Shown: one piece after another, positions 1 through 64,000 of the stretch | Position numbering within the stretch: position 1 is the first letter of the stretch | How the letters are laid out: the number at the start of each line of letters is the position of its first letter | Assembly: GCF_019800885.1 (NCBI RefSeq) | Contig: NZ_JAHVKE010000001.1 | Coordinates: forward strand, 744,001-808,000 | Direction: 5' to 3' | DNA: 64,000 bases | From: Maritalea mobilis | GTDB taxonomy: Bacteria; Pseudomonadota; Alphaproteobacteria; Rhodobacterales; Rhodobacteraceae | Program-made: the position numbers and the translations under genes | The notes under the pieces: generated by a model | Told to the model about the DNA's origin: nothing | The model's input: the letters and a program-made list of their open reading frames with translations, nothing else | Databases searched by the model: none

Positions 1-738
1 GCCATTGCCGGGGCGCATGACCCGGGGCAGCTGCGCGACCTGACCGACGCGGATGTCGACCGCTATCTTGCCGCGAAGGCGCGCGTCGGCGTTCTGATGA
101 TCACGCTCGCCCCCGAACGCGCCAACCCGCAACAGATTGCGCGGCTGTCCGAGGGCGGCGTCATCGTGGCGCTTGGCCATTCCGATTGCGACTACGACAC
201 GGCCTGCGCCGCGCTGGAGGCCGGGGCGCGCATGGTCACGCATCTGTTCAACGCGATGTCGGGGCTGAATCACCGCCAGCCGGGTCTTGTCGGCGCGGCG
301 CTGGACCGGGCCGCGTGGTTCGGCCTGATCGCTGACGGCCACCATGTGCATGAGGCGGCCCTGCGCCTCGCCCTGCGCGCCCGGCCCGAGGCCGCGATCC
401 CGGTCTCGGACGCGATGGCCGTGGCGGGCACCGACCGGACAGGCTTCGCCCTCAACGGCCGCGCGATCACGCGCAAGGCCGGTCGCCTGACGCTGGAGGA
501 CGGCACATTGGCGGGCGCCGACCTCAGCCTGGTCGAGGGGCTGCGCCATATCCGGCAGGTGATGGATCTGCCATGGCAGGAGGTGTTGCCCATGGGCTTC
601 GACCGGCCCCATCGGCTGCTGTTCGGCACCCCGAACCGGATCACCGAAGGCGCACCGGCCCATCTGCTGAAACTGGAAAAAGGCAATCTGTCGGTTCTGG
701 ACGCCAAGGACTGGCGCGCCCTGCCGGCACAGTCCTAA
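1..738 (+). CDS. nagA: N-acetylglucosamine-6-phosphate deacetylase, C-terminal part (5' end outside window)
   Basis: The frame is open from base 1, so only the last 245 residues are present. NagA removes acetate from GlcNAc-6-phosphate in the cytoplasm, giving glucosamine-6-phosphate for amino-sugar catabolism or cell-wall recycling. Visible amidohydrolase hallmarks: GHSD near fragment residue 59, the family block VTHLFNAMSG with its metal-binding His near 81, DGHHVH near 112-117, and the catalytic Asp in PVSDAM near 137. The C-terminus is complete. The stop overlaps by 4 bp the end of the converging VIT-family gene, so there is no terminator between them. Identity is confident; what lies upstream is unknown. 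Confidence 0.93.
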   Translation, partial: AIAGAHDPGQLRDLTDADVDRYLAAKARVGVLMITLAPERANPQQIARLSEGGVIVALGHSDCDYDTACAALEAGARMVTHLFNAMSGLNHRQPGLVGAALDRAAWFGLIADGHHVHEAALRLALRARPEAAIPVSDAMAVAGTDRTGFALNGRAITRKAGRLTLEDGTLAGADLSLVEGLRHIRQVMDLPWQEVLPMGFDRPHRLLFGTPNRITEGAPAHLLKLEKGNLSVLDAKDWRALPAQS

Positions 739-1451
739 AGCGCCTGCCCAACCAGGGCCCCGATCCCGCCGGTCACCAGCATCGCCGCGACGCCCCAGAA
801 GACCACGCGCATCGCCGCCGGAAGGCGCGGTGCGCCCCCCGCCTGCGCCCCGAGCGCACCCAGCAACGCCAGCGCCAGCAGCGTCGCGGTGGCCACGGTG
901 TATTTCACCGCCTCGAGCGGCGCGAGAATGGCGACGGCCAAGGGAATCGCGGCCCCCGCGGCAAAGGTCAGGGCCGAGACGACGGCGGCCTGCACCGGCT
1001 GCGGCGGGGACAGGTCGGTCAACCCGATCTCGTCGCGCAGATGCGCGCCAAGCGCGTCCTTTTCGGTCAGTTCCTGCGCCACCTGTCGGGCAAGATCCGG
1101 CGACAGCCCGCGCTGTTCGTAGATCGCGGTCAACTCGTCCAACTCACCCTGCGGATTGGCCTCCAGCTCGGCCAGTTCCCGAGCGACATCGGCACGTTCC
1201 ACATCCGCCTGGCTGGAGACCGAGACATATTCACCCGCCGCCATGCTGAGCGCGCCCGCGCTCATCCCGGCAATCCCGGCCAGAAGCACCGTCACCTTGT
1301 CACCCGACCCGGCCGCGACCCCGACCAGCAGCGAGGCCGTCGACAGGATGCCGTCATTGGCCCCCATGACAGCCGCGCGCAGCCAGCCGGAACGCCCCGA
1401 AAGATGCGGCTCGTCATGGGCCGAGGGAATGCCGTGTCCGTTCGGGCGCAT
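735..1451 (-). CDS. VIT1/CCC1-family membrane transporter
   Basis: A 238-residue membrane protein of the VIT (vacuolar iron transporter-like) family, whose eukaryotic members move Fe2+ or Mn2+ out of the cytosol; bacterial substrates are usually unproven. The family start is clear at residues 23-60 (SGWLRAAVMGANDGILSTAS, then a Gly/Ala-rich helix). A charged acidic segment at about 75-140 is the cytosolic metal-binding loop, and three hydrophobic helices fill 165-238. The start codon overlaps the stop of the upstream dehydrogenase gene (ATGA, one shared base), which supports this start and translational coupling. Iron or manganese export is an inference from the family. Confidence 0.85.
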   Translation of the reverse strand: MRPNGHGIPSAHDEPHLSGRSGWLRAAVMGANDGILSTASLLVGVAAGSGDKVTVLLAGIAGMSAGALSMAAGEYVSVSSQADVERADVARELAELEANPQGELDELTAIYEQRGLSPDLARQVAQELTEKDALGAHLRDEIGLTDLSPPQPVQAAVVSALTFAAGAAIPLAVAILAPLEAVKYTVATATLLALALLGALGAQAGGAPRLPAAMRVVFWGVAAMLVTGGIGALVGQAL

Positions 1452-2869
1452 CAGTTTGGCAACCGCATCTTGCCGGGGTTGAAAATATTGAGCGGGTCGA
1501 CCGCCCGCTTGATCGCCGCCATCATCTCCATCGCGCCCGCGCCCAACTCCGCTTCGAGATACCCCGCCTTGCCCTGGCCGATGCCGTGTTCGCCGGTGCA
1601 GGTGCCATCCATCGAGATCGCCAACTCGTTGAGCCAGCCGATGTAGTTCTCGGCGGCGGCGATCTCCTGGCTATTATCGACATCGATCAAGAGCAGGACA
1701 TGGAAATTCCCGTCGCCCACATGGCCCACGACCGGCGCGACGAAGCCCATCTCGGCGGCCTTGTCCTGCGCCGCTGCAACGCAATCGGCCAACCGACTGA
1801 CCGGCACGCAAACATCGGTCGAGATCCCCTTGGCCCCGGGCCGCAGCCCGAGCGAGGCCCAATAGGCGTCATGACGGGCCTGCCACAGGCGGTTGCGCTC
1901 TTCCTCGCGCGTAGTGAAGGAGAAGCCTGTCCCCCCGGCCTCGCCCGCGATCTCGCCAAAGACCTCGGCCTGTTCCGCGACGCCGCCTTCAGTGCCATGG
2001 AATTCCAGCAGCAGAAGCGGCGTTTCCGGCAGACTGAGCTTGGAATAGGCGTTCACGCCCTTGACCGTCAGCGCGTCCAGCAACTCGATACGGGCGACGG
2101 GCAGGCCGTATTGGATGGTGGCGATCACCGCGTCGCAGGCGTCCTTCACGCTTGGGAAGGAGCAGGTCGCGGCCGAGACCGCTTCGGGGATGCCCTGCAA
2201 ACGGAGGGTCATCTCGGTGATGATCCCCAAGGTTCCTTCGGAGCCGACGATCAGCCGCGTCAGGTCATAGCCCGCGCTGGTCTTGCGGGCGCGCGAAGCC
2301 GTCTTGACCACCTCGCCCGAGGGCAGCACGGCGGTCAGCGCCAGCACGTTGTCCTTCATCGTGCCGTAGCGCACGGCGTTGGTGCCGCTGGCGCTGGTGG
2401 CCGCCATCCCGCCAAGCGAGGCATCCGCGCCGGGATCGACCGGAAAGAACAGCCCCGTGTCGCGCAGATGGGTGTTCAGCGCCTTTCGGGTCACGCCGGG
2501 CTGAATGACCACGTCCATATCCTCGGGATGCACCGCCACGATGCGATCCATGCGCGACATGTCCAGCGTCACGCCCCCCGCAGGGGCGTTCACATGCCCT
2601 TCAAGCGAGGTGCCGGTGCCGAAGGGGATGATCGGAACGTGGTATTCGGCGCAGACCCGGACGATCTCCTGCACTTCCTCGGTGCTTTGCGGAAAGATCA
2701 CGGCGTCGGGGGGCTGATTGCGCAGCCACGTGGTCGTGTGGCCATGCTGTTCGCGCAACGCCTGCCCGGTCTCGACCCGGGCCTCGCCCAGTTTCTGGCG
2801 CAGGACATCCAGCGCGGTGGCGATACCGCTTTCGTTCCGTGGCAGATCGACGATCAGGGCCATGGCCAA
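1451..2869 (-). CDS. FAD-binding oxidoreductase, D-lactate dehydrogenase (cytochrome)/GlcD type
   Basis: A 472-residue flavoprotein. Residues about 52-230 form the FAD-binding PCMH domain (PFGTGTSLEGHV near 82-93, with a Gly-rich flavin loop near 150), and the C-terminal half is the FAD-oxidase C domain with the family motifs GHVGDGNFH (about 380-388) and CTGEHGIGQGK (about 426-436). Such enzymes oxidise D-2-hydroxy acids, usually D-lactate or glycolate, and pass electrons to the respiratory chain. Length and motifs favour the single-subunit D-lactate dehydrogenase type over GlcD of the GlcDEF complex, because no glcE or glcF is adjacent. An AAGGA Shine-Dalgarno precedes the start; ATG at 2863 is an equally possible start. 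Confidence 0.9.
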   Translation of the reverse strand: MAMALIVDLPRNESGIATALDVLRQKLGEARVETGQALREQHGHTTTWLRNQPPDAVIFPQSTEEVQEIVRVCAEYHVPIIPFGTGTSLEGHVNAPAGGVTLDMSRMDRIVAVHPEDMDVVIQPGVTRKALNTHLRDTGLFFPVDPGADASLGGMAATSASGTNAVRYGTMKDNVLALTAVLPSGEVVKTASRARKTSAGYDLTRLIVGSEGTLGIITEMTLRLQGIPEAVSAATCSFPSVKDACDAVIATIQYGLPVARIELLDALTVKGVNAYSKLSLPETPLLLLEFHGTEGGVAEQAEVFGEIAGEAGGTGFSFTTREEERNRLWQARHDAYWASLGLRPGAKGISTDVCVPVSRLADCVAAAQDKAAEMGFVAPVVGHVGDGNFHVLLLIDVDNSQEIAAAENYIGWLNELAISMDGTCTGEHGIGQGKAGYLEAELGAGAMEMMAAIKRAVDPLNIFNPGKMRLPN

Positions 2870-2906
2870 TCCTTCTTTCGTGGTCTCGTGGAGGGCTGAC
2901 GCGCCG

Positions 2907-4040
2907 TTACTCGGCGGCCTGCGTCTCGGCCGCGCGGGCCGCTTCCAGTTCCTCGGCCTTCTTCTCGACCTGCTCGACGATGTGGTCGATCATCTGGTCG
3001 TTCGACATCTTGTGGCTCTGCTTGCCGGCCAGATAGACCATGCCGGATCCGGCCCCGCCGCCGGTGAAGCCCACATCCGTCATCAGCGCCTCGCCCGGCC
3101 CGTTCACCACGCAGCCGATGATCGAAAGGCTCATCGGCGTCTTGATGTGTTCCAGCCGCTTTTCCAGCGTCTCGACCGTCTTGATGACGTCGAACCCCTG
3201 CCGCGCGCAGGATGGGCAGGAGATGATGTTGACGCCGCGATGGCGCAGCCCCAGCGATTTCAGGATCTCGAAGCCGATCCGCACCTCTTCCACCGGATCC
3301 GCGGACAGGCTGACGCGCATCGTGTCGCCGATCCCCATCCAAAGCAGGCTGCCCAGCCCGATGGCCGATTTCACCGTGCCGCCGACAAAGCCGCCCGCCT
3401 CGGTGATGCCCATGTGAAAGGGCGCATCCGTCTGTTCGCTCAATTGCTGGTAGGCCGCGGCGGTCATGAAGATGTCCGAGGCCTTCATCGAGATCTTGAA
3501 GTTCAGGAACTCGTTGTCTTCAAGGATCTTGATGTGATCCATGCCGCTTTCGACCATCGCGTCGGGGCACGGCTCACCGTATTTTTCCAGCAGGTGCTTT
3601 TCGAGGCTGCCGGCATTCACGCCGATGCGGATCGAACAGCCATGATCGCGGGCGGCCTTGATGACCTCCTTCACGCGCTTCTCGTCGCCGATATTGCCCG
3701 GGTTGATGCGCAGGCACCCCGCGCCGGCCTCGGCGGCCTCGATCGCGCGCTTGTAGTGAAAATGGATATCGGCCACGAGCGGCACGGGGCTTTCGCGCAC
3801 GATTTCCTTCATCGCCTTGCCGCTTTCGGCATCCGGCACCGAGACGCGCACGATGTCGGCCCCGGCCTCGGCGCAGCGCTGGATCTGTTCGACCGTGGCC
3901 TTCACGTCCGTGGTCAGTGTGTTGGTCATGGTCTGCACGCTGATCGGCGCGTCGCCGCCGACGGGCACGTTGCCGACATAGATCTTGCGGCTTTTGCGGC
4001 GCTCGATATCGCGCCAGGGGCGGACGGGATTGTGCGACAT
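2907..4040 (-). CDS. ispG: 4-hydroxy-3-methylbut-2-en-1-yl diphosphate synthase (flavodoxin)
   Basis: IspG (GcpE), 377 residues, reductively opens methylerythritol cyclodiphosphate to HMBPP in the MEP isoprenoid pathway. The N-terminal TIM barrel starts with the family text [20 protein letters not shown], and the C-terminal domain carries the three [4Fe-4S] ligand cysteines: CPSC near residue 275 and the Cys of [12 protein letters not shown] near 307, with the following Glu. ATG at 4040 was chosen because homologues begin there; a longer in-frame extension to 4121 looks non-coding. It lies between the RodZ-like gene and the FAD dehydrogenase on the same strand, with a 37-bp gap downstream. 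Confidence 0.97.
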
Positions 4041-4162
4041 GTCAGGGCCTTTGCGCTCGGATCCGTTTGGCGCGCAGGATAGACCTGTCGGCGCGGGGCG
4101 ACAACGCCAGAGCGGCGTCAAACGAGGGGATGCGGCGGAATGATCCGGTCAGGCGCGCCCGA

Positions 4163-5416
4163 TCACTGCCCGCCAAGGACAAGTTCGGCGACCTCGGGCA
4201 GGTCCGGGTCGGCATTGGCATCGGCCATCGCATAATTGCTGCTGATCGCATCCGCCGACAATTCCACATCGCGCACGATGGACGCGCCGACCCCGGCCGG
4301 GCCGAGCGTCACGCCATTCACCGCGAAATAGAGCGAGCCCGCATTGCCCGACCGCAACAGCGGCGCGCCATCGGTTTCGGGCAACGCATAACTGTCGCCC
4401 GCGTTCAGCGTGCCTTCGAACAGCGTCGTGCCAGAGGGCGAGGTCACGCGAATCCAAGTCGGGCGCACGGCGAACAGCAACACCTCGTCCGATCCGGTCT
4501 CAGTCACCTGAACCGTCCCGGTTGCGGCCTGCTCGCGATCCGGCGCGGCAACGGCGAACTCCGTGCCCTCAAGCTCGGGATTGGCGCGCAGCCCGGTCAG
4601 GGTGCCCACCTCGTCGGGGTCGAGCGTGGCCAAAGCCTCGTTGCGCGGCGCGATGACGGGCGCTTCCAGCGGTTGCGGACGATACAGCCGGCCAATGCTC
4701 TCGGGCTCGGGCACGGCAATGTCGAAACCCTGCTCGACATCGAACGCGCCTTCGGTCGCCCCGGCAAGCGGGTCGAGCTGCGCCAGGGGCGCGGGGGCAT
4801 CGTCCACCGGCGCGATCTGCAGGCGCTGGATATCGTTCAACACGGCCCACGCGCCGTAGCCGATGCCAAGCGCCAGGACGATCAGCACAGCGAAAGAGCC
4901 AAGCGCCCCCGGTTCGACCCGGCTGAGGACCGAGTCGCGCATCGGCGCGAAGCCGATCGGCGCACGCGCCATGACCTCGTTCGGGTCCACCCGGCGCGGC
5001 ACGTCCGGCGTACTGCGGCGCGCTTCGGCTGCTTGCTTGGCTGAGAAGCCGTGAACCCCGCGGAAGCCGGTCTCGTCGCAGAAGCGGCGGAAGGTCCATT
5101 CCGGGTCCATCTGCAGGTAGCGCGCGTAGGAGCGGACATAGCCGGCGATGAAGCCCGGCGATTGGAACGCGCCCACGTCCCCGTTCTCGATGGCCGCGAT
5201 ATAGGTCGCGCGGATGCGCAATTCGCGCTCCACGTCCAGAAGCGACTTGCCCAGCGTGGCCCGTTCGCCCCGCATCAGGTCGCCCAGAGAGACATCGCTC
5301 AGATCGTAATTCTCGAAATCGGGGCTTGCAGGCTCGGCCGTTGACGGATCGTCACCGTAGGGCATGTTCGTGCCCTCGGTATCCTCGTCCCAATACTGAC
5401 CGTTATCCTGGCCCAT
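4163..5416 (-). CDS. RodZ-like membrane-anchored helix-turn-helix protein (DUF4115 type)
   Basis: A 417-residue protein with an acidic N-terminus, an HTH_25-type domain at about 43-109 (LGDLMRGERATLGKSLLDVE, typical of the RodZ cytoplasmic domain), one transmembrane helix at about 170-193, and a periplasmic C-terminal beta domain (DUF4115) at about 300-417 joined by a Pro/Ala/Glu-rich linker. RodZ bridges MreB and the elongation machinery in rod-shaped cells; the architecture matches but mreB is not in the window. Start set at ATG 5416, with GGGGCAGG upstream; a longer frame reaches 5449. The ispG neighbour is a common alphaproteobacterial arrangement. Function in cell shape is inferred from family architecture. 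Confidence 0.82.
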   Translation of the reverse strand: MGQDNGQYWDEDTEGTNMPYGDDPSTAEPASPDFENYDLSDVSLGDLMRGERATLGKSLLDVERELRIRATYIAAIENGDVGAFQSPGFIAGYVRSYARYLQMDPEWTFRRFCDETGFRGVHGFSAKQAAEARRSTPDVPRRVDPNEVMARAPIGFAPMRDSVLSRVEPGALGSFAVLIVLALGIGYGAWAVLNDIQRLQIAPVDDAPAPLAQLDPLAGATEGAFDVEQGFDIAVPEPESIGRLYRPQPLEAPVIAPRNEALATLDPDEVGTLTGLRANPELEGTEFAVAAPDREQAATGTVQVTETGSDEVLLFAVRPTWIRVTSPSGTTLFEGTLNAGDSYALPETDGAPLLRSGNAGSLYFAVNGVTLGPAGVGASIVRDVELSADAISSNYAMADANADPDLPEVAELVLGGQ

Positions 5417-5572
5417 GCGGCCTGCCCCGTTTACGCCCTGACATACCACATATCGCGGTATGCCCTGTAGCTTTATCCAGATGTTACCCCAAAGCGCGGC
5501 GATTCCCTAGACTCGCCGCGCGACAGGTTGGGTTTAGCATGGGTCCAAGGGGTGTTGCACCAGCAGAAAGCG

Positions 5573-6796
5573 CTACCCGGCCAGTTCGGCGCGATTCAGC
5601 GCACAATGGCTCCAGAGCGCATCCATCGCGTGCACAAGTGCATCCATCATCTTCGGATCATGCACCGGCGACGGCGTGAAACGCAGGCGCTCCGTCCCGC
5701 GCGGGACGGTGGGGAAGTTGATCGGCTGGACGTAGATCCCGAACTCGCTCAGCAGCATGTCGGAGATCTTTTTCGTGTGCACCGGGTCGCCCACGATCAC
5801 GGGCACGATGTGCGAGCCGTGGTCGATGATCGGCAGGCCAAGGCCTTTCAGGCGCAGTTTCAGCACCGCGGCGCGCTCCTGTTGCAGATCGCGCAGCGCC
5901 TGGTCGGTCTTGAGATGACGAACCGAGGCCGCCGCCCCCGCGGCGACCGCCGGCGGGATCGAGGTGGTGAAGATGAACCCCGGCGCGTAGGAGCGCACGG
6001 CGTCGCACATGCGGGCCGAGGCCGCGATATAGCCCCCCATCACGCCAAAGGCCTTACCCAGCGTGCCGTTGATGATGTCCACGCGATGCGCGATGCCCAG
6101 CTGTTCGCTGACGCCACCGCCGCGCGGGCCGTACATGCCGACCGCGTGCACTTCGTCGAGATAGGTCAGCGCGCCGAATTCCTCGGCCAATTCCACCAGC
6201 GCTTCGATCGGGCCGAAATCGCCATCCATGGAATAGACCGATTCGAACGCGATCAGCTTCGGCGCGGCCGGGTCGTCGGCCTCCAGCAACTCGCGCAGAT
6301 GGGCGAGGTCGTTATGACGGAAGATCCGCTTCGCGCCCCCATTGCGGCGGATGCCCTCGATCATCGAGGCATGGTTCAACTCGTCGGAATAGATGATCAG
6401 GCCGGGGAACAGGCGCGGCAGCGTCGAGAGCGTCGCGTCATTTGCGATATAGGCCGAGGTGAAGACCAGAGCGGCCTCCTTGCCGTGCAGGTCGGCCAGT
6501 TCCTCTTCCAGTGCCTTGTGATAGACCGTGGTGCCCGAGATGTTCCGCGTCCCGCCCGAGCCTGCGCCCGTTGCATCCAGCGCATCGTGCATGGCGCCCA
6601 GAACAACCGGGTGCTGCCCCATGCCGAGATAGTCGTTGCCGCACCAGACGGTGATGTCCTGCTCGGTGCCATCGGGCTTTTTCCAGACAGCGTTGGGAAA
6701 CTGCCCCTTGCGGCGCTCGATATCGATGAAGGTGCGATAACGGCCTTCTTCGTGAAGGCGGTCGATGGCTGCGGCAAGCGCGCGGTCGTAATCCAC
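5573..6796 (-). CDS. hemA: 5-aminolevulinate synthase
   Basis: A 407-residue PLP enzyme that condenses glycine with succinyl-CoA to 5-aminolevulinate, the first step of haem and tetrapyrrole synthesis by the C4 (Shemin) route of alphaproteobacteria. The text is close to Rhodobacter HemA throughout: [15 protein letters not shown] near the start, [23 protein letters not shown], and the PLP lysine in [11 protein letters not shown] near 248. I chose GTG at 6796 because homologues start VDY/MDY there and GAAGGGAGA lies just upstream; the frame stays open to 6982 but the extra part is not conserved-looking. An FNR-type palindrome lies at 6954-6967 upstream, suggesting oxygen control. Confidence 0.97.
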
Positions 6797-7135
6797 TGGC
6801 GGTCTCCCTTCCGGATGAGCCACCCAGTTCGCGCGGGCGGCCCCAAAAAGACGCTGGCTCTTGATATATCGGACAGCGTTTCGTCCTGTTCGCCGTCCCA
6901 CATAGGACGGCACGGCCAGCAGGGCCAAGTTACAAATCGACGCGCTGTGAACATTGACCTGAGTCAACCAACGGATGAGCATCCGGGTTGCTGAGACCGC
7001 ATGTCGCGTTTGGCACCCACGCCGCCCACCGCCCCGGTCGCCTTTGGCTGGACAGTGCCGTCAGGCGGCGTAGTCTCGCGCCGATCATCGGGCAGTCCGG
7101 CTGCCCACATCCCTTCACGAGCACGAGGCCCTATC
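6797..7135. other. Divergent intergenic region hemA / M20 peptidase
   Basis: These 339 bases separate the divergent hemA and M20 peptidase genes. They hold the hemA ribosome binding site (minus strand, just beyond 6797), an FNR-type palindrome at 6954-6967, a weak minus-strand -10-like element TGTAAC at 6929-6934 placed suitably downstream of that palindrome, and the GAGG Shine-Dalgarno of the peptidase near 7124. I see no further gene. Confidence 0.6.
6954..6967. promoter_or_regulatory. FnrL/FNR-type operator upstream of hemA
   Basis: TTGACCTGAGTCAA is a perfect dyad of TTGAC and GTCAA half sites with a 4-bp centre, matching the FNR family consensus TTGAY-N4-RTCAA. It lies 158 bp upstream of the hemA start. 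In Rhodobacter sphaeroides hemA is known to be under FnrL control, which makes the match meaningful. It could also act on the divergent peptidase gene. Confidence 0.75.
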
Positions 7136-8512
7136 ATGTCCATGGACGCCGTTCTTTCCCGCATCGATTCCGATCTCGACGCCGCCACCGGGCGGCTGTT
7201 CGACCTGTTGCGCATCCCCTCGATCTCGACCGATCCGGCCTATTCCGCCGATGTCGCCCGCGCCGCCGACTGGCTGGCCAGGGAACTGTCGGATCTCGGC
7301 TTCGACGCTTCGGTCCGCCCGACCGACGGGCACCCGATGGTCGTGGCCCATGGCGGCCCCGAGGACGGGCGTCACATCCTGTTCTACGGCCATTATGACG
7401 TGCAGCCCGTCGACCCGCTGGAGCTTTGGTCGCGCGACCCGTTCGATCCGGCGATCGAGGACAAGGACGGCCGCAAGGTCATCCGCGCGCGCGGCGCCTC
7501 GGATGATAAGGGCCAACTCATGACCTTCATCGAGGCCTGCCGCGCCTGGAAGGCCGAGACTGGCACCCTGCCCGCCCGCATCACCATCTTCCTCGAAGGC
7601 GAGGAAGAATCCGGCTCGCCCTCGCTCGTGCCCTTCCTCAAGGCCAATGCCGAGGAACTGAAGGCCGAGATCGCGCTGATCTGCGACACCGGCCTGTATG
7701 CCGAGGGCGTGCCCGGCATCGTGACCCAGTTGCGCGGCCTTCTGGGCGAGGAGATCACCGTCACCGGCCCGGACAAGGATCTGCATTCGGGCCTCTTCGG
7801 CGGGATCGCGATGAACCCGATCCGGGTGCTGACCCGCGTGCTCGCCAACCTCCACGACGCCCATGGCCATGTGCAGGTGCCGGGGTTCTACGACGGCGTG
7901 GCCGAGCTGTCGCCCGAGTTGAAGGAACAATGGAACAATCTCGGGTTTGACGCCGAACGCTTCCTCGGTTCGGTGGGGCTGACCCATCCGGCGGGCGAGG
8001 ACGACCGCACCGGGCTGGAAATGATCTGGTCGCGTCCGACCGCCGAGATCAACGGCATCTGGGGCGGCTATACCGGCGCGGGCTTCAAGACGGTCCTGCC
8101 TTCGCAGGCCCATGCCAAGGTCAGCTTCCGCCTCGTCGCGGGCCAGGACCCCCATGTCCTGCGCGAAAGCTTCCGCGACTGGGTGATCCAGCAAATGCCG
8201 CTGGATTGCCACGTGTCCTTCGAAGGCCACGGCGCCTCGCCCGCCTCGCGGATGGATATCTCGCACCCGGCCTTCGAAATGGCGCGCCAGGCGCTCAGCG
8301 CCGAATGGCCGGGCGAAGCGGCCTTCATCGGCGGCGGCGGCTCGATCCCGGTCGCGGGCTATTTCAAGTCGGTGCTTGAGATGGATGCGCTCTTGGCCGG
8401 GTTCGGCAAGGGTGACGACCAGATCCATTCCCCGAACGAGAAATACGACCTCGACAGTTTCCACCGCGGCACGCGGAGCTGGGCACGCATCCTTGGCGGT
8501 TTCGCGTCCTGA
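7136..8512 (+). CDS. M20-family dipeptidase / metallopeptidase
   Basis: A 458-residue di-zinc peptidase of the M20 (ArgE/DapE/CPG2, PepV-like) family. Metal and catalytic motifs are seen in order: FYGHYDVQPVD (first His and catalytic Asp), GASDDKGQ (bridging Asp), LEGEEESGSPS (catalytic Glu and metal Glu), and the dimerisation-domain loop DLHSGLFGG. The C-terminal GGGGSIPV and the final HSPNEKYDL supply the last ligands. Members cleave dipeptides or N-acyl amino acids; the exact substrate cannot be read from sequence. ATG at 7136 with GAGG upstream is preferred to a longer frame that starts inside the regulatory region; ATG 7142 is possible. Confidence 0.9.
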   Translation: MSMDAVLSRIDSDLDAATGRLFDLLRIPSISTDPAYSADVARAADWLARELSDLGFDASVRPTDGHPMVVAHGGPEDGRHILFYGHYDVQPVDPLELWSRDPFDPAIEDKDGRKVIRARGASDDKGQLMTFIEACRAWKAETGTLPARITIFLEGEEESGSPSLVPFLKANAEELKAEIALICDTGLYAEGVPGIVTQLRGLLGEEITVTGPDKDLHSGLFGGIAMNPIRVLTRVLANLHDAHGHVQVPGFYDGVAELSPELKEQWNNLGFDAERFLGSVGLTHPAGEDDRTGLEMIWSRPTAEINGIWGGYTGAGFKTVLPSQAHAKVSFRLVAGQDPHVLRESFRDWVIQQMPLDCHVSFEGHGASPASRMDISHPAFEMARQALSAEWPGEAAFIGGGGSIPVAGYFKSVLEMDALLAGFGKGDDQIHSPNEKYDLDSFHRGTRSWARILGGFAS

Positions 8513-8523
8513 TCCCTTCTTTA

Positions 8524-8575
8524 TCCCCGAAATATGCTCGGGGAGAGCGCGAGAGGGGCAGACAGCCCCTCTCGC
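8524..8575. terminator. Two hairpins between converging genes
   Basis: Two adjacent perfect inverted repeats sit between the M20 peptidase and the converging MATE gene: TCCCCGA/TCGGGGA (8524-8530 with 8538-8544, 7-nt loop) and a stronger 11-bp stem (8549-8559 with 8565-8575, loop AGACA). Neither is followed by a T run, so they are bidirectional transcription-ending or 3'-protecting hairpins rather than textbook intrinsic terminators. Confidence 0.5.
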
Positions 8576-8611
8576 CCCGGTCGCCCGGCGCGCAGCGCAG
8601 GGCGAAACACC

Positions 8612-9988
8612 TCAGACGCGGGGCGCGGGCGTGATCGGTTGCGCCGCCACGACACGCCCAGCCCCGCGCCAGAACCGCGTCATCATCAGAACGCCCGCCA
8701 CGATCAGCCCGATGGTCAGGCCCAGCCAGATCCCGACACCGCCCAGACCTGCCGGAAACCCCAGCGCCCAGGCGCAGGGGATGCCGATCACCCAGTAGCT
8801 GATCACCGCGTAGATCATCGGCACCCGCGTATCCTGAACCCCGCGCAACAGCCCCAAGGCCATCACCTGCGCCGCGTCCACAAGCTGAAAGAGCGCCGCC
8901 ACCAACAGCAGTTGCGCCCCCAGCGCGATGATCGCGGGCCGCAGCGGATCGTCGGGATCGATGAACAGCGCCATCATCTCTTCCGGCACGCTGACGAACA
9001 GCAGCACCGTCGCGGCCACCATCAGGCCCGACAAGGCCAGGGCCGCCCAGGCCGCCATCCGCAAGGCCTCGGCATCGCGGGTGCCCCAGGCCCGCCCGGC
9101 GCGCACCGTCGCAGCCGAGCTCAACCCGATATGCACCATGAAAGTGACCGAGGTGATCTGGAGCGCGATGCCATGCGCGGCCAGATGCTCGGTGTCGATC
9201 CAGCCCATCATGACCATGGTCGCGATGAACAGGCCCGACTCGCTCAGAAGCGTCAGGGCGATGGGCCAGCCCAGCTTGAAGACCGAAGCGAAGGCCTCCC
9301 AATCGGGACGCCAGAACCGCGCGAAGAGCGTGTATTCCGCCAGCCCCCGTGCGCGGGCCGCGTAAACTGCCAGAACCAGCAGGATCAGCAGATGCGTCCC
9401 GAGTGAGGCGATGGCCGCCCCCAGCACGCCCAGCTCCGGTGCGCCGAGGTTGCCGAAGATCAGCACCCAGTTCATCGCGATGTTCAGAACCACCCCGGCA
9501 AGCCAGGCCCACAGCACCACGCGCGGCCGCTCCAGCGCCGACAGGTGGCTGCGCAGCACCGTGATCAGCACCGCCGGCCCGATCGCAAGCCCGGCGACCC
9601 GCAGATAGGTCTGGGCCAGGGCCGACAGGTCGGCTTCCTGCCCAAGCCCCAGCAGGATCGGACCCGAGAACCAGAAAACCGGCAGCGCCAGGATCGAGAA
9701 CAGGATCGCGATCCAAAGCCCCATGCGCGTGACCCGCCGTACCTGCCGCGCATCCTCGTTCGATGCGGCCGAGGCCACCATCGGCATCACGGCCAATCCG
9801 AATCCCATGCCAAGGATCAGCAGCATGTGAAAGAAGGACGACCCCAGCGCCACGGCGGCCAGTTCCTCGACCCCGTACCAGCCCATCATGACCGTATCGG
9901 TCAGCCCGATGGCCACCTGCGCCAATTGCCCGCCGATCAGGGGCAGGCCAAGGACGAGGGTCCGCTTGATATGCTCGGCGAAGGTCAT
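8612..9988 (-). CDS. MATE-family efflux transporter (NorM-like)
   Basis: A 458-residue inner-membrane protein with about twelve hydrophobic helices in two homologous halves. The N-terminal family signature is plain (GLPLIGGQLAQVAIGLTDTVMMG, residues about 14-36, quoted here only in description as the first helix), and the second half repeats the pattern near residue 240. MATE proteins use Na+ or H+ gradients to export cationic drugs and metabolites. Start ATG 9988 is the only reasonable one. It converges on the M20 peptidase and follows the NicO gene on the same strand with a 38-bp gap. Substrate unknown. Confidence 0.92.
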   Translation of the reverse strand: MTFAEHIKRTLVLGLPLIGGQLAQVAIGLTDTVMMGWYGVEELAAVALGSSFFHMLLILGMGFGLAVMPMVASAASNEDARQVRRVTRMGLWIAILFSILALPVFWFSGPILLGLGQEADLSALAQTYLRVAGLAIGPAVLITVLRSHLSALERPRVVLWAWLAGVVLNIAMNWVLIFGNLGAPELGVLGAAIASLGTHLLILLVLAVYAARARGLAEYTLFARFWRPDWEAFASVFKLGWPIALTLLSESGLFIATMVMMGWIDTEHLAAHGIALQITSVTFMVHIGLSSAATVRAGRAWGTRDAEALRMAAWAALALSGLMVAATVLLFVSVPEEMMALFIDPDDPLRPAIIALGAQLLLVAALFQLVDAAQVMALGLLRGVQDTRVPMIYAVISYWVIGIPCAWALGFPAGLGGVGIWLGLTIGLIVAGVLMMTRFWRGAGRVVAAQPITPAPRV

Positions 9989-10026
9989 GGATCGGCTTTA
10001 TGCCCGCCCCTTCGCCGGGGCAAGGC

Positions 10027-10938
10027 TCAGAGAGCCGCAAGCGCGAGGCTGCCCGCGATCCATGCGATGATCAGGCCCACTGCGATCTCGATCCCCGGCT
10101 GGATCTGCGCCAAGCGCCCCGCGCCGCCGCTCAGCCCGCCGACCACGCCGCGCCGCGCCCAGACCGCCGCGACGGCCACCGCGATGGTCACCGAGGCCGT
10201 TCCGAGCGCCATGGCCACCACGCCGGCCACGCCAAGCGCAAAAATGCCCATCTGCGCGGTCAGGATCAGCAGGAACAACGCCCCCGTGCAGGGCCGCAGC
10301 GCCACCGCCCCGATCAGGGCGGCCACCTCGCGCCAGGAGGTGGCGGCGGCCACGGCGGCCGGGTCCGGCGCATGGGCATGGCCGCAGGTCGCGCAGACGG
10401 CACCCTCGCCTGAATGTGCGTGGTCTTGGTGATGCGTCGGCGCCACGCCGCGCCGCAATGCGCGCAGCCCCCGCGCGGCCAGCCACAGCCCGACCAAGGC
10501 AATCGCGGCGAAACTCAGCGGATCGAACAGGCGCTCGGCCAACTCCGTCATCCGGTCCCGCGTCCAGCCCACCAGCCAGAGCCCGGTGCCGACCAGGAGG
10601 ATGGCCGTCCCCCCCTGCGCAAGGCTTGCGGCCAAGGCGACGCCCGACAGGCGCAAGGCCCCGACCGTCCGCGCCGCGCCGTAGCCCCCGATCAACAGCT
10701 TGCCATGCCCCGGCCCCACAGCGTGAAAGAAGCCATAGCCGAAGGAGACGCCCAGAAGCGCGGCCAAGGCCCCCGGCTCTCCGGCCCGCAGGGCGCGCAA
10801 GGCGCGCGCCATCGCGTTCTGCGCCGCGCGTTGCCCCTCCGTCGCCCAGGCGACAATCACCCTGTCCCCGCCGGTCAGGTAGAGCAGTGCCAGCACAGCA
10901 AGCACAGCCAGCAGGGCGACTGCGATCACCCTTCGCAT
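10027..10938 (-). CDS. NicO/RcnA-type nickel-cobalt transporter
   Basis: A 303-residue membrane protein of the NicO family (nickel/cobalt efflux, RcnA-like). The first helix is followed by the signature HAVGPGHGK at about 72-80, which supplies metal-contacting His residues, and a His/Cys-rich cytosolic loop at about 175-200 (HHQDHAHS, CATCGHAHA) is typical of these transporters. A second signature-like segment RPCTGALFLL lies near 225. It overlaps the upstream DUF1007 gene by 13 bp, a pairing repeatedly seen in proteobacteria. Efflux of Ni2+ or Co2+ is inferred from family; copper or zinc cannot be excluded. Confidence 0.87.
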   Translation of the reverse strand: MRRVIAVALLAVLAVLALLYLTGGDRVIVAWATEGQRAAQNAMARALRALRAGEPGALAALLGVSFGYGFFHAVGPGHGKLLIGGYGAARTVGALRLSGVALAASLAQGGTAILLVGTGLWLVGWTRDRMTELAERLFDPLSFAAIALVGLWLAARGLRALRRGVAPTHHQDHAHSGEGAVCATCGHAHAPDPAAVAAATSWREVAALIGAVALRPCTGALFLLILTAQMGIFALGVAGVVAMALGTASVTIAVAVAAVWARRGVVGGLSGGAGRLAQIQPGIEIAVGLIIAWIAGSLALAAL

Positions 10939-11612
10939 GTGACCACCAGCCGATCCGCGAAGAGCTCCCCCACGGCCGGGAAGTTGTCCTCGGCGGCCAC
11001 TGCGCCACCAATATCGGCGATCGCGGCCTCCAGGCCCGCATAGGCCGCGTCCAGATCAGCGCGGACAAGCACAACGTCGCAGGGCGCCTCTTCGCCCGTT
11101 TCGTCCATGACCGCACTCGGCAGGGTGGCCTCGAACGCGACGAAGAAGGCCGGGTCGAACACCCCGGCAACCAGGTCCGCCGCGCCCCCGGGATCGCCGG
11201 TCACCGGCCTGCGATGTACGGTTTCGATCTGGCCCTCGGGCAACAGGGTCAGCGACACTGCTTCGGGCGCGCCCAGCGTCAACTCCAAGCCGCCGCGCGA
11301 CAGCTCCAGCCCGCCCTCGAACCCGCTGTTCCAGTTCAGGTCGAAGCCCAGGGTTTCCGCGATCTCGCTTTCGGTCAGAACGCCGTCGAAATCCGGGTCC
11401 AGCCCGAAATCCTGCAAAAGGATCAGGGTATAGAGTTCATCATAGCGCCACGTCACCTCGACCGCTGTGACCTGTCCATCCGCGTTGCGGTTGAATACCA
11501 GCCCCGCGTCAATAAAGACATGCGGGTGCGCCAGCGCCATGCCGGACACCAGCAGGCTGAGGGCCAGGGAGGAGAAGCCAGCGAGGGTCCGCGAGAACAT
11601 CATGGATCGCAT
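10926..11612 (-). CDS. DUF1007 family secreted protein
   Basis: A 228-residue protein with a signal peptide (about 1-28, ending GMALA) followed at once by HPHVFID, the typical mature start of DUF1007 proteins; these His residues could bind metal. The remainder is predicted beta-rich with an EF-hand-like acidic stretch DPDFDGVLTESE near 95. It is co-transcribed and overlapping with the NicO transporter, which suggests a periplasmic partner in metal handling. The function of DUF1007 is not established. Starts at 11603 or 11600 are also possible because three ATGs lie within the first 15 bases and no strong Shine-Dalgarno is visible. Confidence 0.82.
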   Translation of the reverse strand: MRSMMFSRTLAGFSSLALSLLVSGMALAHPHVFIDAGLVFNRNADGQVTAVEVTWRYDELYTLILLQDFGLDPDFDGVLTESEIAETLGFDLNWNSGFEGGLELSRGGLELTLGAPEAVSLTLLPEGQIETVHRRPVTGDPGGAADLVAGVFDPAFFVAFEATLPSAVMDETGEEAPCDVVLVRADLDAAYAGLEAAIADIGGAVAAEDNFPAVGELFADRLVVTCEG

Positions 11613-11833
11613 GTGCCGTGTTGCCGGTCCGGGTTCAAGGCCGACGCGGGGCGTGCACCCCGGTTCGGCAACCGGACGCCGATGCGGACCCGTTAACGAT
11701 CTATTAATTTTTCCAAGTGCTTTTACTGTTCACGCCCGAGCAGGGGATTGTTGACTGAAATCAATACAGTTTGCCACATTTTTGCCTCTTTCAGAGCCGA
11801 TTTTGGTCGCAAGATTTTGTAAGGGATAATTGC

Positions 11834-12313
11834 GTGATAAAAATGTTTTCAAATTTCCTCTACGACGAAGGCGGCGCGATCACCGTCGACTATACCGTGC
11901 TGAGCGCGGCTGTGGTCGGCATGACGATTGCCGCGACCGCCGTCGTGACGGGTGGCATTGAAAACCTGACGCAGCGGATCGACACCGAACTGCGGACGCG
12001 CCAACTCAACGACAGCTTCATCGGCTTCGACTCGTCCCATTTCGAAGCGCTTTACGAGGCCGGGCTTGTCACCGAGGAACAGGCCGCCGACCTGTTCGCG
12101 GCCGCGAACGGGATGATGAACCAGGACATCATCAATGCGCTCGAGGCCGGGCTGGAAAGCATCCAGAACGGCACGATCACCATCGAGGAAGCGGCCGAAC
12201 TCTACGCGATCGCTTCCGTGGCCTACCAACGGAACATCGTGCCCGACGAGATCATCGACTATTACTTCAACCTGTCGGGCGACAGCGATTACGGCATGGT
12301 CCAAACGAACTGA
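11834..12313 (+). CDS. Flp-pilin-like protein with long C-terminal extension
   Basis: A 159-residue protein. The N-terminal 45 residues look like a class IVb (Flp) prepilin: short leader, GG cleavage site, then AITVDYTVLSAA with a hydrophobic helix. In Flp pilins the mature residue 5 is Glu and residue 6 Tyr; here position 5 is Asp and Tyr6 is kept. Unlike the usual 50-60-residue pilins, about 110 further residues follow, helical, acidic, with two internally similar stretches (LVTEEQAADLFA and TITIEEAAELYA). I chose GTG at 11834 because AAGGGA lies 7 nt before it; ATG 11843 is the alternative. No tad cluster is adjacent. Surface or pilus-like role is inference. Confidence 0.6.
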   Translation: MIKMFSNFLYDEGGAITVDYTVLSAAVVGMTIAATAVVTGGIENLTQRIDTELRTRQLNDSFIGFDSSHFEALYEAGLVTEEQAADLFAAANGMMNQDIINALEAGLESIQNGTITIEEAAELYAIASVAYQRNIVPDEIIDYYFNLSGDSDYGMVQTN

Positions 12314-12343
12314 TCCGAAGCCCTCGCACGTTCCATGACAAAA

Positions 12344-12372
12344 CGCGCCGCCCGATCCGGGCGGCGCGCTTC
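12344..12372. terminator. Intrinsic-type hairpin between converging genes
   Basis: A perfect 11-bp GC stem (12344-12354 with 12358-12368, 3-nt loop ATC) separates the Flp-like gene and the converging PPK2 gene. On the minus strand it runs into GTTTTG, and on the plus strand into CTTCGTTT, so it can serve both genes. Confidence 0.7.
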
Positions 12373-12392
12373 GTTTCAAGGGGTGGGTTCGG

Positions 12393-13403
12393 TCAGGTCC
12401 GCTTCTTACGCGTATCGGGATGCAGCGACGCACCAAGGATGTGGTCGGCCTTGTGGATCACATGCCCCGCCTGCCCCACGATCAGCGGATCGGGCGCGTG
12501 GGCGATGTGAAGATCCTTGTCCGGGTAATCGAGACTATCCAGGAAATGCAGCATGCAGTTCAGCCGCGCGCGTTTCTTGTCGTCGGACTTGATCACCGTC
12601 CAGGGCGCATCCGCCGTGTCGGTGTAGAAGAACATCGCTTCCTTCGCCTCGGTATAATCGTCCCACTTGTCGAGGCTGGCGCGGTCGATCGGGGACAGCT
12701 TCCACTGCTTGAGCGGGTCGGTCTCGCGGCTGGCGAAACGGCGGCGCTGCTCTTCCTGGGTGACTGAGAACCAGTATTTGTAAAGGCGAATGCCCGAGCG
12801 CACGAGCATCCGTTCGAGGTCCGGCGTCTGGCGCATGAATTCGAGGTATTCGTTGGGCTCGCAAAAGCCCATCACCCGCTCGACGCCCGCGCGGTTGTAC
12901 CAGGAGCGGTCGTAGAAGACCATTTCACCCGATGTCGGCAAATGCTGGATGTAGCGCTGGAAATACCACTGGCCGCGTTCCTCGTCCGTGGGTTTGTTCA
13001 GGGCCACCACGCGCGCCTCGCGCGGGTTCAAATGCTCGTTGAAGCGCTTGATCGTGCCGCCCTTGCCGGCGGCGTCCCGGCCTTCGAACAGGATGACGAT
13101 CTTCTGACCGGTTTCGGCCACCCATTTCTGCACCTTCAGCAACTCGGCCTGAAGCTTGGCCTTCTGCGCCTCGTAACTGCGGCGGCTGAGCTTGGTCTGG
13201 TACGGATACTCGCCCGTCTCGAAGGCCTGCCGGATCTCGGCCGGGGACGGCTCGTGCCGGCGCGGGCGGCCAGCGGGCTTGGGGGCAGGTTTGGCCGCAG
13301 GCTTTTCGACCGGCTTTTCGATCTCTGCTGCGCCCGCAGCTTGGGCCTCGGCCCCGGCGGTTTCGGTGACGGGGCTGGTGGTCTCGGCGGCAATATCTTT
13401 CAC
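12393..13403 (-). CDS. ppk2: Polyphosphate kinase 2
   Basis: A 336-residue class I-type PPK2, which uses polyphosphate to phosphorylate nucleoside diphosphates (or the reverse). After a Pro/Ala/Lys-rich tail (about 1-55) the kinase core shows Walker A FEGRDAAGKGG at 107-117, the second family block YDRSWYNRAGVERVMG near 164-179 containing the Walker B-like Asp, and the lid segment RFASRETDPLKQWKLS near 245-260. It stands alone between hairpins, with no ppk1 nearby. Direction of the reaction and nucleotide preference cannot be read from sequence alone. Start ATG 13403 is well placed. Confidence 0.93.
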   Translation of the reverse strand: MKDIAAETTSPVTETAGAEAQAAGAAEIEKPVEKPAAKPAPKPAGRPRRHEPSPAEIRQAFETGEYPYQTKLSRRSYEAQKAKLQAELLKVQKWVAETGQKIVILFEGRDAAGKGGTIKRFNEHLNPREARVVALNKPTDEERGQWYFQRYIQHLPTSGEMVFYDRSWYNRAGVERVMGFCEPNEYLEFMRQTPDLERMLVRSGIRLYKYWFSVTQEEQRRRFASRETDPLKQWKLSPIDRASLDKWDDYTEAKEAMFFYTDTADAPWTVIKSDDKKRARLNCMLHFLDSLDYPDKDLHIAHAPDPLIVGQAGHVIHKADHILGASLHPDTRKKRT

Positions 13404-13613
13404 GGGTATTGTCCCTTCGCTACGGGCTGTTCGCGGTTTTGGTATGTGGGGAGGTTACGACTCCCGCGCAGGTTGCGCCTTGAGGCATGTCAAGAAAGCG
13501 TCACAAACGGGCGACCAAGCAGTCCGAAATTTGGTGATTACGCCCGCACCATGTATTCTTTCGGCATTTGAACGGGGCGCGATTGACCAGCCCCAAGCAA
13601 GGGAGGGAACGCC

Positions 13614-14846
13614 ATGCGCCTGCATGCACCCCATCGTGCCCTTTACTCGGTTCTGCTGTGCACCGTTTTCGCAATCATCGCGGCCATCAGTATCCCTCAG
13701 CCGCTTCACGCCCAGACATCTTTCGAAACCGTCATCGACCAAGCGCTTGAAAGCCTTGGCGAAACCTTCGAGCCGGGCGAGGTCGAGGCGTTCGCGGCCT
13801 TCCTTGCCAGCGACGCGCCCGATGCGATGACCGGGGACACGATCGGTCACCTGTTGTTCATGCGCCGTCATTTCGATCGCGCCGCGTGGTTTTTCGGAAC
13901 CGACGCCCGGGCGGCGCCGGACGCCGCCAGCCTGTCGAATTTCGCGGCCACGCTGGCTGTCACGGCAGACGATCTCGGCGAGAGCGCTCCGGCGGAATGG
14001 ATGCGCGCGGCCGAACTCGCGGCCAAGGCGGCAGCCGCGCTCGCACCCGACGACGCAGCGGTCCAGAACAACCTGGGCACCGTCGCCCGCCTTGCGGGCG
14101 ATCCGGAAACCGCGGCGGCGGCGGCGCGGTTGGCGACGGAACTCGACCCGAACATGCCGCTGTTCTGGTCGAACCTCGCACGCGCCCTCACCGCGCTCGG
14201 TGATTTCGAGGGGGCGGCACAGGCCCTTGACCGCGCCCGCCAGTTGGAGCCCAACGGACCGGCGCACCTGTTGACCGCCCGCGCCTTGCCGCAGGTCGCG
14301 CCCAGCTATTCCGATATTCTGCAAAACAGCTGCGACGTGAATTTCCGATGCCAGGAGATCTGCCCCCGGTCGATCATCGGCGGCATCAACTCGGTCACGT
14401 GCGAGATGGAACAGATGTCGGCCACCATGGCCTGCCGCGAAGGTCAGCCCTACCCGACTTCGTTCGATTGTTCCGAGGATCTGCCCGAGTACGGCATCCT
14501 GATCCCGGGACTGAATTCCGGCTTTTCCATCCTCTTTCCCGGCGTCACCATCCATGTCCTTGTCCAGGGCGATGGATCGGTGGATGTCCGCGTCGAGGGA
14601 GGAGTCAATATCGGCCCCCTGAACCTCTACCTGCGCGGAGACGGGCATTATTCGCCCCCCGGCGGCGTTGCGGTCGACAATGTTGGCGGCGGCGCCTCGA
14701 TCAATCTCTTGCCTGCATCCGAGGCGAACAGGCTGGTCAGTGAGCGGGCGAACATGCCACCCTTCGCGCTTGAACTCGAGGGCATCATTGGACAATCCGT
14801 CGACCTCGACGGGGAACTCTACGGCATGCCGGTCATCATGTTCTGA
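13614..14846 (+). CDS. Unrecognised secreted TPR protein with six-cysteine segment
   Basis: A 410-residue protein I do not recognise. A signal peptide covers about 1-34 (cleavage after LHA-Q). Residues about 45-110 are helical, about 125-225 contain at least three TPR-like units (NNLGTVARLAGDPETAAAAA, then FWSNLARALTALGDFEGAAQ). Next, residues about 238-290 hold six cysteines in short spacing (NSC, FRC, EIC, VTC, MAC, FDC), probably disulfide-bonded in the periplasm, and the last 120 residues are Gly- and beta-rich. GGGAGGG stands 5 nt before the ATG. It lies alone between PPK2 (divergent) and parE. A role in envelope or surface assembly is possible, but nothing in the context proves it. Confidence 0.75.
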   Translation: MRLHAPHRALYSVLLCTVFAIIAAISIPQPLHAQTSFETVIDQALESLGETFEPGEVEAFAAFLASDAPDAMTGDTIGHLLFMRRHFDRAAWFFGTDARAAPDAASLSNFAATLAVTADDLGESAPAEWMRAAELAAKAAAALAPDDAAVQNNLGTVARLAGDPETAAAAARLATELDPNMPLFWSNLARALTALGDFEGAAQALDRARQLEPNGPAHLLTARALPQVAPSYSDILQNSCDVNFRCQEICPRSIIGGINSVTCEMEQMSATMACREGQPYPTSFDCSEDLPEYGILIPGLNSGFSILFPGVTIHVLVQGDGSVDVRVEGGVNIGPLNLYLRGDGHYSPPGGVAVDNVGGGASINLLPASEANRLVSERANMPPFALELEGIIGQSVDLDGELYGMPVIMF

Positions 14847-14960
14847 GCGCGCACCTGCCGCACAGGGGCAAAAGACCTTGGCGGGGGCGGCGCTCTCTTT
14901 TCCCCGCCCCCCAAACCTGCCATGATGTGCGCCAACACATACAAGATAGAGCAGCGCCCC

Positions 14961-16922
14961 ATGCCCAACGACCTGTTGTCCGGCACGCCCGAGCCACAAG
15001 ACTACGACGCCTCCTCGATCGAGGTGCTGGAGGGTCTGGAACCCGTCCGCAAGCGCCCCGGCATGTATATCGGCGGCACGGATGAGCGCGCGCTGCATCA
15101 TCTCGTGGCCGAGGTGCTGGACAACTCGATGGACGAGGCCGTTGCGGGCCATGCCAACCGCATCGAGGTGGAGTTGCACGAGGATTACTCGGTCACGATC
15201 CGCGACAACGGGCGCGGCATCCCGGTTGATCCGCACCCCAAGTTCCCCGACAAATCCGCGCTCGAGGTGATCCTGTGCACCCTGCACGCGGGCGGCAAGT
15301 TCTCGGGCAAGGCGTACCAGACCTCGGGCGGTCTGCATGGTGTGGGCGTCTCGGTGGTGAACGCGCTGTCGGACCGTCTGACGGTCGAAGTGGCGCGCAA
15401 CCGCGAGCTGTTTTCGCAAAGCTTCTCGCGCGGCATCCCGCAAGGCCCGGTCGAGAAGCTGGGCGCGACGGCCAACCGGCGCGGCACCTCCGTCACCTTC
15501 CATGCCGATGACCAGATCTTCGGCAGCCACCGCTTCAAGCCCGCGCGCCTGTTCAAGATGGTCCGCTCCAAGGCCTATCTGTTCTCGGGCGTCGAGATCC
15601 GCTGGAAATCGGCCATCGACGATGGCGAAACCCCGACCGAGGCCACGTTCCACTTTCCCGGCGGCCTTGCCGATTACCTGACCGAGACACTGGGCAATTC
15701 CGCCACCTATACCGACGCCCCCTTCGCCGGGAAGGTCGAGTTCCAGCCGCGGTTCGGCGTGCCGGGATCGGTCGAATGGGCGATCAGCTGGACGCCCGCG
15801 CGCGACGGCTTCATCCAGTCCTACTGTAACACCGTGCCCACCCCCGAGGGCGGCACGCATGAGGCCGGGTTCTGGGCCGCGATCCTGAAGGGCATCCGCG
15901 CTTATGGCGAGCTGGTTGGCAACAAGAAGGCCGGAAACATCAACCGCGATGACCTGACGAGCGGCGGCTGCGCGCTGGTGTCGTGCTTCATCGCCGAGCC
16001 GGAATTCGTCGGCCAGACCAAGGACCGCCTCGCCACGACCGAGGCGCAGCGGCTGGTCGAGGCCAGCGTGCGCGACCATTTCGACAATTGGCTGGCGGCC
16101 AACACCAAGGCTGCCGGGTCGATCCTCGATTTCCTCGTGCTGCGCGCCGAGGAGCGTTTGCGCCGCCGGGCCGAGAAGGAAACCGCGCGAAAATCGGCCA
16201 CCAAGCGCCTGCGCCTGCCCGGCAAGCTGGTCGATTGCTCGACCTCAGCCCGCGAGGGCACCGAGCTGTTCATCGTCGAGGGCGACAGCGCGGGCGGCTC
16301 GGCCAAGATGGGCCGGGACCGCAAGACGCAGGCCCTGCTGCCGCTGAGGGGCAAGATCCTGAACGTGCTGGGCGCGGCCAGTTCGAAACTGGGCCAGAAC
16401 GCCGAGATTTCCGACCTGTGCCAGGCGCTTGGCGTGGGCATGGGCACGAAATTCAACATCGAGGACCTGCGCTACGAGAAGGTCATCATCATGACCGACG
16501 CCGACGTGGACGGGGCGCATATCGCCTCGCTCCTGATGACGTTCTTCTTCAGCCAGATGCGCCCGCTGATCGACAAGGGGCATCTCTACCTCGCCTGCCC
16601 GCCGCTGTTCCGCCTGACGCAAGGGGCGCGGCGTGTCTACTGCCTCGACGAGGCCGAGCGCGACGCGTGGCTGGCCAAGGGCCTGGGCGGCAAGGGCAAG
16701 ATCGACGTCTCGCGCTTCAAGGGCCTGGGCGAGATGGACGCGAAGGACCTGAAGGAAACCACGATGGACCCCGCCAGCCGCAAGCTGATCCGGGTGTCGA
16801 TCGACGACGAGGTGCCGGGCGAGACCGGCGACCTGGTGGAGCGCCTGATGGGCAAGAAGCCGGAACTGCGCTTCCAGTATATCCAGGAGAACGCGCGGTT
16901 CGTGGAGGAGCTGGATGTATAG
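14961..16922 (+). CDS. parE: DNA topoisomerase IV subunit B
   Basis: ParE, 653 residues, the ATPase subunit of the enzyme that decatenates daughter chromosomes. The GHKL ATPase is at the N-terminus (LEPVRKRPGMYIGG, EVLDNSMDEA with the Mg-binding Asn, IRDNGRGIP, then GGLHGVGVSVVNALS). The TOPRIM half has EGDSAGGSAKMGRD and DADVDGAHI, the catalytic acids. The length and the RPGMYIGGTDERALHHL text favour ParE over GyrB. ATG 14961 was preferred to the in-frame ATG at 14922, since family members begin a few residues before the conserved block; neither has a strong Shine-Dalgarno. parC is not in the window. Confidence 0.95.
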   Translation: MPNDLLSGTPEPQDYDASSIEVLEGLEPVRKRPGMYIGGTDERALHHLVAEVLDNSMDEAVAGHANRIEVELHEDYSVTIRDNGRGIPVDPHPKFPDKSALEVILCTLHAGGKFSGKAYQTSGGLHGVGVSVVNALSDRLTVEVARNRELFSQSFSRGIPQGPVEKLGATANRRGTSVTFHADDQIFGSHRFKPARLFKMVRSKAYLFSGVEIRWKSAIDDGETPTEATFHFPGGLADYLTETLGNSATYTDAPFAGKVEFQPRFGVPGSVEWAISWTPARDGFIQSYCNTVPTPEGGTHEAGFWAAILKGIRAYGELVGNKKAGNINRDDLTSGGCALVSCFIAEPEFVGQTKDRLATTEAQRLVEASVRDHFDNWLAANTKAAGSILDFLVLRAEERLRRRAEKETARKSATKRLRLPGKLVDCSTSAREGTELFIVEGDSAGGSAKMGRDRKTQALLPLRGKILNVLGAASSKLGQNAEISDLCQALGVGMGTKFNIEDLRYEKVIIMTDADVDGAHIASLLMTFFFSQMRPLIDKGHLYLACPPLFRLTQGARRVYCLDEAERDAWLAKGLGGKGKIDVSRFKGLGEMDAKDLKETTMDPASRKLIRVSIDDEVPGETGDLVERLMGKKPELRFQYIQENARFVEELDV

Positions 16923-17447
16923 ACGCGCCGATACTGGCGCCAGGACATGACACGGCATGGGGCAAACCCCTTGGGAAACGGATGAAATGAGGGGAAGAAG
17001 ACTCGAATGCTGGAGGGTGTAGCAGGGAAAGGTTAAGGAAGGGTTGAGAGGCCCGTTTTTCTAGCGCCTGCCAATCGCGACACGAGAGGCCAGCGGCGGC
17101 CCGTGGGGTGGCGCCGCAACATCCGGTCTGCTCGATTTATCCCAGCCAAGTCATTGCTCTGAATGAGCGGAGCGCCCAGCCCAGCCAAAGCGCCAGCCCG
17201 CCGGGGCGCCTCTCGCGCATTGCTTTGCAACGCGCTGCCGGTTCGCGCGCGCAAGCGCACGCTCAGGCCGGCGCTGGCCCGCTGCCCGACAGCACATCGC
17301 GAAAGCGATGTGTGAAAGGGGGGCAGCTTCGCTGCTGTTCCGGCTGGGGATTCTGAACGCCTCTCCCGCATTGCCCCCCACCCAACACCGCGCTTGACCC
17401 ACCCTGCCCCAAGGTCAACACTCTCCCTGGCAGGGAGGGACAGACCG
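16923..17447. other. Long intergenic region with hairpins, no convincing gene
   Basis: These 525 bases between parE and the next gene contain no ORF with codon structure like its neighbours. They hold a perfect 8-bp stem with a GAAA tetraloop (17293-17300 with 17305-17312), a second short hairpin GCAGC-TTC-GCTGC (17323-17335), and the ribosome-binding-site hairpin at 17421-17439. A transcribed structured RNA or a long 5' leader is possible; I see no clear promoter. Confidence 0.4.
17421..17439 (+). promoter_or_regulatory. Hairpin enclosing the ribosome binding site of the next gene
   Basis: The Shine-Dalgarno GGGAGGG of the gene at 17448 is the 3' arm of a stem (CTCCCT 17423-17428 with AGGGAG 17432-17437, extendable by a G-T and a G-C pair to 17421/17439; loop GGC). 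In the mRNA this would mask the ribosome binding site. It may only reflect base composition, but the pairing is exact. Confidence 0.45.
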
Positions 17448-18167
17448 ATGTGCTGGAGCGAAGGGGCGAGCCTCGCCATGGTGGGCGTGGGTGCGGTTGC
17501 AACCGTGGTCACGATCAAGCGCGGCGACCCGATCGCCATCCCGGTCACCCTGGCCTTTTTCGCCGCGATGGAGGCGTTGCAGGTTTGGGGCTACCAGGTG
17601 ATCGACCAATGCGGCACGCCCTCGAACCGCTGGGCGACGATCCTGTCCTGGGTCCATATCTCGCTGCAACCGATCTTCATCAACGCCTTTGCCATGGCCA
17701 TCGCCGCTCCGATGCTGTCGCAGCGCGCGCGGCTTGCCGTTCTTGCGGCGGCGGGGGTGGCCTCGGTCTTGCTGCTGGCGCGGATGGTGCCCCTGGAATG
17801 GGCCGGAATGTGCCGCCCCGGCACCGTGCTGTGCGGGGCCGAGTGGTGCACGATCACCGGCACCTGGCACCTCGCCTGGGACATGCCGCTGAACGACCTG
17901 GCGTCGCGGGTGCTGGGGGTCGAGATCCCGGGCGGCTGGACCTATCCCGATTACATGCTGGCCGTGTTCGTGCTGCCGCTGGTCTACGGGGCGTGGCGGC
18001 TGGTGATCGTGCACCTCGTCCTCGGGCCGGCGCTGGCCATCATGCTGACGGACATGCCCAACGAGATGCCCGCGGTCTGGTGCCTGTTCTCGATCGGCTT
18101 GGTGCTGATCGCGCTGAGCCCGCTGGTGCGCCGGAAGATCGCCCCGGGGCGGCGCGCGGCACCTTAG
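17448..18167 (+). CDS. DUF5765-type integral membrane protein
   Basis: A 239-residue membrane protein with about seven hydrophobic helices, starting MCWSEGASLAMV. The opening MCWS and the His/Cys-containing central loop (CRPGTVLCGAEWCTITGTWHLAWDMPLN, described not quoted in full as residues about 118-145, with three Cys and one His) recall, from memory, proteins annotated DUF5765; no function is known for them. ATG 17448 is chosen over an upstream in-frame start because GGAGGG precedes it at 7-8 nt. It converges on the cytochrome pair across a hairpin repeat. Confidence 0.7.
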   Translation: MCWSEGASLAMVGVGAVATVVTIKRGDPIAIPVTLAFFAAMEALQVWGYQVIDQCGTPSNRWATILSWVHISLQPIFINAFAMAIAAPMLSQRARLAVLAAAGVASVLLLARMVPLEWAGMCRPGTVLCGAEWCTITGTWHLAWDMPLNDLASRVLGVEIPGGWTYPDYMLAVFVLPLVYGAWRLVIVHLVLGPALAIMLTDMPNEMPAVWCLFSIGLVLIALSPLVRRKIAPGRRAAP

Positions 18168-18199
18168 CGCGCGGCGCGGTGGGGCGGACCGTTCGGGGT

Positions 18200-18360
18200 T
18201 TCACCGGCTATCGGCCCGGATCACCTGGGCTCCGCCCGTTCGCATCTTGAAGGCTCCACCCGAGCCTTCACCGGCCTTCGGCCGGACCGATTGGGCTCCG
18301 CCCGTTCGCGGTTCAAACGGTCCACTGGACCGTTTTCCGGGCCTGCGGCCCGGATCACCG
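18200..18360. repeat. REP-like array of hairpins with 66-67-bp periodicity
   Basis: Two imperfect units of 66-67 bp start at TTCACCGG (18200 and 18267), and a third partial copy begins near 18333. The 18-base string TGGGCTCCGCCCGTTCGC occurs exactly at 18226 and 18292. Four perfect hairpins follow one another: 9 bp at 18248-18256/18262-18270, 6 bp at 18271-18276/18280-18285, 9 bp at 18315-18323/18327-18335, and 7 bp at 18337-18343/18347-18353. It fills the gap between two converging genes, as REP/BIME-type elements do. Confidence 0.7.
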
Positions 18361-18361
18361 C

Positions 18362-18757
18362 TCACTCCTGGCGGCTCTCCAAGAAGGCGACGAGGTCGAC
18401 GACTTCGGATGAGGTCAGCACGGTCTGGCCGCCTTCGGTGCGCAGGACCTCGGACATGTCGGAAAACACGAAGCCGAAAAGCGGCATGTCCCCCCCGTGG
18501 CTGAGGATCGGGTCGCGCCCGTCGATGCGCCAGGCGATGCCCGCGCGGGGGAAATTGCCCTCATAGCGGTAAGCGATGCGGGTCAGGTCGGGCGGCGGCA
18601 CCAACAGCACCTCGGCCATGGGACCGTCACCGCGCAGGCCGGCCCCGTGGCAGACGGCGCAATTCTCGGCGTAAAGCCGCGCGCCCCGCGCGGCATCCTG
18701 CGCGGCGACGGGAGTTGCGGCAAGCAGCGCGGCGAGGATCAGGGAAAGGCGCGTCAT
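18362..18757 (-). CDS. Small monoheme c-type cytochrome (copy 2)
   Basis: A 131-residue exported cytochrome c: signal peptide about 1-19 (PVAAQ), haem motif CAVCH near 33-37, and a probable Met ligand in GGDMPLFG near 91. It starts inside the end of the preceding cytochrome gene (4-bp ATGA overlap) and shares with it the segment GRDPIL-x-HGGDMPLFG almost unchanged, so the two arose by duplication. Such class I cytochromes carry electrons in the periplasm; the redox partner is not encoded nearby. It ends against a hairpin-rich repeat. Confidence 0.88.
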   Translation of the reverse strand: MTRLSLILAALLAATPVAAQDAARGARLYAENCAVCHGAGLRGDGPMAEVLLVPPPDLTRIAYRYEGNFPRAGIAWRIDGRDPILSHGGDMPLFGFVFSDMSEVLRTEGGQTVLTSSEVVDLVAFLESRQE

Positions 18758-19155
18758 TCCTGGATCTCCTCGAGGAAGGCGACCAGATCGGCGATCGGGC
18801 GCGGTGCAAGGATGGGTTGGCCCGCCCCGGTGGCAAGCGCCACGTCAGGCCCCTGCCCCTCGAACCAGCGCCCGAATAGCGGCATGTCGCCCCCGTGGGC
18901 GAGGATCGGGTCGCGCCCGTCGATCTGGCGGATGACCTGAAGCGTCGGGAATTCGCCACCATTGCGGGCGCTCAGCTGCGTCAGGTTGGTGGGCTCGATG
19001 GTCAGAAGCTCGGCCATCCGCCCGTCGCCCTGCGCCTCGACCCCGTGACAGGCGGCGCAATAGGCCTCGTAGAGCAGCGCACCCTCCGCGGTGTCCTGCG
19101 CCAGGGCGGGCGCGGCCGCCATGGCGATCAAGGCCGCCCAAATCACCGGTTTCAT
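18754..19155 (-). CDS. Small monoheme c-type cytochrome (copy 1)
   Basis: A 133-residue exported cytochrome c with signal peptide about 1-19 (PALAQ), haem attachment CAACH near 33-37 and a Met in GGDMPLFG near 92 as likely sixth ligand. First gene of a two-gene unit with the overlapping copy downstream; GGAGGACAAGCC precedes the ATG. About half the residues match the second copy, mostly in the central block around the Met ligand. No oxidase, dehydrogenase or c-type maturation gene adjoins, so the partner is unknown. Confidence 0.88.
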   Translation of the reverse strand: MKPVIWAALIAMAAAPALAQDTAEGALLYEAYCAACHGVEAQGDGRMAELLTIEPTNLTQLSARNGGEFPTLQVIRQIDGRDPILAHGGDMPLFGRWFEGQGPDVALATGAGQPILAPRPIADLVAFLEEIQE

Positions 19156-19286
19156 GGCTTGTCCTCCTTCTGTACGCGCGATGTCCTTGCGTCAATGGTG
19201 GCGCGTGGCGCGTCGCGTGGCCTTGATCGGTGTCAAAGCCGGACCGCCCCTCTCGACATGGGCGGACAAGCGCCTAAGCTGCCGGC

Positions 19287-19973
19287 ATGACCCGTGCGCT
19301 GATCGTTATGCTCTGTGTCCTTCTGGCCGCCTGCGGACGCCCGCTGACCGAGGCGGAGCGCGCCTACATGTTCGATCTGCAAGGCGACAGCTTCGATGCC
19401 GACTCGGTGCGGATCGTGGAAAACCCGCTGGTGGGCCTTGGCGTGCAAAGCTACCCCGCGCGCCCACAGGTCACCTGCCGCGAGAGGATCTATCCGCCGC
19501 CGGACACGCCGATCATCGAGGGGCGGACGGGCGGCATCACGCTGTTCAACACGCTGCATGTGCGCGAGGACATCTTCCTCGACGATTACGTGGGCGGGCG
19601 CGATGGACGCCGGAGTCTTGCCGCCGCGATGTTCTTTGCCCACGAGATGACCCATGTCTGGCAATGGCAGAACCGCGCGGTCACGGGCTACCACCCGTTC
19701 CGAGCCTTTGCCGAACATGCCCGCATCGAGGACCCCTACCTGTTCGACCCCGATGACGCGCGGCGCTTCCTCGATTACGGGTACGAGCAGCAGGCCTCTC
19801 TTGTAGAAGAATACGTGTGCTGCCGCGCGGTCGAGCCAAATGGCGCGCGGACTGGCCGACTTGAGCAGTTGCTGCGCCAGGTGATGCCGGTCACGCCGCT
19901 GCAATCGCGGGCCGATCAGATAGAAGAAGTCGTGCCGTGGGACGGCGCGGATTTGCGCGGCATCTGTTCGTGA
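19287..19973 (+). CDS. Lipoprotein with HExxH zinc-protease-like motif
   Basis: A 228-residue predicted lipoprotein: hydrophobic leader and lipobox LLAAC with Cys16. The segment FFAHEMTHVWQWQ (His119, Glu120, His123) is a canonical HExxH metalloprotease site, and GYEQQASLVEEY about 50 residues later could supply the third Glu ligand. The rest is not a family I recognise. It may be an envelope metallopeptidase or a catalytically dead relative. Several other Cys (64, 178-179, and near the end) may form disulfides. It is followed, 7 bp on, by a DMT-type transporter gene in the same direction. Confidence 0.72.
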   Translation: MTRALIVMLCVLLAACGRPLTEAERAYMFDLQGDSFDADSVRIVENPLVGLGVQSYPARPQVTCRERIYPPPDTPIIEGRTGGITLFNTLHVREDIFLDDYVGGRDGRRSLAAAMFFAHEMTHVWQWQNRAVTGYHPFRAFAEHARIEDPYLFDPDDARRFLDYGYEQQASLVEEYVCCRAVEPNGARTGRLEQLLRQVMPVTPLQSRADQIEEVVPWDGADLRGICS

Positions 19974-19980
19974 GAAGGAT

Positions 19981-20433
19981 ATGAAATCAATGCCCTACCA
20001 GGCGTTCATCATGTTGCTGGCGGGTGTCGGCATTCCCCTTCTGGCAGCGTTGAACGCAAGGCTTGGGGCGAATATCGGATCGCCCGCCGCGGCGGCGGTG
20101 GTGCTGTTCGTCGTCGCCTTCTCGGCGGCGGTCGTGGTGACGTTGATCACGGGGCCGAGCGCGTTGCGGGCGCTTTCGGGACAGCCCTGGCACCTGTTCA
20201 CGGCGGGGCTGTTCGTGGCCTTCTACGTGCTGACGATCACCTGGATCGCACCGAGTTTCGGTGTCGGCAACGCGGTCTTTTTCGTGCTGATCGGGCAGTT
20301 GATCTCGGCCGCGGCCATCGACCATTTCGGCCTTTTCGGGGCGCAGGTCACACCGGTTTCGGCGATGCGATTGCTGGGTATCCTCGTGATGGCGGCAGGC
20401 GTTGCGATCACCCAACTCGCGCCAAGGGCTTAG
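19981..20433 (+). CDS. DMT-superfamily small transporter (DUF606/YdcZ type)
   Basis: A 150-residue membrane protein with five predicted helices (about 8-30, 36-58, 68-88, 93-113, 126-146), the half-size DMT architecture of the DUF606/YdcZ family, probably acting as a dimer. Conserved features include ALNARLGANIGSPAAAA in the first loop and GQLISAAAIDHFGLFG in the fourth helix region. Substrate unknown. AGAAGGA lies directly upstream of the start. The stop overlaps by 4 bp that of the converging ABC-F gene. Confidence 0.8.
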   Translation: MKSMPYQAFIMLLAGVGIPLLAALNARLGANIGSPAAAAVVLFVVAFSAAVVVTLITGPSALRALSGQPWHLFTAGLFVAFYVLTITWIAPSFGVGNAVFFVLIGQLISAAAIDHFGLFGAQVTPVSAMRLLGILVMAAGVAITQLAPRA

Positions 20434-22259
20434 CCGCCCGCCTTTTCCTCCAGCGTCAGCCATTCCTCTTCGAGGTCCGAGAGCTTGGATTGCCGTTCCG
20501 ACAGCGCCTCGGTCGCCTTTTGCGCCTTGACCGGTTCGCGGGTGTAGATCTCGGCATCGGAGAGCAGGTCGGAGAGCTTGGCGATCTCGGCCTCCAGCCG
20601 TTCGATCAGCGCGGGAAGCTCTTTCAAACGGTGTTGTTCGGTAAAGCTGAGCCCGGATTTCGCGGCCGGGACCGGGACGGCGGCGGGTTTGGCCGCTTTC
20701 GCGGGCTTGTCCGATTCCGCCATCGGCTCGGGCTGCGTATCGGCCCCCGAAACGGCGCGTTGCGCCAGCATGTCGGACCATCCGCCCGCATAGGCGACGG
20801 CGCGGCCCTGCCCCTCCAGCGCGACGGTCAAGGTCGCGACCCGGTCGAGGAAATCGCGGTCGTGGCTGACCAACAGGACGGTGCCGGGATAATCGCCCAA
20901 AAGATCCTGTAGAAGATCGAGCGTTTCGACATCCAGATCGTTCGTCGGTTCGTCCAGCACCAGCAGGTTCGACTCGCGCGCCATGATCCGGGCCAGCAGC
21001 AGCCGCGCCTTTTCGCCCCCCGACAGGGATTTGACCGGCGCACGGGCCTGCGCCTCGTCGAAGAGGAAATCCTTGAGATAACCCACGACATGGCGCGGCG
21101 TGCCCCGCACCAGCACCTGGTCGGAGCGGCCGGACACGCCGATGGTCGGGTCATTCGTCAGGCTTTCCCACAGCGTCGCCTCCGGATCCAGCGCCGCGCG
21201 GGCCTGGTCGAAAACGGCCATCTCGATCCCGGTCCCGAGGGTGACAGTGCCCTCATCAGGCTCCAACTCGCCGGTCAGCATTTTCAGAAGCGTGGTTTTG
21301 CCCGCGCCGTTCGGGCCGACAAAGGCCACGCGGTCGCCGCGCAAGACGCGCAGATCGAAAGGTTTCAGGATCACCTGATCGCCGTAAGCCTTTGAAATCC
21401 CTTTCGCCTCGATGACACGCTTGCCCGATTGCGGCCCGGCCTCCAGCGCCATGGCGGCGGTGCCCTGGCGGCGGATCATGTTGGCGCGCGTTTCGCGCAG
21501 GTCCTGCAGGGCGCGAACACGGCCCATGTTGCGCTTGCGCCGCGCGCTGATGCCTTCGACGGCCCATCGCGCCTCGGCCTTGATCTTGCGGTCCAGCTTG
21601 TGACGCGCGAGGTCTTCCTCTTCCCAGATCTTGTCGCGCCAATCCTCGAACCGATCGAAGGCTCGGTCCATGCGCCGCACCTCGCCCCGGTCGAGCCAGA
21701 GCGTCGCGCGCGCCAGCGCCTGCAGGAAGGCCCGGTCATGCGAGATCAGGACGAAGCCTGCCTTGGTGCGGGTCAGCTCGCCTTCCAGCCACTGGATCGC
21801 GTCGATATCGAGGTGGTTGGTCGGCTCGTCCAGCAGCATCAGGTCCGGCGCTTCGGCCAGCAGGCGCGCGAGCGCGGCGCGGCGGCGCTCCCCACCCGAG
21901 GCGCGCGAGGTTTCGGCGTCGAGGTTGAGCTTCAGACCCTCGGCGGCGGCCTCGACCCGCCAGGCCTCGGACGGGCCGAGCGTGGCGGTGGCGAAATCGC
22001 CCAGGGTCGCGAAGCCGCTGAAATCGGGGTCCTGTTCGAGGTAGCCGGTCGTCGTGCCCTCGGGCAGGACACGCGCGCCACGGTCGGGTTCGACAAGCCC
22101 AGCCATCACCTTCATCAGGGTCGATTTGCCCGAGCCGTTGCGGCCCACCAGCGCCAGCCGGTCGCCTTCGTGGATCACGAGGTCGAGACCGTCGAAAACG
22201 GGATCGCCCCCGAAGGTCAGGGCGATATCGGAAAGTTGCAAGAGAGGTGCGCGCGCCAT
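20430..22259 (-). CDS. ABC-F family ATPase (Uup-like)
   Basis: A 609-residue soluble protein with two ATP-binding domains and no membrane segments. Walker A motifs GRNGSGKST (about 36-44) and GPNGAGKTT (about 320-328), signatures ASGGERRRAAL and LSGGEKARLLL, and Walker B-DE boxes LLDEPTNHLD and VLDEPTNDLD are all intact. The interdomain linker is charged and helical, and the C-terminal 90 residues form a coiled coil as in Uup. ABC-F proteins act on the ribosome or DNA-related stress (Uup). ATG 22259 was chosen as it precedes the family start; the frame runs on to 22295. Confidence 0.9.
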   Translation of the reverse strand: MARAPLLQLSDIALTFGGDPVFDGLDLVIHEGDRLALVGRNGSGKSTLMKVMAGLVEPDRGARVLPEGTTTGYLEQDPDFSGFATLGDFATATLGPSEAWRVEAAAEGLKLNLDAETSRASGGERRRAALARLLAEAPDLMLLDEPTNHLDIDAIQWLEGELTRTKAGFVLISHDRAFLQALARATLWLDRGEVRRMDRAFDRFEDWRDKIWEEEDLARHKLDRKIKAEARWAVEGISARRKRNMGRVRALQDLRETRANMIRRQGTAAMALEAGPQSGKRVIEAKGISKAYGDQVILKPFDLRVLRGDRVAFVGPNGAGKTTLLKMLTGELEPDEGTVTLGTGIEMAVFDQARAALDPEATLWESLTNDPTIGVSGRSDQVLVRGTPRHVVGYLKDFLFDEAQARAPVKSLSGGEKARLLLARIMARESNLLVLDEPTNDLDVETLDLLQDLLGDYPGTVLLVSHDRDFLDRVATLTVALEGQGRAVAYAGGWSDMLAQRAVSGADTQPEPMAESDKPAKAAKPAAVPVPAAKSGLSFTEQHRLKELPALIERLEAEIAKLSDLLSDAEIYTREPVKAQKATEALSERQSKLSDLEEEWLTLEEKAGG

Positions 22260-22322
22260 GGGCGCGGAGCTATGGGGATTGCCGAGCGGCGTCAATGGGC
22301 CGGTGTCATTTGGGGCGCGCGA

Positions 22323-23300
22323 TCACTCTGCGCCGAGCATCCATTCCCCGTCCGGCCAGAACGCATGGAAGGCGAAGGCGAACATGACGTCATGGACCAC
22401 ATCCATGCCCGAGGCATCCCGCGCGCGGATCTGGCCGATATCGCGCCCCTCGGAGATGCGGGCCGTGTCGAGGGCCGAGGCGGTGCCGGCCTGCCAGGTG
22501 ATGGTCACGCCCGCCTCGGTCAGGACGCCCGCGTCGGACAGGCGCTGGAGCGGCCAGGCGCGGTCGCCCACCCGCAGGACACGCGCCAAAGGGTCGATTC
22601 CGTGGGGCGGATCCTCGCCATCATAGAGGAAGGGGCGCGCGCTGGTGTCATAGCCGACATAGGGGTTGCGGCCATAGGGGCGGCGGGCGTCGGGTTCGTC
22701 CATCACCAGGCCATTGGGATGGGCTGCGCGGAAACTGTCCCAGCTTTCGACCCATGCAGGCAGCGCGGTCAGCTCCGTTCCCGCCATCTCGCCCACGATG
22801 GCGCGGCCAACCGCTTGTTGCCACCAGCTTTCGGTTTCGCGGTCATACATCACCATGTCGGAAAACCGCAGGTTGCCCGAAACGCCGAAGCTGAGCGTGC
22901 GGCCCCCGACCCGCCGGTCAAAGACAAGGGCGGTGTTGCACAGTGGGCAGAAGGTGACGGCCACGGGCTGGCCCGCGACCTCGTCATTCACGATCTCGTG
23001 CCATGTCAGGTAACGCAGCGGGTAGGCGCGGGGCGTTGCATTCCCGAGGGCCAGGGTCAGGACCGGCTCCGCGTCGCCGAGGCGATCCTCGGCCTGTGCG
23101 GGGATCATCGCGGGGTCGTCCAGCGCCGGGATCCCGTCGCGCGGCACGCCGCCCGAGCGGATTTCGGACAGGTCGACAATGGCGTTGTCGAAATCGGTAT
23201 TGGGCCATTGGCCCCGGTCGAGCGCCGCGGACTGGCCGAGGGCCATGCCGGTCAGCGCAAGGCCGACCCCTGCGATGGCGATGATCGAACGTAGAAACAC
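22323..23300 (-). CDS. DUF3179 domain-containing exported protein
   Basis: A 325-residue protein with an N-terminal signal or anchor helix (about 1-25) followed by a DUF3179 domain, recognisable by VTFCPLCNTALVFDR near residue 118 and the preceding YLTWHEIVND. The CPLC pair could bind metal or be redox active; the function of the family is unknown. GTG 23300 is taken as start because AGGAGG stands 7 nt upstream; the ATG at 23327 would place that site inside the coding region. It is a single gene, same strand as the ABC-F gene. Confidence 0.83.
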   Translation of the reverse strand: MFLRSIIAIAGVGLALTGMALGQSAALDRGQWPNTDFDNAIVDLSEIRSGGVPRDGIPALDDPAMIPAQAEDRLGDAEPVLTLALGNATPRAYPLRYLTWHEIVNDEVAGQPVAVTFCPLCNTALVFDRRVGGRTLSFGVSGNLRFSDMVMYDRETESWWQQAVGRAIVGEMAGTELTALPAWVESWDSFRAAHPNGLVMDEPDARRPYGRNPYVGYDTSARPFLYDGEDPPHGIDPLARVLRVGDRAWPLQRLSDAGVLTEAGVTITWQAGTASALDTARISEGRDIGQIRARDASGMDVVHDVMFAFAFHAFWPDGEWMLGAE

Positions 23301-23342
23301 GGCCAGCCCTCCTGCGCTGTAACGCAATGTCAGGCTGACAAG

Positions 23343-23368
23343 AAAAAGGGGGCCACAACAGCCCCCTT
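23343..23368 (-). terminator. Intrinsic terminator of the cyclophilin operon
   Basis: On the minus strand an 8-bp stem AAGGGGGC/GCCCCCTT (23346-23353 with 23361-23368, 7-nt loop) is followed by TTTTTCTTG, 26 bp after the stop of the exported cyclophilin gene. It closes the coaD/cyclophilin transcription unit. Confidence 0.85.
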
Positions 23369-23393
23369 CACGCGCTTGTGGTTGCGCGTCAGA

Positions 23394-23996
23394 TCAGCCT
23401 TCGTCGGCTTCGGCCTCGTCATCCTCGGGCGGCGGAGCGACAGGATCTTCCTCCAGCACGCGCAAGGCGACCATGCGGTCGGGCTGGCCGATCACCGCAC
23501 CGTTGCGGCCCCGGCCGCGCTTGATCGCGTCGACCACGTCCATGCCGTCCACGACCTGGCCGACGACGGTGTAGTTCCCGTCCAGCGGCGGGGCCGGTTC
23601 GAACATGATGAAGAATTGCGAATTGGCGCTGTTGGGGCTTTGGGCGCGGGCCATGCCGACGATGCCGCGCTCGTAGGGGATGTCCGAGAACTCGGCATTC
23701 AGGTCGGGATAGTCCGACCCGCCCCGACCGGCATAGCGCATGTCCATGCCCATACGGCCAAACTCCACGTCGCCGGTCTGGGCCATGAACCCGTCGATCA
23801 CGCGGTGGAACACCACGTCGTCATAGGCGCCTTCCTCGGCCAGCGTCACGATGCGCGCGACATGCTCGGGCGCGACCTCTTCAAACAGGTCGATGACGAT
23901 GGTGCCGCTGGCGTCGCCCTCGACGTCGATCTCCAACCCCGTGGCCAGCGCCGGCGTGGCTGCAAGGCAGCAAAGCGCGGCGAAAAGCTTACGCAT
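23394..23996 (-). CDS. Exported cyclophilin-type peptidyl-prolyl isomerase
   Basis: A 200-residue cyclophilin with signal peptide about 1-19 (PALAT), so periplasmic. The cyclophilin core shows VVFHRVIDGFMAQTGD (catalytic Arg), GIVGMARAQSPNSANSQFF and VVGQVVDGMDVVDAI. After the fold comes an acidic Pro-rich tail (EDDEAEADEG). Its start overlaps by 8 bp the stop of the second cyclophilin gene, so translation is coupled. A shared intrinsic terminator follows. It assists folding of exported proteins; no special client is indicated. Confidence 0.92.
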   Translation of the reverse strand: MRKLFAALCCLAATPALATGLEIDVEGDASGTIVIDLFEEVAPEHVARIVTLAEEGAYDDVVFHRVIDGFMAQTGDVEFGRMGMDMRYAGRGGSDYPDLNAEFSDIPYERGIVGMARAQSPNSANSQFFIMFEPAPPLDGNYTVVGQVVDGMDVVDAIKRGRGRNGAVIGQPDRMVALRVLEEDPVAPPPEDDEAEADEG

Positions 23997-24492
23997 CGGC
24001 CGCCACCTTGACGCTGATCATCTTGTCGGGGTTCGCGGGCGGCTCGCCGCGCGTGATGGCGTCGACATGCTCCATCCCCGCGATGACACGGCCATAAACA
24101 GTGTATTGGCCGTTCAGGAAATGGTTGTCCTTGAAGTTGATGAAGAACTGGCTGTTGGCCGAGTTCGGGCTCTGCGAGCGCGCGGCCCCGAGCGTGCCGC
24201 GATCATGCGGGATGCGCGAGAACTCTGCCGGAAGGTCGGGCTTGTCCGAGCCGCCGGTGCCCGCGCGGCGGATGTTGCCGCCCTCGGCCTGCCCATGCTC
24301 CACGTCGCCGGTCTGGGCCATGAAGCCCTCGATCACGCGGTGGAAGATCACGCCATCATAGGCGCCTTCGCGGGCCAATTCCTTCATCCGCGCGACATGC
24401 TGGGGCGCGATGTCGGGCAGAAGCTCGATGGTGACGGTGCCGTCCTTCAGCTCCATCAGGATGGTGTTCTCGGGATCCTTGATCTCGGCCAT
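23989..24492 (-). CDS. Cytoplasmic cyclophilin-type peptidyl-prolyl isomerase
   Basis: A 167-residue cyclophilin without a signal peptide (starts MAEIKDPENTI). The active-site block is VIFHRVIEGFMAQTGD near 56-71, with SPNSANSQFFI near 108. It is paralogous to the overlapping downstream exported copy, giving one cytoplasmic and one periplasmic enzyme from a single transcript; it may correspond to ppiB. coaD precedes it by 39 bp. Confidence 0.92.
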   Translation of the reverse strand: MAEIKDPENTILMELKDGTVTIELLPDIAPQHVARMKELAREGAYDGVIFHRVIEGFMAQTGDVEHGQAEGGNIRRAGTGGSDKPDLPAEFSRIPHDRGTLGAARSQSPNSANSQFFINFKDNHFLNGQYTVYGRVIAGMEHVDAITRGEPPANPDKMISVKVAADA

Positions 24493-24531
24493 GTGGTGTC
24501 CTCTGGCATGTAAAAGCCCGGGCGCGCGGCC

Positions 24532-25023
24532 TCAGGCGAATTTCTCTTTCAGCGCGGCCTCGACCGCGGGTGGAACGAAGTGGCTCACGTCGCCGCCGAG
24601 GCGCGCGATTTCCTTGACCAGCTTCGAGGCGATCGGCTGGCGATCGGCCTCGGCCATCAGGAAGACGGTGACGATATCGGAGTCGAGAAAGCGGTTCATC
24701 CCCACCATCTGGAACTCGTACTCGAAATCCGCAACCGCGCGCAGACCCCGAATGATGATCTCGGCCCCCACGTCGCGGGCGCAGTCGATCAACAGGTTCT
24801 CGAACGGGTGGGCGACGATCTCGGTCCCGGTCTTCTCCGACAGCTTGGCGCATTCCGCCTCGACCATGGCGACGCGTTCTTCGAGGTCGAACAGCGGGCC
24901 CTTGTCGCGATTGATGGCGACACCGATCACCAGCTTGTCCACCAGCTTGCAGGCGCGCTTGATGATATCGACATGGCCCAGCGTGATCGGGTCGAATGTC
25001 CCCGGATATAAACCTGTGCGCAT
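24532..25023 (-). CDS. coaD: Phosphopantetheine adenylyltransferase
   Basis: CoaD, 163 residues, transfers AMP from ATP to 4'-phosphopantetheine, the fourth step of coenzyme A synthesis. The nucleotidyltransferase site is intact: YPGTFDPITLGHVDI at 6-20 with the TxGH-type motif, IIIRGLRAVADFEYE near 87, and the terminal SKLVKEIA, equivalent to the ISSxxVKE motif. First gene of the coaD-cyclophilin unit that ends at the terminator near 23350. Confidence 0.97.
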   Translation of the reverse strand: MRTGLYPGTFDPITLGHVDIIKRACKLVDKLVIGVAINRDKGPLFDLEERVAMVEAECAKLSEKTGTEIVAHPFENLLIDCARDVGAEIIIRGLRAVADFEYEFQMVGMNRFLDSDIVTVFLMAEADRQPIASKLVKEIARLGGDVSHFVPPAVEAALKEKFA

Positions 25024-25151
25024 CGGCTGGCTTCCCCGTCTCCCTTTTCCGGGGCAGACGCAACATTATTGCGCCGCGGGATGCAACCCGAAAAGGCGCG
25101 GCATCGACGACCGAACACCGCCCGAGCCGCGCGCATGGCCGACCTCCAGCC

Positions 25152-25175
25152 GCAGAATTTTGGCGAAAATTCTGC
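25152..25175. terminator. AT-rich perfect hairpin after the CBS gene
   Basis: GCAGAATTTT (25152-25161) and AAAATTCTGC (25166-25175) form a 10-bp perfect stem around GGCG, five bases beyond the stop of the CBS-domain gene on the minus strand. The internal T run makes it a plausible intrinsic terminator in either direction. It stands out against the GC-rich surroundings. Confidence 0.55.
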
Positions 25176-25180
25176 TTGCC

Positions 25181-25615
25181 TCAGAAGCCCTTGATCATGC
25201 CTTCCAGCGCGTCCTTCTCCATTTCCAGCTTCTGGAGCTGCGCCTTGACCACGTCGCCGATCGAGATCAGGCCCACCATCTCGCCCGCCTCGATCACCGG
25301 CATGTGGCGGAACCGCCCCTGGGTCATGCGCGCCAGCACCGCGTCCGAGGCATCGGCCAGGGCGCAATGCACGATCTCGCGGGTCATCATGGCATCGACG
25401 GTTTCCGCCATGCATTTCGCGCCCTTCTGGCTGAGCTCGCGGACGATGTCGCGTTCCGACACGATGCCCTTGACCTGCTTGCCGTCGGGCGAGACGACGA
25501 CCGCCCCGATCCGCCGGGTCGCCAGCAGTTTGGCGGCGGCAGCAACCGAGGAGCCGGGCGGCAGCGTCACCACCCCGTCATCGGATTTCGCCTTGAGTAT
25601 CTGTTGCACGAGCAT
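25181..25615 (-). CDS. Two-CBS-domain protein
   Basis: A 144-residue protein made only of a CBS pair (about 5-60 and 75-130): the first ends with IGAVVVSPDGKQVKGIVSERDIVRE, the second with FRHMPVIEAGEMVGLISIGDVV (both paraphrased by position; the GxVxxxDV ends are the CBS signatures). Such stand-alone pairs bind adenosyl nucleotides and usually regulate a partner or sense energy charge. GGGAGGAG precedes the ATG. No partner is evident next to it. Confidence 0.87.
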   Translation of the reverse strand: MLVQQILKAKSDDGVVTLPPGSSVAAAAKLLATRRIGAVVVSPDGKQVKGIVSERDIVRELSQKGAKCMAETVDAMMTREIVHCALADASDAVLARMTQGRFRHMPVIEAGEMVGLISIGDVVKAQLQKLEMEKDALEGMIKGF

Positions 25616-25717
25616 GCGCGTCTCCTCCCTTGAATGGCGCCGGCGGCCCTCTCCCTAAGGTTGAGCCTCGCGCGGAGCGCGACATTCTGTCAAGAAATAA
25701 GGACGCTTGCCCGACAC

Positions 25718-26626
25718 TCAGGCAACGGCGGCCTCCAGGCGGGCCAGTTCGGCGCGCATCCCGTCGCGCAACAGCCGCGCCACCCGGTCGAGCCGCGCGT
25801 CCCGCGGCCCGGCATGGCTGACCAGCCAGAAGGTGCGGGTCAGCGCCACCTCGCCAGGCAGGACGCGGCGCAGTTCCGGCGCGAAGGGCAGCGCGAAATC
25901 ATGCACCACGGCCAAGCCCGCCCCGGCGCGGGCAAGGTTCAGTTGCACCGAGATGGAATTCGAGGCCAGCGGCACATGCGCGACCCCGAGCGCCGACAGG
26001 TAATCGAGTTCGGCGTCGAAGATCATGTCGGGGATATAGCCGATCATGCGCGCGCCCTTGAGGTCTGCGGGGCTGGTTGGGGCGCCGTGCCGCGCGATCC
26101 AATCGTCCGAGGCGGCGAGCGACAGGCGATACTCCGACAAGGCCTCGGCCCGGAGCCGGTCGGTCTTGGGGCGCGAGACGGCGATGGCGAGATCGGCCTC
26201 GCGCCGGGACAGGTTCACGACGCGCGGCAGGGCGAGGATCTGGATATCGAGCGCGGGATGCGCCTCGGCGATCCGGGCGCAGACCTGGGGCAGCAGGTAA
26301 TTGGCGCACCCGTCCGGGGCGCCGATACGGATGGTGCCCGACAGCCCCGCCCCCGCGCCGCTGGCCTCGCCCGTTCCTGCGCGCAGCGCCGCCTCGGCCG
26401 CCTCGGCATGGGTCATCAGCTTCTGCCCGGCCTCGGTCAACGCGTAGCCCTGGGGCGACTTGGCGAAGAGCGTGGCGCCAAGCCCCTCCTCCAGCCGCGC
26501 GATGCGGCGGCCGACCGTGGCCGGGTCCATCCGCAAGTCACGCCCGGCCCCGGTCAGGCTTTCGGCGCGCGCCGTGGCGAGGAAAACGCGCAGATCATCC
26601 CAGTTTCGCACGGCCCATCCTTGCAT
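25718..26626 (-). CDS. LysR-family transcriptional regulator divergent from mmsA
   Basis: A 302-residue regulator. The winged HTH is at about 8-66 (LRVFLATARAESLTGAGRDL, then RMDPATVGRRIARLEE), and the effector-binding domain fills the rest. It is transcribed divergently from mmsA with 100 bp between, the classic LysR arrangement, so it probably controls mmsA in response to a valine-catabolic metabolite. ATG 26626 or GTG 26611 could be the start; the open frame upstream is the shadow of mmsA. Confidence 0.87.
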   Translation of the reverse strand: MQGWAVRNWDDLRVFLATARAESLTGAGRDLRMDPATVGRRIARLEEGLGATLFAKSPQGYALTEAGQKLMTHAEAAEAALRAGTGEASGAGAGLSGTIRIGAPDGCANYLLPQVCARIAEAHPALDIQILALPRVVNLSRREADLAIAVSRPKTDRLRAEALSEYRLSLAASDDWIARHGAPTSPADLKGARMIGYIPDMIFDAELDYLSALGVAHVPLASNSISVQLNLARAGAGLAVVHDFALPFAPELRRVLPGEVALTRTFWLVSHAGPRDARLDRVARLLRDGMRAELARLEAAVA

Positions 26627-26634
26627 TTTCGCAA
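26621..26634. promoter_or_regulatory. Possible LysR-type operator half-dyad
   Basis: TTGC-ATTTTC-GCAA is a dyad overlapping the start of the LysR gene in the 100-bp divergent region with mmsA. It resembles LysR boxes (T-N10/11-A with dyad symmetry). A position over the regulator's own start would suit autorepression. A weak call. Confidence 0.35.
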
Positions 26635-26726
26635 AACGACTTTGGCAACCTTTCTGTTTTACGCGCGTCTTTGCAAGACTAGACTGCGCACCGAGAGACG
26701 CGAGCCACAGTCCCAGGGAGGATGAG

Positions 26727-28226
26727 ATGCAAGAGATCGGACATTGGATCAACGGCCAGCACGTTGCCGGCACGTCGGGCCGCACGGCGGACGTGATGAA
26801 CCCCGCCACCGGCGAGGTGCAGGGCAAGGTCGCTCTGGCCACGACCGCGGAACTGGACGCCGCCGTCGCCGCCGCCGCCGAGGCGCAGAAGGGCTGGGCC
26901 GCGACCAACCCGCAGCGCCGCGCGCGGGTGATGATGAAATTCGGCGCGCTGATCAACGAACACATGGACGAGCTGGCCGAGCTGGTCAGCCGCGAACACG
27001 GCAAGACCCTGCCCGACGGGCGCGGCGACGTGCAGCGCGGGCTTGAAGTGGTCGAGGTCTGCATGGGCGGCCCCGCCCTTCTGAAAGGCGAATTCACCGA
27101 CGATGGCGGGCCCGGCATCGACCTTTACTCGATGCGCCAGCCCCTTGGCGTCGTGGCAGGCATCACGCCCTTCAACTTCCCCGCGATGATCCCGCTGTGG
27201 AAGATGGCCCCGGCGCTGACCTGCGGCAACGCGATGATCCTGAAACCGTCCGAGCGCTGCCCCTCGACCTCGCTGCGGCTGGCCGAGCTTCTGAAAGAGG
27301 CCGGTCTGCCCGATGGCGTGTTGCAGGTCGTCAACGGCGACAAGGAAAGCGTCGACGCGATCCTCGACAACGAGACCGTGCAGGCCGTGGGCTTCGTCGG
27401 CTCGACCCCGATTGCGCAGTACATCTACGGCCGTGCCGCCAATAACGGCAAGCGGGCGCAGTGCTTCGGCGGCGCCAAGAACCACATGATCATCATGCCC
27501 GACGCGGACATGGACAAGGCCGCCGACGCGCTGGTGGGCGCAGGCTTTGGCGCGGCGGGCGAACGCTGCATGGCGATCTCGGTCGCGGTCCCGGTGGGCA
27601 AGGAAACCGCCGACACGCTGCGTGAAAAGCTGATCCCGCGCATCGAGAAGCTGAAGGTCGGCCCCTACACCGCCGGCGACGACGTGGATTACGGCCCCGT
27701 CATCACCGCGCAGGCCAAGGATCGCATCCTCGGGCTGATCGACAGCGGCGTGGACCAGGGCGCAGAGCTGGTCGTGGACGGGCGCGGGTTCGAATTGCAG
27801 GGCTACGAGAACGGCTATTTCGTTGGCCCCAGCTTCTTCGACAACGTCACTCCCGACATGGAGATCTACAAGGAAGAGATTTTCGGCCCGGTCCTGAGCC
27901 AGGTGCGCACCGACAGCTATGAAGAGGCGCTGAAGCTGACCATGGACAACCCCTATGGCAACGGCACGGCGATCTTCACCGCCGATGGCGACACGGCACG
28001 CGATTTCGCCCACCGGGTCAACGTGGGCATGGTCGGCATCAACTTCCCGATCCCGGTGCCGCTCAGCTACCACACCTTCGGCGGCTGGAAGAAATCGGCC
28101 TTCGGCGACCTGAACCAGTACGGTCCCGATGCCTTCCGCTTCTACACCAAGACCAAGACCGTCACGGCGCGCTGGTTCTCGGGGATCAAGGACGGGGCCG
28201 CGTTCAACTTCAAGGCCATGGACTGA
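26727..28226 (+). CDS. mmsA: Methylmalonate-semialdehyde dehydrogenase (CoA-acylating)
   Basis: MmsA, 499 residues, converts methylmalonate semialdehyde to propionyl-CoA with NAD+ and CoA, the last step of valine (and thymine/inositol) degradation. Aldehyde dehydrogenase motifs: ITPFNFPAMIPLWKMAPAL near 150, GSTPIAQYI near 230, and the catalytic Cys in GERCMAIS near 285. The opening IGHWINGQHVAGTSGR is typical of MmsA. GGGAGGA precedes ATG 26727. The other valine-pathway genes lie 2 kb downstream at 30204-33366. An intrinsic terminator follows. Confidence 0.96.
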   Translation: MQEIGHWINGQHVAGTSGRTADVMNPATGEVQGKVALATTAELDAAVAAAAEAQKGWAATNPQRRARVMMKFGALINEHMDELAELVSREHGKTLPDGRGDVQRGLEVVEVCMGGPALLKGEFTDDGGPGIDLYSMRQPLGVVAGITPFNFPAMIPLWKMAPALTCGNAMILKPSERCPSTSLRLAELLKEAGLPDGVLQVVNGDKESVDAILDNETVQAVGFVGSTPIAQYIYGRAANNGKRAQCFGGAKNHMIIMPDADMDKAADALVGAGFGAAGERCMAISVAVPVGKETADTLREKLIPRIEKLKVGPYTAGDDVDYGPVITAQAKDRILGLIDSGVDQGAELVVDGRGFELQGYENGYFVGPSFFDNVTPDMEIYKEEIFGPVLSQVRTDSYEEALKLTMDNPYGNGTAIFTADGDTARDFAHRVNVGMVGINFPIPVPLSYHTFGGWKKSAFGDLNQYGPDAFRFYTKTKTVTARWFSGIKDGAAFNFKAMD

Positions 28227-28250
28227 GGCCTGACCGCTCACCCGCGGACG

Positions 28251-28283
28251 ACGCCCCCGTACCACAGCTGCGGGGGCGTTTTT
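28251..28283 (+). terminator. Intrinsic terminator of mmsA
   Basis: ACGCCCCCG (28251-28259) and CGGGGGCGT (28271-28279) form a perfect 9-bp stem, followed by TTTT and then CATTTCC. It ends transcription 24 bp after the mmsA stop. Confidence 0.92.
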
Positions 28284-28349
28284 CATTTCCCCTTCCGATA
28301 TTTGGCAGCACCCAATAAAACCCGGTGAACGAATGGGGGGAGTTCGTCG

Positions 28350-28769
28350 ATGCCGGTCGATTACAGGGTGCTGCCCGACAAGAACTTGGTCTACGTCCGC
28401 TACTGGGGGGTGGTGGGCATCGAGGAAAGCTTTTCCTCGTTCCGCAGCTATGTCGCCGAACCTCTCGCCCGCGCCGGGCAACGGTTTCTGATCGATCTGT
28501 CCGAGGTCACAGGGATGGAAGATGACATTCCGGGCCTGATCGCGTTCCAAGCAGAAATGGCCGGAACGTTCCTGTCGGGCATCGCGCCCTCCTTCATTCT
28601 TTATCTGGCCCCGACCCCAACCGCTTACTCGATTGCCCGCATGGCGCAGCGCAGTTGGGAGGGGCTGGATAAACCTGTCGTCGTCATCCTGCAGGACGAA
28701 GCGCAGACGTTTGACCTGCTCGGTCTGCCGGACATGAGCCTCAGCGACCTCACCCGCCGCATGGCGTGA
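28350..28769 (+). CDS. STAS/SpoIIAA-like small protein
   Basis: A 139-residue protein with alternating strands and helices: VDYRVLPDKNLVYVRYWG at the start, FLIDLSEVTGM near 47, and a C-terminal helix. The pattern resembles SpoIIAA-like/STAS domain proteins found in many Rhodobacteraceae, but there is no clear phosphorylatable Ser in the usual motif, so this is fold-level guesswork. It is a single gene between the mmsA terminator and a hairpin at 28775-28797. Confidence 0.6.
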   Translation: MPVDYRVLPDKNLVYVRYWGVVGIEESFSSFRSYVAEPLARAGQRFLIDLSEVTGMEDDIPGLIAFQAEMAGTFLSGIAPSFILYLAPTPTAYSIARMAQRSWEGLDKPVVVILQDEAQTFDLLGLPDMSLSDLTRRMA

Positions 28770-28774
28770 AAATA

Positions 28775-28797
28775 GCCGCCCCGGATAAGGGGGCGGC
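28775..28797. terminator. GC-rich hairpin after the STAS-like gene
   Basis: GCCGCCCC (28775-28782) pairs with GGGGCGGC (28790-28797). No T run follows on the plus strand, while TATTTTC follows on the minus strand, so it is only a partial terminator match. Confidence 0.45.
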
Positions 28798-28987
28798 CAG
28801 TGGGAGAGCAAAACGGGGGAGGAAAGAAACGGCCCGACCCGTGTGGTGATGGAAAAAAGATACGCACCGCCGCCCTGCGCCGCCATTGCGGGAAACCCGC
28901 CCCCCGCGTCGCCTTTTCCCTTGGCAAGCCCACGCGCAGCCTGTTTCCTGATCCCTGCGCCGTGCTTGGGAGACGAGAGGGGCCGCG

Positions 28988-30115
28988 ATGACCGAGGACG
29001 CCTACACGCTGGGCATCGAGGAGGAATACCTTCTCGTGGACAAGGAGACGGGCAACCTCGCCGAGGCGCCCGAGGCCCTGATGGAGGCCTGCTCCAGCAA
29101 GCTGGAGGGTCAGGTCAGCCCGGAATTCCTGCAATGCCAGATCGAGATCGGCACGACCGTCTGCGCCGATATCGACGCGGCGCGCTCGGACCTGAAACAT
29201 CTGCGCAGCACCGTGGCCGCCTGCGCGGGAGAGTTCGGCCTCGCGCCCATTGCGGTGTCCTGCCATCCCTTCGCCGACTGGAAGGTGCAGCACCACACCG
29301 ACAAGGACCGCTACAACCAGTTGGCGCAGGATCTGGGCGGGGTCGTGCGGCGCATGCTGATCTGCGGGATGCATGTGCATGTGGGCATCCCAGATGACGA
29401 GATGCGCCTCGACCTGATGCGGCAGCTGACCTACTTCCTGCCGCATCTGCTGGCGCTGTCGGCATCGTCACCGTATTGGCAGGGGGTGGATACGGGGCTC
29501 GCCTCCTACCGGCTGACGGTGTTCGACAACCTGCCCCGGACGGGCCTGCCGCCCGTCTTCCACTCCTGGGCCGAGTATGAACGCGCCACGGGTACGCTGA
29601 TCGAGCTGGGCCTGATCGAGGACACGACCAAGATCTGGTGGGATCTGCGCCCCTCGCACCGTTTCCCGACACTGGAGACCCGCATCTGCGATGTCGGTCC
29701 GCGGCTGGAACACACGCTGGCGCTGGCCGCCCTGATCCAGTGCCTGACGCGGATGCTGGTGCGGCTGCGCCAGCAGAACCTGCGCTGGCGGGTCTATGAC
29801 CGGTTCCTTGTGAACGAGAACCGCTGGCGCGCACAACGCTACGGCGTGACCGAGGGGTTAATCGACTTCGGCCGTGGAAAGATCACGCCCGTGGGCGAGC
29901 TGATCGACGAGTTGATCGAGATCCTGACCGAGGATGCCGAGGCCTTGGGCTGCCTGCCCGACCTGTTGCGCCTGCGCGAGATCATCGAAGGCGGCACCTC
30001 GTCCGAGCGGCAGAGGGGGATCTATGCCGGGGCGCGCACCGCCGGAAAGGGCCATGACGCGGCCATGCGCGATGTGGTGGCCCACCTGATCGAGGAATTC
30101 CACGCCGATCTGTGA
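28988..30115 (+). CDS. YbdK-type carboxylate-amine ligase (glutamate-cysteine ligase 2 family)
   Basis: A 375-residue member of the GCS2 family, which forms amide bonds with ATP; E. coli YbdK has weak glutamate-cysteine ligase activity. The ATP-grasp-like N-terminus [12 protein letters not shown] (7-18) and the active-site His pair CGMHVHVGI (about 126-134) are intact, as is RICDVG near 235. GAGAGG precedes the ATG. It sits between two halves of the valine pathway but has no obvious link to it. The true substrate is unproven for most of the family. Confidence 0.85.
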
Positions 30116-30203
30116 CGCGCACGGGGCGCTTGCAATACTCCTGCAACAGTCGGTAATTAAACAAGCGTTCAATTCCAGCATGGACGGCAAGGGAGGGTCT
30201 GCC

Positions 30204-31349
30204 ATGGATTTCGCACTCAGCGAGGAACAGGAAGCCATTTTCGACATGGCCACGGCCTTTGGCGAGGCCGAGATCGCGCCCCATGCGCAGGTGTGGGAAC
30301 GCGAGGGGACGATCCCGAAAGACCTGTGGCCGAAGCTGGCCGAGCTTGGCTTCGGTGGCCTCTACGTCTCGGAAGAGAATGGCGGTTCGGGTCTCAGCCG
30401 GCTGGACGCCACGCTGGTGTTCGAGGCGCTCAGCCAGTCCTGCGCCTCGGTCGCGGCGTTTTTGTCGATCCACAACATGTGCGCCAAGATGCTGGACAAT
30501 TACGCCAGCGCAGAGTTGCGCGACCGCTACCTGCCCCGCGCGCTGACGATGGAGACGTTCTTTTCCTACTGCCTGACCGAACCGGGCTCGGGCTCGGACG
30601 CGGCGGCGCTGAAGACGCGCGCCGAGCGCACGAACGAGGGCTACGTGATGAACGGCACCAAGGCCTTCATCTCGGGCGGCGGCTATTCGGATGCCTATAT
30701 CGTCATGGCCCGCACCGGCGAGGACGGGCCGCGCGGCATCTCCTCGATCATCGTTGATGACGGGGCCGAGGGGCTGTCCTTCGGCGGGCTGGAAGACAAG
30801 ATGGGCTGGCGCAGCCAACCCACGCGGCAGGTGCAGTTCGACGATTGCAAGGTGCCCGCCGGGAACCTTCTGGGAGAGGAAGGCAAGGGCTTTCGCTATG
30901 CCATGGCGGGGCTGGATGGCGGGCGGCTGAACATCGCGGCCTGTTCGCTTGGGGCCGCGCAGGCGGCGCTGGACGCGACGCTGACCTATATGGGCGAGCG
31001 CAAAGCCTTCGGCCAACCCATCGACCAGTTCCAGGCCCTGCAGTTCCGTCTGGCCGAGATGGAGATCGAGTTGCAGGCCGCGCGCACCTTCCTGCGGCAG
31101 GCGGCATGGAAGCTGGACGAAAACCACCCCGACGCCACCAAGTTCTGCGCCATGGCTAAGAAACACGTGACCGAGGTGGGCAGCCGCGTCGCCGATCAAT
31201 GCCTGCAATTGCATGGCGGCTACGGCTATCTTGCCGATTACGGGATCGAGAAGATCGTCCGCGATTTGCGCGTGCACCAGATCCTGGAAGGCACCAACGA
31301 GATCATGCGCCTGATCGTGGCACGCCAGATGCTGGCCGAGCGCGGCTGA
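30204..31349 (+). CDS. Acyl-CoA dehydrogenase, probably isobutyryl-CoA dehydrogenase
   Basis: A 381-residue flavoprotein that introduces a 2,3 double bond into an acyl-CoA. Motifs: YCLTEPGSGSDAAALKT near 125 (flavin contact), KAFISGGG, and the C-terminal catalytic Glu in HQILEGTNEIM near 365. The Glu placement and its two downstream partners (3-hydroxyisobutyryl-CoA hydrolase-like and mmsB) point to the valine step isobutyryl-CoA to methacrylyl-CoA. AGGGAGGG lies 7 nt before ATG 30204; a longer frame from 30180 is less likely. First gene of the ACAD-hydrolase-mmsB operon. Confidence 0.9.
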   Translation: MDFALSEEQEAIFDMATAFGEAEIAPHAQVWEREGTIPKDLWPKLAELGFGGLYVSEENGGSGLSRLDATLVFEALSQSCASVAAFLSIHNMCAKMLDNYASAELRDRYLPRALTMETFFSYCLTEPGSGSDAAALKTRAERTNEGYVMNGTKAFISGGGYSDAYIVMARTGEDGPRGISSIIVDDGAEGLSFGGLEDKMGWRSQPTRQVQFDDCKVPAGNLLGEEGKGFRYAMAGLDGGRLNIAACSLGAAQAALDATLTYMGERKAFGQPIDQFQALQFRLAEMEIELQAARTFLRQAAWKLDENHPDATKFCAMAKKHVTEVGSRVADQCLQLHGGYGYLADYGIEKIVRDLRVHQILEGTNEIMRLIVARQMLAERG

Positions 31350-31418
31350 GTATCGGGCGCGCCTCGGCGGACCGTCGCAGGGCGTCTGTGAAGAAAGAGG
31401 AAAGGGGTGGTCGTGACG

Positions 31419-32453
31419 ATGAGTGACGACATCGACATCCGGATCGTGGGCCGCGCGGGGCGCATCACCCTCAATCGGCCCGACGCGCTGAACGCGCTGA
31501 GCTGGGACATGTGCCTGCGGATCGAGGCCGCGCTGGATGAATGGACCGGCGATGACGCGGTTGCGTTGCTGGTGATCGACGCCGTGGGCGACAAGGCGTT
31601 TTGCGCAGGTGGCGATATCGCCGAGCTTTTTGCCACCGGCACGGCGGGCGATTTCGCCTATGGACGGCGCTTCTGGGCCGACGAGTACCGGATGAACGCC
31701 AAGCTGTTCAATTTCCCCAAGCCCGTGATCAGCCTGATGCAGGGCTTCACGATGGGCGGCGGGGTCGGCGTCGGCTGCCACGGGTCGCACCGGGTGGTTT
31801 GCGAGACCAGCCAGATCGCTATGCCCGAGGCCGGGATCGGCCTGATCCCCGATGTGGGGGGCTCGCTTTTGCTGGCCCGCGCGCCGGGACGGCTGGGCGA
31901 ATACCTCGGCGTGACCTGCGACCGGATGGGACCGGGCGACGCGATCCACGCGGAGTTTGCCGACTACTACATCCCGCGCGACCGCTGGCCCGACCTGATC
32001 GCGGAACTCAGCGAGACCGGCGATTGGGAGGCGGTGGACCGCGCCGCCGAGACCGCCCCGGACAGCCCGCTGAAAGAGGCACAGGCTCAGATCGACCGGC
32101 TGTTTTCGGGCGAGACCCTGCGCGATATCCTCGTGGATCTGAACCACCATGACGGGGCCGTGCGCGACAAGGCGATGAAGGCCATCGGGCGAAATTCGCC
32201 GCTGGCCATGGCCTGCGCGGTCGAAATTATCCACCGCGTGCGGCTGCGCGACTCGATCGAGGCCGCGCTGGAACAGGAATACCGCTATACCTACCGCGCG
32301 ATGGAGGACGGCGATTTCCTCGAAGGCATCCGCGCCGCGATCATCGACAAGGACCGCACCCCGACATGGAAGCACGATGCACCAGAGGCGCCCGGCCCGG
32401 CCGAAGTCTCGCGCATGCTGCTGCCGCTGGGGGGCGAGGGCTTGAGGCTCTGA
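31419..32453 (+). CDS. Enoyl-CoA hydratase/isomerase family, 3-hydroxyisobutyryl-CoA hydrolase type
   Basis: A 344-residue crotonase-fold protein, longer than simple hydratases (about 260) and matching 3-hydroxyisobutyryl-CoA hydrolase. Crotonase motifs: ITLNRPDALNAL, the oxyanion-hole FCAGGDIAELF near 62 and GFTMGGGVGVG near 109, and MPEAGIGLIPDVGGS near 136 with the catalytic Glu. With the adjacent dehydrogenases it gives 3-hydroxyisobutyrate in valine degradation; a hydratase for methacrylyl-CoA is not in the cluster. ATG 31419 chosen by family start; in-frame GTGs at 31407 and 31413 are possible. Confidence 0.86.
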   Translation: MSDDIDIRIVGRAGRITLNRPDALNALSWDMCLRIEAALDEWTGDDAVALLVIDAVGDKAFCAGGDIAELFATGTAGDFAYGRRFWADEYRMNAKLFNFPKPVISLMQGFTMGGGVGVGCHGSHRVVCETSQIAMPEAGIGLIPDVGGSLLLARAPGRLGEYLGVTCDRMGPGDAIHAEFADYYIPRDRWPDLIAELSETGDWEAVDRAAETAPDSPLKEAQAQIDRLFSGETLRDILVDLNHHDGAVRDKAMKAIGRNSPLAMACAVEIIHRVRLRDSIEAALEQEYRYTYRAMEDGDFLEGIRAAIIDKDRTPTWKHDAPEAPGPAEVSRMLLPLGGEGLRL

Positions 32454-32490
32454 CACGATCGGCGAACACGCCGAAATGGGAGGGAGAGGC

Positions 32491-33366
32491 ATGAAGATCG
32501 GATTCATCGGACTGGGCAACATGGGCGCCCCCATGGCGGCGAACCTCGTCGCGGCGGGGCATGAGGTGACGGGGTTCGACCTTGCGGCCCCTGCCCCCGA
32601 GGGCGTGAGCATGGCCGCCAGCGCCGCCGAGGCGGCGACTGGGGCCGAGGTGGTCATCACCATGCTGCCCAACGGAAACATCCTGCGCGCCGTCGCCGAG
32701 GAGGTTCTGCCCGCGATGGAGCCGGGCGCGATCCTGCTGGATTGCTCAACGGTCGACGTGGCCTCGGCCCGCGACGTGGCGGCGATGGCTGCGGAAAAGG
32801 GGCTCGGGTTCCTCGACGCGCCGGTCTCGGGCGGGGTTGGCGGGGCTGCCGCGGGCACGCTGACCTTCATGGTGGGGGGCGAGGATGCCGCCTTTGCCAC
32901 CGCCAAGCCGCTTTTCGACGTAATGGGGCAGAAAGCCGTCCATTGCGGGCCGGCGGGCAACGGACAGGCCGCCAAGATCTGCAACAACATGATCCTGGGC
33001 GTCACGATGATCGCCACCTGCGAGGCCTTTGCGCTGGCCGACAAGCTGGGGCTCGACCGGCAGGCGATGTTCGACGTGGTCTCGACCTCCTCGGGTCAAA
33101 GCTGGTCGATGAACACCTACTGCCCTGCCCCCGGCGTCGGCCCCACCAGCCCGGCGGACAACGACTACAAACCCGGCTTTGCCGCCGACCTGATGCTGAA
33201 GGACCTGCGCCTGAGCCAGTCGGCTGCCGAGGCCGCCGATGCCGACACGCCCATGGGGGCGCTGGCCTCGGCGCTCTACGCGCAATTCGTCGAGTCGGAG
33301 GATGGCGCGGGCCGCGACTTCTCCGCGATGCTGCCGCGCTTCGAGAAACGGAGGCGAAGCACCTGA
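32491..33366 (+). CDS. mmsB: 3-hydroxyisobutyrate dehydrogenase
   Basis: A 291-residue NAD-dependent beta-hydroxyacid dehydrogenase. Rossmann motif FIGLGNMGAPMAANL at 4-18, substrate loop DAPVSGGVGGAAAGTLTFM near 114-132, and catalytic Lys in GNGQAAKICNNM near 160-171. It makes methylmalonate semialdehyde from 3-hydroxyisobutyrate, the substrate for MmsA encoded upstream. GGGAGGG lies before ATG 32491. Last gene of the operon; the 3' region carries a candidate RNA gene. Confidence 0.95.
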   Translation: MKIGFIGLGNMGAPMAANLVAAGHEVTGFDLAAPAPEGVSMAASAAEAATGAEVVITMLPNGNILRAVAEEVLPAMEPGAILLDCSTVDVASARDVAAMAAEKGLGFLDAPVSGGVGGAAAGTLTFMVGGEDAAFATAKPLFDVMGQKAVHCGPAGNGQAAKICNNMILGVTMIATCEAFALADKLGLDRQAMFDVVSTSSGQSWSMNTYCPAPGVGPTSPADNDYKPGFAADLMLKDLRLSQSAAEAADADTPMGALASALYAQFVESEDGAGRDFSAMLPRFEKRRRST

Positions 33367-33389
33367 AAAGCCACAAATAAAGGTTTTTC

Positions 33390-33564
33390 TTGACCTGTTG
33401 CGAAAATGTGGCACACTTAACTTTGACATCCCAAGACTTGTCCGCAAGTTAAGCCCGGTGTCGACAACAGGAATATTGGTGCACCTCACGTCATAGGCAC
33501 CGGGCTGCGGACACCCTCGTAAGACACGACGACTTTGAACCCTGCTTCGGCAGGGTTTTCTTTT
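33390..33564 (+). ncRNA. Candidate structured small RNA gene with its own promoter and terminator
   Basis: A TTGACC box at 33390-33395 with a weak CACTTA -10 at 33414-33419 (18-bp spacing) precedes a highly paired stretch. CTTAACTT (33416-33423) pairs with AAGTTAAG (33446-33453); TGTCCGC (33439-33445) pairs with GCGGACA (33506-33512) around AGCCCGGTG (33452-33460) with CACCGGGCT (33497-33505). It ends at a UUCG-capped terminator at 33538-33564. Some pairings are mutually exclusive. No ORF covers it. A 6S-like RNA, a trans-acting sRNA or a long mmsB 3' end are all possible. Confidence 0.5.
33538..33564 (+). terminator. Strong intrinsic terminator with UUCG loop
   Basis: AACCCTGC (33538-33545), loop TTCG, GCAGGGTT (33550-33557), then TTCTTTT: a textbook terminator 163 bp before the DUF2852 gene. 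Downstream of mmsB it would end that operon and any RNA gene within the gap. Confidence 0.93.
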
Positions 33565-33726
33565 GGCCGGACGACCGCCGGGATTTCACAAAATTCCGCA
33601 AAGTTTCAAAGCGATACGCGGCATGTGAAAAAGATTAACTTTCTCCCCTTGCGAGGAAAGCCGGCATCCCCCACATTTGTGAATGTGATTAACATTAATA
33701 TTTGCCATCGAAACGGGAGACTTCAC

Positions 33727-34164
33727 ATGACCGCACCTGCACCCCACGCCCCTGCCCCGGCCGCCAGCCCCATGGCGCAAGAGGCGAAGGGCTGGTTTTC
33801 CCGCGCCGAAGAGTGGCTGGACGCCCGCGGAAAGGGCGCCTGGATCGCCGCCATGGTGCTTGGGTTCATCCTCTTCTGGCCCATCGGCCTCGCCCTTCTT
33901 GCCTACATGATCTGGAGCAAACGCATGTTCAACGCATCCTGCAAATCCCGCCGCCACGCCATGACGCGCCACGCGTTCAAAAGCTCGGGCAACAGCGCCT
34001 TCGACGCCTACAAGGCCGACACGCTGCGCCGCCTCGAGGAAGAGCAGGAGGCCTTCGAATCCTTCCTGCAGCGCCTGCGCGACGCCAAGGACAAGGCCGA
34101 GTTCGACCAGTTCATGGACGAGCGCGCCAAGACGGCCAAGACCGACGACAGCGTCGAGGCCTGA
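33727..34164 (+). CDS. DUF2852 family small membrane protein
   Basis: A 145-residue protein of the DUF2852 family, common in alphaproteobacteria. A Pro/Ala-rich N-terminus precedes one transmembrane helix at about 38-62 (GAWIAAMVLGFILFWPIGLALL), then a Lys/Arg-rich, helical cytoplasmic tail predicted as coiled coil (RRLEEEQEAFESFLQRLRDA). No function is known. GGGAGA lies before ATG 33727. Long in-frame sequence upstream belongs to the candidate RNA region and is unlikely to be coding. A 13-bp hairpin follows. Confidence 0.83.
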   Translation: MTAPAPHAPAPAASPMAQEAKGWFSRAEEWLDARGKGAWIAAMVLGFILFWPIGLALLAYMIWSKRMFNASCKSRRHAMTRHAFKSSGNSAFDAYKADTLRRLEEEQEAFESFLQRLRDAKDKAEFDQFMDERAKTAKTDDSVEA

Positions 34165-34205
34165 TCAGCCATCCCCCCGGTCGGGCCCTTCCCCTGCCCG
34201 GCCCC

Positions 34206-34247
34206 GCCGCGCCCCCTCTGTCCCGGATGTTCCCGAGGGGGCGCGGC
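34206..34247 (+). terminator. Long GC-rich hairpin between DUF2852 and RDD genes
   Basis: A 13-bp perfect stem GCCGCGCCCCCTC/GAGGGGGCGCGGC (34206-34218 with 34235-34247) with a 16-nt loop is followed by ATATTCGGTTTT. Probably a terminator of the DUF2852 gene, though the T run is offset. Confidence 0.55.
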
Positions 34248-34290
34248 ATATTCGGTTTTCCCCCTCTTTTCGAATCTGCCTGGACCCGCC

Positions 34291-34743
34291 ATGTCCCATG
34301 CCATGACCTACAACTCCGCCCTGCCCGACCCCGACTATGACCATGCCTATTATGACGGCGTCCCGGCGAAACGCCTGTTCGCCTGGGTCATCGACGTGCT
34401 GGCCGTGACGCTGATCACGCTGGTTCTGGGCATCATCACCCTGACCGCGCTGCTCTGGATCTGGCCGGTCGTCTACTTGACCGTCGCGTTCCTCTATCGC
34501 TGGGGATCGGTGGCGACATGGTCCGCGACCCCCGGCATGCGATTGATGAACCTGCAACTGCGCGGACGGACGGGCCATGTGCTCAGCACCGGGGAGGCCG
34601 CGGCCCATACGGGCATCTACCTGTTCCTCTCGGCCTCGATGATCCTGCAGCTTGTCTCGGTCGGCTCAATCGCGCTGTCGCAACGCCACCAGGGCCTGCA
34701 CGACATGATCCTCGGATCGACCGCGCTCAATCGGCCGCAATGA
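34291..34743 (+). CDS. RDD-family membrane protein
   Basis: A 150-residue protein with the RDD pattern: KRLFAWVIDVLAVTLITLVL near 27-46 (the Arg/Asp of the first helix), a second helix near 50-70, TPGMRLMNLQLR near 77-88, and a C-terminal helix. RDD proteins are small, multi-helix membrane proteins of largely unknown role; some are linked to cation exchange. It precedes bpt by 85 bp, same direction. Confidence 0.85.
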   Translation: MSHAMTYNSALPDPDYDHAYYDGVPAKRLFAWVIDVLAVTLITLVLGIITLTALLWIWPVVYLTVAFLYRWGSVATWSATPGMRLMNLQLRGRTGHVLSTGEAAAHTGIYLFLSASMILQLVSVGSIALSQRHQGLHDMILGSTALNRPQ

Positions 34744-34828
34744 CCTGCAAAACCATTTGCCAGAAAAAATGTTGCCCCGCGCCACGCCCCTGTTGCAGGT
34801 TGGCGTGAGGATGATTTTCTAGGACTGT

Positions 34829-35647
34829 ATGCGCCACACACTGCCGATAGCGCCGCAATTCTATGTGACGGCTCCGCAAGGCTGCCCGTATCTCGACGGG
34901 CGGCGCGAGCGGAAGCTGTTTACCGCGCTGCAGGGCGACCAGGCCGAAACGCTGAACAACGCGCTGTCCAAGCAGGGCTTTCGCCGGTCGCAGAACGTCC
35001 TCTACCGCCCGTCCTGCACTGACTGCGCGGCCTGCCTCTCGGCCCGGATCAAGGTGTCGGAGTTCGAGCCATCGCGCGGCCAGCGCCGCGTTGTCAAGCG
35101 CAACGCCGGTATCGAACGCACCGCGCGCTCGGCCTGGGCGACCGAGGAGCAATACGCCCTCTTCCGGCGCTACCTGGATGCGCGCCATGCCGATGGCGGC
35201 ATGGCCGACATGGACGTGTTCGAATTCGCCGCCATGATCGAGGAAACGCCGGTCAAGACGCGGGTCGTGGAATACCGCGACAGTGCGGACGATGCCCTGA
35301 TTGCGGTATGCCTTACCGATATCCTCGATGACGGGTTGAGCCTGGTCTATTCCTTCTTCGATCCCGACCGGATGAGGGACTCGCTCGGCACTTACGTGAT
35401 CCTCGACCACGTGACGCTGGCCCGCGAGGTCGGCCTGCCCTTTGTCTATCTCGGCTACTGGGTGCCCGGTTCGGCCAAGATGGGCTACAAGGCCCTGTTC
35501 TCGGGGCTGGAGGTCTATGTCGACGGCGGCTGGCAACCGCTTGGCGACCCGGAAGACTATTCCAACCAGACGCATCCCCTGTCGATCGACCCGATCGCGC
35601 AGCAGGTGGCGCAGATCAACCTGCCCGACCTGCGCGGCGACGACTGA
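34829..35647 (+). CDS. bpt: Aspartate/glutamate leucyltransferase (L/F-type arginyltransferase)
   Basis: A 272-residue Bpt protein that moves Leu from leucyl-tRNA to N-terminal Asp or Glu, feeding proteins to ClpS/ClpAP in the bacterial N-end rule. Visible are the GNAT-like fold, N-terminal CPYLDGR and the Cys cluster SCTDCAAC near 60-68, and [19 protein letters not shown] near 215 at the C-terminus. It converges on the TRAP genes with a shared hairpin terminator between. Assignment by family text is firm. Confidence 0.93.
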
Positions 35648-35697
35648 CACGCCAAGCGCGACGGACCCGCGACACGCATAACGCTTTGCGCGACACG

Positions 35698-35722
35698 AAA
35701 AAGGGGGCCCCGCGGCCCCCTT
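35698..35722. terminator. Bidirectional terminator bpt / TRAP operon
   Basis: AAGGGGGCC (35701-35709) and GGCCCCCTT (35714-35722) make a 9-bp stem with a 4-nt loop. On the minus strand the stem is followed by TTTTTCG, ending the TRAP operon; on the plus strand it follows bpt with CTTCC. Confidence 0.85.
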
Positions 35723-35748
35723 CCTGATTTCACGTAGCCCAATGCCGG

Positions 35749-38100
35749 TTACGGCAGAAGGTCCGGGATGATCGTCACGATGCCGGGGAACAACCACAGC
35801 AACGCAAGGCCGATCACCTGGATGCCCACGAAGGGGATCACGCCGCGGTAGATATGCCCGGTGGTGACCGATTTCGGCGCGACACCCCGCAGGTAGAACA
35901 ACGCGAAGCCGAACGGCGGCGTCAGGAACGACGTTTGCAGGTTCACCGCGATCATGATCGTCACCCATTTCGGATCGAGCGTGCCGCCGTAGATGACGGG
36001 ACCGACGATCGGGATCACGATGTAGATGATCTCGAGGAAGTCGAGCACGAAGCCGAGGATGAACAGGATCAGCATCACCAGCAGGAACACCGCCCATTCA
36101 TTGTCGAAGGCGCGCAGGAACTGCTGGATGTAGTGCTCGCCCCCGAAGGAGATCAGCACGAGGTTCAGCAGCTGCGAGCCGATCAGGATGGTGAAGACCA
36201 TCGACGTCACCTTCGCCGTCTCGCGCACCACCGGGCCCAGGATGTTCATCCGCAACAGCACCCAGCAGGCATAGAGCAGGCCGAAGAAGGCGAAGTGATA
36301 GGCGCCCTGCGCGATGATATAGGCCACCCAGTCCTGGAAGGGCACGGTCTCGCGCGTGATGCGCAAGTCGAAATTGACCCCGATCAGGATCATGATGACC
36401 AGCGCGAAGGACGCCCAGATGATCAGCTTGGACCACCCGTCCTCTTCCTTCAGCTTGCGGTAGGCCGCCAGCATGATGGCGCCAGCCGCCCCAAGCGCCG
36501 CAGCCGGCGTCGGGTTGGTGATGCCGCCCAGGATGGAGCCAAGCACCGCCACGATCAGCACCAGCGGCGGGAAGACCACGCGCAGAAGCTCGTTCTGCCC
36601 CAGCCGCCCCATCGCGATCCGGCAGCCATAGAGCGTCAGGATCGTCGGGATGGCGAGGATCAGGAAGGTCGCCCCCGACCCCGTCAACGGCCCGATGAAA
36701 GCGATATCGGCCATGAGCGCAAGGACCACCCCTGCACCACCCACCAGAAGCGGCGTCGGGCTGGACGAGGGCGAAACACCGCGGGCGATGATCAGCACAA
36801 GCGCCAGCAAGGTGAAGATCGTGGCCACGCCCGACCCGATCGGCGGCGCATTCTCCAGCGCCGCGGCGCGGGCTTCGACCAGTTCTTCCTCGGTCAGTTC
36901 GACCGGGCCATCGCTCGTCCCGGCGGCGGCGTTGGCTTCGCGCGCGGCAACGGCCTCGTCCCACGCCTCTTGGCCGTGCAGCTCGATCATCGCCATCTGG
37001 CACTGTTCCGAAACGTTGGTGCGCAGCGTGTTGTTGCGCTCCTGCTCGGCATAATCCGAGACGATCACGCTCTGGCTGCCGATGATCCCGGCAGAGACCG
37101 CGAGGACGACGGCAAGGATCAGACCCACAGGCGCGTAGAGATACCAGGTCAACGCTTCGTTGCGCGTCACCGGCTCACCCGAGCTGGCCGCGAACTGGAC
37201 CGGCGGCGCGCTGGACGGGCGGAACAGGGCGAAGCCAAACGCATAGGCGCCGTAGAGGAAGGCAAGGAACAGGCCAGGCAAAAGCGCGGCCTGGAACAGC
37301 GTGCCGACCGACAGAACCGCCGGCTCGCCGAGGTAGGTCAGCGCGTCGGAACAGCCCGCAAGCTGGGCGCGGGTTTCCTGACCGGTGGCGTAGAGGTCAC
37401 CGACCAGCGTGCCCAGAAGAACGATCACGATCGAGGGCGGGATGATCTGGCCCAGCGTCCCCGAGGCCGCGATCACACCCGTGGCAAGCTCGGGCGAGTA
37501 GTTGTTACGCAACATGGTCGGCAGGGCCAGCAGGCCCATGGTCACCACGGTTGCGCCGACGATCCCGGTCGAAGCGGCGAGGAACGCGCCCACCAGCACG
37601 ATGGACACGGCCAGACCACCCGGCAGCGGGCCGAAAACGCGCGCCATGGTGGTCAGCAGATCCTCGGCGATCTTCGAGCGTTCCAGCGTGATGCCCATCA
37701 TCACGAACATCAGAACCGCCAGCAGCGTCTCGATGGACTGGCCCGCGATCACGCGCTCGTTCATGCGGTTCACGATGAACGAGATGTTGCGGTCCATCGC
37801 CTGTTCCCAGCCGCCGGGGAACAAGGCTTCCTCGACCCTTGGCAAGTCCGGGTATCGGAAGACGGATATGGCATCTCGGGCCACTCCTTCGGCCACGAGG
37901 GCCGAATATTCCGCCGACCCGGTGTCGATGGCCTGGTGGATCAGCAGCCCTGCGGAGTCGAGGGCTGCGATGATGCCGAAGGAAATGACGCCGGCGCCGC
38001 CGATGGCGAAGGCCACCGGGAAGCCCGTCATGATCCCCGCGAAGAGAGTCAGGAAGACGATGATCAGACCGATCTCGACCCCATCCAAACCGAAAAGCAT
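35749..38100 (-). CDS. TRAP transporter large permease (DctM), extended form
   Basis: A 783-residue multi-pass protein, nearly double the usual 430 of DctM. The DctM core spans about 1-310 (GLIIVFLTLFAGIMTGFPVA at the start; GATVVTMGLLALPTMLR near 182; GTLGQIIPPSIVIVLLG near 213). A soluble, acidic, non-hydrophobic insert at about 345-425 follows, then at least seven further helices to the end, including FILGFVLDFLEIIYIV near 700 and a PFGFALFYLRG block near 740, similar to DctM C-terminal helices. So the family domain is split by a large insertion. It works with the small permease and DctP encoded next to it to import an organic acid. Confidence 0.88.
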   Translation of the reverse strand: MLFGLDGVEIGLIIVFLTLFAGIMTGFPVAFAIGGAGVISFGIIAALDSAGLLIHQAIDTGSAEYSALVAEGVARDAISVFRYPDLPRVEEALFPGGWEQAMDRNISFIVNRMNERVIAGQSIETLLAVLMFVMMGITLERSKIAEDLLTTMARVFGPLPGGLAVSIVLVGAFLAASTGIVGATVVTMGLLALPTMLRNNYSPELATGVIAASGTLGQIIPPSIVIVLLGTLVGDLYATGQETRAQLAGCSDALTYLGEPAVLSVGTLFQAALLPGLFLAFLYGAYAFGFALFRPSSAPPVQFAASSGEPVTRNEALTWYLYAPVGLILAVVLAVSAGIIGSQSVIVSDYAEQERNNTLRTNVSEQCQMAMIELHGQEAWDEAVAAREANAAAGTSDGPVELTEEELVEARAAALENAPPIGSGVATIFTLLALVLIIARGVSPSSSPTPLLVGGAGVVLALMADIAFIGPLTGSGATFLILAIPTILTLYGCRIAMGRLGQNELLRVVFPPLVLIVAVLGSILGGITNPTPAAALGAAGAIMLAAYRKLKEEDGWSKLIIWASFALVIMILIGVNFDLRITRETVPFQDWVAYIIAQGAYHFAFFGLLYACWVLLRMNILGPVVRETAKVTSMVFTILIGSQLLNLVLISFGGEHYIQQFLRAFDNEWAVFLLVMLILFILGFVLDFLEIIYIVIPIVGPVIYGGTLDPKWVTIMIAVNLQTSFLTPPFGFALFYLRGVAPKSVTTGHIYRGVIPFVGIQVIGLALLWLFPGIVTIIPDLLP

Positions 38101-38156
38101 CTCTCTGATGTCCCCTTAGCTGCGCGGGCTTGGCGCCCGCGTCTTATGATGTCGGA

Positions 38157-39068
38157 TCAGGTCGAACCCGAGTGAATGGCGTGTTCAAGGTCCTCGGCCT
38201 CGTCCCCCATGACGTCACGGTCGAGGTATTTGCCCTCGCTCTCCTCACCTTCGAGCCATTCGAGGTAGGAGCGCCAGAAGAAGGACATGGCATGCAGGAA
38301 GACCAGTACGCAGTAGGCCACGAGCAGGATCTTGAACAGGAAGTAGGCGTTGAAACCGTTCGGGCTGAAGCCGATGGTTTCGACGTTCCAGCGCAGGACG
38401 CGCGCCTGCATCAGCATCCGGTCCAGTTCGGCCGAGGCCGACGGGTTCGGCACGACAAGGTGCCGCCACATGAAGAACCAGGCATACAGGTAGGTCAGAA
38501 CGATGGCGGGCATCATGAAGATGATGCTGCCGACCATGTCGATCATGCGCTTGGTGCGGAACTTGACCGCCGAGTAGACGAGGTCGACCCGAACATGGCC
38601 GCCCTGCACGAAGGTGTAGCTGACGCAAAGCGTCACGACCATCGCATTGTAAAGCTTCAGCTCTTCGCCCCACCAGCTGAGGTCCTGCACGAAAGCGGTG
38701 CCGAGCGGCCCGAGCTGGATCTCGGCCACCCGGAAGATCCGTTGCAGGAACACGATCATGACCTGCTGCAAGACCATCAGAAGGCCGGCCCAGGACACGA
38801 TGCGCCCGATGCCGTTGGCGAACCATTCGAGCCCGCGCACGCTGGTCCAGAGGATCTCGCGCTTCCAGGCCATGCCAAGCGCGGTGATCACGAGGAAGGT
38901 GGTGAAAACGACAAAGAAGAACTCGACCGAGCCACCGTAATAGATGAACCGCACCAGCGATTCAGGGTTGCTCCAGTCCAGCCACGCACCGGGATTGGTG
39001 ATGGCGAGAAACAGGTGATACGGCGCCAGAGCGATATTCTGTAGCACCCACAGGATGAAGTCGATCAT
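38157..39068 (-). CDS. TRAP transporter small permease (DctQ), extended form
   Basis: A 303-residue membrane protein, clearly longer than the usual 150-200 residues. Helices near 38-58, 85-105, 125-145 and 165-190, with the charged joints RFRTKRMIDMVGSIIFMMP typical of DctQ. The N-terminus and the long C-terminal charged tail (ending SEGKYLDRDVMGDEAEDLEH) are the extra parts. ATG 39068 chosen by the hydrophobic start; the frame extends to 39131. Middle gene of dctP-dctQ-dctM. Confidence 0.85.
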   Translation of the reverse strand: MIDFILWVLQNIALAPYHLFLAITNPGAWLDWSNPESLVRFIYYGGSVEFFFVVFTTFLVITALGMAWKREILWTSVRGLEWFANGIGRIVSWAGLLMVLQQVMIVFLQRIFRVAEIQLGPLGTAFVQDLSWWGEELKLYNAMVVTLCVSYTFVQGGHVRVDLVYSAVKFRTKRMIDMVGSIIFMMPAIVLTYLYAWFFMWRHLVVPNPSASAELDRMLMQARVLRWNVETIGFSPNGFNAYFLFKILLVAYCVLVFLHAMSFFWRSYLEWLEGEESEGKYLDRDVMGDEAEDLEHAIHSGST

Positions 39069-39184
39069 GCGGTGGTCCCCCGGACGCGCCCTGCCCCGGG
39101 CAGCGTCGACACTCGGATTGGTCGCAAGCAAATATCCCGCCCGGTGCCAGAGCGGCCCGGGCGGGACGAAGCGTCAGGTTCGGA

Positions 39185-40270
39185 TCAGGCCGCGTTCACG
39201 CGGTTACGCTGGCGCATGTACTCGCCATCGCCGATCTCGTACCAATTCGCCGACTCTTCGAGCGAGGCGAAGTAGCTGTTGGCGATTTCCGCGTAGATCG
39301 GATCGCCCATGTTCTCTTCGCGGACCTCGGCCGAGGCACGACCGAACGCATCCCAGACGTCTTCGGGGAATTCGCGCACCTGCACGCCAGCGGCCTGCAG
39401 ACGGGCCAGAGCAGCACCGTTTTCGGCCAGCGACAGCGCGGTGTTCTGCGCGTGAGTGGCCTGAGTGGCGACTTCGACGATCTTCTGCTGCTGCGGCGTC
39501 AGCGATTCCCAGACCTCGAGGTTGAACACCAGGGAGAGCGCCGAGCCCGGCTCGTGGAAGCCCGAGGTGTAGTAGTTCGACGTGACCTCCTGGAAGCCCA
39601 TGCGCTCGTCCGCGTAGGGGCCGATCCATTCCGCACCGTCGATCTGACCCGAGGACAGCGCCTGGTAGATCTCGCCGCCGGGGATGTTCTGCACCGATGC
39701 GCCGAGGCGGCCGAGCACCTGGCCACCCTGACCCGGCATGCGGAAACGCAGGCCCTGCAGGTCGTCGGCCGAGTTGATCTCGATGTTGAACCAGCCACCG
39801 GGCTGCATTGCGGTCATGCCGCACATGAACGGCTTGAGGTTGAACAGCGACGACAGGTTGTCGTGCAGGTCCTGACCGCCGCGGCGGTAATACCAGTTGG
39901 CCATCTCCTGCGAGGTCATGCCGAAGGGCACGGCGGTGAAGAACGCGAAGGCCGGGTGCTGGTTCAGGAAGTAGTATTCAGCCGAGTGGTAGAGATCGGC
40001 CTGGCCAGAAGACACGGCGTCGAACACTTCGAACGCGCCCACGAGCGTGCCGGCCGGGTTCTTGTTGATGGTCAGCTGGCCGTCCGTCATCTCGGCGATG
40101 TAGTCAACGGCCATCTGGGCCGCGTCGTCGAAGATGGCGAACCCGTCCGGCACGGACGTCACGAGCGTCAGCTCGCGGCGGCCTTGTGCGTAGACCGGTG
40201 CTGCAAGCGTTGCGGATGCTGCCGCCGCGCCGCCGAGTGCCGACGTGCGCAGGAATGAACGACGATCCAT
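39185..40270 (-). CDS. TRAP transporter substrate-binding protein (DctP, TakP-like)
   Basis: A 361-residue periplasmic binding protein. The twin-arginine signal MDRRSFLRTSALGGA leads into a Tat-type leader ending APVYAQ. The mature part matches the TakP group (binding 2-oxo acids): the hallmark GGEIYQALSSGQIDGAEWIGPYAD near 222-245 and TLVGAFEVFDAVSSGQADLYHSAEYY near 76, both lining the ligand site. With the enlarged permeases it makes a complete TRAP system. A 2-oxo acid substrate is likely but other carboxylates cannot be ruled out. Confidence 0.9.
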   Translation of the reverse strand: MDRRSFLRTSALGGAAAASATLAAPVYAQGRRELTLVTSVPDGFAIFDDAAQMAVDYIAEMTDGQLTINKNPAGTLVGAFEVFDAVSSGQADLYHSAEYYFLNQHPAFAFFTAVPFGMTSQEMANWYYRRGGQDLHDNLSSLFNLKPFMCGMTAMQPGGWFNIEINSADDLQGLRFRMPGQGGQVLGRLGASVQNIPGGEIYQALSSGQIDGAEWIGPYADERMGFQEVTSNYYTSGFHEPGSALSLVFNLEVWESLTPQQQKIVEVATQATHAQNTALSLAENGAALARLQAAGVQVREFPEDVWDAFGRASAEVREENMGDPIYAEIANSYFASLEESANWYEIGDGEYMRQRNRVNAA

Positions 40271-40474
40271 TCAGGTATCCTCCCCATTAGGATGTCCCGC
40301 GGCCCCCCTCGGACCTCGGGTTATTGCTTCGAATGGCGGCACGTTAGCGAAGGCATTGGGCGCAGAAAACACCTTTCCGCATCCGAACGGCACATTTTTG
40401 TAAAATTTCCTTACCAAAATCGCCTGTTTTGCGGGCAGTCAACCTGTGGTTGCGCCGCGAGGCTGCATGCCCGC

Positions 40475-40519
40475 GCGACTCTGCCGTTGGCCGCACCTGC
40501 GCGGCGACGCCAGAGTCGC
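40475..40519. repeat. Nested inverted repeat
   Basis: GCGACTCTG (40475-40483) and CAGAGTCGC (40511-40519) are perfect complements; between them GCCGC (40490-40494) pairs with GCGGC (40501-40505). There is no T run, so it is not an obvious terminator. It may be an operator region or part of a transcript for the divergent genes. Confidence 0.5.
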
Positions 40520-40619
40520 AAAATCACCTGAGAGCGCGGACCGCAGACCGAAAGTTTCGCGAGAGGGTTCCCGTGCGACATATTGTTCAGAAAAATGGCC
40601 GGATCGGGCGTTTTCTCGG

Positions 40620-40648
40620 TTGACGGCCCCATAACGCCTTCCTAGTGT
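40620..40648 (+). promoter_or_regulatory. Sigma70-type promoter of the ilv leader
   Basis: TTGACG (40620-40625) and TAGTGT (40643-40648) are separated by 17 bp, placing the transcript start near 40655, ten bases before the leader peptide's AGGAG. The -35 is near consensus and the -10 moderate. Confidence 0.6.
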
Positions 40649-40677
40649 CCCGCGCAGTTTCGGACAGGAGCCTGAAG

Positions 40678-40728
40678 GTGCTTCACCTTATTCTTGTAAT
40701 GGTAGATCGGATGCGCATGGGTCGGTGA
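40678..40728 (+). CDS. ilv operon leader peptide (attenuator peptide)
   Basis: A 16-codon ORF, GTG start, encoding MLHLILVMVDRMRMGR and a TGA stop. AGGAG at 40666-40670 is placed 7 nt before the GTG. Three Leu, one Ile and two Val codons fall within the first nine codons, the pattern of transcription attenuators of branched-chain amino acid operons. A 9-bp hairpin (40713-40721 with 40747-40755) and an intrinsic terminator (40754-40782) follow before ilvI. Confidence 0.8.
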   Translation: MLHLILVMVDRMRMGR

Positions 40729-40753
40729 CGACAGCCATATCGGAACCCCATGC

Positions 40754-40782
40754 GCCCTCGGACACCCGCCGGGGGCTTTTTT
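40754..40782 (+). terminator. Attenuator terminator before ilvI
   Basis: GCCCTCGG (40754-40761) and CCGGGGGC (40769-40776), one G-T pair, form an 8-bp stem followed by six T. It lies 26 bp past the leader-peptide stop and 68 bp before ilvI. Its first two bases are shared with the preceding hairpin 40713-40755, so the two structures compete. Confidence 0.8.
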
Positions 40783-40850
40783 ATGCCGGAACGCAAGGCC
40801 AAGGGGCCAATGGAAGAGAGCGGTAAGTTAGCAATGGAAGGACATCCGCG

Positions 40851-42602
40851 ATGACACGCCAGATGACAGGCGCGAAGATGGTGATCGAAGCCCTCAAGGA
40901 GCAGGGTGTCGATACGGTATTCGGCTACCCGGGCGGCGCGGTGCTCCCCATCTACGACGAGATCTTCCAGCAGAACGAGATCCGCCACATCCTCGTGCGT
41001 CACGAACAGGGCGCGGTGCATGCCGCTGAGGGCTATGCCCGCTCGACCGGCAAGCCCGGCGTCGTTCTGGTGACCTCCGGCCCCGGCGCGACGAACGCGG
41101 TCACGGGCCTGGTCGATGCGCTGATGGATTCGATCCCGCTGGTCGTGCTGACCGGGCAGGTGCCGACCTTCATGATCGGCTCGGACGCCTTCCAGGAGGC
41201 CGACACCGTCGGCATCACCCGCCCCTGCACCAAGATGAACTGGCTGGTGAAAGACACCGACAAGCTGTCGGGCACGATCCACGAGGCCTTCCACATCGCC
41301 ACCGAAGGCCGCCCCGGCCCGGTTCTGGTCGACCTGCCCAAGGACGTGCAATTCGCCACGGGCACCTACACCTCGAAGCCGCAGGTCAAAAGCCACTACC
41401 AGCCGCGCGTGAAGGGCGACACCGCCATGATCGAAGCGCTGGTCGAGGCGATGGAACAGGCCGAGCGCCCGATCTTCTACACCGGCGGCGGCGTCATCAA
41501 CTCGGGCCCCAAGGCCAGCCAGCTGTTGCGCGAACTGGTCGAGGCGACGGGGTTCCCGATCACCTCGACGCTGATGGGCCTGGGTTCCTACCCGGCCTCG
41601 GGTGACAAATGGCTGGGGATGCTGGGCATGCACGGTCTCTACGAGGCCAACCTCGCGATGCATGACTGCGACCTGATGATCAATATCGGCGCCCGGTTCG
41701 ATGACCGCATCACCGGCCGCATCGCCGATTTCAGCCCCGGCTCGCGCAAGGCGCATATCGATATCGACCCGTCCTCGATCAACAAGGTGATCCACGCCGA
41801 TTTCCCGATCATCGGCGACGTGGCGCATGTGCTGGAAGACATGCTGCGCATCTGGAAGGCGCGCGGGCGCAAGACCCAGTCCGAGGCGCTGACCAAGTGG
41901 TGGGAGCAGATCGACCAGTGGCGCGCGGTGAAATGCCTGCGCTACACCAACTCGGAGACGGTCATCAAACCGCAATACGCGCTTGAACGCCTCGAGGCGC
42001 TGACCAAGGGCCGCGACCGCTACATCGCGACCGAGGTGGGCCAGCACCAGATGTGGGCGGCGCAGTTCCTGGGCTTCGAGGACCCGAACCGCTGGATGAC
42101 ATCCGGGGGCCTGGGGACCATGGGCTATGGCGTCCCGGCCTCGATCGGCGTTCAGATTGCCCATCCCGAAGCGCTGGTCATCAACGTGGCCGGCGAAGGC
42201 TCGTGGCTGATGAACATGCAGGAGATGGGCACCGCGGTGCAGTATCGCGCCCCGGTCAAGCAGTTCATCCTCAACAACGAACGCCTGGGCATGGTGCGCC
42301 AATGGCAAGAACTTCTGCATGGCGAGCGATACTCGCACAGCTGGTCCGAGGCGCTGCCCGATTTCGTGAAACTGGCCGAGGCCTTCGGCTGCAAGGGCAT
42401 CCTTTGCACCGATCCGGCCGATCTGGACGATGCGATCATGGAAATGCTCGAGTATGACGGTCCGGTCATCTTCGACTGCGTGGTCGAAAAGCACGAGAAC
42501 TGCTTCCCGATGATCCCCTCGGGCAAGGCCCATAACGAGATGCTCCTGGGCGAGGCCGAGACGCAGGGCGTCATCCAGGAAGGCGGCGCCGTTCTCGTCT
42601 GA
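40851..42602 (+). CDS. ilvI: Acetolactate synthase, large subunit
   Basis: A 583-residue ThDP enzyme that condenses two pyruvates (or pyruvate with 2-ketobutyrate) in the shared first step of valine, leucine and isoleucine synthesis. Features: VFGYPGGAVLPIYDE, the catalytic Glu in RHEQGAVHAAEGYAR near 47-60, and a ThDP/Mg motif near 440 reading AGEGSW-MN where the family consensus is GDGS-MN. The small subunit gene ilvH lies 2.5 kb downstream instead of directly behind. Control: leader-peptide attenuator upstream, terminator just downstream. Confidence 0.95.
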   Translation: MTRQMTGAKMVIEALKEQGVDTVFGYPGGAVLPIYDEIFQQNEIRHILVRHEQGAVHAAEGYARSTGKPGVVLVTSGPGATNAVTGLVDALMDSIPLVVLTGQVPTFMIGSDAFQEADTVGITRPCTKMNWLVKDTDKLSGTIHEAFHIATEGRPGPVLVDLPKDVQFATGTYTSKPQVKSHYQPRVKGDTAMIEALVEAMEQAERPIFYTGGGVINSGPKASQLLRELVEATGFPITSTLMGLGSYPASGDKWLGMLGMHGLYEANLAMHDCDLMINIGARFDDRITGRIADFSPGSRKAHIDIDPSSINKVIHADFPIIGDVAHVLEDMLRIWKARGRKTQSEALTKWWEQIDQWRAVKCLRYTNSETVIKPQYALERLEALTKGRDRYIATEVGQHQMWAAQFLGFEDPNRWMTSGGLGTMGYGVPASIGVQIAHPEALVINVAGEGSWLMNMQEMGTAVQYRAPVKQFILNNERLGMVRQWQELLHGERYSHSWSEALPDFVKLAEAFGCKGILCTDPADLDDAIMEMLEYDGPVIFDCVVEKHENCFPMIPSGKAHNEMLLGEAETQGVIQEGGAVLV

Positions 42603-42624
42603 CGGCGCATGAAAGCATGTTTGG

Positions 42625-42657
42625 AAGGCGGGCCCGGTTCGGCCCGCCTTTTTCTTT
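42625..42657 (+). terminator. Strong intrinsic terminator after ilvI
   Basis: GGCGGGCC (42627-42634) and GGCCCGCC (42641-42648), extended by AA/TT, form a 10-bp stem followed by TTTTTCTTT. Most transcription from the ilv promoter should stop here, separating ilvI from the following genes. Confidence 0.93.
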
Positions 42658-42709
42658 GCCGCCCGACCCTTAGCGGCCTTGCCGTCCAAGTGCGCCGGTT
42701 CATGGCCCG

Positions 42710-42735
42710 AAAGCGACATGAAAAATGTCGCTTTT
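42710..42735. terminator. Second hairpin with T run
   Basis: AAAGCGACAT (42710-42719) and ATGTCGCTTT (42725-42734) form a perfect 10-bp stem around GAAAA, followed by one more T and CACCC. It may be a back-up terminator after ilvI or an operator near the promoter of the following gene. Confidence 0.6.
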
Positions 42736-42830
42736 CACCCTTTCAAGTCGCCCCTCGACATGTTGTGTTGGAACCTTTCCCGGCCCCATGGGTTGGCGAA
42801 CAGCAGAAAAAACGAAAACCGGAGGGACAC

Positions 42831-43250
42831 GTGTTCAGACACATCATGGTTCCGGTCGATCTCGGCCATGTCGAGAAACTCGATCGTGCACTCAGCGTCG
42901 CTGCGGACCTCGCGCGCCACTACAAGGCGCGCGTGACCTATGTCGGCGTCACGTCACCGCAACCGGGCTCGGTTGCCCACACGCCCCGCGAATTTGCCGA
43001 GAAACTGGCGCGTTTTGCCGCCGCGCAGGCCGAGGTGCGCCGCATCGAGGATGTCGCCTCGGACCCGATCACGGTGCATGACCCGTCGATCGACCTCGAC
43101 AAGACGCTGGCGAAAACGGGCGAAGACCTTGGCGCCGACCTGATCGTCATGGGCTCGCACATCCCGCGTCGCTTCGACATGCGCAGCCATGGCGGGCATC
43201 TCGCGGCGCTGAGCCATCACTCGGTGATGATCGTGCGCGACGACGCGTAG
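42831..43250 (+). CDS. Universal stress protein (UspA family)
   Basis: A 139-residue UspA-fold protein: FRHIMVPVDLGHVEKLDRAL at the start (beta1-loop-alpha1), and the ATP-binding motif GADLIVMGSHIPRRF...HHSVMIVRD near 100-135 (G-x2-G-x9-G(S/T) region). GTG 42831 was chosen since GGAGGG lies before it and homologues start a few residues before HIMVPVD. It is followed 92 bp later by the BCCT transporter in the same direction. UspA proteins often pair with ion or osmolyte transporters. Confidence 0.87.
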   Translation: MFRHIMVPVDLGHVEKLDRALSVAADLARHYKARVTYVGVTSPQPGSVAHTPREFAEKLARFAAAQAEVRRIEDVASDPITVHDPSIDLDKTLAKTGEDLGADLIVMGSHIPRRFDMRSHGGHLAALSHHSVMIVRDDA

Positions 43251-43342
43251 GCCATCGCGACGCCAACACCAAGACCCCACGAAAGACCGCCCCTCACACG
43301 CCGGATCCCGGCGGCGGGCGGCCCACATCAAAGGGAACACGC

Positions 43343-44989
43343 ATGACAGAAGAAAATACGGACATGCAGGGGATCCCCGCGCCCGAGGGCGACGCGGACC
43401 TGATCTCCACCGATTACAATATCGGACAGGACAATATCGAAGGCACCGTCGGTCCCTTCGGCTTTGACATTCATAACCCGGTCTTCCTGATCTCCGGCCT
43501 CTCGGTCGTGGCCTTTGTGTTCTACACGCTTGCGCTGCCGGAACAGTCGGGCGAGCTTTTCTCATGGCTCTTCGCGCAGGTGACGCAGGGCTTTGACTGG
43601 TTCTTCCTCGGGGCGGCGAACATCTTCGTCATCTTCTGCCTCGTGCTGATCTTCACGCCGCTGGGATCGGTCCGCCTGGGCGGCGTCGATGCCCGGCCCG
43701 ACTATACCTATGCGGGCTGGTTCGCGATGCTGTTCGCCGCTGGCATGGGCATCGGCCTGATGTTCTACGGCGTGTCCGAACCGATGAGCCACTTCTCCTC
43801 CTCGATGGGCGGCACGGCCGCCGAGGGGGGCGCCCGCACCGACTGGGCGCCGCTTGGCGCGGCCGCGGGCGACGAACAGGCCGCCATTCGCCTTGGCATG
43901 GCCGCGACCATCTTCCACTGGGCGCTGCACCCTTGGGCTATCTACGCCGTGGTGGCGCTGGCGCTGGCGCTGTTCAGCTACAACAAGGGCCTGCCGCTGA
44001 CGATCCGCTCGGCCTTCTACCCGATCCTCGGTGAACGCGTCTGGGGCTGGTGGGGCCATGTCATCGACACGCTGGCGGTCTTTGCCACGCTCTTCGGTCT
44101 TGCCACCTCGCTCGGCTTCGGCGCGACGCAGGCCAATGCCGGTCTCAACCACCTGTTCGGAGTGCCGATCAGCAACACCACCGAGGTGATCCTGATCTCG
44201 GCGATCACCGCCGTGGCGCTGATCTCGGTGCTGCGCGGCCTCGACGGCGGGGTGAAGGTCCTCTCCGAGATCAACATGGGCCTGGCCTTCGTGCTGCTGC
44301 TCTTCGTGCTGCTGGCCGGACCGACCATCGCGATCCTGACCGGCTTTGCCGATTACCTCTGGGCCTATGTCGTCAACCTGCCCGCGCTGTCGAACCCGGT
44401 CGGGCGCGAAGACACCAACTTCATGCAGGGCTGGACGTCCTTCTACTGGGCGTGGTGGATCTCCTGGTCGCCCTTCGTCGGCATGTTCATCGCCCGCGTC
44501 AGCCGGGGCCGCAGCGTGCGCGAGTTCATCATCTGCGTCCTGCTGATCCCCTCGCTGGTCTGCGTGCTGTGGATGTCGGTCTTCGGTGGCGTCGCGATCC
44601 AGCAGGTCGTGCAGGATGGCTACACCGCCGCGCAGGAGGCCGATCTGCCGCTGCAACTCTTCTACATGCTGGAAGAGCTGCCGCTGTCGGCGATCACCTC
44701 CTTCGTCGGGATCATCCTCGTGATCGTGTTCTTCGTCACCTCGTCGGATTCCGGCTCGCTGGTCATCGACACGATCACCGCCGGCGGCAAGATCGACGCG
44801 CCGGTGCCGCAGCGCGTGTTCTGGTGCACCTTCGAGGGCGCGGTCGCCATCGTGTTGCTGCTCTCGGCGGGGGGGCTTGCCTCGCTGCAATCCATGGTGA
44901 TCTCGACCGGCCTGCCCTTCACGGTCGTCCTTCTGCTGATGTGCTGGGCGATCTTCCGCGGGCTTCAGTCGGAACGCGCCAACACCTGA
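43343..44989 (+). CDS. BCCT-family transporter (betaine/choline/carnitine type)
   Basis: A 548-residue secondary transporter with twelve helices of the LeuT fold. The helix-3 motif is GMGIG (near 137), and the substrate-site Trp box is present as WTSFYWAWWISWSPFVG near 360-376. An N-terminal charged tail of about 50 residues precedes helix 1, as in BetP. GMGIG-type BCCTs move betaine with Na+; the osmoprotectant and the coupling ion are inferences. It is preceded by a UspA gene and followed, after a 15-bp stem, by ilvH. Confidence 0.9.
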   Translation: MTEENTDMQGIPAPEGDADLISTDYNIGQDNIEGTVGPFGFDIHNPVFLISGLSVVAFVFYTLALPEQSGELFSWLFAQVTQGFDWFFLGAANIFVIFCLVLIFTPLGSVRLGGVDARPDYTYAGWFAMLFAAGMGIGLMFYGVSEPMSHFSSSMGGTAAEGGARTDWAPLGAAAGDEQAAIRLGMAATIFHWALHPWAIYAVVALALALFSYNKGLPLTIRSAFYPILGERVWGWWGHVIDTLAVFATLFGLATSLGFGATQANAGLNHLFGVPISNTTEVILISAITAVALISVLRGLDGGVKVLSEINMGLAFVLLLFVLLAGPTIAILTGFADYLWAYVVNLPALSNPVGREDTNFMQGWTSFYWAWWISWSPFVGMFIARVSRGRSVREFIICVLLIPSLVCVLWMSVFGGVAIQQVVQDGYTAAQEADLPLQLFYMLEELPLSAITSFVGIILVIVFFVTSSDSGSLVIDTITAGGKIDAPVPQRVFWCTFEGAVAIVLLLSAGGLASLQSMVISTGLPFTVVLLLMCWAIFRGLQSERANT

Positions 44990-45018
44990 TCCACACCTGG
45001 GATCACGGACCAATCACC

Positions 45019-45054
45019 GCCCCCGCCGGGATCGCGCTTGATCCCGGCGGGGGC
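45019..45054 (+). terminator. 15-bp hairpin between BCCT gene and ilvH
   Basis: GCCCCCGCCGGGATC (45019-45033) and its exact complement (45040-45054) around GCGCTT form a 15-bp stem, the strongest simple hairpin in the window. No T run follows, so it may protect or pause RNA rather than terminate it. ilvH begins 41 bp later. Confidence 0.6.
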
Positions 45055-45094
45055 ATGTGTATTCAGGGCGGACCGCAAAGGGAGACCCGGGTTC

Positions 45095-45655
45095 ATGTCG
45101 CCGCTCAATATCGAAAAAGGCTCCACCAGCCATTCCGCCTACGACCTCCGCAGCCACATGTCGGACGAGGTTGAAACCCATACCCTCGCCGTCCTGGTGC
45201 AGAACGAGGCAGGCGTGCTGGCACGGGTCATCGGCCTGTTCTCGGGGCGCGGCTACAACATCGAGAGCCTGACCGTCGCCGAAGTCGACCGCGAGGGGCA
45301 CCGTTCGCGCATCACCATCGTGACCAGCGGCACGCCGCAGGTGATCCAGCAGATCCGCATGCAGCTCGAACGCATGGTGCCGGTCCACGAGGTTTCCGAC
45401 CTGACCGTCGAAGGCCCCTTCGTCAGCCGCGAACTGGCGCTGATCAAGGTCGTCTCCAAGGGCGAGCACCGGGTCGAGGCGCTGCGCATCGCCGAGATCT
45501 TCCGCGCCAACGTGGTCGACTCGACGCTGGAGTCCTTCGTGTTCGAGATCACCGGCACGCCCGAAAAAGTCGATGCCTTTTGCGAGTTGATGCGCCCGCT
45601 TGGCGATGTCCGCCTGGCCCGCACCGGCGTCGCGGCCATCGCGCGCGGGCTGTGA
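45095..45655 (+). CDS. ilvH: Acetolactate synthase, small (regulatory) subunit
   Basis: A 186-residue IlvH with an N-terminal ACT domain (HTLAVLVQNEAGVLARVIGLFSGRG near 28-52, containing the Val-binding Gly loop) and a C-terminal domain (ALIKVVSKGEHRVEALRIAEIFRA near 110). It confers Val feedback on IlvI. It is not adjacent to ilvI here. ATG 45095 is preferred; GGGAG lies upstream. Its stop overlaps a GTG start of the next ORF by 4 bp. Confidence 0.95.
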   Translation: MSPLNIEKGSTSHSAYDLRSHMSDEVETHTLAVLVQNEAGVLARVIGLFSGRGYNIESLTVAEVDREGHRSRITIVTSGTPQVIQQIRMQLERMVPVHEVSDLTVEGPFVSRELALIKVVSKGEHRVEALRIAEIFRANVVDSTLESFVFEITGTPEKVDAFCELMRPLGDVRLARTGVAAIARGL

Positions 45656-46248
45656 TCCGGGCCGCATCCCTCGCCGCCGGGCTGGCCTTCGGGCTGGCCC
45701 TGCCGCTGGTCGCGCAAGAGATGGGCGGCGTCACCCTGAACGCGCCGCTTCCCGGCACCCTGCCCGATCCCGTGGGCAGCGAGGTGCAGGGCCCCTTCGC
45801 CTACACGCTCTGGCAGTTTGAGGACGGCACGGCCATGTCGGCCACCGCCGACGCGCAAACGGGCGCGGTCTATTACGCCGAGATCTGGAATGACGCGGGC
45901 GGCGCAAGGCCCGCCCCCGTTCCCGGCATGGTGTTCGGCGAAACCACGCAGGCGGAGTTGGTCGCGCGGTTCGGGTCCGAAGGCATCGTCTTCGAGGATC
46001 GGGGCCGCGCCGCGGCGGCCGGCGACATGGCCGCCTTCTTCCACAGCTACGAGATCGAGGGCGGCACTGCCGTCGTCTCCTTCGTCACCATCATGCCGTT
46101 GGCCGAGGCCAGCCCCGAAACCGCCGGGGCGGCCCTGCTCGATTCCGTGATCCTTGGGCACGGCCCCTATCTCGACCTGATCTGGGGCGCCAACCGGGGC
46201 CGGATCGAGGGCTATGCGCCCATCGCCGACCCGTTCACCGGCGACTGA
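45652..46248 (+). CDS. Hypothetical secreted protein coupled to ilvH
   Basis: A 198-residue protein with an N-terminal signal sequence (RAASLAAGLAFGLALPLVAQ, about 3-22). I do not recognise the family. The rest is Gly/Ala/acid-rich with a TLWQFEDGTAMS strand-like pattern near 50. GTGA overlap with the ilvH stop supports coupling and this start. The neighbours do not suggest a role in amino-acid synthesis; it may be an unrelated rider gene. Confidence 0.65.
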   Translation: MIRAASLAAGLAFGLALPLVAQEMGGVTLNAPLPGTLPDPVGSEVQGPFAYTLWQFEDGTAMSATADAQTGAVYYAEIWNDAGGARPAPVPGMVFGETTQAELVARFGSEGIVFEDRGRAAAAGDMAAFFHSYEIEGGTAVVSFVTIMPLAEASPETAGAALLDSVILGHGPYLDLIWGANRGRIEGYAPIADPFTGD

Positions 46249-46387
46249 CGAAAACGCATCCGGGAAACGACGCCGGGACGAGCAGGGCCCGCCGTCCCGA
46301 CGCGGGGTAACTGGGGACGTTCCCCGGATGCCGGCCCGGGCACGAGGTGTCTGCGTGGCCCCGCGCCCGAACCGATCCCCCGGGCGA

Positions 46388-46663
46388 TCAGCCCGCCGGG
46401 ATCAGGCCAGCCTCTTCGGCCGTCGCGATTTCCTCGGCGCTCAGCATGCCGTCACCATCGGCGTCGAGGGCCGCGAATTCCTCTTCGGTCATCTCCGGCA
46501 TCGCGGTGAGAACCTCTTCGTAGCTGACCATCCCGTCACCGTCGGCGTCGAGGCTTTCGGCCTGCCCCATGGCAAGGCCCGCCCCCACGATCAGCGCGGT
46601 GAAAGCCCCGGTCAGAACGGCGAGCGTGGATCCGCGGCGCGGGGTCAGAAGCATCTCGGTCAT
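46388..46663 (-). CDS. Small EF-hand protein
   Basis: A 91-residue protein with an N-terminal hydrophobic segment (about 14-35) and two EF-hand loops, DADGDGMVSYEE (near 39-50) and DADGDGMLSAEE (near 66-77), with all expected Ca2+-binding positions (Asp-x-Asp-x-Asp-x-x-x-x-x-x-Glu). The hydrophobic segment suggests export or membrane anchoring, so the loops would see periplasmic calcium. GAGGAGAG precedes the ATG. Divergent from a sigma-factor gene, which may imply a regulatory link. Confidence 0.8.
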   Translation of the reverse strand: MTEMLLTPRRGSTLAVLTGAFTALIVGAGLAMGQAESLDADGDGMVSYEEVLTAMPEMTEEEFAALDADGDGMLSAEEIATAEEAGLIPAG

Positions 46664-46968
46664 GTGTCATCTCTCCTCATTACAGGGTCGCTTGGGCTCA
46701 CGGCCTCTGCCGCACCCGTAAAGGAAGACAGCCGAACGCCGCGTTTCTTCCCTGTCCCGGCCCACCGGCCTTGGCATCGGCATGGCCCCGCGCGCCGGGG
46801 CGGTTTCGCTCGGCGTCCCTCCGCGCATCCAAATCGCGCGTGGCAAGGCCTCGCCCATCGCCGTCCGCCATCGGCGGGGCGCCGCGCGCGCGGCACGGCG
46901 GGTCTGGACGGGATGCGGGGCGCAGGCTCAGCCTTGCGCGAGTGCCACCAGTTTCGGGACCGCCTCAG
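46664..46968. other. Divergent intergenic region EF-hand / sigma factor
   Basis: The 305 bases between the two divergent genes are very GC-rich. On the minus strand only the EF-hand gene's Shine-Dalgarno is clear; no strong promoter pair or dyad is obvious. An in-frame upstream extension of the sigma ORF to 46771 is Arg/Pro-rich and judged non-coding. Confidence 0.4.
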
Positions 46969-47601
46969 ATGATGACCAGCGACGACGACGAAACCGCCCT
47001 CCCCGTCCCTGTCGATCTCGTCCCGGTCGATCTGGCCCCGCCCCCGGTGGCCGACCCGCGCGCCTTCGCGGCCCTTCTTCCCGACCTCAGGCGGCACGCG
47101 CAGCGGCTGGCCCGCAGTGCCGAGGATGCCGACGACCTCGTTCAGGACACGCTCTTGCGGGTCTGGGCTCGGCTGGAAGAAGCGCGGCGCGGCACTCCCG
47201 ACGCCAAGCCGGTCGAAGACCTGCGCGCCTACGCTTTCGCCACGCTGCGCGGCCGCGCCACGGCGCGCCACGGCCAGGGCCTGCGCCCCGTGCCGGACAG
47301 CCACCGCCTTGCCCCGCCGCCGCCCGCGCTGGTGAACCACGCCGAGGGGGAAGCGCCCAAGGGCACCGACCGCCTGGCCGTGTCCGAGGCGCTGGCCGCC
47401 CTCGACCGCTTGCCGCCCCGACAGGCCCGCCTGCTTCGCATGCGTGCCGTCGACGGGCTGAGCTATGCGCAGATCGCCAAGGTCACCGGCCTGCCCATGG
47501 GCACCGTCACCTCGCGCATGGCCCGGGGCCGCGCCGCGCTGCGCGATGCGCTCGACCTGCCCGAAGGCGCGTCGGTCACCGATTTGCTCGGCCCGCGCTG
47601 A
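46969..47601 (+). CDS. RNA polymerase sigma factor, sigma70/ECF type
   Basis: A 210-residue sigma factor with region 2 (AEDADDLVQDTLLRVWARLEEA near 55-75) and region 4 (LDRLPPRQARLLRMRAVDGLSYAQIAKVTGLPMGTVTSRMARGRAAL near 140-185, HTH intact). The linker near 95-135 is Pro-rich and low in complexity. No anti-sigma gene adjoins. It stands divergent to the EF-hand gene and 112 bp before a Rieske oxygenase gene. ATG 46969 has no strong Shine-Dalgarno; 46972 is an alternative. Confidence 0.85.
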   Translation: MMTSDDDETALPVPVDLVPVDLAPPPVADPRAFAALLPDLRRHAQRLARSAEDADDLVQDTLLRVWARLEEARRGTPDAKPVEDLRAYAFATLRGRATARHGQGLRPVPDSHRLAPPPPALVNHAEGEAPKGTDRLAVSEALAALDRLPPRQARLLRMRAVDGLSYAQIAKVTGLPMGTVTSRMARGRAALRDALDLPEGASVTDLLGPR

Positions 47602-47713
47602 CGCCACCACCAAGGCCCAATCCCGACATGCCCCATGTCGCCCGCGGGCAAGACGCCCCCGCCCCCTCCGTCCACCGTTTCGGCCACCCGCCCGACTGAC
47701 AACGGAGGCCGAC

Positions 47714-48871
47714 ATGCCCGAGGATATCCACCCCGCCCCGCTCGACCGCGTCCGCGCCCCGATCGACCGCGCCAACGGCCTTCCCAACGCGCATTACATC
47801 GACCCCGCGACCATCGCCGAGGAAAACCGCGCCGTCCTGGAAACCACATGGGCCGCACTGGCGGTGGGGGCCGACGTGCCGGAGCCAGGCGATGCGAAAC
47901 CGATGGAGTTCCTTGGCCAGCCGCTTCTGCTCTTGCGCGACGACGCCGGCGCGGTTCGCGTGTTCTACAACATCTGCCGCCATCGCGGCATGATCCTGGT
48001 CGAGGAGCCGCGCAAGATCGAAGGCGCGATCCGCTGCCCCTATCATTCCTGGTGCTACGCCAAGGATGGCCGCCTGGTCGCCACGCCGCATGTCGGCGGG
48101 CCGGGCCAGAACGCCCACCCGGGCATCGAGCGCGCGACCCTCGGCCTGGTCGAGGTCCGCAGCCATGTCTGGATGGATGTCGTCTTCATCAACCTCTCTG
48201 GCGACGCGCCCGAGTTCGCCGAGGTGCACGCCGACCTGATCGCCCGCTGGGCCGAGTTCGACCGCCCGCTCTATCACGGCGGCGCGGACAGCACCTTCAT
48301 TCTGGAGGTGCACACCAACTGGAAACTCGCCGTCGAGAATTACTGCGAAAGCTACCACCTGCCCTGGGTCCATCCCGGCCTGAACAGCTATTCCCGGCTG
48401 GAGGATCACTACCATATCGAGCAACCGGGCCAGTATTCAGGCCAGGGCACCCTCGTCTACCGCCAGTTGCGCGGCACCATGGAAGAGGTCTTTCCCGATT
48501 TCGACGGGCTGTCGGACAAGTGGGACACGGGCGCGGAATACGTGGCCGTCTATCCCAACCTGTTGTTGGGCGTGCATCGCGACCACACCTTCGCCATCGT
48601 GCTGGAACCCGTCGCCCATGACCGCACGCGCGAGCATGTGCATATCTACTACGCGCAGCCGCAGACCGACGAGGTGATGCGCGCCAAGAACGCGACGCAA
48701 TGGAAAGGCGTTTTCGTCGAGGACATCTTCGTGGTCGAGGGGATGCAGCGTGGCCGCTTTGCCAGCGGCTTCGACGGCGGGCGGTTTTCGCCCGCGATGG
48801 ACGGGCCGACGCATTGCTTCCACGCCTGGGTCGCTGGCCGGTTGGAGGCCTTGCGCGAGGGCACGGCATGA
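47714..48871 (+). CDS. Aromatic ring-hydroxylating dioxygenase, alpha subunit (Rieske type)
   Basis: A 385-residue protein with an N-terminal Rieske [2Fe-2S] site (CRHRG near 93-97 and CPYHSW near 112-117) and a catalytic mononuclear-iron domain (ENYCESYHLPWVHPGLN near 207-223, giving the His/His ligands, later Asp in the C-terminal half). Such enzymes hydroxylate or N/O-demethylate aromatic, betaine-like or other small compounds with a reductase and ferredoxin partner. No such partners or a beta subunit adjoin, so the substrate is open. ACGGAGGCC precedes the ATG; overlaps the next gene by 4 bp. Confidence 0.9.
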   Translation: MPEDIHPAPLDRVRAPIDRANGLPNAHYIDPATIAEENRAVLETTWAALAVGADVPEPGDAKPMEFLGQPLLLLRDDAGAVRVFYNICRHRGMILVEEPRKIEGAIRCPYHSWCYAKDGRLVATPHVGGPGQNAHPGIERATLGLVEVRSHVWMDVVFINLSGDAPEFAEVHADLIARWAEFDRPLYHGGADSTFILEVHTNWKLAVENYCESYHLPWVHPGLNSYSRLEDHYHIEQPGQYSGQGTLVYRQLRGTMEEVFPDFDGLSDKWDTGAEYVAVYPNLLLGVHRDHTFAIVLEPVAHDRTREHVHIYYAQPQTDEVMRAKNATQWKGVFVEDIFVVEGMQRGRFASGFDGGRFSPAMDGPTHCFHAWVAGRLEALREGTA

Positions 48872-49140
48872 GCGCCGCGCCGGAGGCCTGGCTGCCCGAT
48901 TGCGGGCCGGTCCCGCCCGATCCGGCGCGCGCGGCGCTCGATGCGGCGCTCCTGACCGCGCACGCGATGAAGGACCGCGACGCGCTGATCCGCCTCTATG
49001 CCGAGGCGGCCGAGATCAGCGACGGCACCGCCGCCGCCTTCTACCTGACCCACGCCTTCGTCTTCGCCTTGGAGGCCGGTGACCCGCGCGCGCCTGTCCT
49101 GCGCGCGAAACTGGTCGAGATCGGGGCGGATATCCCCTAG
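48868..49140 (+). CDS. Small hypothetical protein coupled to the Rieske oxygenase
   Basis: A 90-residue, Ala/Leu-rich, helical protein without a known domain (MSAAPEAWLPDCGPVP at the start; AALLTAHAMKDRDALIRLYAEAAE in the middle, similar to a helical-repeat motif). Its ATG overlaps the oxygenase stop (ATGA), so the two are probably translated together; it could be an accessory to the enzyme. Function unknown. Confidence 0.6.
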   Translation: MSAAPEAWLPDCGPVPPDPARAALDAALLTAHAMKDRDALIRLYAEAAEISDGTAAAFYLTHAFVFALEAGDPRAPVLRAKLVEIGADIP

Positions 49141-49146
49141 GCGCGC

Positions 49147-49719
49147 TCAGCCGGTGCCAAGAATGATGCGCACGTAATCCTGCGTTTCCGCATAAGGCGG
49201 AATGCCGTCATGCGCCCGCACGGCCTCGGGGCCCGCATTATAGGCCGCAAGCGCGTGATCCCAGCGACCGAAATCGCGATATTGCTGCGCCAGATAGCGC
49301 GCGCCCGCATCCAGATTGGCGCTCGGGTCGGTCGGATCGACACCCAGAAGGCTGGCCGTGTCCGGCATCAGTTGCGCAAGACCGATCGCGCCTGCATGGC
49401 TGACCGCCTCGGGGTTCCAGCCGCTTTCCTGGTGCACGAGGCGCAGGAACAGGTCCTCGGGGATGCCATGGCGGCGCGCGGCGCTGCGGGCCACGTCCAG
49501 CCACGGGCCGGAATACCCGCCGGCATAGGCCGGAATCCCATCGCGACGCTCGGCATCGGGGCGCAGGCGCGCGGAAAACTGGTATTGCGTGGAGGCGCGG
49601 TTATCAAGCAGCGTAAACGCGCTGCCGAACCGGTCGGGCAGGCCTTGCGCCGACGCCACGGCAGGCACCGCCGCGACGACCGCGGCCACGATCACCCGAA
49701 AGCTTCCCCGAAAGCGCAT
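49147..49719 (-). CDS. Lytic transglycosylase, SLT domain
   Basis: A 190-residue exported protein with signal peptide about 1-25 (ASAQ). The SLT (Slt70/MltC-like) fold is recognisable from LFLRLVHQESGWNPEAVSHAG near 90-110, with Glu in HQESGW as the catalytic residue, then AIGLAQLMPDTA near 112 and AGARYLAQQY near 140, AYNAGPEAV near 160. It cleaves peptidoglycan between MurNAc and GlcNAc to form the 1,6-anhydro product. It converges with nothing; ssb starts 238 bp away on the other strand. Confidence 0.92.
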   Translation of the reverse strand: MRFRGSFRVIVAAVVAAVPAVASAQGLPDRFGSAFTLLDNRASTQYQFSARLRPDAERRDGIPAYAGGYSGPWLDVARSAARRHGIPEDLFLRLVHQESGWNPEAVSHAGAIGLAQLMPDTASLLGVDPTDPSANLDAGARYLAQQYRDFGRWDHALAAYNAGPEAVRAHDGIPPYAETQDYVRIILGTG

Positions 49720-49957
49720 CCGATCTCTCCATCCCCGTCAAAACCGGGCGGAATATACGGATTTTGCGCGGAATTTCCAGCCTGCGCCGCGTCAGGCCAC
49801 CGCGTCGGCCATTCGCCGCGCAGGGACGCGGCGAAAAATACCGCGCCGATAAGCCTTTTATTAAAGTTTTTGTGGTGATCTAAACGCTGAAACCGAGCCG
49901 CGGCGGGAATCGTCCCGTGCCCGCGGCATGACTGATGCAAAGGCGTGGAGGACGAAG

Positions 49958-50470
49958 ATGGCCGGTTCCGTCAACAAGGTGATCCTGATCGGCAACCTGG
50001 GCCGCGACCCCGAGGTGCGCAGCTTTCAGAACGGCGGCAAGGTGTGCAATCTGCGCATCGCCACCTCCGAGACCTGGAAGGACCGCAACACGGGCGAACG
50101 GCGCGAGCGGACCGAGTGGCACTCGGTCGCGATCTTCAACGAGAACCTCGCACGACTGGCCGAGCAGTACCTGCGCAAAGGCTCCAAGGTCTATATCGAG
50201 GGCAAACTGGAGACCCGCAAATGGCAGGACCAAAGCGGTCAGGACCGGTATTCGACCGAGGTCGTGCTGCGCCCCTACGCGGGCGAGTTGACCTTCCTCG
50301 ACGGGCGTGACGGCGGCCAGGGTGGCGGCGGCGGTGGGTATGGCGGCGGCGCCTCGGGCGGCGGCTACGGCGGCGGCTCCAGCTTCCCCGATGATCGCGG
50401 CGGCCCTCCGGGCGGCGGCTATGGCGGCCCGTCGGGTGGCAACGACATGGATGACGAGATCCCGTTCTGA
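49958..50470 (+). CDS. ssb: Single-stranded DNA-binding protein
   Basis: A 170-residue SSB. The OB fold ([20 protein letters not shown] near 3-22 and later [13 protein letters not shown]) covers about 1-112, followed by a Gly-rich, flexible linker and the acidic protein-binding tail DDEIPF at the C-terminus. ATG 49958 with GGAGGA upstream is chosen over 49928. No GTTC-N7-GTTC SOS box is visible in the 238-bp gap upstream. Confidence 0.96.
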
Positions 50471-50546
50471 GGCGGGATGCGTCCAGGTACCACGACTATT
50501 TGACATGAGGGCTCCGCGCGCTTTGCGCCGGGCCGGGGATGGGGCG

Positions 50547-51734
50547 ATGCAGCCGATCAATCCGAACGTGAGGGGCACCTTTCCGCCACCGGTGATGGAG
50601 GCGCGCCGCTGGATCGCGGGCAAAAGCTTTCCGCCCGACCGCCCGCTGATCAACCTCAGCCAGGCCGCGCCCGTGGACCCGCCCCCCGAGGCGCTGAAAC
50701 AGGCGATGGCCCGCGCCGTGATGGAGTATGACGCCACCCATCTCTACGGGCCGGTCCTGGGCAACCAGGACCTGCGCGACGAACTCGCCAGCCAATGGTC
50801 CAAGGCCTATGGCGGCACGATCCGCCCCGCGCAGGTCGCCGTCACCGCAGGCTGCAACCAGGCCTTCTGCGCCGCGATGGCGACGATCGCAGGCCCCGGT
50901 GACGAAGTCATCCTGCCGCTGCCCTATTACTTCAACCACAAGATGTGGCTGGACATGCAGGGCGTGGCCACCGTCGGCCTGCCCACCGATGACGACCTTC
51001 TGCCCGACCCCGAGCGCGCCGCGCACCTCATCACCGAGCGCACCCGCGCCATCGTTCTGGTCACGCCCAACAATCCAGCTGGCGTCGAATACCCGCCCGC
51101 ACTGATCGCCGCTTTCCGCGACCTCGCCCGCGCCCATGGCCTCGCGCTGCTGGTCGATGAAACCTACCGCGATTTCCACTCCTCGACCGACGCGCCGCAT
51201 GACCTTTTCACCGATCCCGATTGGGACGAGACGCTGGTCCATCTCTACTCCTTCTCCAAGGCCTACCGCCTGACCGGCCACCGCGTCGGCGCCCTGATGG
51301 CCTCCGAGGCGCGGCTGGCCGAGGTCGAGAAATTCCTCGACACGGTCGCGATTTGCCCGCCGCAGGTGGGCCAGGTCGGCGCGCTTTGGGGGATGCGGAA
51401 CCTGTCCGAGTGGCTGGCCGGCGAACGGCTGGAGATCCTCGCGCGGCGCGATGCCCTGATCGCGGGGTTCCAGCGCCTGCCCGACTGGCAGCTTCTGGGC
51501 TGCGGCGCCTATTTCGCCTATGTCCGCCACCCGTTCGACGCGCCCTCGGACACGGTCGCCAAGCAGCTGGTGGATGACGCGGGCCTTCTGACCCTGCCGG
51601 GCACCATGTTCGGCCCGCTGAAACCCGAGGGTGGCAGCGGACAGGCCGAGGCGACGCTCCGGATCGCCTTCGCCAATGCCGATGCCGAGGGCCTTGCCGA
51701 AGTGGCGCAGAGACTGGCCGCGATCACCCCCTGA
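50547..51734 (+). CDS. Class I/II PLP-dependent aminotransferase
   Basis: A 395-residue fold-type I aminotransferase. The PLP lysine is in YSFSKAYRLTGHRVG near 234-248; cofactor and substrate residues lie in AGCNQAFCAAM near 110 and TPNNPAGV near 173. It resembles the putative aspartate/aromatic aminotransferase group but the amino-acid substrate is not fixed. ATG 50547 is chosen, with GGGGATGGGG upstream. ppiD and trpE follow in the same direction. Confidence 0.88.
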   Translation: MQPINPNVRGTFPPPVMEARRWIAGKSFPPDRPLINLSQAAPVDPPPEALKQAMARAVMEYDATHLYGPVLGNQDLRDELASQWSKAYGGTIRPAQVAVTAGCNQAFCAAMATIAGPGDEVILPLPYYFNHKMWLDMQGVATVGLPTDDDLLPDPERAAHLITERTRAIVLVTPNNPAGVEYPPALIAAFRDLARAHGLALLVDETYRDFHSSTDAPHDLFTDPDWDETLVHLYSFSKAYRLTGHRVGALMASEARLAEVEKFLDTVAICPPQVGQVGALWGMRNLSEWLAGERLEILARRDALIAGFQRLPDWQLLGCGAYFAYVRHPFDAPSDTVAKQLVDDAGLLTLPGTMFGPLKPEGGSGQAEATLRIAFANADAEGLAEVAQRLAAITP

Positions 51735-51810
51735 GCAACCCTTGCCCCGCCCCGGCCTTCCGCGTAAGTCGGACAGGCGGAATTGCGACGATGAAAGGAC
51801 GAAAAACCCC

Positions 51811-53663
51811 ATGGCGAAATCGGCTGTGAAGAAAGCCTCCAACGTCTTCGTCTGGATCATCCTCGGCCTTCTGATGATCGGCCTTGCCGGCTTTGGCATC
51901 GGGTCCTTCGGCGGCTCGGCCACGCGCGTGGGCCAGGTGGGCGATGTCGAGATCACGGCAAATGACTATGCCCGCGCGCTGCAAAACGAGATCCGCGCCC
52001 GCATCGCCGAGACGGGCGAGCCGGTGAACCTCGCCGATCTGCGGGCGCAGGGCATCGACACCGCCGTGCTGCAGGCCATGGTCGCCCGCGCCGCGCTGTC
52101 GAACGCCGCGATGGAGATGGGCCTGTCGGTCGGCGATGAAGAGGTCGCGCGCCAGATCACCGAGATCGACGCCTTCGCGGGCGTGGACGGGGAATTCGAC
52201 CGTGAAAGCTATGAATTCGTGCTGTCGCAGCAGGGCCTCGACCCGGCCGAGTTCGAAGAGGACGTGCGCGAGGACACCGCCCGCTCGATCCTGCAAATGG
52301 CGGTTGTGGGCGGCCTTTCGGCCCCTGCCGTCTATGCCGAGACGCTTGTTGCCTTTCAGGGCGAGACGCGCGATTTCTCGATCGTCAGCGTGACCGAAAG
52401 CGATCTGGCCGATGGCCTGCCCGAGCCGACGGACGCGGACCTGACCGCCTATTACGACGAAAACCCCGAACGGTTCACCCGCCCGCAGGCCAAGGCGATT
52501 ACCTATGCCTGGATCACGCCCGAGCAGATCATGGACGATGTCGAGGTCGACGAAGACACCCTGCGCGGCCTCTATGACGAGCGGATCGAGCTTTACGTCC
52601 AGCCCGAACGCCGCCTTCTGGAGCGGCTGGTCTTCGGCACCGAAGAGGCCGCGCAAGAGGCCGTCGACGCGATCGCGGCCGGGGAGACGGATTTCGACGC
52701 GCTGGTCGCCGAGCGGGAACTGACGCTGGAAGACGTCGATATCGGCGAGGTGGCCGAGGGCGATCTGCCCACCGCCGCCGCCGAGGTGATCTTCAACGAC
52801 ACCGAGAGCGAGATCCTCGGGCCCCTGCCCTCGACGCTCGGCCCCGCGATCTATCGCGTGAACGCCGTGTTGCAGGCGACCGAGGTGCCGTTCGAAGAGG
52901 CCCGCGACGACCTGCGCCAGGAACTGGCCGAAGACGCCGCCCGCCGTCAGATCGACGACATGCGCGAGATGATCGACGACGAACTGGCCTCTGGCGCGAC
53001 GCTGGAAGAACTGGCGAACCTGACCGCGATGACCCTTGGGCAGATCGAATACGTCGCCACGTCCGAGGACGAGATCGCGGCCTATGACGCCTTCCGGGAC
53101 GCCGCCGATGCCGTGCGCGAAGGCGATTTCCCCGAATTGCTGGACCTCTCCGATGGCGGGCTTTTCGCGCTGCGCCTTGACGAGGTGATCCCGCCGAGCC
53201 TGCCGCCGCTCGACGAGATCGAGGACGAGGTTTCCGCAGCCTGGCGCGCCACCGCGCTGCGCGCCGCCGTGGCCGAGCGCGCCTCGGACATGGTGACCGA
53301 ACTGGCCGAGGGCGCCGCGCTGGAAGATCTGGGCGCCGTGGCCGAGGAACGCCTCATCCGCCGTCAGGATTTCGTGCCCGACATGCCCCCCACGATGGTG
53401 GCGCAGGCGTTCCAGCTGGACGAGCCGGGCGATATCGTCATGGTTCCGGCCGCCGAGGCCGCGCATATCGTGCGCCTCGACGCGATCAACCCCGCCGCGC
53501 GCGACGCGCCCGACACCTCGATCCTGTTGCAGATCCTGTCCCAGACCGTGACGCAATCGCTGGCGCAGGACATTTTCGAAAGCTACGGGCAGGCGCTTGA
53601 GGTGCAGGCCGGCATCGAGCTTGACCAAGGCGTGATCAACGCCGTGCACGCGACGTTCCCGTA

Positions 53664-53664
<1 letters not shown>
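51811..53664 (+). CDS. PpiD/SurA-type peptidyl-prolyl isomerase (membrane-anchored chaperone)
   Basis: A 617-residue protein with one N-terminal transmembrane helix (about 12-33, NVFVWIILGLLMIGLAGFGIG) and a long periplasmic part with SurA-N-like helices and a parvulin-like domain near 240-330, as in PpiD. It assists the folding of proteins leaving the Sec translocon. Unlike E. coli PpiD the parvulin core is weak, so activity is uncertain. trpE starts on its stop codon (TAATGG), so the genes are coupled, though functionally unrelated. Confidence 0.87.
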
Positions 53665-55175
<1,511 letters not shown>

Positions 55176-55203
55176 GCATCCGGGGCTTTTCCTGGGTTAT
55201 GCG

Positions 55204-57081
55204 TCAGTCCTGCACGGAACGGCGCAGCACCTCGGAAACGGGCGCAACGGCGACCCCTTCGTCACGACCTGACAACGCCCAGGAAAACAGTGCTGTAACC
55301 GTATCGGGCCGGGTGCGACCGGCGACGACAACCGCACCTTCCTGCTGCGCGGCGAACTCGGCGCGCCCGAGGTAGCGGGTGATGACGGTCGCGCGCTGAT
55401 CCTCGTCATCGAGCAGTCGGAACAGCGTCGCGGCGGGCACATCGGCCCTGAGCGCGCTTTGCTCGGCGGCGTTCAACCCGCGCGGAAAGGCCAGCAATCC
55501 CTGCCCCGCCGCGCCAGCCCGCCCCACCACGGCATCGAGCGCCGGACGGTTCGACTGGATGCGGCTGTCAGGCGTGTCGAGGATGGCGATGGCCTCGGGC
55601 ACAGCCTCGGAGGCGACGGACAGCGCGACCTCGGCATCCTGCGCCGTCGCGTCGGCGGGCACCGCCGTGCCCAGCATCAGCACCTCGAACCCGGCTTCGC
55701 GGAAAGCGGCGGCGCGCATGGCGGCATCGGGGCGCAGCGGGTCGATGGCGAACGCGACAGGGAAGGAAAACCGTGTCAGCGTGGGGATGTCGAGGCCCGC
55801 CTCGGGATCGTCGATCAGGATGACGGCGATCAACGGGCGGGTCTCGCTGCTGTCGTAGGGCACGGAATAGGCGGCAAGCGCGCCGGTCGCTGCCTCGGCT
55901 TCCGGCTCGGGCGTGGATGTCTCCTCGTCTGCCATAGGCTCGGACGCCTCGGGGGCGGGCGCCGTGATCTGAGGCAAGGTCCCACTCTCACCGGGGCGCA
56001 ACCGCCTCGGTTGAACCGGGGCGTCGGACGCGACGTCGTCCTCTCGTGGCGCGTCGACCTGCGGCGCCGGATCGGCGGTCGCGACGGGCGGCTGCGGCAC
56101 GGCAGGTGGCGGCGCGGTCGGGATCACCGAGGGCGTGCTCAGGTCGTCCTCGGTCACGAGGCCGACCGGCGCGCTGCCCTCTGGCTGCACGAGGCGGCGA
56201 ACAGGCGGCAGAGGCGCGTCGGGGTCGATCACCGGTTCTGGCGAGGCGGGGGCTTCCTCATCGGCAACCGGCCCCTCGGGCGTCGTCGGAGCCGGGTCGA
56301 CAGCGGCGGCCTCCTCAGTCACCGGGGCGGGGTCTGTTGCCGTTTCGGGGGCCACGTCAGCCACGTCAGCCTCGACCGCCGCGTCCGGCTCGGGCGGGGC
56401 AACCTGCGGCAAAGGCGCGGTGCGCGTGGACGGGATCGGCGCGGCCTCGGTGCCCTGGCTGGGCAGAACGGTGGGCTGCGGTCGCGCCGGGCTGGCCGCA
56501 TCGCCCGCCCCCATGGACGGCGGGGCAAGGTCGAGTGTGGCGAACGCACCCGGCGCGGGCGCGGTGGGCACGGTCGCGATATCGGGTTGCGGTGCCGGCG
56601 CGGTGTCGAGGGCTTGCGGGCTGGTGCCATCGGGCGCAGGCAAGGCGCGCGGCGCGGCGGCGGCGGGGGCTTCGTCGGTCGTGGGCAGCGCGGCTTCTTC
56701 CTCGGGCGGCGGGCGATTGAACTCGCTGCCGGAGGGCAGAGGGATCTCGGTGGCGGGACCGCTGGCGTCGGGCTGGTCGCTGTCGGGTTCGGGCGTGGGG
56801 GCCGGTTCGGGCGCTGGAGCCTCGGCGGACTCGGGCGCCGTTTCAGGCGCGGCGGCGTCCGCCTCGGCCTCGTCGGGCGTAGCCTCGTCCTCTGCGGGGG
56901 TGTCGCCCTGCCCCGCGCCCGTGCCGACCGCGGTTGAAGACTCGCTTTCACCCTCCGGGGCCGGGGCCGCGGCCATGCGTGGCCCCCGTTCGGGCAGCGG
57001 CGTCGACAGCGACACGGCCACCGATACGATCAGCGCCACCAGCGCCCCCCAGATCACGCCCAGAAAGATGCCGCGCCCCAT
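55204..57081 (-). CDS. Divergent polysaccharide deacetylase family protein
   Basis: A 625-residue, membrane-anchored protein: one N-terminal helix (about 4-26), then about 350 residues of Ala/Pro/Glu-rich low-complexity linker, then a C-terminal divergent polysaccharide deacetylase domain at about 415-625 ([39 protein letters not shown]-like replaced by [17 protein letters not shown]). The catalytic metal His pair is not obvious, as usual for the divergent group. It lies between trpE and trpGDC on the opposite strand, separating the two parts of the trp genes. AGGAAGGA precedes ATG 57081. Confidence 0.8.
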
Positions 57082-57254
57082 TCGAAGTCCTTCCTGCTCA
57101 TGCCGTTTGCCGGGCTGCGTTTCATCCCGGCGCCATCTGCCCCGTCCGCGCCGTCTTGTCCGGTCGTCATTGCCTTGACCCCGAAGCGCGGCTTTGGGAG
57201 ATGTATACAACGGGCGCGGCGCGCCTTCACCCCTTTTCGCGAAAGGCTGGCGCG

Positions 57255-57842
57255 ATGTTGCTGCTGATCGATAATTACGACAGCTTCACCTACAATCTGG
57301 TCCATTACCTGGGCGAGTTGGGTGCCGAAATGAAGGTCGTGCGCAACGACGCGCTGAGCGTGCAGGATGCACTGGCCCTGCAGCCAGAGGCGATCGTGCT
57401 GTCGCCCGGCCCCTGTGACCCCGCGCAGGCCGGCATCTGCGTGCCGCTGACGCGCGCCGCCGCCGGGGCGGGTGTGCCGCTCTTTGGCGTCTGCCTTGGC
57501 CATCAGACGATCGGCGAGGCCTTTGGCGGCAAGGTGGTCCGCCACTCCGAGATCGTGCATGGCAAGATGGGTGAGATCCGCCACGAGGGCAAAGGCGTGT
57601 TCGCGGGCCTCCCCTCGCCGCTTCTGGCGACGCGGTATCACTCGCTGGTGGTCGAGCGCGCCAGTCTGCCCGATGAGCTTGAGATCACGGCAGAACTCGA
57701 CGATGGCACGATCATGGGTCTGCGCCACAAGACGCTGCCCATCGAAGGCGTGCAGTTCCACCCCGAAAGCATCCGGTCCGAGCACGGCCACGCGATGCTG
57801 AAGACTTTCCTCGACATGGCCAAGGAGGCCGTTCCGGCATGA
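57255..57842 (+). CDS. trpG: Anthranilate synthase component II (glutamine amidotransferase)
   Basis: TrpG, 195 residues, the class I glutamine amidotransferase partner of TrpE. The nucleophile is Cys in [13 protein letters not shown] near 78-90, and the catalytic His and Glu are in FHPES near 168-172. [18 protein letters not shown] near 5-22 is the usual start. It overlaps trpD by ATGA, giving trpGDC in one unit. Confidence 0.96.
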
Positions 57843-58855
57843 GCGATGCGATGAAACCCCTGATCTACGCGGCCTCCGAGGGGCCGCTGTCGCGCGCGCA
57901 GGCCGAGCATGCCTTCGAAGAACTGTTCGAAGGCCGCGCGACCCCCGCACAGATCGCTGGCCTTTTGATGTCAATGCGCGCACGGGGCGAGTCGGTCGCC
58001 GAATATGCCGCTGCTGCCGCCGTCATGCGCGCCAAATGCACCCCGGTCAAAGCGCCCGAGGGCGCGATGGACATCGTCGGCACGGGTGGCGACGGGCGCG
58101 GCACGCTGAACATCTCGACGGCGACGGCCTTTGTCGTGGCGGGGGCGGGCGTGCCCGTGGCCAAACACGGCAACCGAAATCTTAGCTCCAAATCCGGCGC
58201 GGCGGATGCCCTGACCGAGATGGGCGTAAACGTCATGGTTGGCGCAGAGGTTGTCGAACGCGCCCTTGCCGAGGCCGGGATCGGCTTCATGATGGCGCCC
58301 ATGCATCACCCGGCCATGAAACACGTCATGCCCGTCCGGCAGGAGCTTGGCTGCAAGACGATCTTCAACATCCTCGGGCCGCTGACCAACCCGGCGGGCG
58401 TCAAGCGGCAGTTGACCGGGGCCTTCACCATCGACCTGATCTTTCCCATGGCCGAGACGTTGCAGGCGCTTGGGTCCGAGGCCGCTTGGCTTGTCCATGG
58501 TTCGGACGGAACGGACGAGATCTCTATCTCGGGTGCGACCTCGGTCGCCGAGTTGAAGGACGGCAAAATCACCGGCCGCGAGGTGCATCCCGAAGAGGCC
58601 GGACTGCCCGAACACCCGTTCCGCGATATCCTTGGCGGCACGCCCGCTGAGAATGCCGCCGCCTTCCGCGCCCTGCTGGATGGCGCGCCGGGGGCTTACC
58701 GCGATGCCGTTCTGTTGAATGCCGCCGCTGCGCTTTTGGTGGCAGGCAAGGCAACCGGCCTGCGCGAGGGGGCCGAGATGGCCGCTGACAGCATCGATTC
58801 CGGACGTGCCAAATCCGCGGTCGAGGCGCTGGCGCGCGTGACATCGGCCGCCTGA
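57839..58855 (+). CDS. trpD: Anthranilate phosphoribosyltransferase
   Basis: TrpD, 338 residues, moves phosphoribose from PRPP to anthranilate. The signature [15 protein letters not shown] near 81-95 and [21 protein letters not shown] near 108-128 (PRPP and anthranilate site) are complete, with [13 protein letters not shown] near 190. ATGA overlap with trpG. It is separated from trpC by 71 bp with two hairpins. Confidence 0.96.
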
Positions 58856-58868
58856 AATCACCTGAGAC

Positions 58869-58906
58869 GGTGCGCCACGGCGCACCCCCCGCCCGGGCAT
58901 CCGGGC
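58869..58906 (+). repeat. Two hairpins between trpD and trpC
   Basis: GGTGCGC (58869-58875) pairs with GCGCACC (58880-58886), loop CACG; GCCCGG (58891-58896) pairs with CCGGGC (58901-58906), loop GCAT. No T run follows, so they may affect RNA stability or relative expression of trpD and trpC. Confidence 0.5.
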
Positions 58907-58926
58907 CATCGTCAACGAGGGGCCGC

Positions 58927-59733
58927 ATGAGCACCATTCTCGACAAGATCAAGGCCTACAAGCTGGAAGAGATCGCCGCCGCAAAGGCGGCGCGCCCGCG
59001 CAGCACGGTGGAAGAGGCCGCGCGCGCAGCCCCGCGCATCCGCCCCTTCGGCGACGCGCTCCGCGCGGCCTCGGCCACCGGCTATGGCCTGATCGCGGAG
59101 ATCAAGAAAGCCAGCCCGTCCAAGGGTCTGATCCGCGAAGATTTCGACCCGCCCGTGCTGGCCCGGGCCTACGAGGCCGGCGGCGCGACCTGCCTGTCGG
59201 TGCTGACCGACACGCCGTCCTTCCAGGGTGCGCCGGAATACCTGAGCCGCGCGCGCGCGGCCTCCAACCTGCCCTGCCTGCGCAAGGATTTCCTTTATGA
59301 CACCTACCAGGTGGCCGAGGCACGGGCCTGGGGCGCGGATTGCATCCTGATCATCATGGCGTCTGTCGAGGATGGGCAAGCCGCCGAGCTTGAAGACGCC
59401 GCGCGGCACTGGGGCATGGATGCCCTGATCGAGGTGCATGACGGGACCGAGCTGGACCGCGCGATGAAGCTGAAAAGCCCGCTTCTTGGGATCAACAACC
59501 GCAATCTCAATACGTTCGAGACGACGCTCGAAACCACGCGGACTCTGGCTGCGCGGGTGCCCGAGGATCGGATGGTGATCTCGGAATCGGGCCTGTTCAC
59601 GCCCGACGATCTGGCCGAGATGGCCCGCTGCGGGGCGCGCACCTTCCTGATCGGCGAAAGCCTGATGCGGCAGGCGGATGTGACCGAGGCCACCCGCGCC
59701 CTGCTCGCCGATCCCCTGCCGGTGGAGGCGTGA
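58927..59733 (+). CDS. trpC: Indole-3-glycerol phosphate synthase
   Basis: TrpC, 268 residues, a (beta/alpha)8 enzyme closing the indole ring. Motifs: [13 protein letters not shown] near 56-68 (catalytic Lys and Ser), [13 protein letters not shown] near 120, [14 protein letters not shown] near 186 and [10 protein letters not shown] near 220. It is separate from TrpF. trpC stop overlaps the moaC start (TGATG). GAGGGGCCGC precedes ATG 58927. Confidence 0.97.
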
Positions 59734-60221
59734 TGTCAGGCAAGCTCACCCATTTCGATGCCGGCGGGCAGGCGCATATGGTCGACGTGTCCGACAAGGC
59801 CGTCACGTCGCGGATCGCCGTGGCCGAATGCCATGTGCGGATGCAGCCCGAGACGCTGGCCCTCGTCACCACGGGCGATGCCAAGAAGGGCGACGTGCTG
59901 GGCGTGGCCCGTCTGGCCGGGATCATGGGGGCGAAGAAAACCGCCGAGCTGATCCCGCTCTGTCACCCCCTGCCCGTCACCAAGGTGACGGTCGACCTGA
60001 CCCCGGACGCGGACCTGCCCGGCGTGCGGATCGAGGCGACCGTCAAGACCACCGGGCAAACGGGCGTCGAGATGGAGGCGCTGACCGCCGCCTCGACCGC
60101 CGCGCTGACCGTCTATGACATGCTGAAGGCTGCCGAGAAATCCATGGAAATCGGCGGCTTGCGCGTCGTGTTGAAGGATGGCGGCAAATCGGGGCGGTAC
60201 GAGGCCGGGGCGCGCGCATGA
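59733..60221 (+). CDS. moaC: Cyclic pyranopterin monophosphate synthase
   Basis: MoaC, 162 residues, acts with MoaA in the first step of molybdenum-cofactor synthesis. Motifs: [24 protein letters not shown] near 67-90, with the catalytic Lys residues, and [20 protein letters not shown] near 110-130. ATG 59733 overlaps the trpC stop. moeA follows with a 4-bp overlap; the trp and moa genes are one unit by spacing. Confidence 0.96.
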
Positions 60222-61417
60222 TCACCGTCGAGGAAGCCCTCTCTGCCTGCCTTGCGCTGACCCGCCCGTTGGAGGCCGAGACCGTGCCGCTGGCCGAAGG
60301 CGCGGGGCGCGTTCTGGCCGACCCGGTCTTCGCCAAGCGTGACCAGCCGCCCTTCGCCGCCTCGGCCATGGATGGCTACGCCGTGCGCGATATCGAGGCG
60401 ATCCCCGGTCGCCGCCTGCGGGTCGTGGGCGAGGCCCCGGCTGGCCGGGCTTGGGCCGGAAGGATCGGACCGGGCGAGGCCCTACGGATCTTCACCGGCG
60501 CGCCCGTGCCCGAGGGCGCGGACCGCATCGTTATCCAGGAAGACGTGACCGTGGATGGCGATACGATCACCCTGGGAAAAACGCTGGATCACGGCCCACA
60601 CTTGCGTCCCTCGGGCGCAGATTTCCGCGAAGGCGCCCGGATCGAGGCGCCGCGCCGCCTGTCACCGGCCGATATCGCCCTGGCCGCCGCGATGAACGCG
60701 CCGACCCTTTCGGTCACGCGCCGCCCCGAGGTTGCCCTGATCGCGACCGGCGACGAGCTGGTCAGCCCCGGCGAAGACCCCGGCCCCGACCAGATCATCG
60801 CCTCGAACACCTATGGCCTGAAGGCGCTGATCGAGGCCGAGGGCGGCCATGCGCGCCTCTTGCCGATCGCGCGGGACAATCGCGAGAGCCTTGAGACGGT
60901 CTTTGCACTGGCCAGCGATGCGGACCTGATCGTGACGGTGGGCGGGGCATCGGTGGGCGACCATGACCTGGTGGCCGAGGTCGCGACCGGGCTGGGCCTT
61001 GAACGCGCGTTCTACAAGATCGCGATGCGCCCCGGCAAACCGCTGATGGCGGGCCGCCTTGGCGAGGCCGCCCTGCTGGGCCTGCCCGGAAACCCGGTTT
61101 CGGCCATGGTGTGCGGGCACCTGTTCCTCGTGCCGATGCTGCGGGCCTTCCTTGGGCTGCCCGCGGGCGCGCGCCGCCGCCGTCGCGCCCGCCTGATGGC
61201 CGATCTCGACCCGAACGGGCCGCGCGAACACTACATGCGCGCCGAGGTCGTTCCCGGCGCCGACCTGCCCGAGATCACGCCCTTCGACAGGCAGGACAGT
61301 TCGCTCCTGTCGATCTTCAGCCGGGCCAACGCGCTCCTCGTCCGCCCCGTCGACGACGGGCGCAGACGCGCGGGCGAGATCGTCGAATACCTCCCCCTCG
61401 GGCCGCTCATCACCTGA
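60218..61417 (+). CDS. moeA: Molybdopterin molybdenumtransferase
   Basis: MoeA, 399 residues, inserts molybdate into adenylylated molybdopterin. Family blocks: [14 protein letters not shown] near 47-60 (typical N-terminal signature), [17 protein letters not shown] near 93, [18 protein letters not shown] near 173-190, and [14 protein letters not shown] near 245, then [12 protein letters not shown] and [13 protein letters not shown] near 270-295. It overlaps moaC by ATGA and ends 104 bp before lexA. Confidence 0.96.
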
Positions 61418-61431
61418 TCTGTTCCGATTCG

Positions 61432-61460
61432 TTGACACACAGCGGGAACACGTGTAGAAC
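61432..61460 (+). promoter_or_regulatory. lexA promoter
   Basis: TTGACA (61432-61437) and TAGAAC (61455-61460) are 17 bp apart, the best sigma70-type promoter in the window. Its -10 overlaps the LexA boxes, so LexA binding would block polymerase directly. Confidence 0.8.
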
Positions 61461-61471
61461 GCAAGGTGAAC
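61446..61471 (+). promoter_or_regulatory. Tandem SOS boxes (GAAC-N7-GAAC-N7-GAAC)
   Basis: Three GAAC half sites start at 61446, 61457 and 61468, exactly 11 bp apart. Each neighbouring pair matches the alphaproteobacterial LexA box GTTC-N7-GTTC read on the other strand. They overlap the lexA promoter -10, implying LexA autorepression; two overlapping boxes may give graded control. Confidence 0.82.
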
Positions 61472-61521
61472 GAATGTGAGCAGGCGGGCGGTGCAACCCC
61501 GCGAGGCAAGGAGGCTGGATC

Positions 61522-62211
61522 ATGCTGACACGCAAACAGCGCGACCTTCTGGAATTCATCCACAAGCGGGTGCAGCGCGACGGGGTGCCCCCGTCCTTCG
61601 ACGAGATGAAAGAGGCGCTGGATCTGCGCTCGAAATCGGGCATTCACCGGCTGATCACCGCTTTGGAAGAACGCGGTTTCATCCGCCGCCTCGCCCACCG
61701 GGCGCGCGCGATCGAGATCGTGAAAATGCCAGAGGCGATGGAAAGCGGCGGGTTTACCCCGCGCGTGATCGATGGCGACCGCCCCGATGCGCCGCCGCCC
61801 TCAGGCGCGATGCCCGTCGCGGCCACGGCGACCGATCTGCCCGTGATGGGCCGGATCGCCGCTGGCACCCCGATCGAGGCGATCAGCGAGGTCGCGGCGC
61901 ATGTCGCTGTCCCGCAACAGATGCTGAGTTCGGGCCGCAGCCACTATGCCCTCGAAGTGCGGGGCGACTCGATGATCGAAGCGGGGATCAACGACGGCGA
62001 CATCGTCGTGATCGAGGAAAGCTCTGCCGTGGACAATGGCGATATCGTCGTCGCCCTCGTCGAAGGGCACGAAGCGACGCTCAAACGGTTCCGGCGCAGC
62101 GGCGGCATGATCGCCCTTGAGGCGGCCAACCCCGCCTATGAAACCCGCGTGCTGCGAGAGGACCAGGTGGCCGTTCAGGGCAAACTGGTGGGCCTGATCC
62201 GCACCTACTGA
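61522..62211 (+). CDS. lexA: SOS repressor LexA
   Basis: LexA, 229 residues. The winged HTH at about 1-70 begins [20 protein letters not shown]; the self-cleavage site Ala-Gly is in [13 protein letters not shown] near 112-116, and the Ser-Lys dyad is Ser in [11 protein letters not shown] near 152 and Lys in [10 protein letters not shown] near 190. An Ala/Pro linker of about 35 residues joins the halves. Its promoter carries SOS boxes. It ends 11 bp before the converging comEC. Confidence 0.97.
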
Positions 62212-62222
62212 TCGACCGGCCC

Positions 62223-64000
62223 TTACGGCCTGGATGACCACAGCCTCTGCCCCTGCCGGGCGGAGGTTGTTTCAATTGAGACATCGCCCGCCGCGATGGA
62301 CAGGGTGATGGCCCCGGTTCGGCGCAGGAGTGGTGCGTCGATCACCTGGCACTGCGGCGGCAGGCCCGAGGCACGTGCCATGCCGGGCGGGTGGTTTTGC
62401 CAAACGGGCAGGATCGCGGAGGTCAGCGGCGGGTCCGCCTCTTCCGCGGGTTCGGACAGGACGATCACGTCATGGGTCGCGCAGGCCGCTACCGCATCCG
62501 GCAAGGCCCGGCGCCCCGATCCATGCCAGAGGCGCACGCCCTCCACCACCATCGACATGCCGGCCCCCTCAGGCCGCCATCCGTCGCGCGCATGGGCCGC
62601 CTCCTGATCGGCGAGATCGCCGTCATTCTCCAGCCAGATCCCCGCAACGAACCCGTCGCCCCGGGATCGGGACAGGGCCCGGCCCGCCTCTGTCATCACG
62701 CCGACCAACCGCCCGGTGTCAGAGATCAGCACCTGCGGGCGGGACGCGCCCGTCCACAGCGCAAAGGCCAGCAGCGCCGGGAAAAGGCCCAGCCAGCGCG
62801 CCCGCCCCTGCCACAGGATCACCCAAAGCGCGCCCAGGCTGATCAGGCCAAGGACGCCTGCGGGCGGCGTGACCACGGCGCGCGTCGCACCCTGCATGGC
62901 CGCGATGCGCGCGGCCACCGACAGGATCCATGTCAGCCCTGGCTCCATCACGGCAAAGGCAAGCGGCGCCCCCCCGGCTGGCCAGAGAAGCGCGGCGACG
63001 ACCGCCGCCGGGATGATCAGGCTGCCCATCACCGGCACCGTCAACAGGTTCGCCGCCAGCCCGTAGACCGCGATCCGGTTGAAATGCGCGGCCGCGAAGG
63101 GCGCGGTCGCCAGCCCCGCCACGGCGGAGGAGAGCACCAGCGCCGCCACCCACCGCGCCCATTTCGGCCACGCGGTCATCCCCTCCACCCCGCGCAGCGC
63201 GTTGAATACGGCCACCAGCGCCGTCGTCGCGGCGAAGGACATCTGGAACCCCGGCGACATCAGCGTCTCGGGCCGGTGCGCCAGAACGATCAGCGCCGCG
63301 ATGGCCACGGACCGGAGCGTCACCGCGCGCCGATCCAGCAGAACCGCCACGAACATCACGCCCACCTGGATGAAGGCGCGTTCGGTCGCGACGTTTCCCC
63401 CGGAAAGCGCAAGGTAAAAAGCGCCGGAAGCAAGCGCCGCGACCGCCGCCCATTTTCGGATCGGGTAGCGCAAGGCCAGTGCCGGGATCAGGGCGAGAAC
63501 GGCGCGCAAGGCCGCGTAGACGAACCCGGTCAAAAGCCCCATGTGCAGACCCGAAATGGCCAGAAGATGCGCGATATTGGCGGCGCGCATGTCCTCGACC
63601 GGACTTGCTTCGAGGCCCGAACGATCGCCGGTCAGAACGGCGGCGGCGAAGGCGCCCGGCTGACCGTCGATCTGCGCACGGATGGCTGCGCTGAGCTGCA
63701 TGCGGAGATGGAACAGCGGCGCCTCTCCAGGCGGGCGCGGCGCCGCCAGAAGGACCGGCGTGCGCGTGTAGCCGACCGCCCCGAGCGACAGGAACCACGC
63801 GTGACGCTGGAAATCGAAGCCACCGGGTTCGGCCGGGCCGGAGGGCGGCGAGAGATGCCCGGTCATCATGACCCGCATCCCCGGCGCCGGGTCCAGCCAG
63901 CGTTGATCGCCATGGAGCGCGACGCGGACGCGGCGCGGAACCCGCTCGGGCCGCATGTCCTCGAGGCAGACATCGGCAAGTGTCAGGCGCAACGCGTCCG
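62223..64000 (-). CDS. comEC: ComEC/Rec2-family DNA-uptake membrane protein, 5' end outside window
   Basis: A fragment of at least 592 residues running off the right edge. It has the ComEC competence core: AHLLAISGLHMGLLTG near fragment residue 140-155 is the family signature, followed by at least seven hydrophobic helices, and before it the DUF4131-like N-terminal part. ComEC forms the channel taking single-stranded DNA through the inner membrane. A metallo-beta-lactamase-like C-terminal domain is absent; the last ~150 residues look like a divergent tail. The apparent first Met is TTG and no true start lies in the window. Competence genes are not otherwise present. Confidence 0.88.
   Translation of the reverse strand, partial: DALRLTLADVCLEDMRPERVPRRVRVALHGDQRWLDPAPGMRVMMTGHLSPPSGPAEPGGFDFQRHAWFLSLGAVGYTRTPVLLAAPRPPGEAPLFHLRMQLSAAIRAQIDGQPGAFAAAVLTGDRSGLEASPVEDMRAANIAHLLAISGLHMGLLTGFVYAALRAVLALIPALALRYPIRKWAAVAALASGAFYLALSGGNVATERAFIQVGVMFVAVLLDRRAVTLRSVAIAALIVLAHRPETLMSPGFQMSFAATTALVAVFNALRGVEGMTAWPKWARWVAALVLSSAVAGLATAPFAAAHFNRIAVYGLAANLLTVPVMGSLIIPAAVVAALLWPAGGAPLAFAVMEPGLTWILSVAARIAAMQGATRAVVTPPAGVLGLISLGALWVILWQGRARWLGLFPALLAFALWTGASRPQVLISDTGRLVGVMTEAGRALSRSRGDGFVAGIWLENDGDLADQEAAHARDGWRPEGAGMSMVVEGVRLWHGSGRRALPDAVAACATHDVIVLSEPAEEADPPLTSAILPVWQNHPPGMARASGLPPQCQVIDAPLLRRTGAITLSIAAGDVSIETTSARQGQRLWSSRP

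Follow-up and report, generated by a model that had tools for sequence, protein, structure and literature searches.

Vitreschak et al. are said to have predicted in 2004 that attenuators dependent on branched-chain amino acids (BCAA) act on ilvIH in Alphaproteobacteria, and we know of no attenuator at ilvIH of E. coli. An 'ilvIH cis regulatory' entry for Sinorhizobium meliloti, citing this work, is found in an excerpt of PMC2573895, and excerpts of PMC6123439 cite it too. The latter excerpts name leader peptides at ilvGMEDA, ilvBN and leuABCD of E. coli and, for the ilvIH promoter, Lrp; ilvIH also appears in their list of genes said to be attenuated. In Caulobacter crescentus, RNA-seq and ribosome profiling point to attenuation via the ilvL leader coding sequence, which precedes ilvIH (PMC4117421, in excerpt). 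Another alphaproteobacterial attenuator is rnTrpL/peTrpL of S. meliloti trp, in which the terminated leader builds up as a small RNA; it differs from the locus described here in its Trp leader, its leaderless sORF and the trans functions reported for rnTrpL (excerpts of PMC10117765 and PMC7298713).

Here we describe the leader of ilvI in Maritalea mobilis, located in a stretch of 64,000 nucleotides that was analysed as a whole and is called the window below. This element is an added, well-documented case of the BCAA attenuators already predicted for alphaproteobacterial ilvIH. It resembles them, as far as the excerpts describe them, in its Ile/Val/Leu leader, terminator, downstream gene and bacterial class; the overlap at the foot of its terminator and a hairpin arm that encodes RMGR are described here from sequence. 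We consider it highly probable that the ilvI leader is a ribosome-mediated transcription attenuator, through which ilvI(H) answers to charged Leu, Ile and Val tRNA.

A preliminary description of this DNA had compared the locus with the enteric ilv and leu operons. That parallel is a loose one: leader peptides do precede E. coli ilvGMEDA, ilvBN and leuABCD, but the nearer parallels are alphaproteobacterial. By common account, the E. coli ilvGMEDA, ilvBN, leu and trp attenuators use stalling at regulatory codons to decide between an antiterminator and a terminator, as the leader here would. The leader peptide is 15–16 amino acids long here, against 28–32 in E. coli leu, ilvGMEDA and ilvBN as these are usually given. 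In contrast to the E. coli attenuators, the family to which the window belongs has no predicted 1:2 protector hairpin, and its two structures share only 2–3 bases.

The ilvI leader in the window

All parts of the leader lie on the forward strand. A promoter-like pair (40620–40648) consists of TTGACG (40620–40625) and TAGTGT (40643–40648) with a 17-base spacer between them, and a Shine-Dalgarno sequence AGGAG (40666–40670) lies 7 bases 5' of a GTG start at 40678. The leader ORF has 16 codons and a TGA stop (40678–40728); it reads (V/M)LHLILVMVDRMRMGR, and the leader peptide is MLHLILVMVDRMRMGR. Leu is found at codons 2, 4 and 6, Ile at 5 and Val at 7 and 9. These six codons, three CTT, one ATT and two GTA, are all of the rare kind.

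The final codons of the ORF contain the 5' arm GCGCATGGG of a putative antiterminator hairpin (40713–40721), and this arm encodes the C-terminal RMGR of the peptide. The 3' arm CCCATGCGC is at 40747–40755. Its last two bases, at 40754–40755, are common to the hairpin and an intrinsic terminator, where they form the foot of the stem. The terminator stem-loop (40754–40776) is supported by terminator prediction and covariation; its arms GCCCTCGG (40754–40761) and CCGGGGGC (40769–40776) make 8 pairs around a loop of 7, and a U-tract of six T follows (40777–40782). The promoter-like pair, AGGAG and the T6 terminator agree base for base with the preliminary description. Its GTG-started ORF with three Leu, one Ile and two Val in the first nine codons can be read directly, its 9-bp hairpin is present with all pairs perfect, and its remark that hairpin and terminator share just two bases is true.

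The gene that would be regulated is ilvI (40851–42602, forward strand), which encodes the acetolactate synthase large subunit with TPP_enzyme N, M and C domains and begins 68 bases after the end of the T6 run at 40782. Two further matches to ilvI in the same genome are only 30% and 26% identical. The best named DNA matches in a plasmid collection, Pseudorhodobacter for ilvI and Paracoccus and Thioclava for positions 1–8000 of the window, point to Rhodobacteraceae/Paracoccaceae as the family. The small subunit gene ilvH (45152–45655, forward strand; ALS_ss_C and ACT_AHAS_ss domains) was translated from 45152, and its likely ATG is two codons further in. A universal stress protein gene and a gene for a BCCT (betaine/carnitine/choline) transporter split the ilvI–ilvH pair, at 42609–44989 on the same strand. 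The nearest recognised gene upstream of the leader encodes a DctP-type binding protein (39185–40270, reverse strand). By eye, the ORFs beside it resemble TRAP membrane subunits (35749–40270, reverse strand), and a long ORF among them (35749–38100, reverse strand) seems to hold a large insert.

A promoter scan of 39500–42000 returned no promoter-like sites, the TTGACG/TAGTGT pair falling below the scan threshold. The folding energy of the leader does not stand out (z −1.20, with 25 of 200 shuffles at least as stable), and neither does that of its 3' part (z −1.79; 7 shuffles as good). Folding energy therefore says little here, and conservation in relatives was used as the evidence against chance.

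Conservation of the leader among relatives

A protein search with ilvI matched 52 of 61 genomes, and in close relatives the upstream sequence can be aligned all the way from the −35 element to the U-tract. A covariance model, R1, was made from 29 ilvI leaders of these close relatives. Of 198 family genera searched with R1, 170 have the element, all but nine of these with a single match per genome. The other 28 of the 198 family genomes have no R1 match; the filters drop weak matches, and three of these genomes carry a divergent element (L019, L036, L052). The R1 loci inspected were the 72 lower-scoring of 92 places among the matches listed, the other 20 being left aside. Of the 198 family genomes, 119 contain the exact pattern GCGCATGGGN{14,44}CCCATGCGC and none contains its reversed control; a few family genomes carry extra, unrelated matches to the exact pattern. 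Across the class the exact pattern is present in 10 of 385 genomes, five of them within the family; G047, G601 and G543 are also matched in this class scan, and a match in G173 (L070) has no leader.

The position before ilvI is conserved with the element. Of 103 new family loci, 102 contain an ilvI motif, and in 101 the stem and terminator lie at most 330 bases before it; L177 has no such motif in its 641 bases. Outside the family the situation is different. A GG..TTTT terminator candidate is absent from 13 of 50 ilvI upstream regions, 12 of which come from other alphaproteobacterial families; one set of 20 such regions supplied 13 from outside the family. Since 12 of 13 ilvI upstream regions from other families thus lack a candidate, the element does not stand at ilvI throughout the class. 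Genome G028 has two ilvI genes, with 86% and 84% identity to that of the window, and each carries its own conserved leader (L011, L033).

Element counts were made after removal of six same-genome duplicates. A callable leader is present in 129 of 131 non-duplicate elements, and 111 of the 129 have at least five BCAA codons; the mean BCAA fraction is 0.377. Counted back from the Met of RMGR, each codon from −9 to −5 specifies Leu, Ile or Val in 109 to 118 of the 119 core leaders, and 88 of them have such a codon at all five places. The distance from this run of codons to the hairpin is fixed across leaders. The fraction of BCAA codons is 0.375 in frame, against 0.099 and 0.101 in the other two frames. 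An ungapped stem search misassigned L030 and L167, and L155 was left out of the counts of 119 leaders and 131 elements.

Rare codons are preferred. In 120 core leaders, compared with 29 ilvI genes, GTA makes up 56% of the Val codons (3% in ilvI), and CTA (30% against 1%), CTT (34% against 10%) and ATT (47% against 13%) are raised in the same way. Rare codons are also a feature of the E. coli leu leader. A requirement for unstructured RNA could account for part of this bias, because the Gly codon that follows the BCAA run is mostly GGA as well. The expression signals are likewise conserved: an SD-like motif precedes 115 of 120 leaders, and TTGAC with TANNNT is found in 107 of 119 relatives, 99 of these 107 with a spacer of 17. 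The base directly after the leader stop codon (40729 in the window) is C in 106 of 120 leaders, perhaps a context for slow release.

The hairpin and terminator were compared in alignment A2, which holds 124 elements of the core type and leaves out the divergent L019, L029, L032, L036, L037, L042 and L052. The hairpin keeps all nine pairs in 104 of 124 elements and at least eight in 123; both arms are exact in 92, and one extra G-C pair is available in 72. Its covariation is weak, because its sequence hardly varies: two of ten pairs change on both sides, which 12 of 500 shuffles equal, and as many pairs change when the hairpin partner is slid (3 at −3). Only the proportion of cells that are paired stands out, at 94.0% against at most 64.8% when slid, and L148 and L164 have compensatory pairs. 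In the divergent L036, L042 and L052 a hairpin is kept while the stem sequence and the leader C-terminus change; L052 has arms GCGCGCGTGAC and GTCACGCGCGC and retains a BCAA leader. Lineages of this kind, with a BCAA leader and a hairpin of another sequence, are better support for a predicted hairpin than its covariation is.

The terminator covaries clearly, with four of eight pairs changed on both sides in 34 cells and a score that none of 500 shuffles reaches; L170 lacks a T4 run and L035 shows no terminator. Hairpin and terminator overlap by 2–4 nt in 121 of 131 non-duplicate elements, and the overlap is zero or negative in six divergent members (L019, L029, L036, L037, L042, L052). In 121 of 124 aligned elements, all of the core type, the shared foot bases can pair with both partners. 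The family therefore has a translatable BCAA-rich leader ORF conserved as codons, an intrinsic terminator between this ORF and the structural gene, and a downstream gene of the matching pathway. The preliminary description had made its attenuator reading for ilvI depend on leader codons and stems being conserved among relatives; they are, and the reading is supported.

RF02502 and a second gene with the cassette

A scan of the window with Rfam gave no match at gathering level, neither riboswitch nor T-box. The only signal at 40560–40860 is RF02502 (Atu_C8, 'Rhizobiales sRNA'), at 23.4 bits against a gathering score of 50, which places the window element below the 50 bits required for membership. 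Of 18 loci tested against RF02502 six matched, all below threshold, the best at 43 bits (L052). The RF02502 consensus ATGATTATTCTTGTGGTGGGCCCGCGCATGGGCAGGGCGGTGTAA translates to a leader, MIILVVGPRMGRAV, and it shares the GCGCATGGG/CCCATGCGC stem, leader and terminator with the window element.

Six loci, all above the RF02502 threshold, came out of one pattern scan over named genomes. Five of them stand directly before ilvI, in three Rhizobiaceae MAGs, Nitratireductor arenosus and a Mesorhizobium sp.; the sixth, in Nisaea nitritireducens, precedes a gene for an MFS protein. In S. meliloti an RF02502 match of 121.1 bits, with the leader MKNFAVILVVGRRMGRMV, immediately precedes the gene annotated as acetolactate synthase large subunit. 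All six loci and the S. meliloti leader are matched by R1 as well, with scores between 22 and 41 bits. The leader ORF and the position before ilvI in six genomes identify RF02502 there as the ilvI leader, which agrees with the 'ilvIH cis regulatory' entry in the excerpt of PMC2573895. In the genomes examined RF02502 is thus probably a cis attenuator leader of ilvI rather than (only) an sRNA, judging by sequence and position.

The rhizobial elements differ from the window element in one respect. They have an inner hairpin around the stop codon and a gap of 6–7 bases between the hairpin and the main terminator stem, where the window element has its overlap, and both states are predicted to form the terminator (six of six loci). 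The lack of overlap in RF02502 and in the six divergent family members suggests that another antiterminator operates there, or that the hairpin has a further role such as pausing or trans-action. In 142 class genomes RF02502 is over its cut-off in one; on reading the loci, the matches L054, L055 (G128) and L061 look unrelated.

The cassette of leader, hairpin and terminator also stands before a Bcr/CflA-type MFS gene, in at least three further alphaproteobacterial families. One of these, family f107, has RF02502 over cut-off in 6 of 36 genomes (L053, L056–L060), upstream of the MFS gene. The two best R1 matches outside the family of the window, L112 (77.5 bits; leader MHILIVVVGERRLDR) and L113 (36.7 bits; leader MSIRIVSQYVWRAVL), precede the same kind of gene. 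The L053 protein, the one tested, belongs to TIGR00710 (Bcr/CflA) with 212.8 bits against a cut-off of 200.9, and the proteins of L112 and L113 share 59% and 55% identity with it. Homologues of this MFS protein occur at 13 places in 11 of 133 class genomes; the cassette lies within about 270 bases upstream at three of these (G143, G037, G070), and the ten places without it include the homologue in the genome of the window itself. The cassette suggests that the transporter so preceded may be linked to BCAA.

Several other matches were set aside. L114 (G077) and L115 (G098), which account for two of the four class genomes matched by R1 outside the family, look like terminators of other genes, as does L116, a second place in G061. 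A further R1 match in the window (28176–28283; 15.8 bits) is a terminator after a dehydrogenase-like ORF, and no leader was seen; by eye this ORF is like the methylmalonate-semialdehyde dehydrogenase of valine breakdown.

Both RF02502 as the rhizobial ilvI leader and the cassette upstream of a Bcr/CflA-type gene may be new findings. A literature search, which had most subscription journals outside it, found no Rhodobacterales ilvI attenuator, no link between RF02502 and ilvI, and nothing that joins CflA with a leader peptide and attenuation. Nothing relevant was found under the name Atu_C8, and the main text of two Agrobacterium RNA papers (PMC3738593, PMC4201532) contains neither ilv/ilvI nor acetolactate.

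A candidate switch at the terminator foot

The 9-bp hairpin is best read as the antiterminator, because the bases it has in common with the terminator form the foot of the terminator stem and this arrangement is conserved. If BCAA are scarce, the ribosome would stall within the series of rare BCAA codons, the last of which begins 11 bases before the 5' arm. A ribosome stalled there would thus leave this arm free, and the hairpin (40713–40755) could fold ahead of synthesis of the terminator 3' arm. It would take the two terminator foot bases next to the U-tract, and RNA polymerase would read into ilvI. If BCAA are plentiful, the ribosome would reach the stop codon and cover the 5' arm, the hairpin would be blocked, and the terminator would end transcription at about 40782. 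Coverage of the arm at the stop codon was estimated from ribosome footprint sizes. We infer that stalling, termination and readthrough take place at the ilvI leader in vivo.

With the 5' arm free, the models give the shared bases to the hairpin in 120 of 120 core elements as long as the terminator 3' arm is yet to be made. The terminator forms in 119 of 120 with a ribosome at the stop codon, and the hairpin in 117 of 120 with no ribosome. At equilibrium these bases go to the terminator in 96 of 120 elements, with medians of 0.85 against 0.15. The equilibrium models thus favour the terminator even when the hairpin is free, so the two structures are not strictly exclusive, and the modelled switch would be kinetic, not absolute. 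Zipping of the foot would yield little net energy while the hairpin stands, as expected of a kinetic antiterminator, and the loss of two foot pairs would presumably suffice to block termination. No 1:2 protector hairpin is predicted, as a four-segment arrangement of the E. coli trp type would have; the models without a ribosome form the antiterminator instead. An untranslated leader should therefore default to readthrough, unlike the trp leader. Two additional pairings were considered and rejected by eye: an extended antiterminator in the window (UCGG:UCGG across a 2x2 loop), since relatives show no constraint on the codons preceding the arm, and a pseudoknot of the hairpin loop CGGTAACGG with a terminator arm, which is inconsistent across the aligned sequences.

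In the minimum-energy and consensus folds the full terminator stands beside a hairpin of 7 bp, and in rhizobial RF02502 the two coexist without overlap. The hairpin might accordingly serve for pausing and synchronisation, like 1:2 of the trp leader, and coexist with the terminator while the true antiterminator is another pairing. We consider this unlikely: hairpin and terminator overlap at the foot by 2–4 bases in 121 of 131 family elements, two-way pairing is available in 121 of the 124 of the core type, the stall position frees the 5' arm and does not cover it, and RNAalifold on 29 sequences gave no alternative conserved pairing. Somewhat less likely again is that the terminated leader is (also) a trans-acting sRNA, its GCGCATGGG and CCCATGCGC arms being near-invariant for pairing with other mRNAs. 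The rhizobial relative is indeed filed in Rfam as an sRNA, the exactness of both arms in 92 of 124 elements goes beyond what pairing requires, and rnTrpL in Sinorhizobium offers a precedent in the excerpts of PMC10117765 and PMC7298713. Against this, RF02502 lies directly before ilvI in five of the six named pattern loci and in S. meliloti, where a cis role is enough, the 5' arm also codes for RMGR and is doubly constrained, and some lineages do change the stem sequence.

A reading without translational regulation, as an ordinary terminator of an upstream transcript together with a chance short ORF, would fit the ordinary folding energy and the empty promoter scan. It is very improbable given that BCAA and rare codons are conserved in frame over about 120 genera, that the promoter-like pair, the SD and their spacing are all conserved, and that the nearest recognised upstream gene, the DctP-type gene at 39185–40270, lies on the opposite strand. 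The attenuator remains the preferred reading.

A wider proposal goes with it, which we put forward tentatively as a possibility of somewhat less than even weight. The attenuator of this family would be on by default and kinetic, and the theft of 2–3 bases from the terminator foot would be the whole switch. The cassette would form one regulatory RNA family across Alphaproteobacteria, partly filed as the 'sRNA' RF02502, and would control ilvI in Rhodobacterales and Rhizobiales and a Bcr/CflA-type MFS gene in at least three other families.

The analysis defines, across the family (170 of 198 genera), an attenuator that no Rfam family matches above threshold, and it names a likely cis function for the orphan 'sRNA' RF02502. 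The element would be a minimal case for how few shared bases an attenuator requires. A transporter gene from a drug-efflux family is predicted to be under amino acid control; if this is true, the Bcr/CflA 'drug efflux' MFS protein would be a BCAA-responsive transporter.
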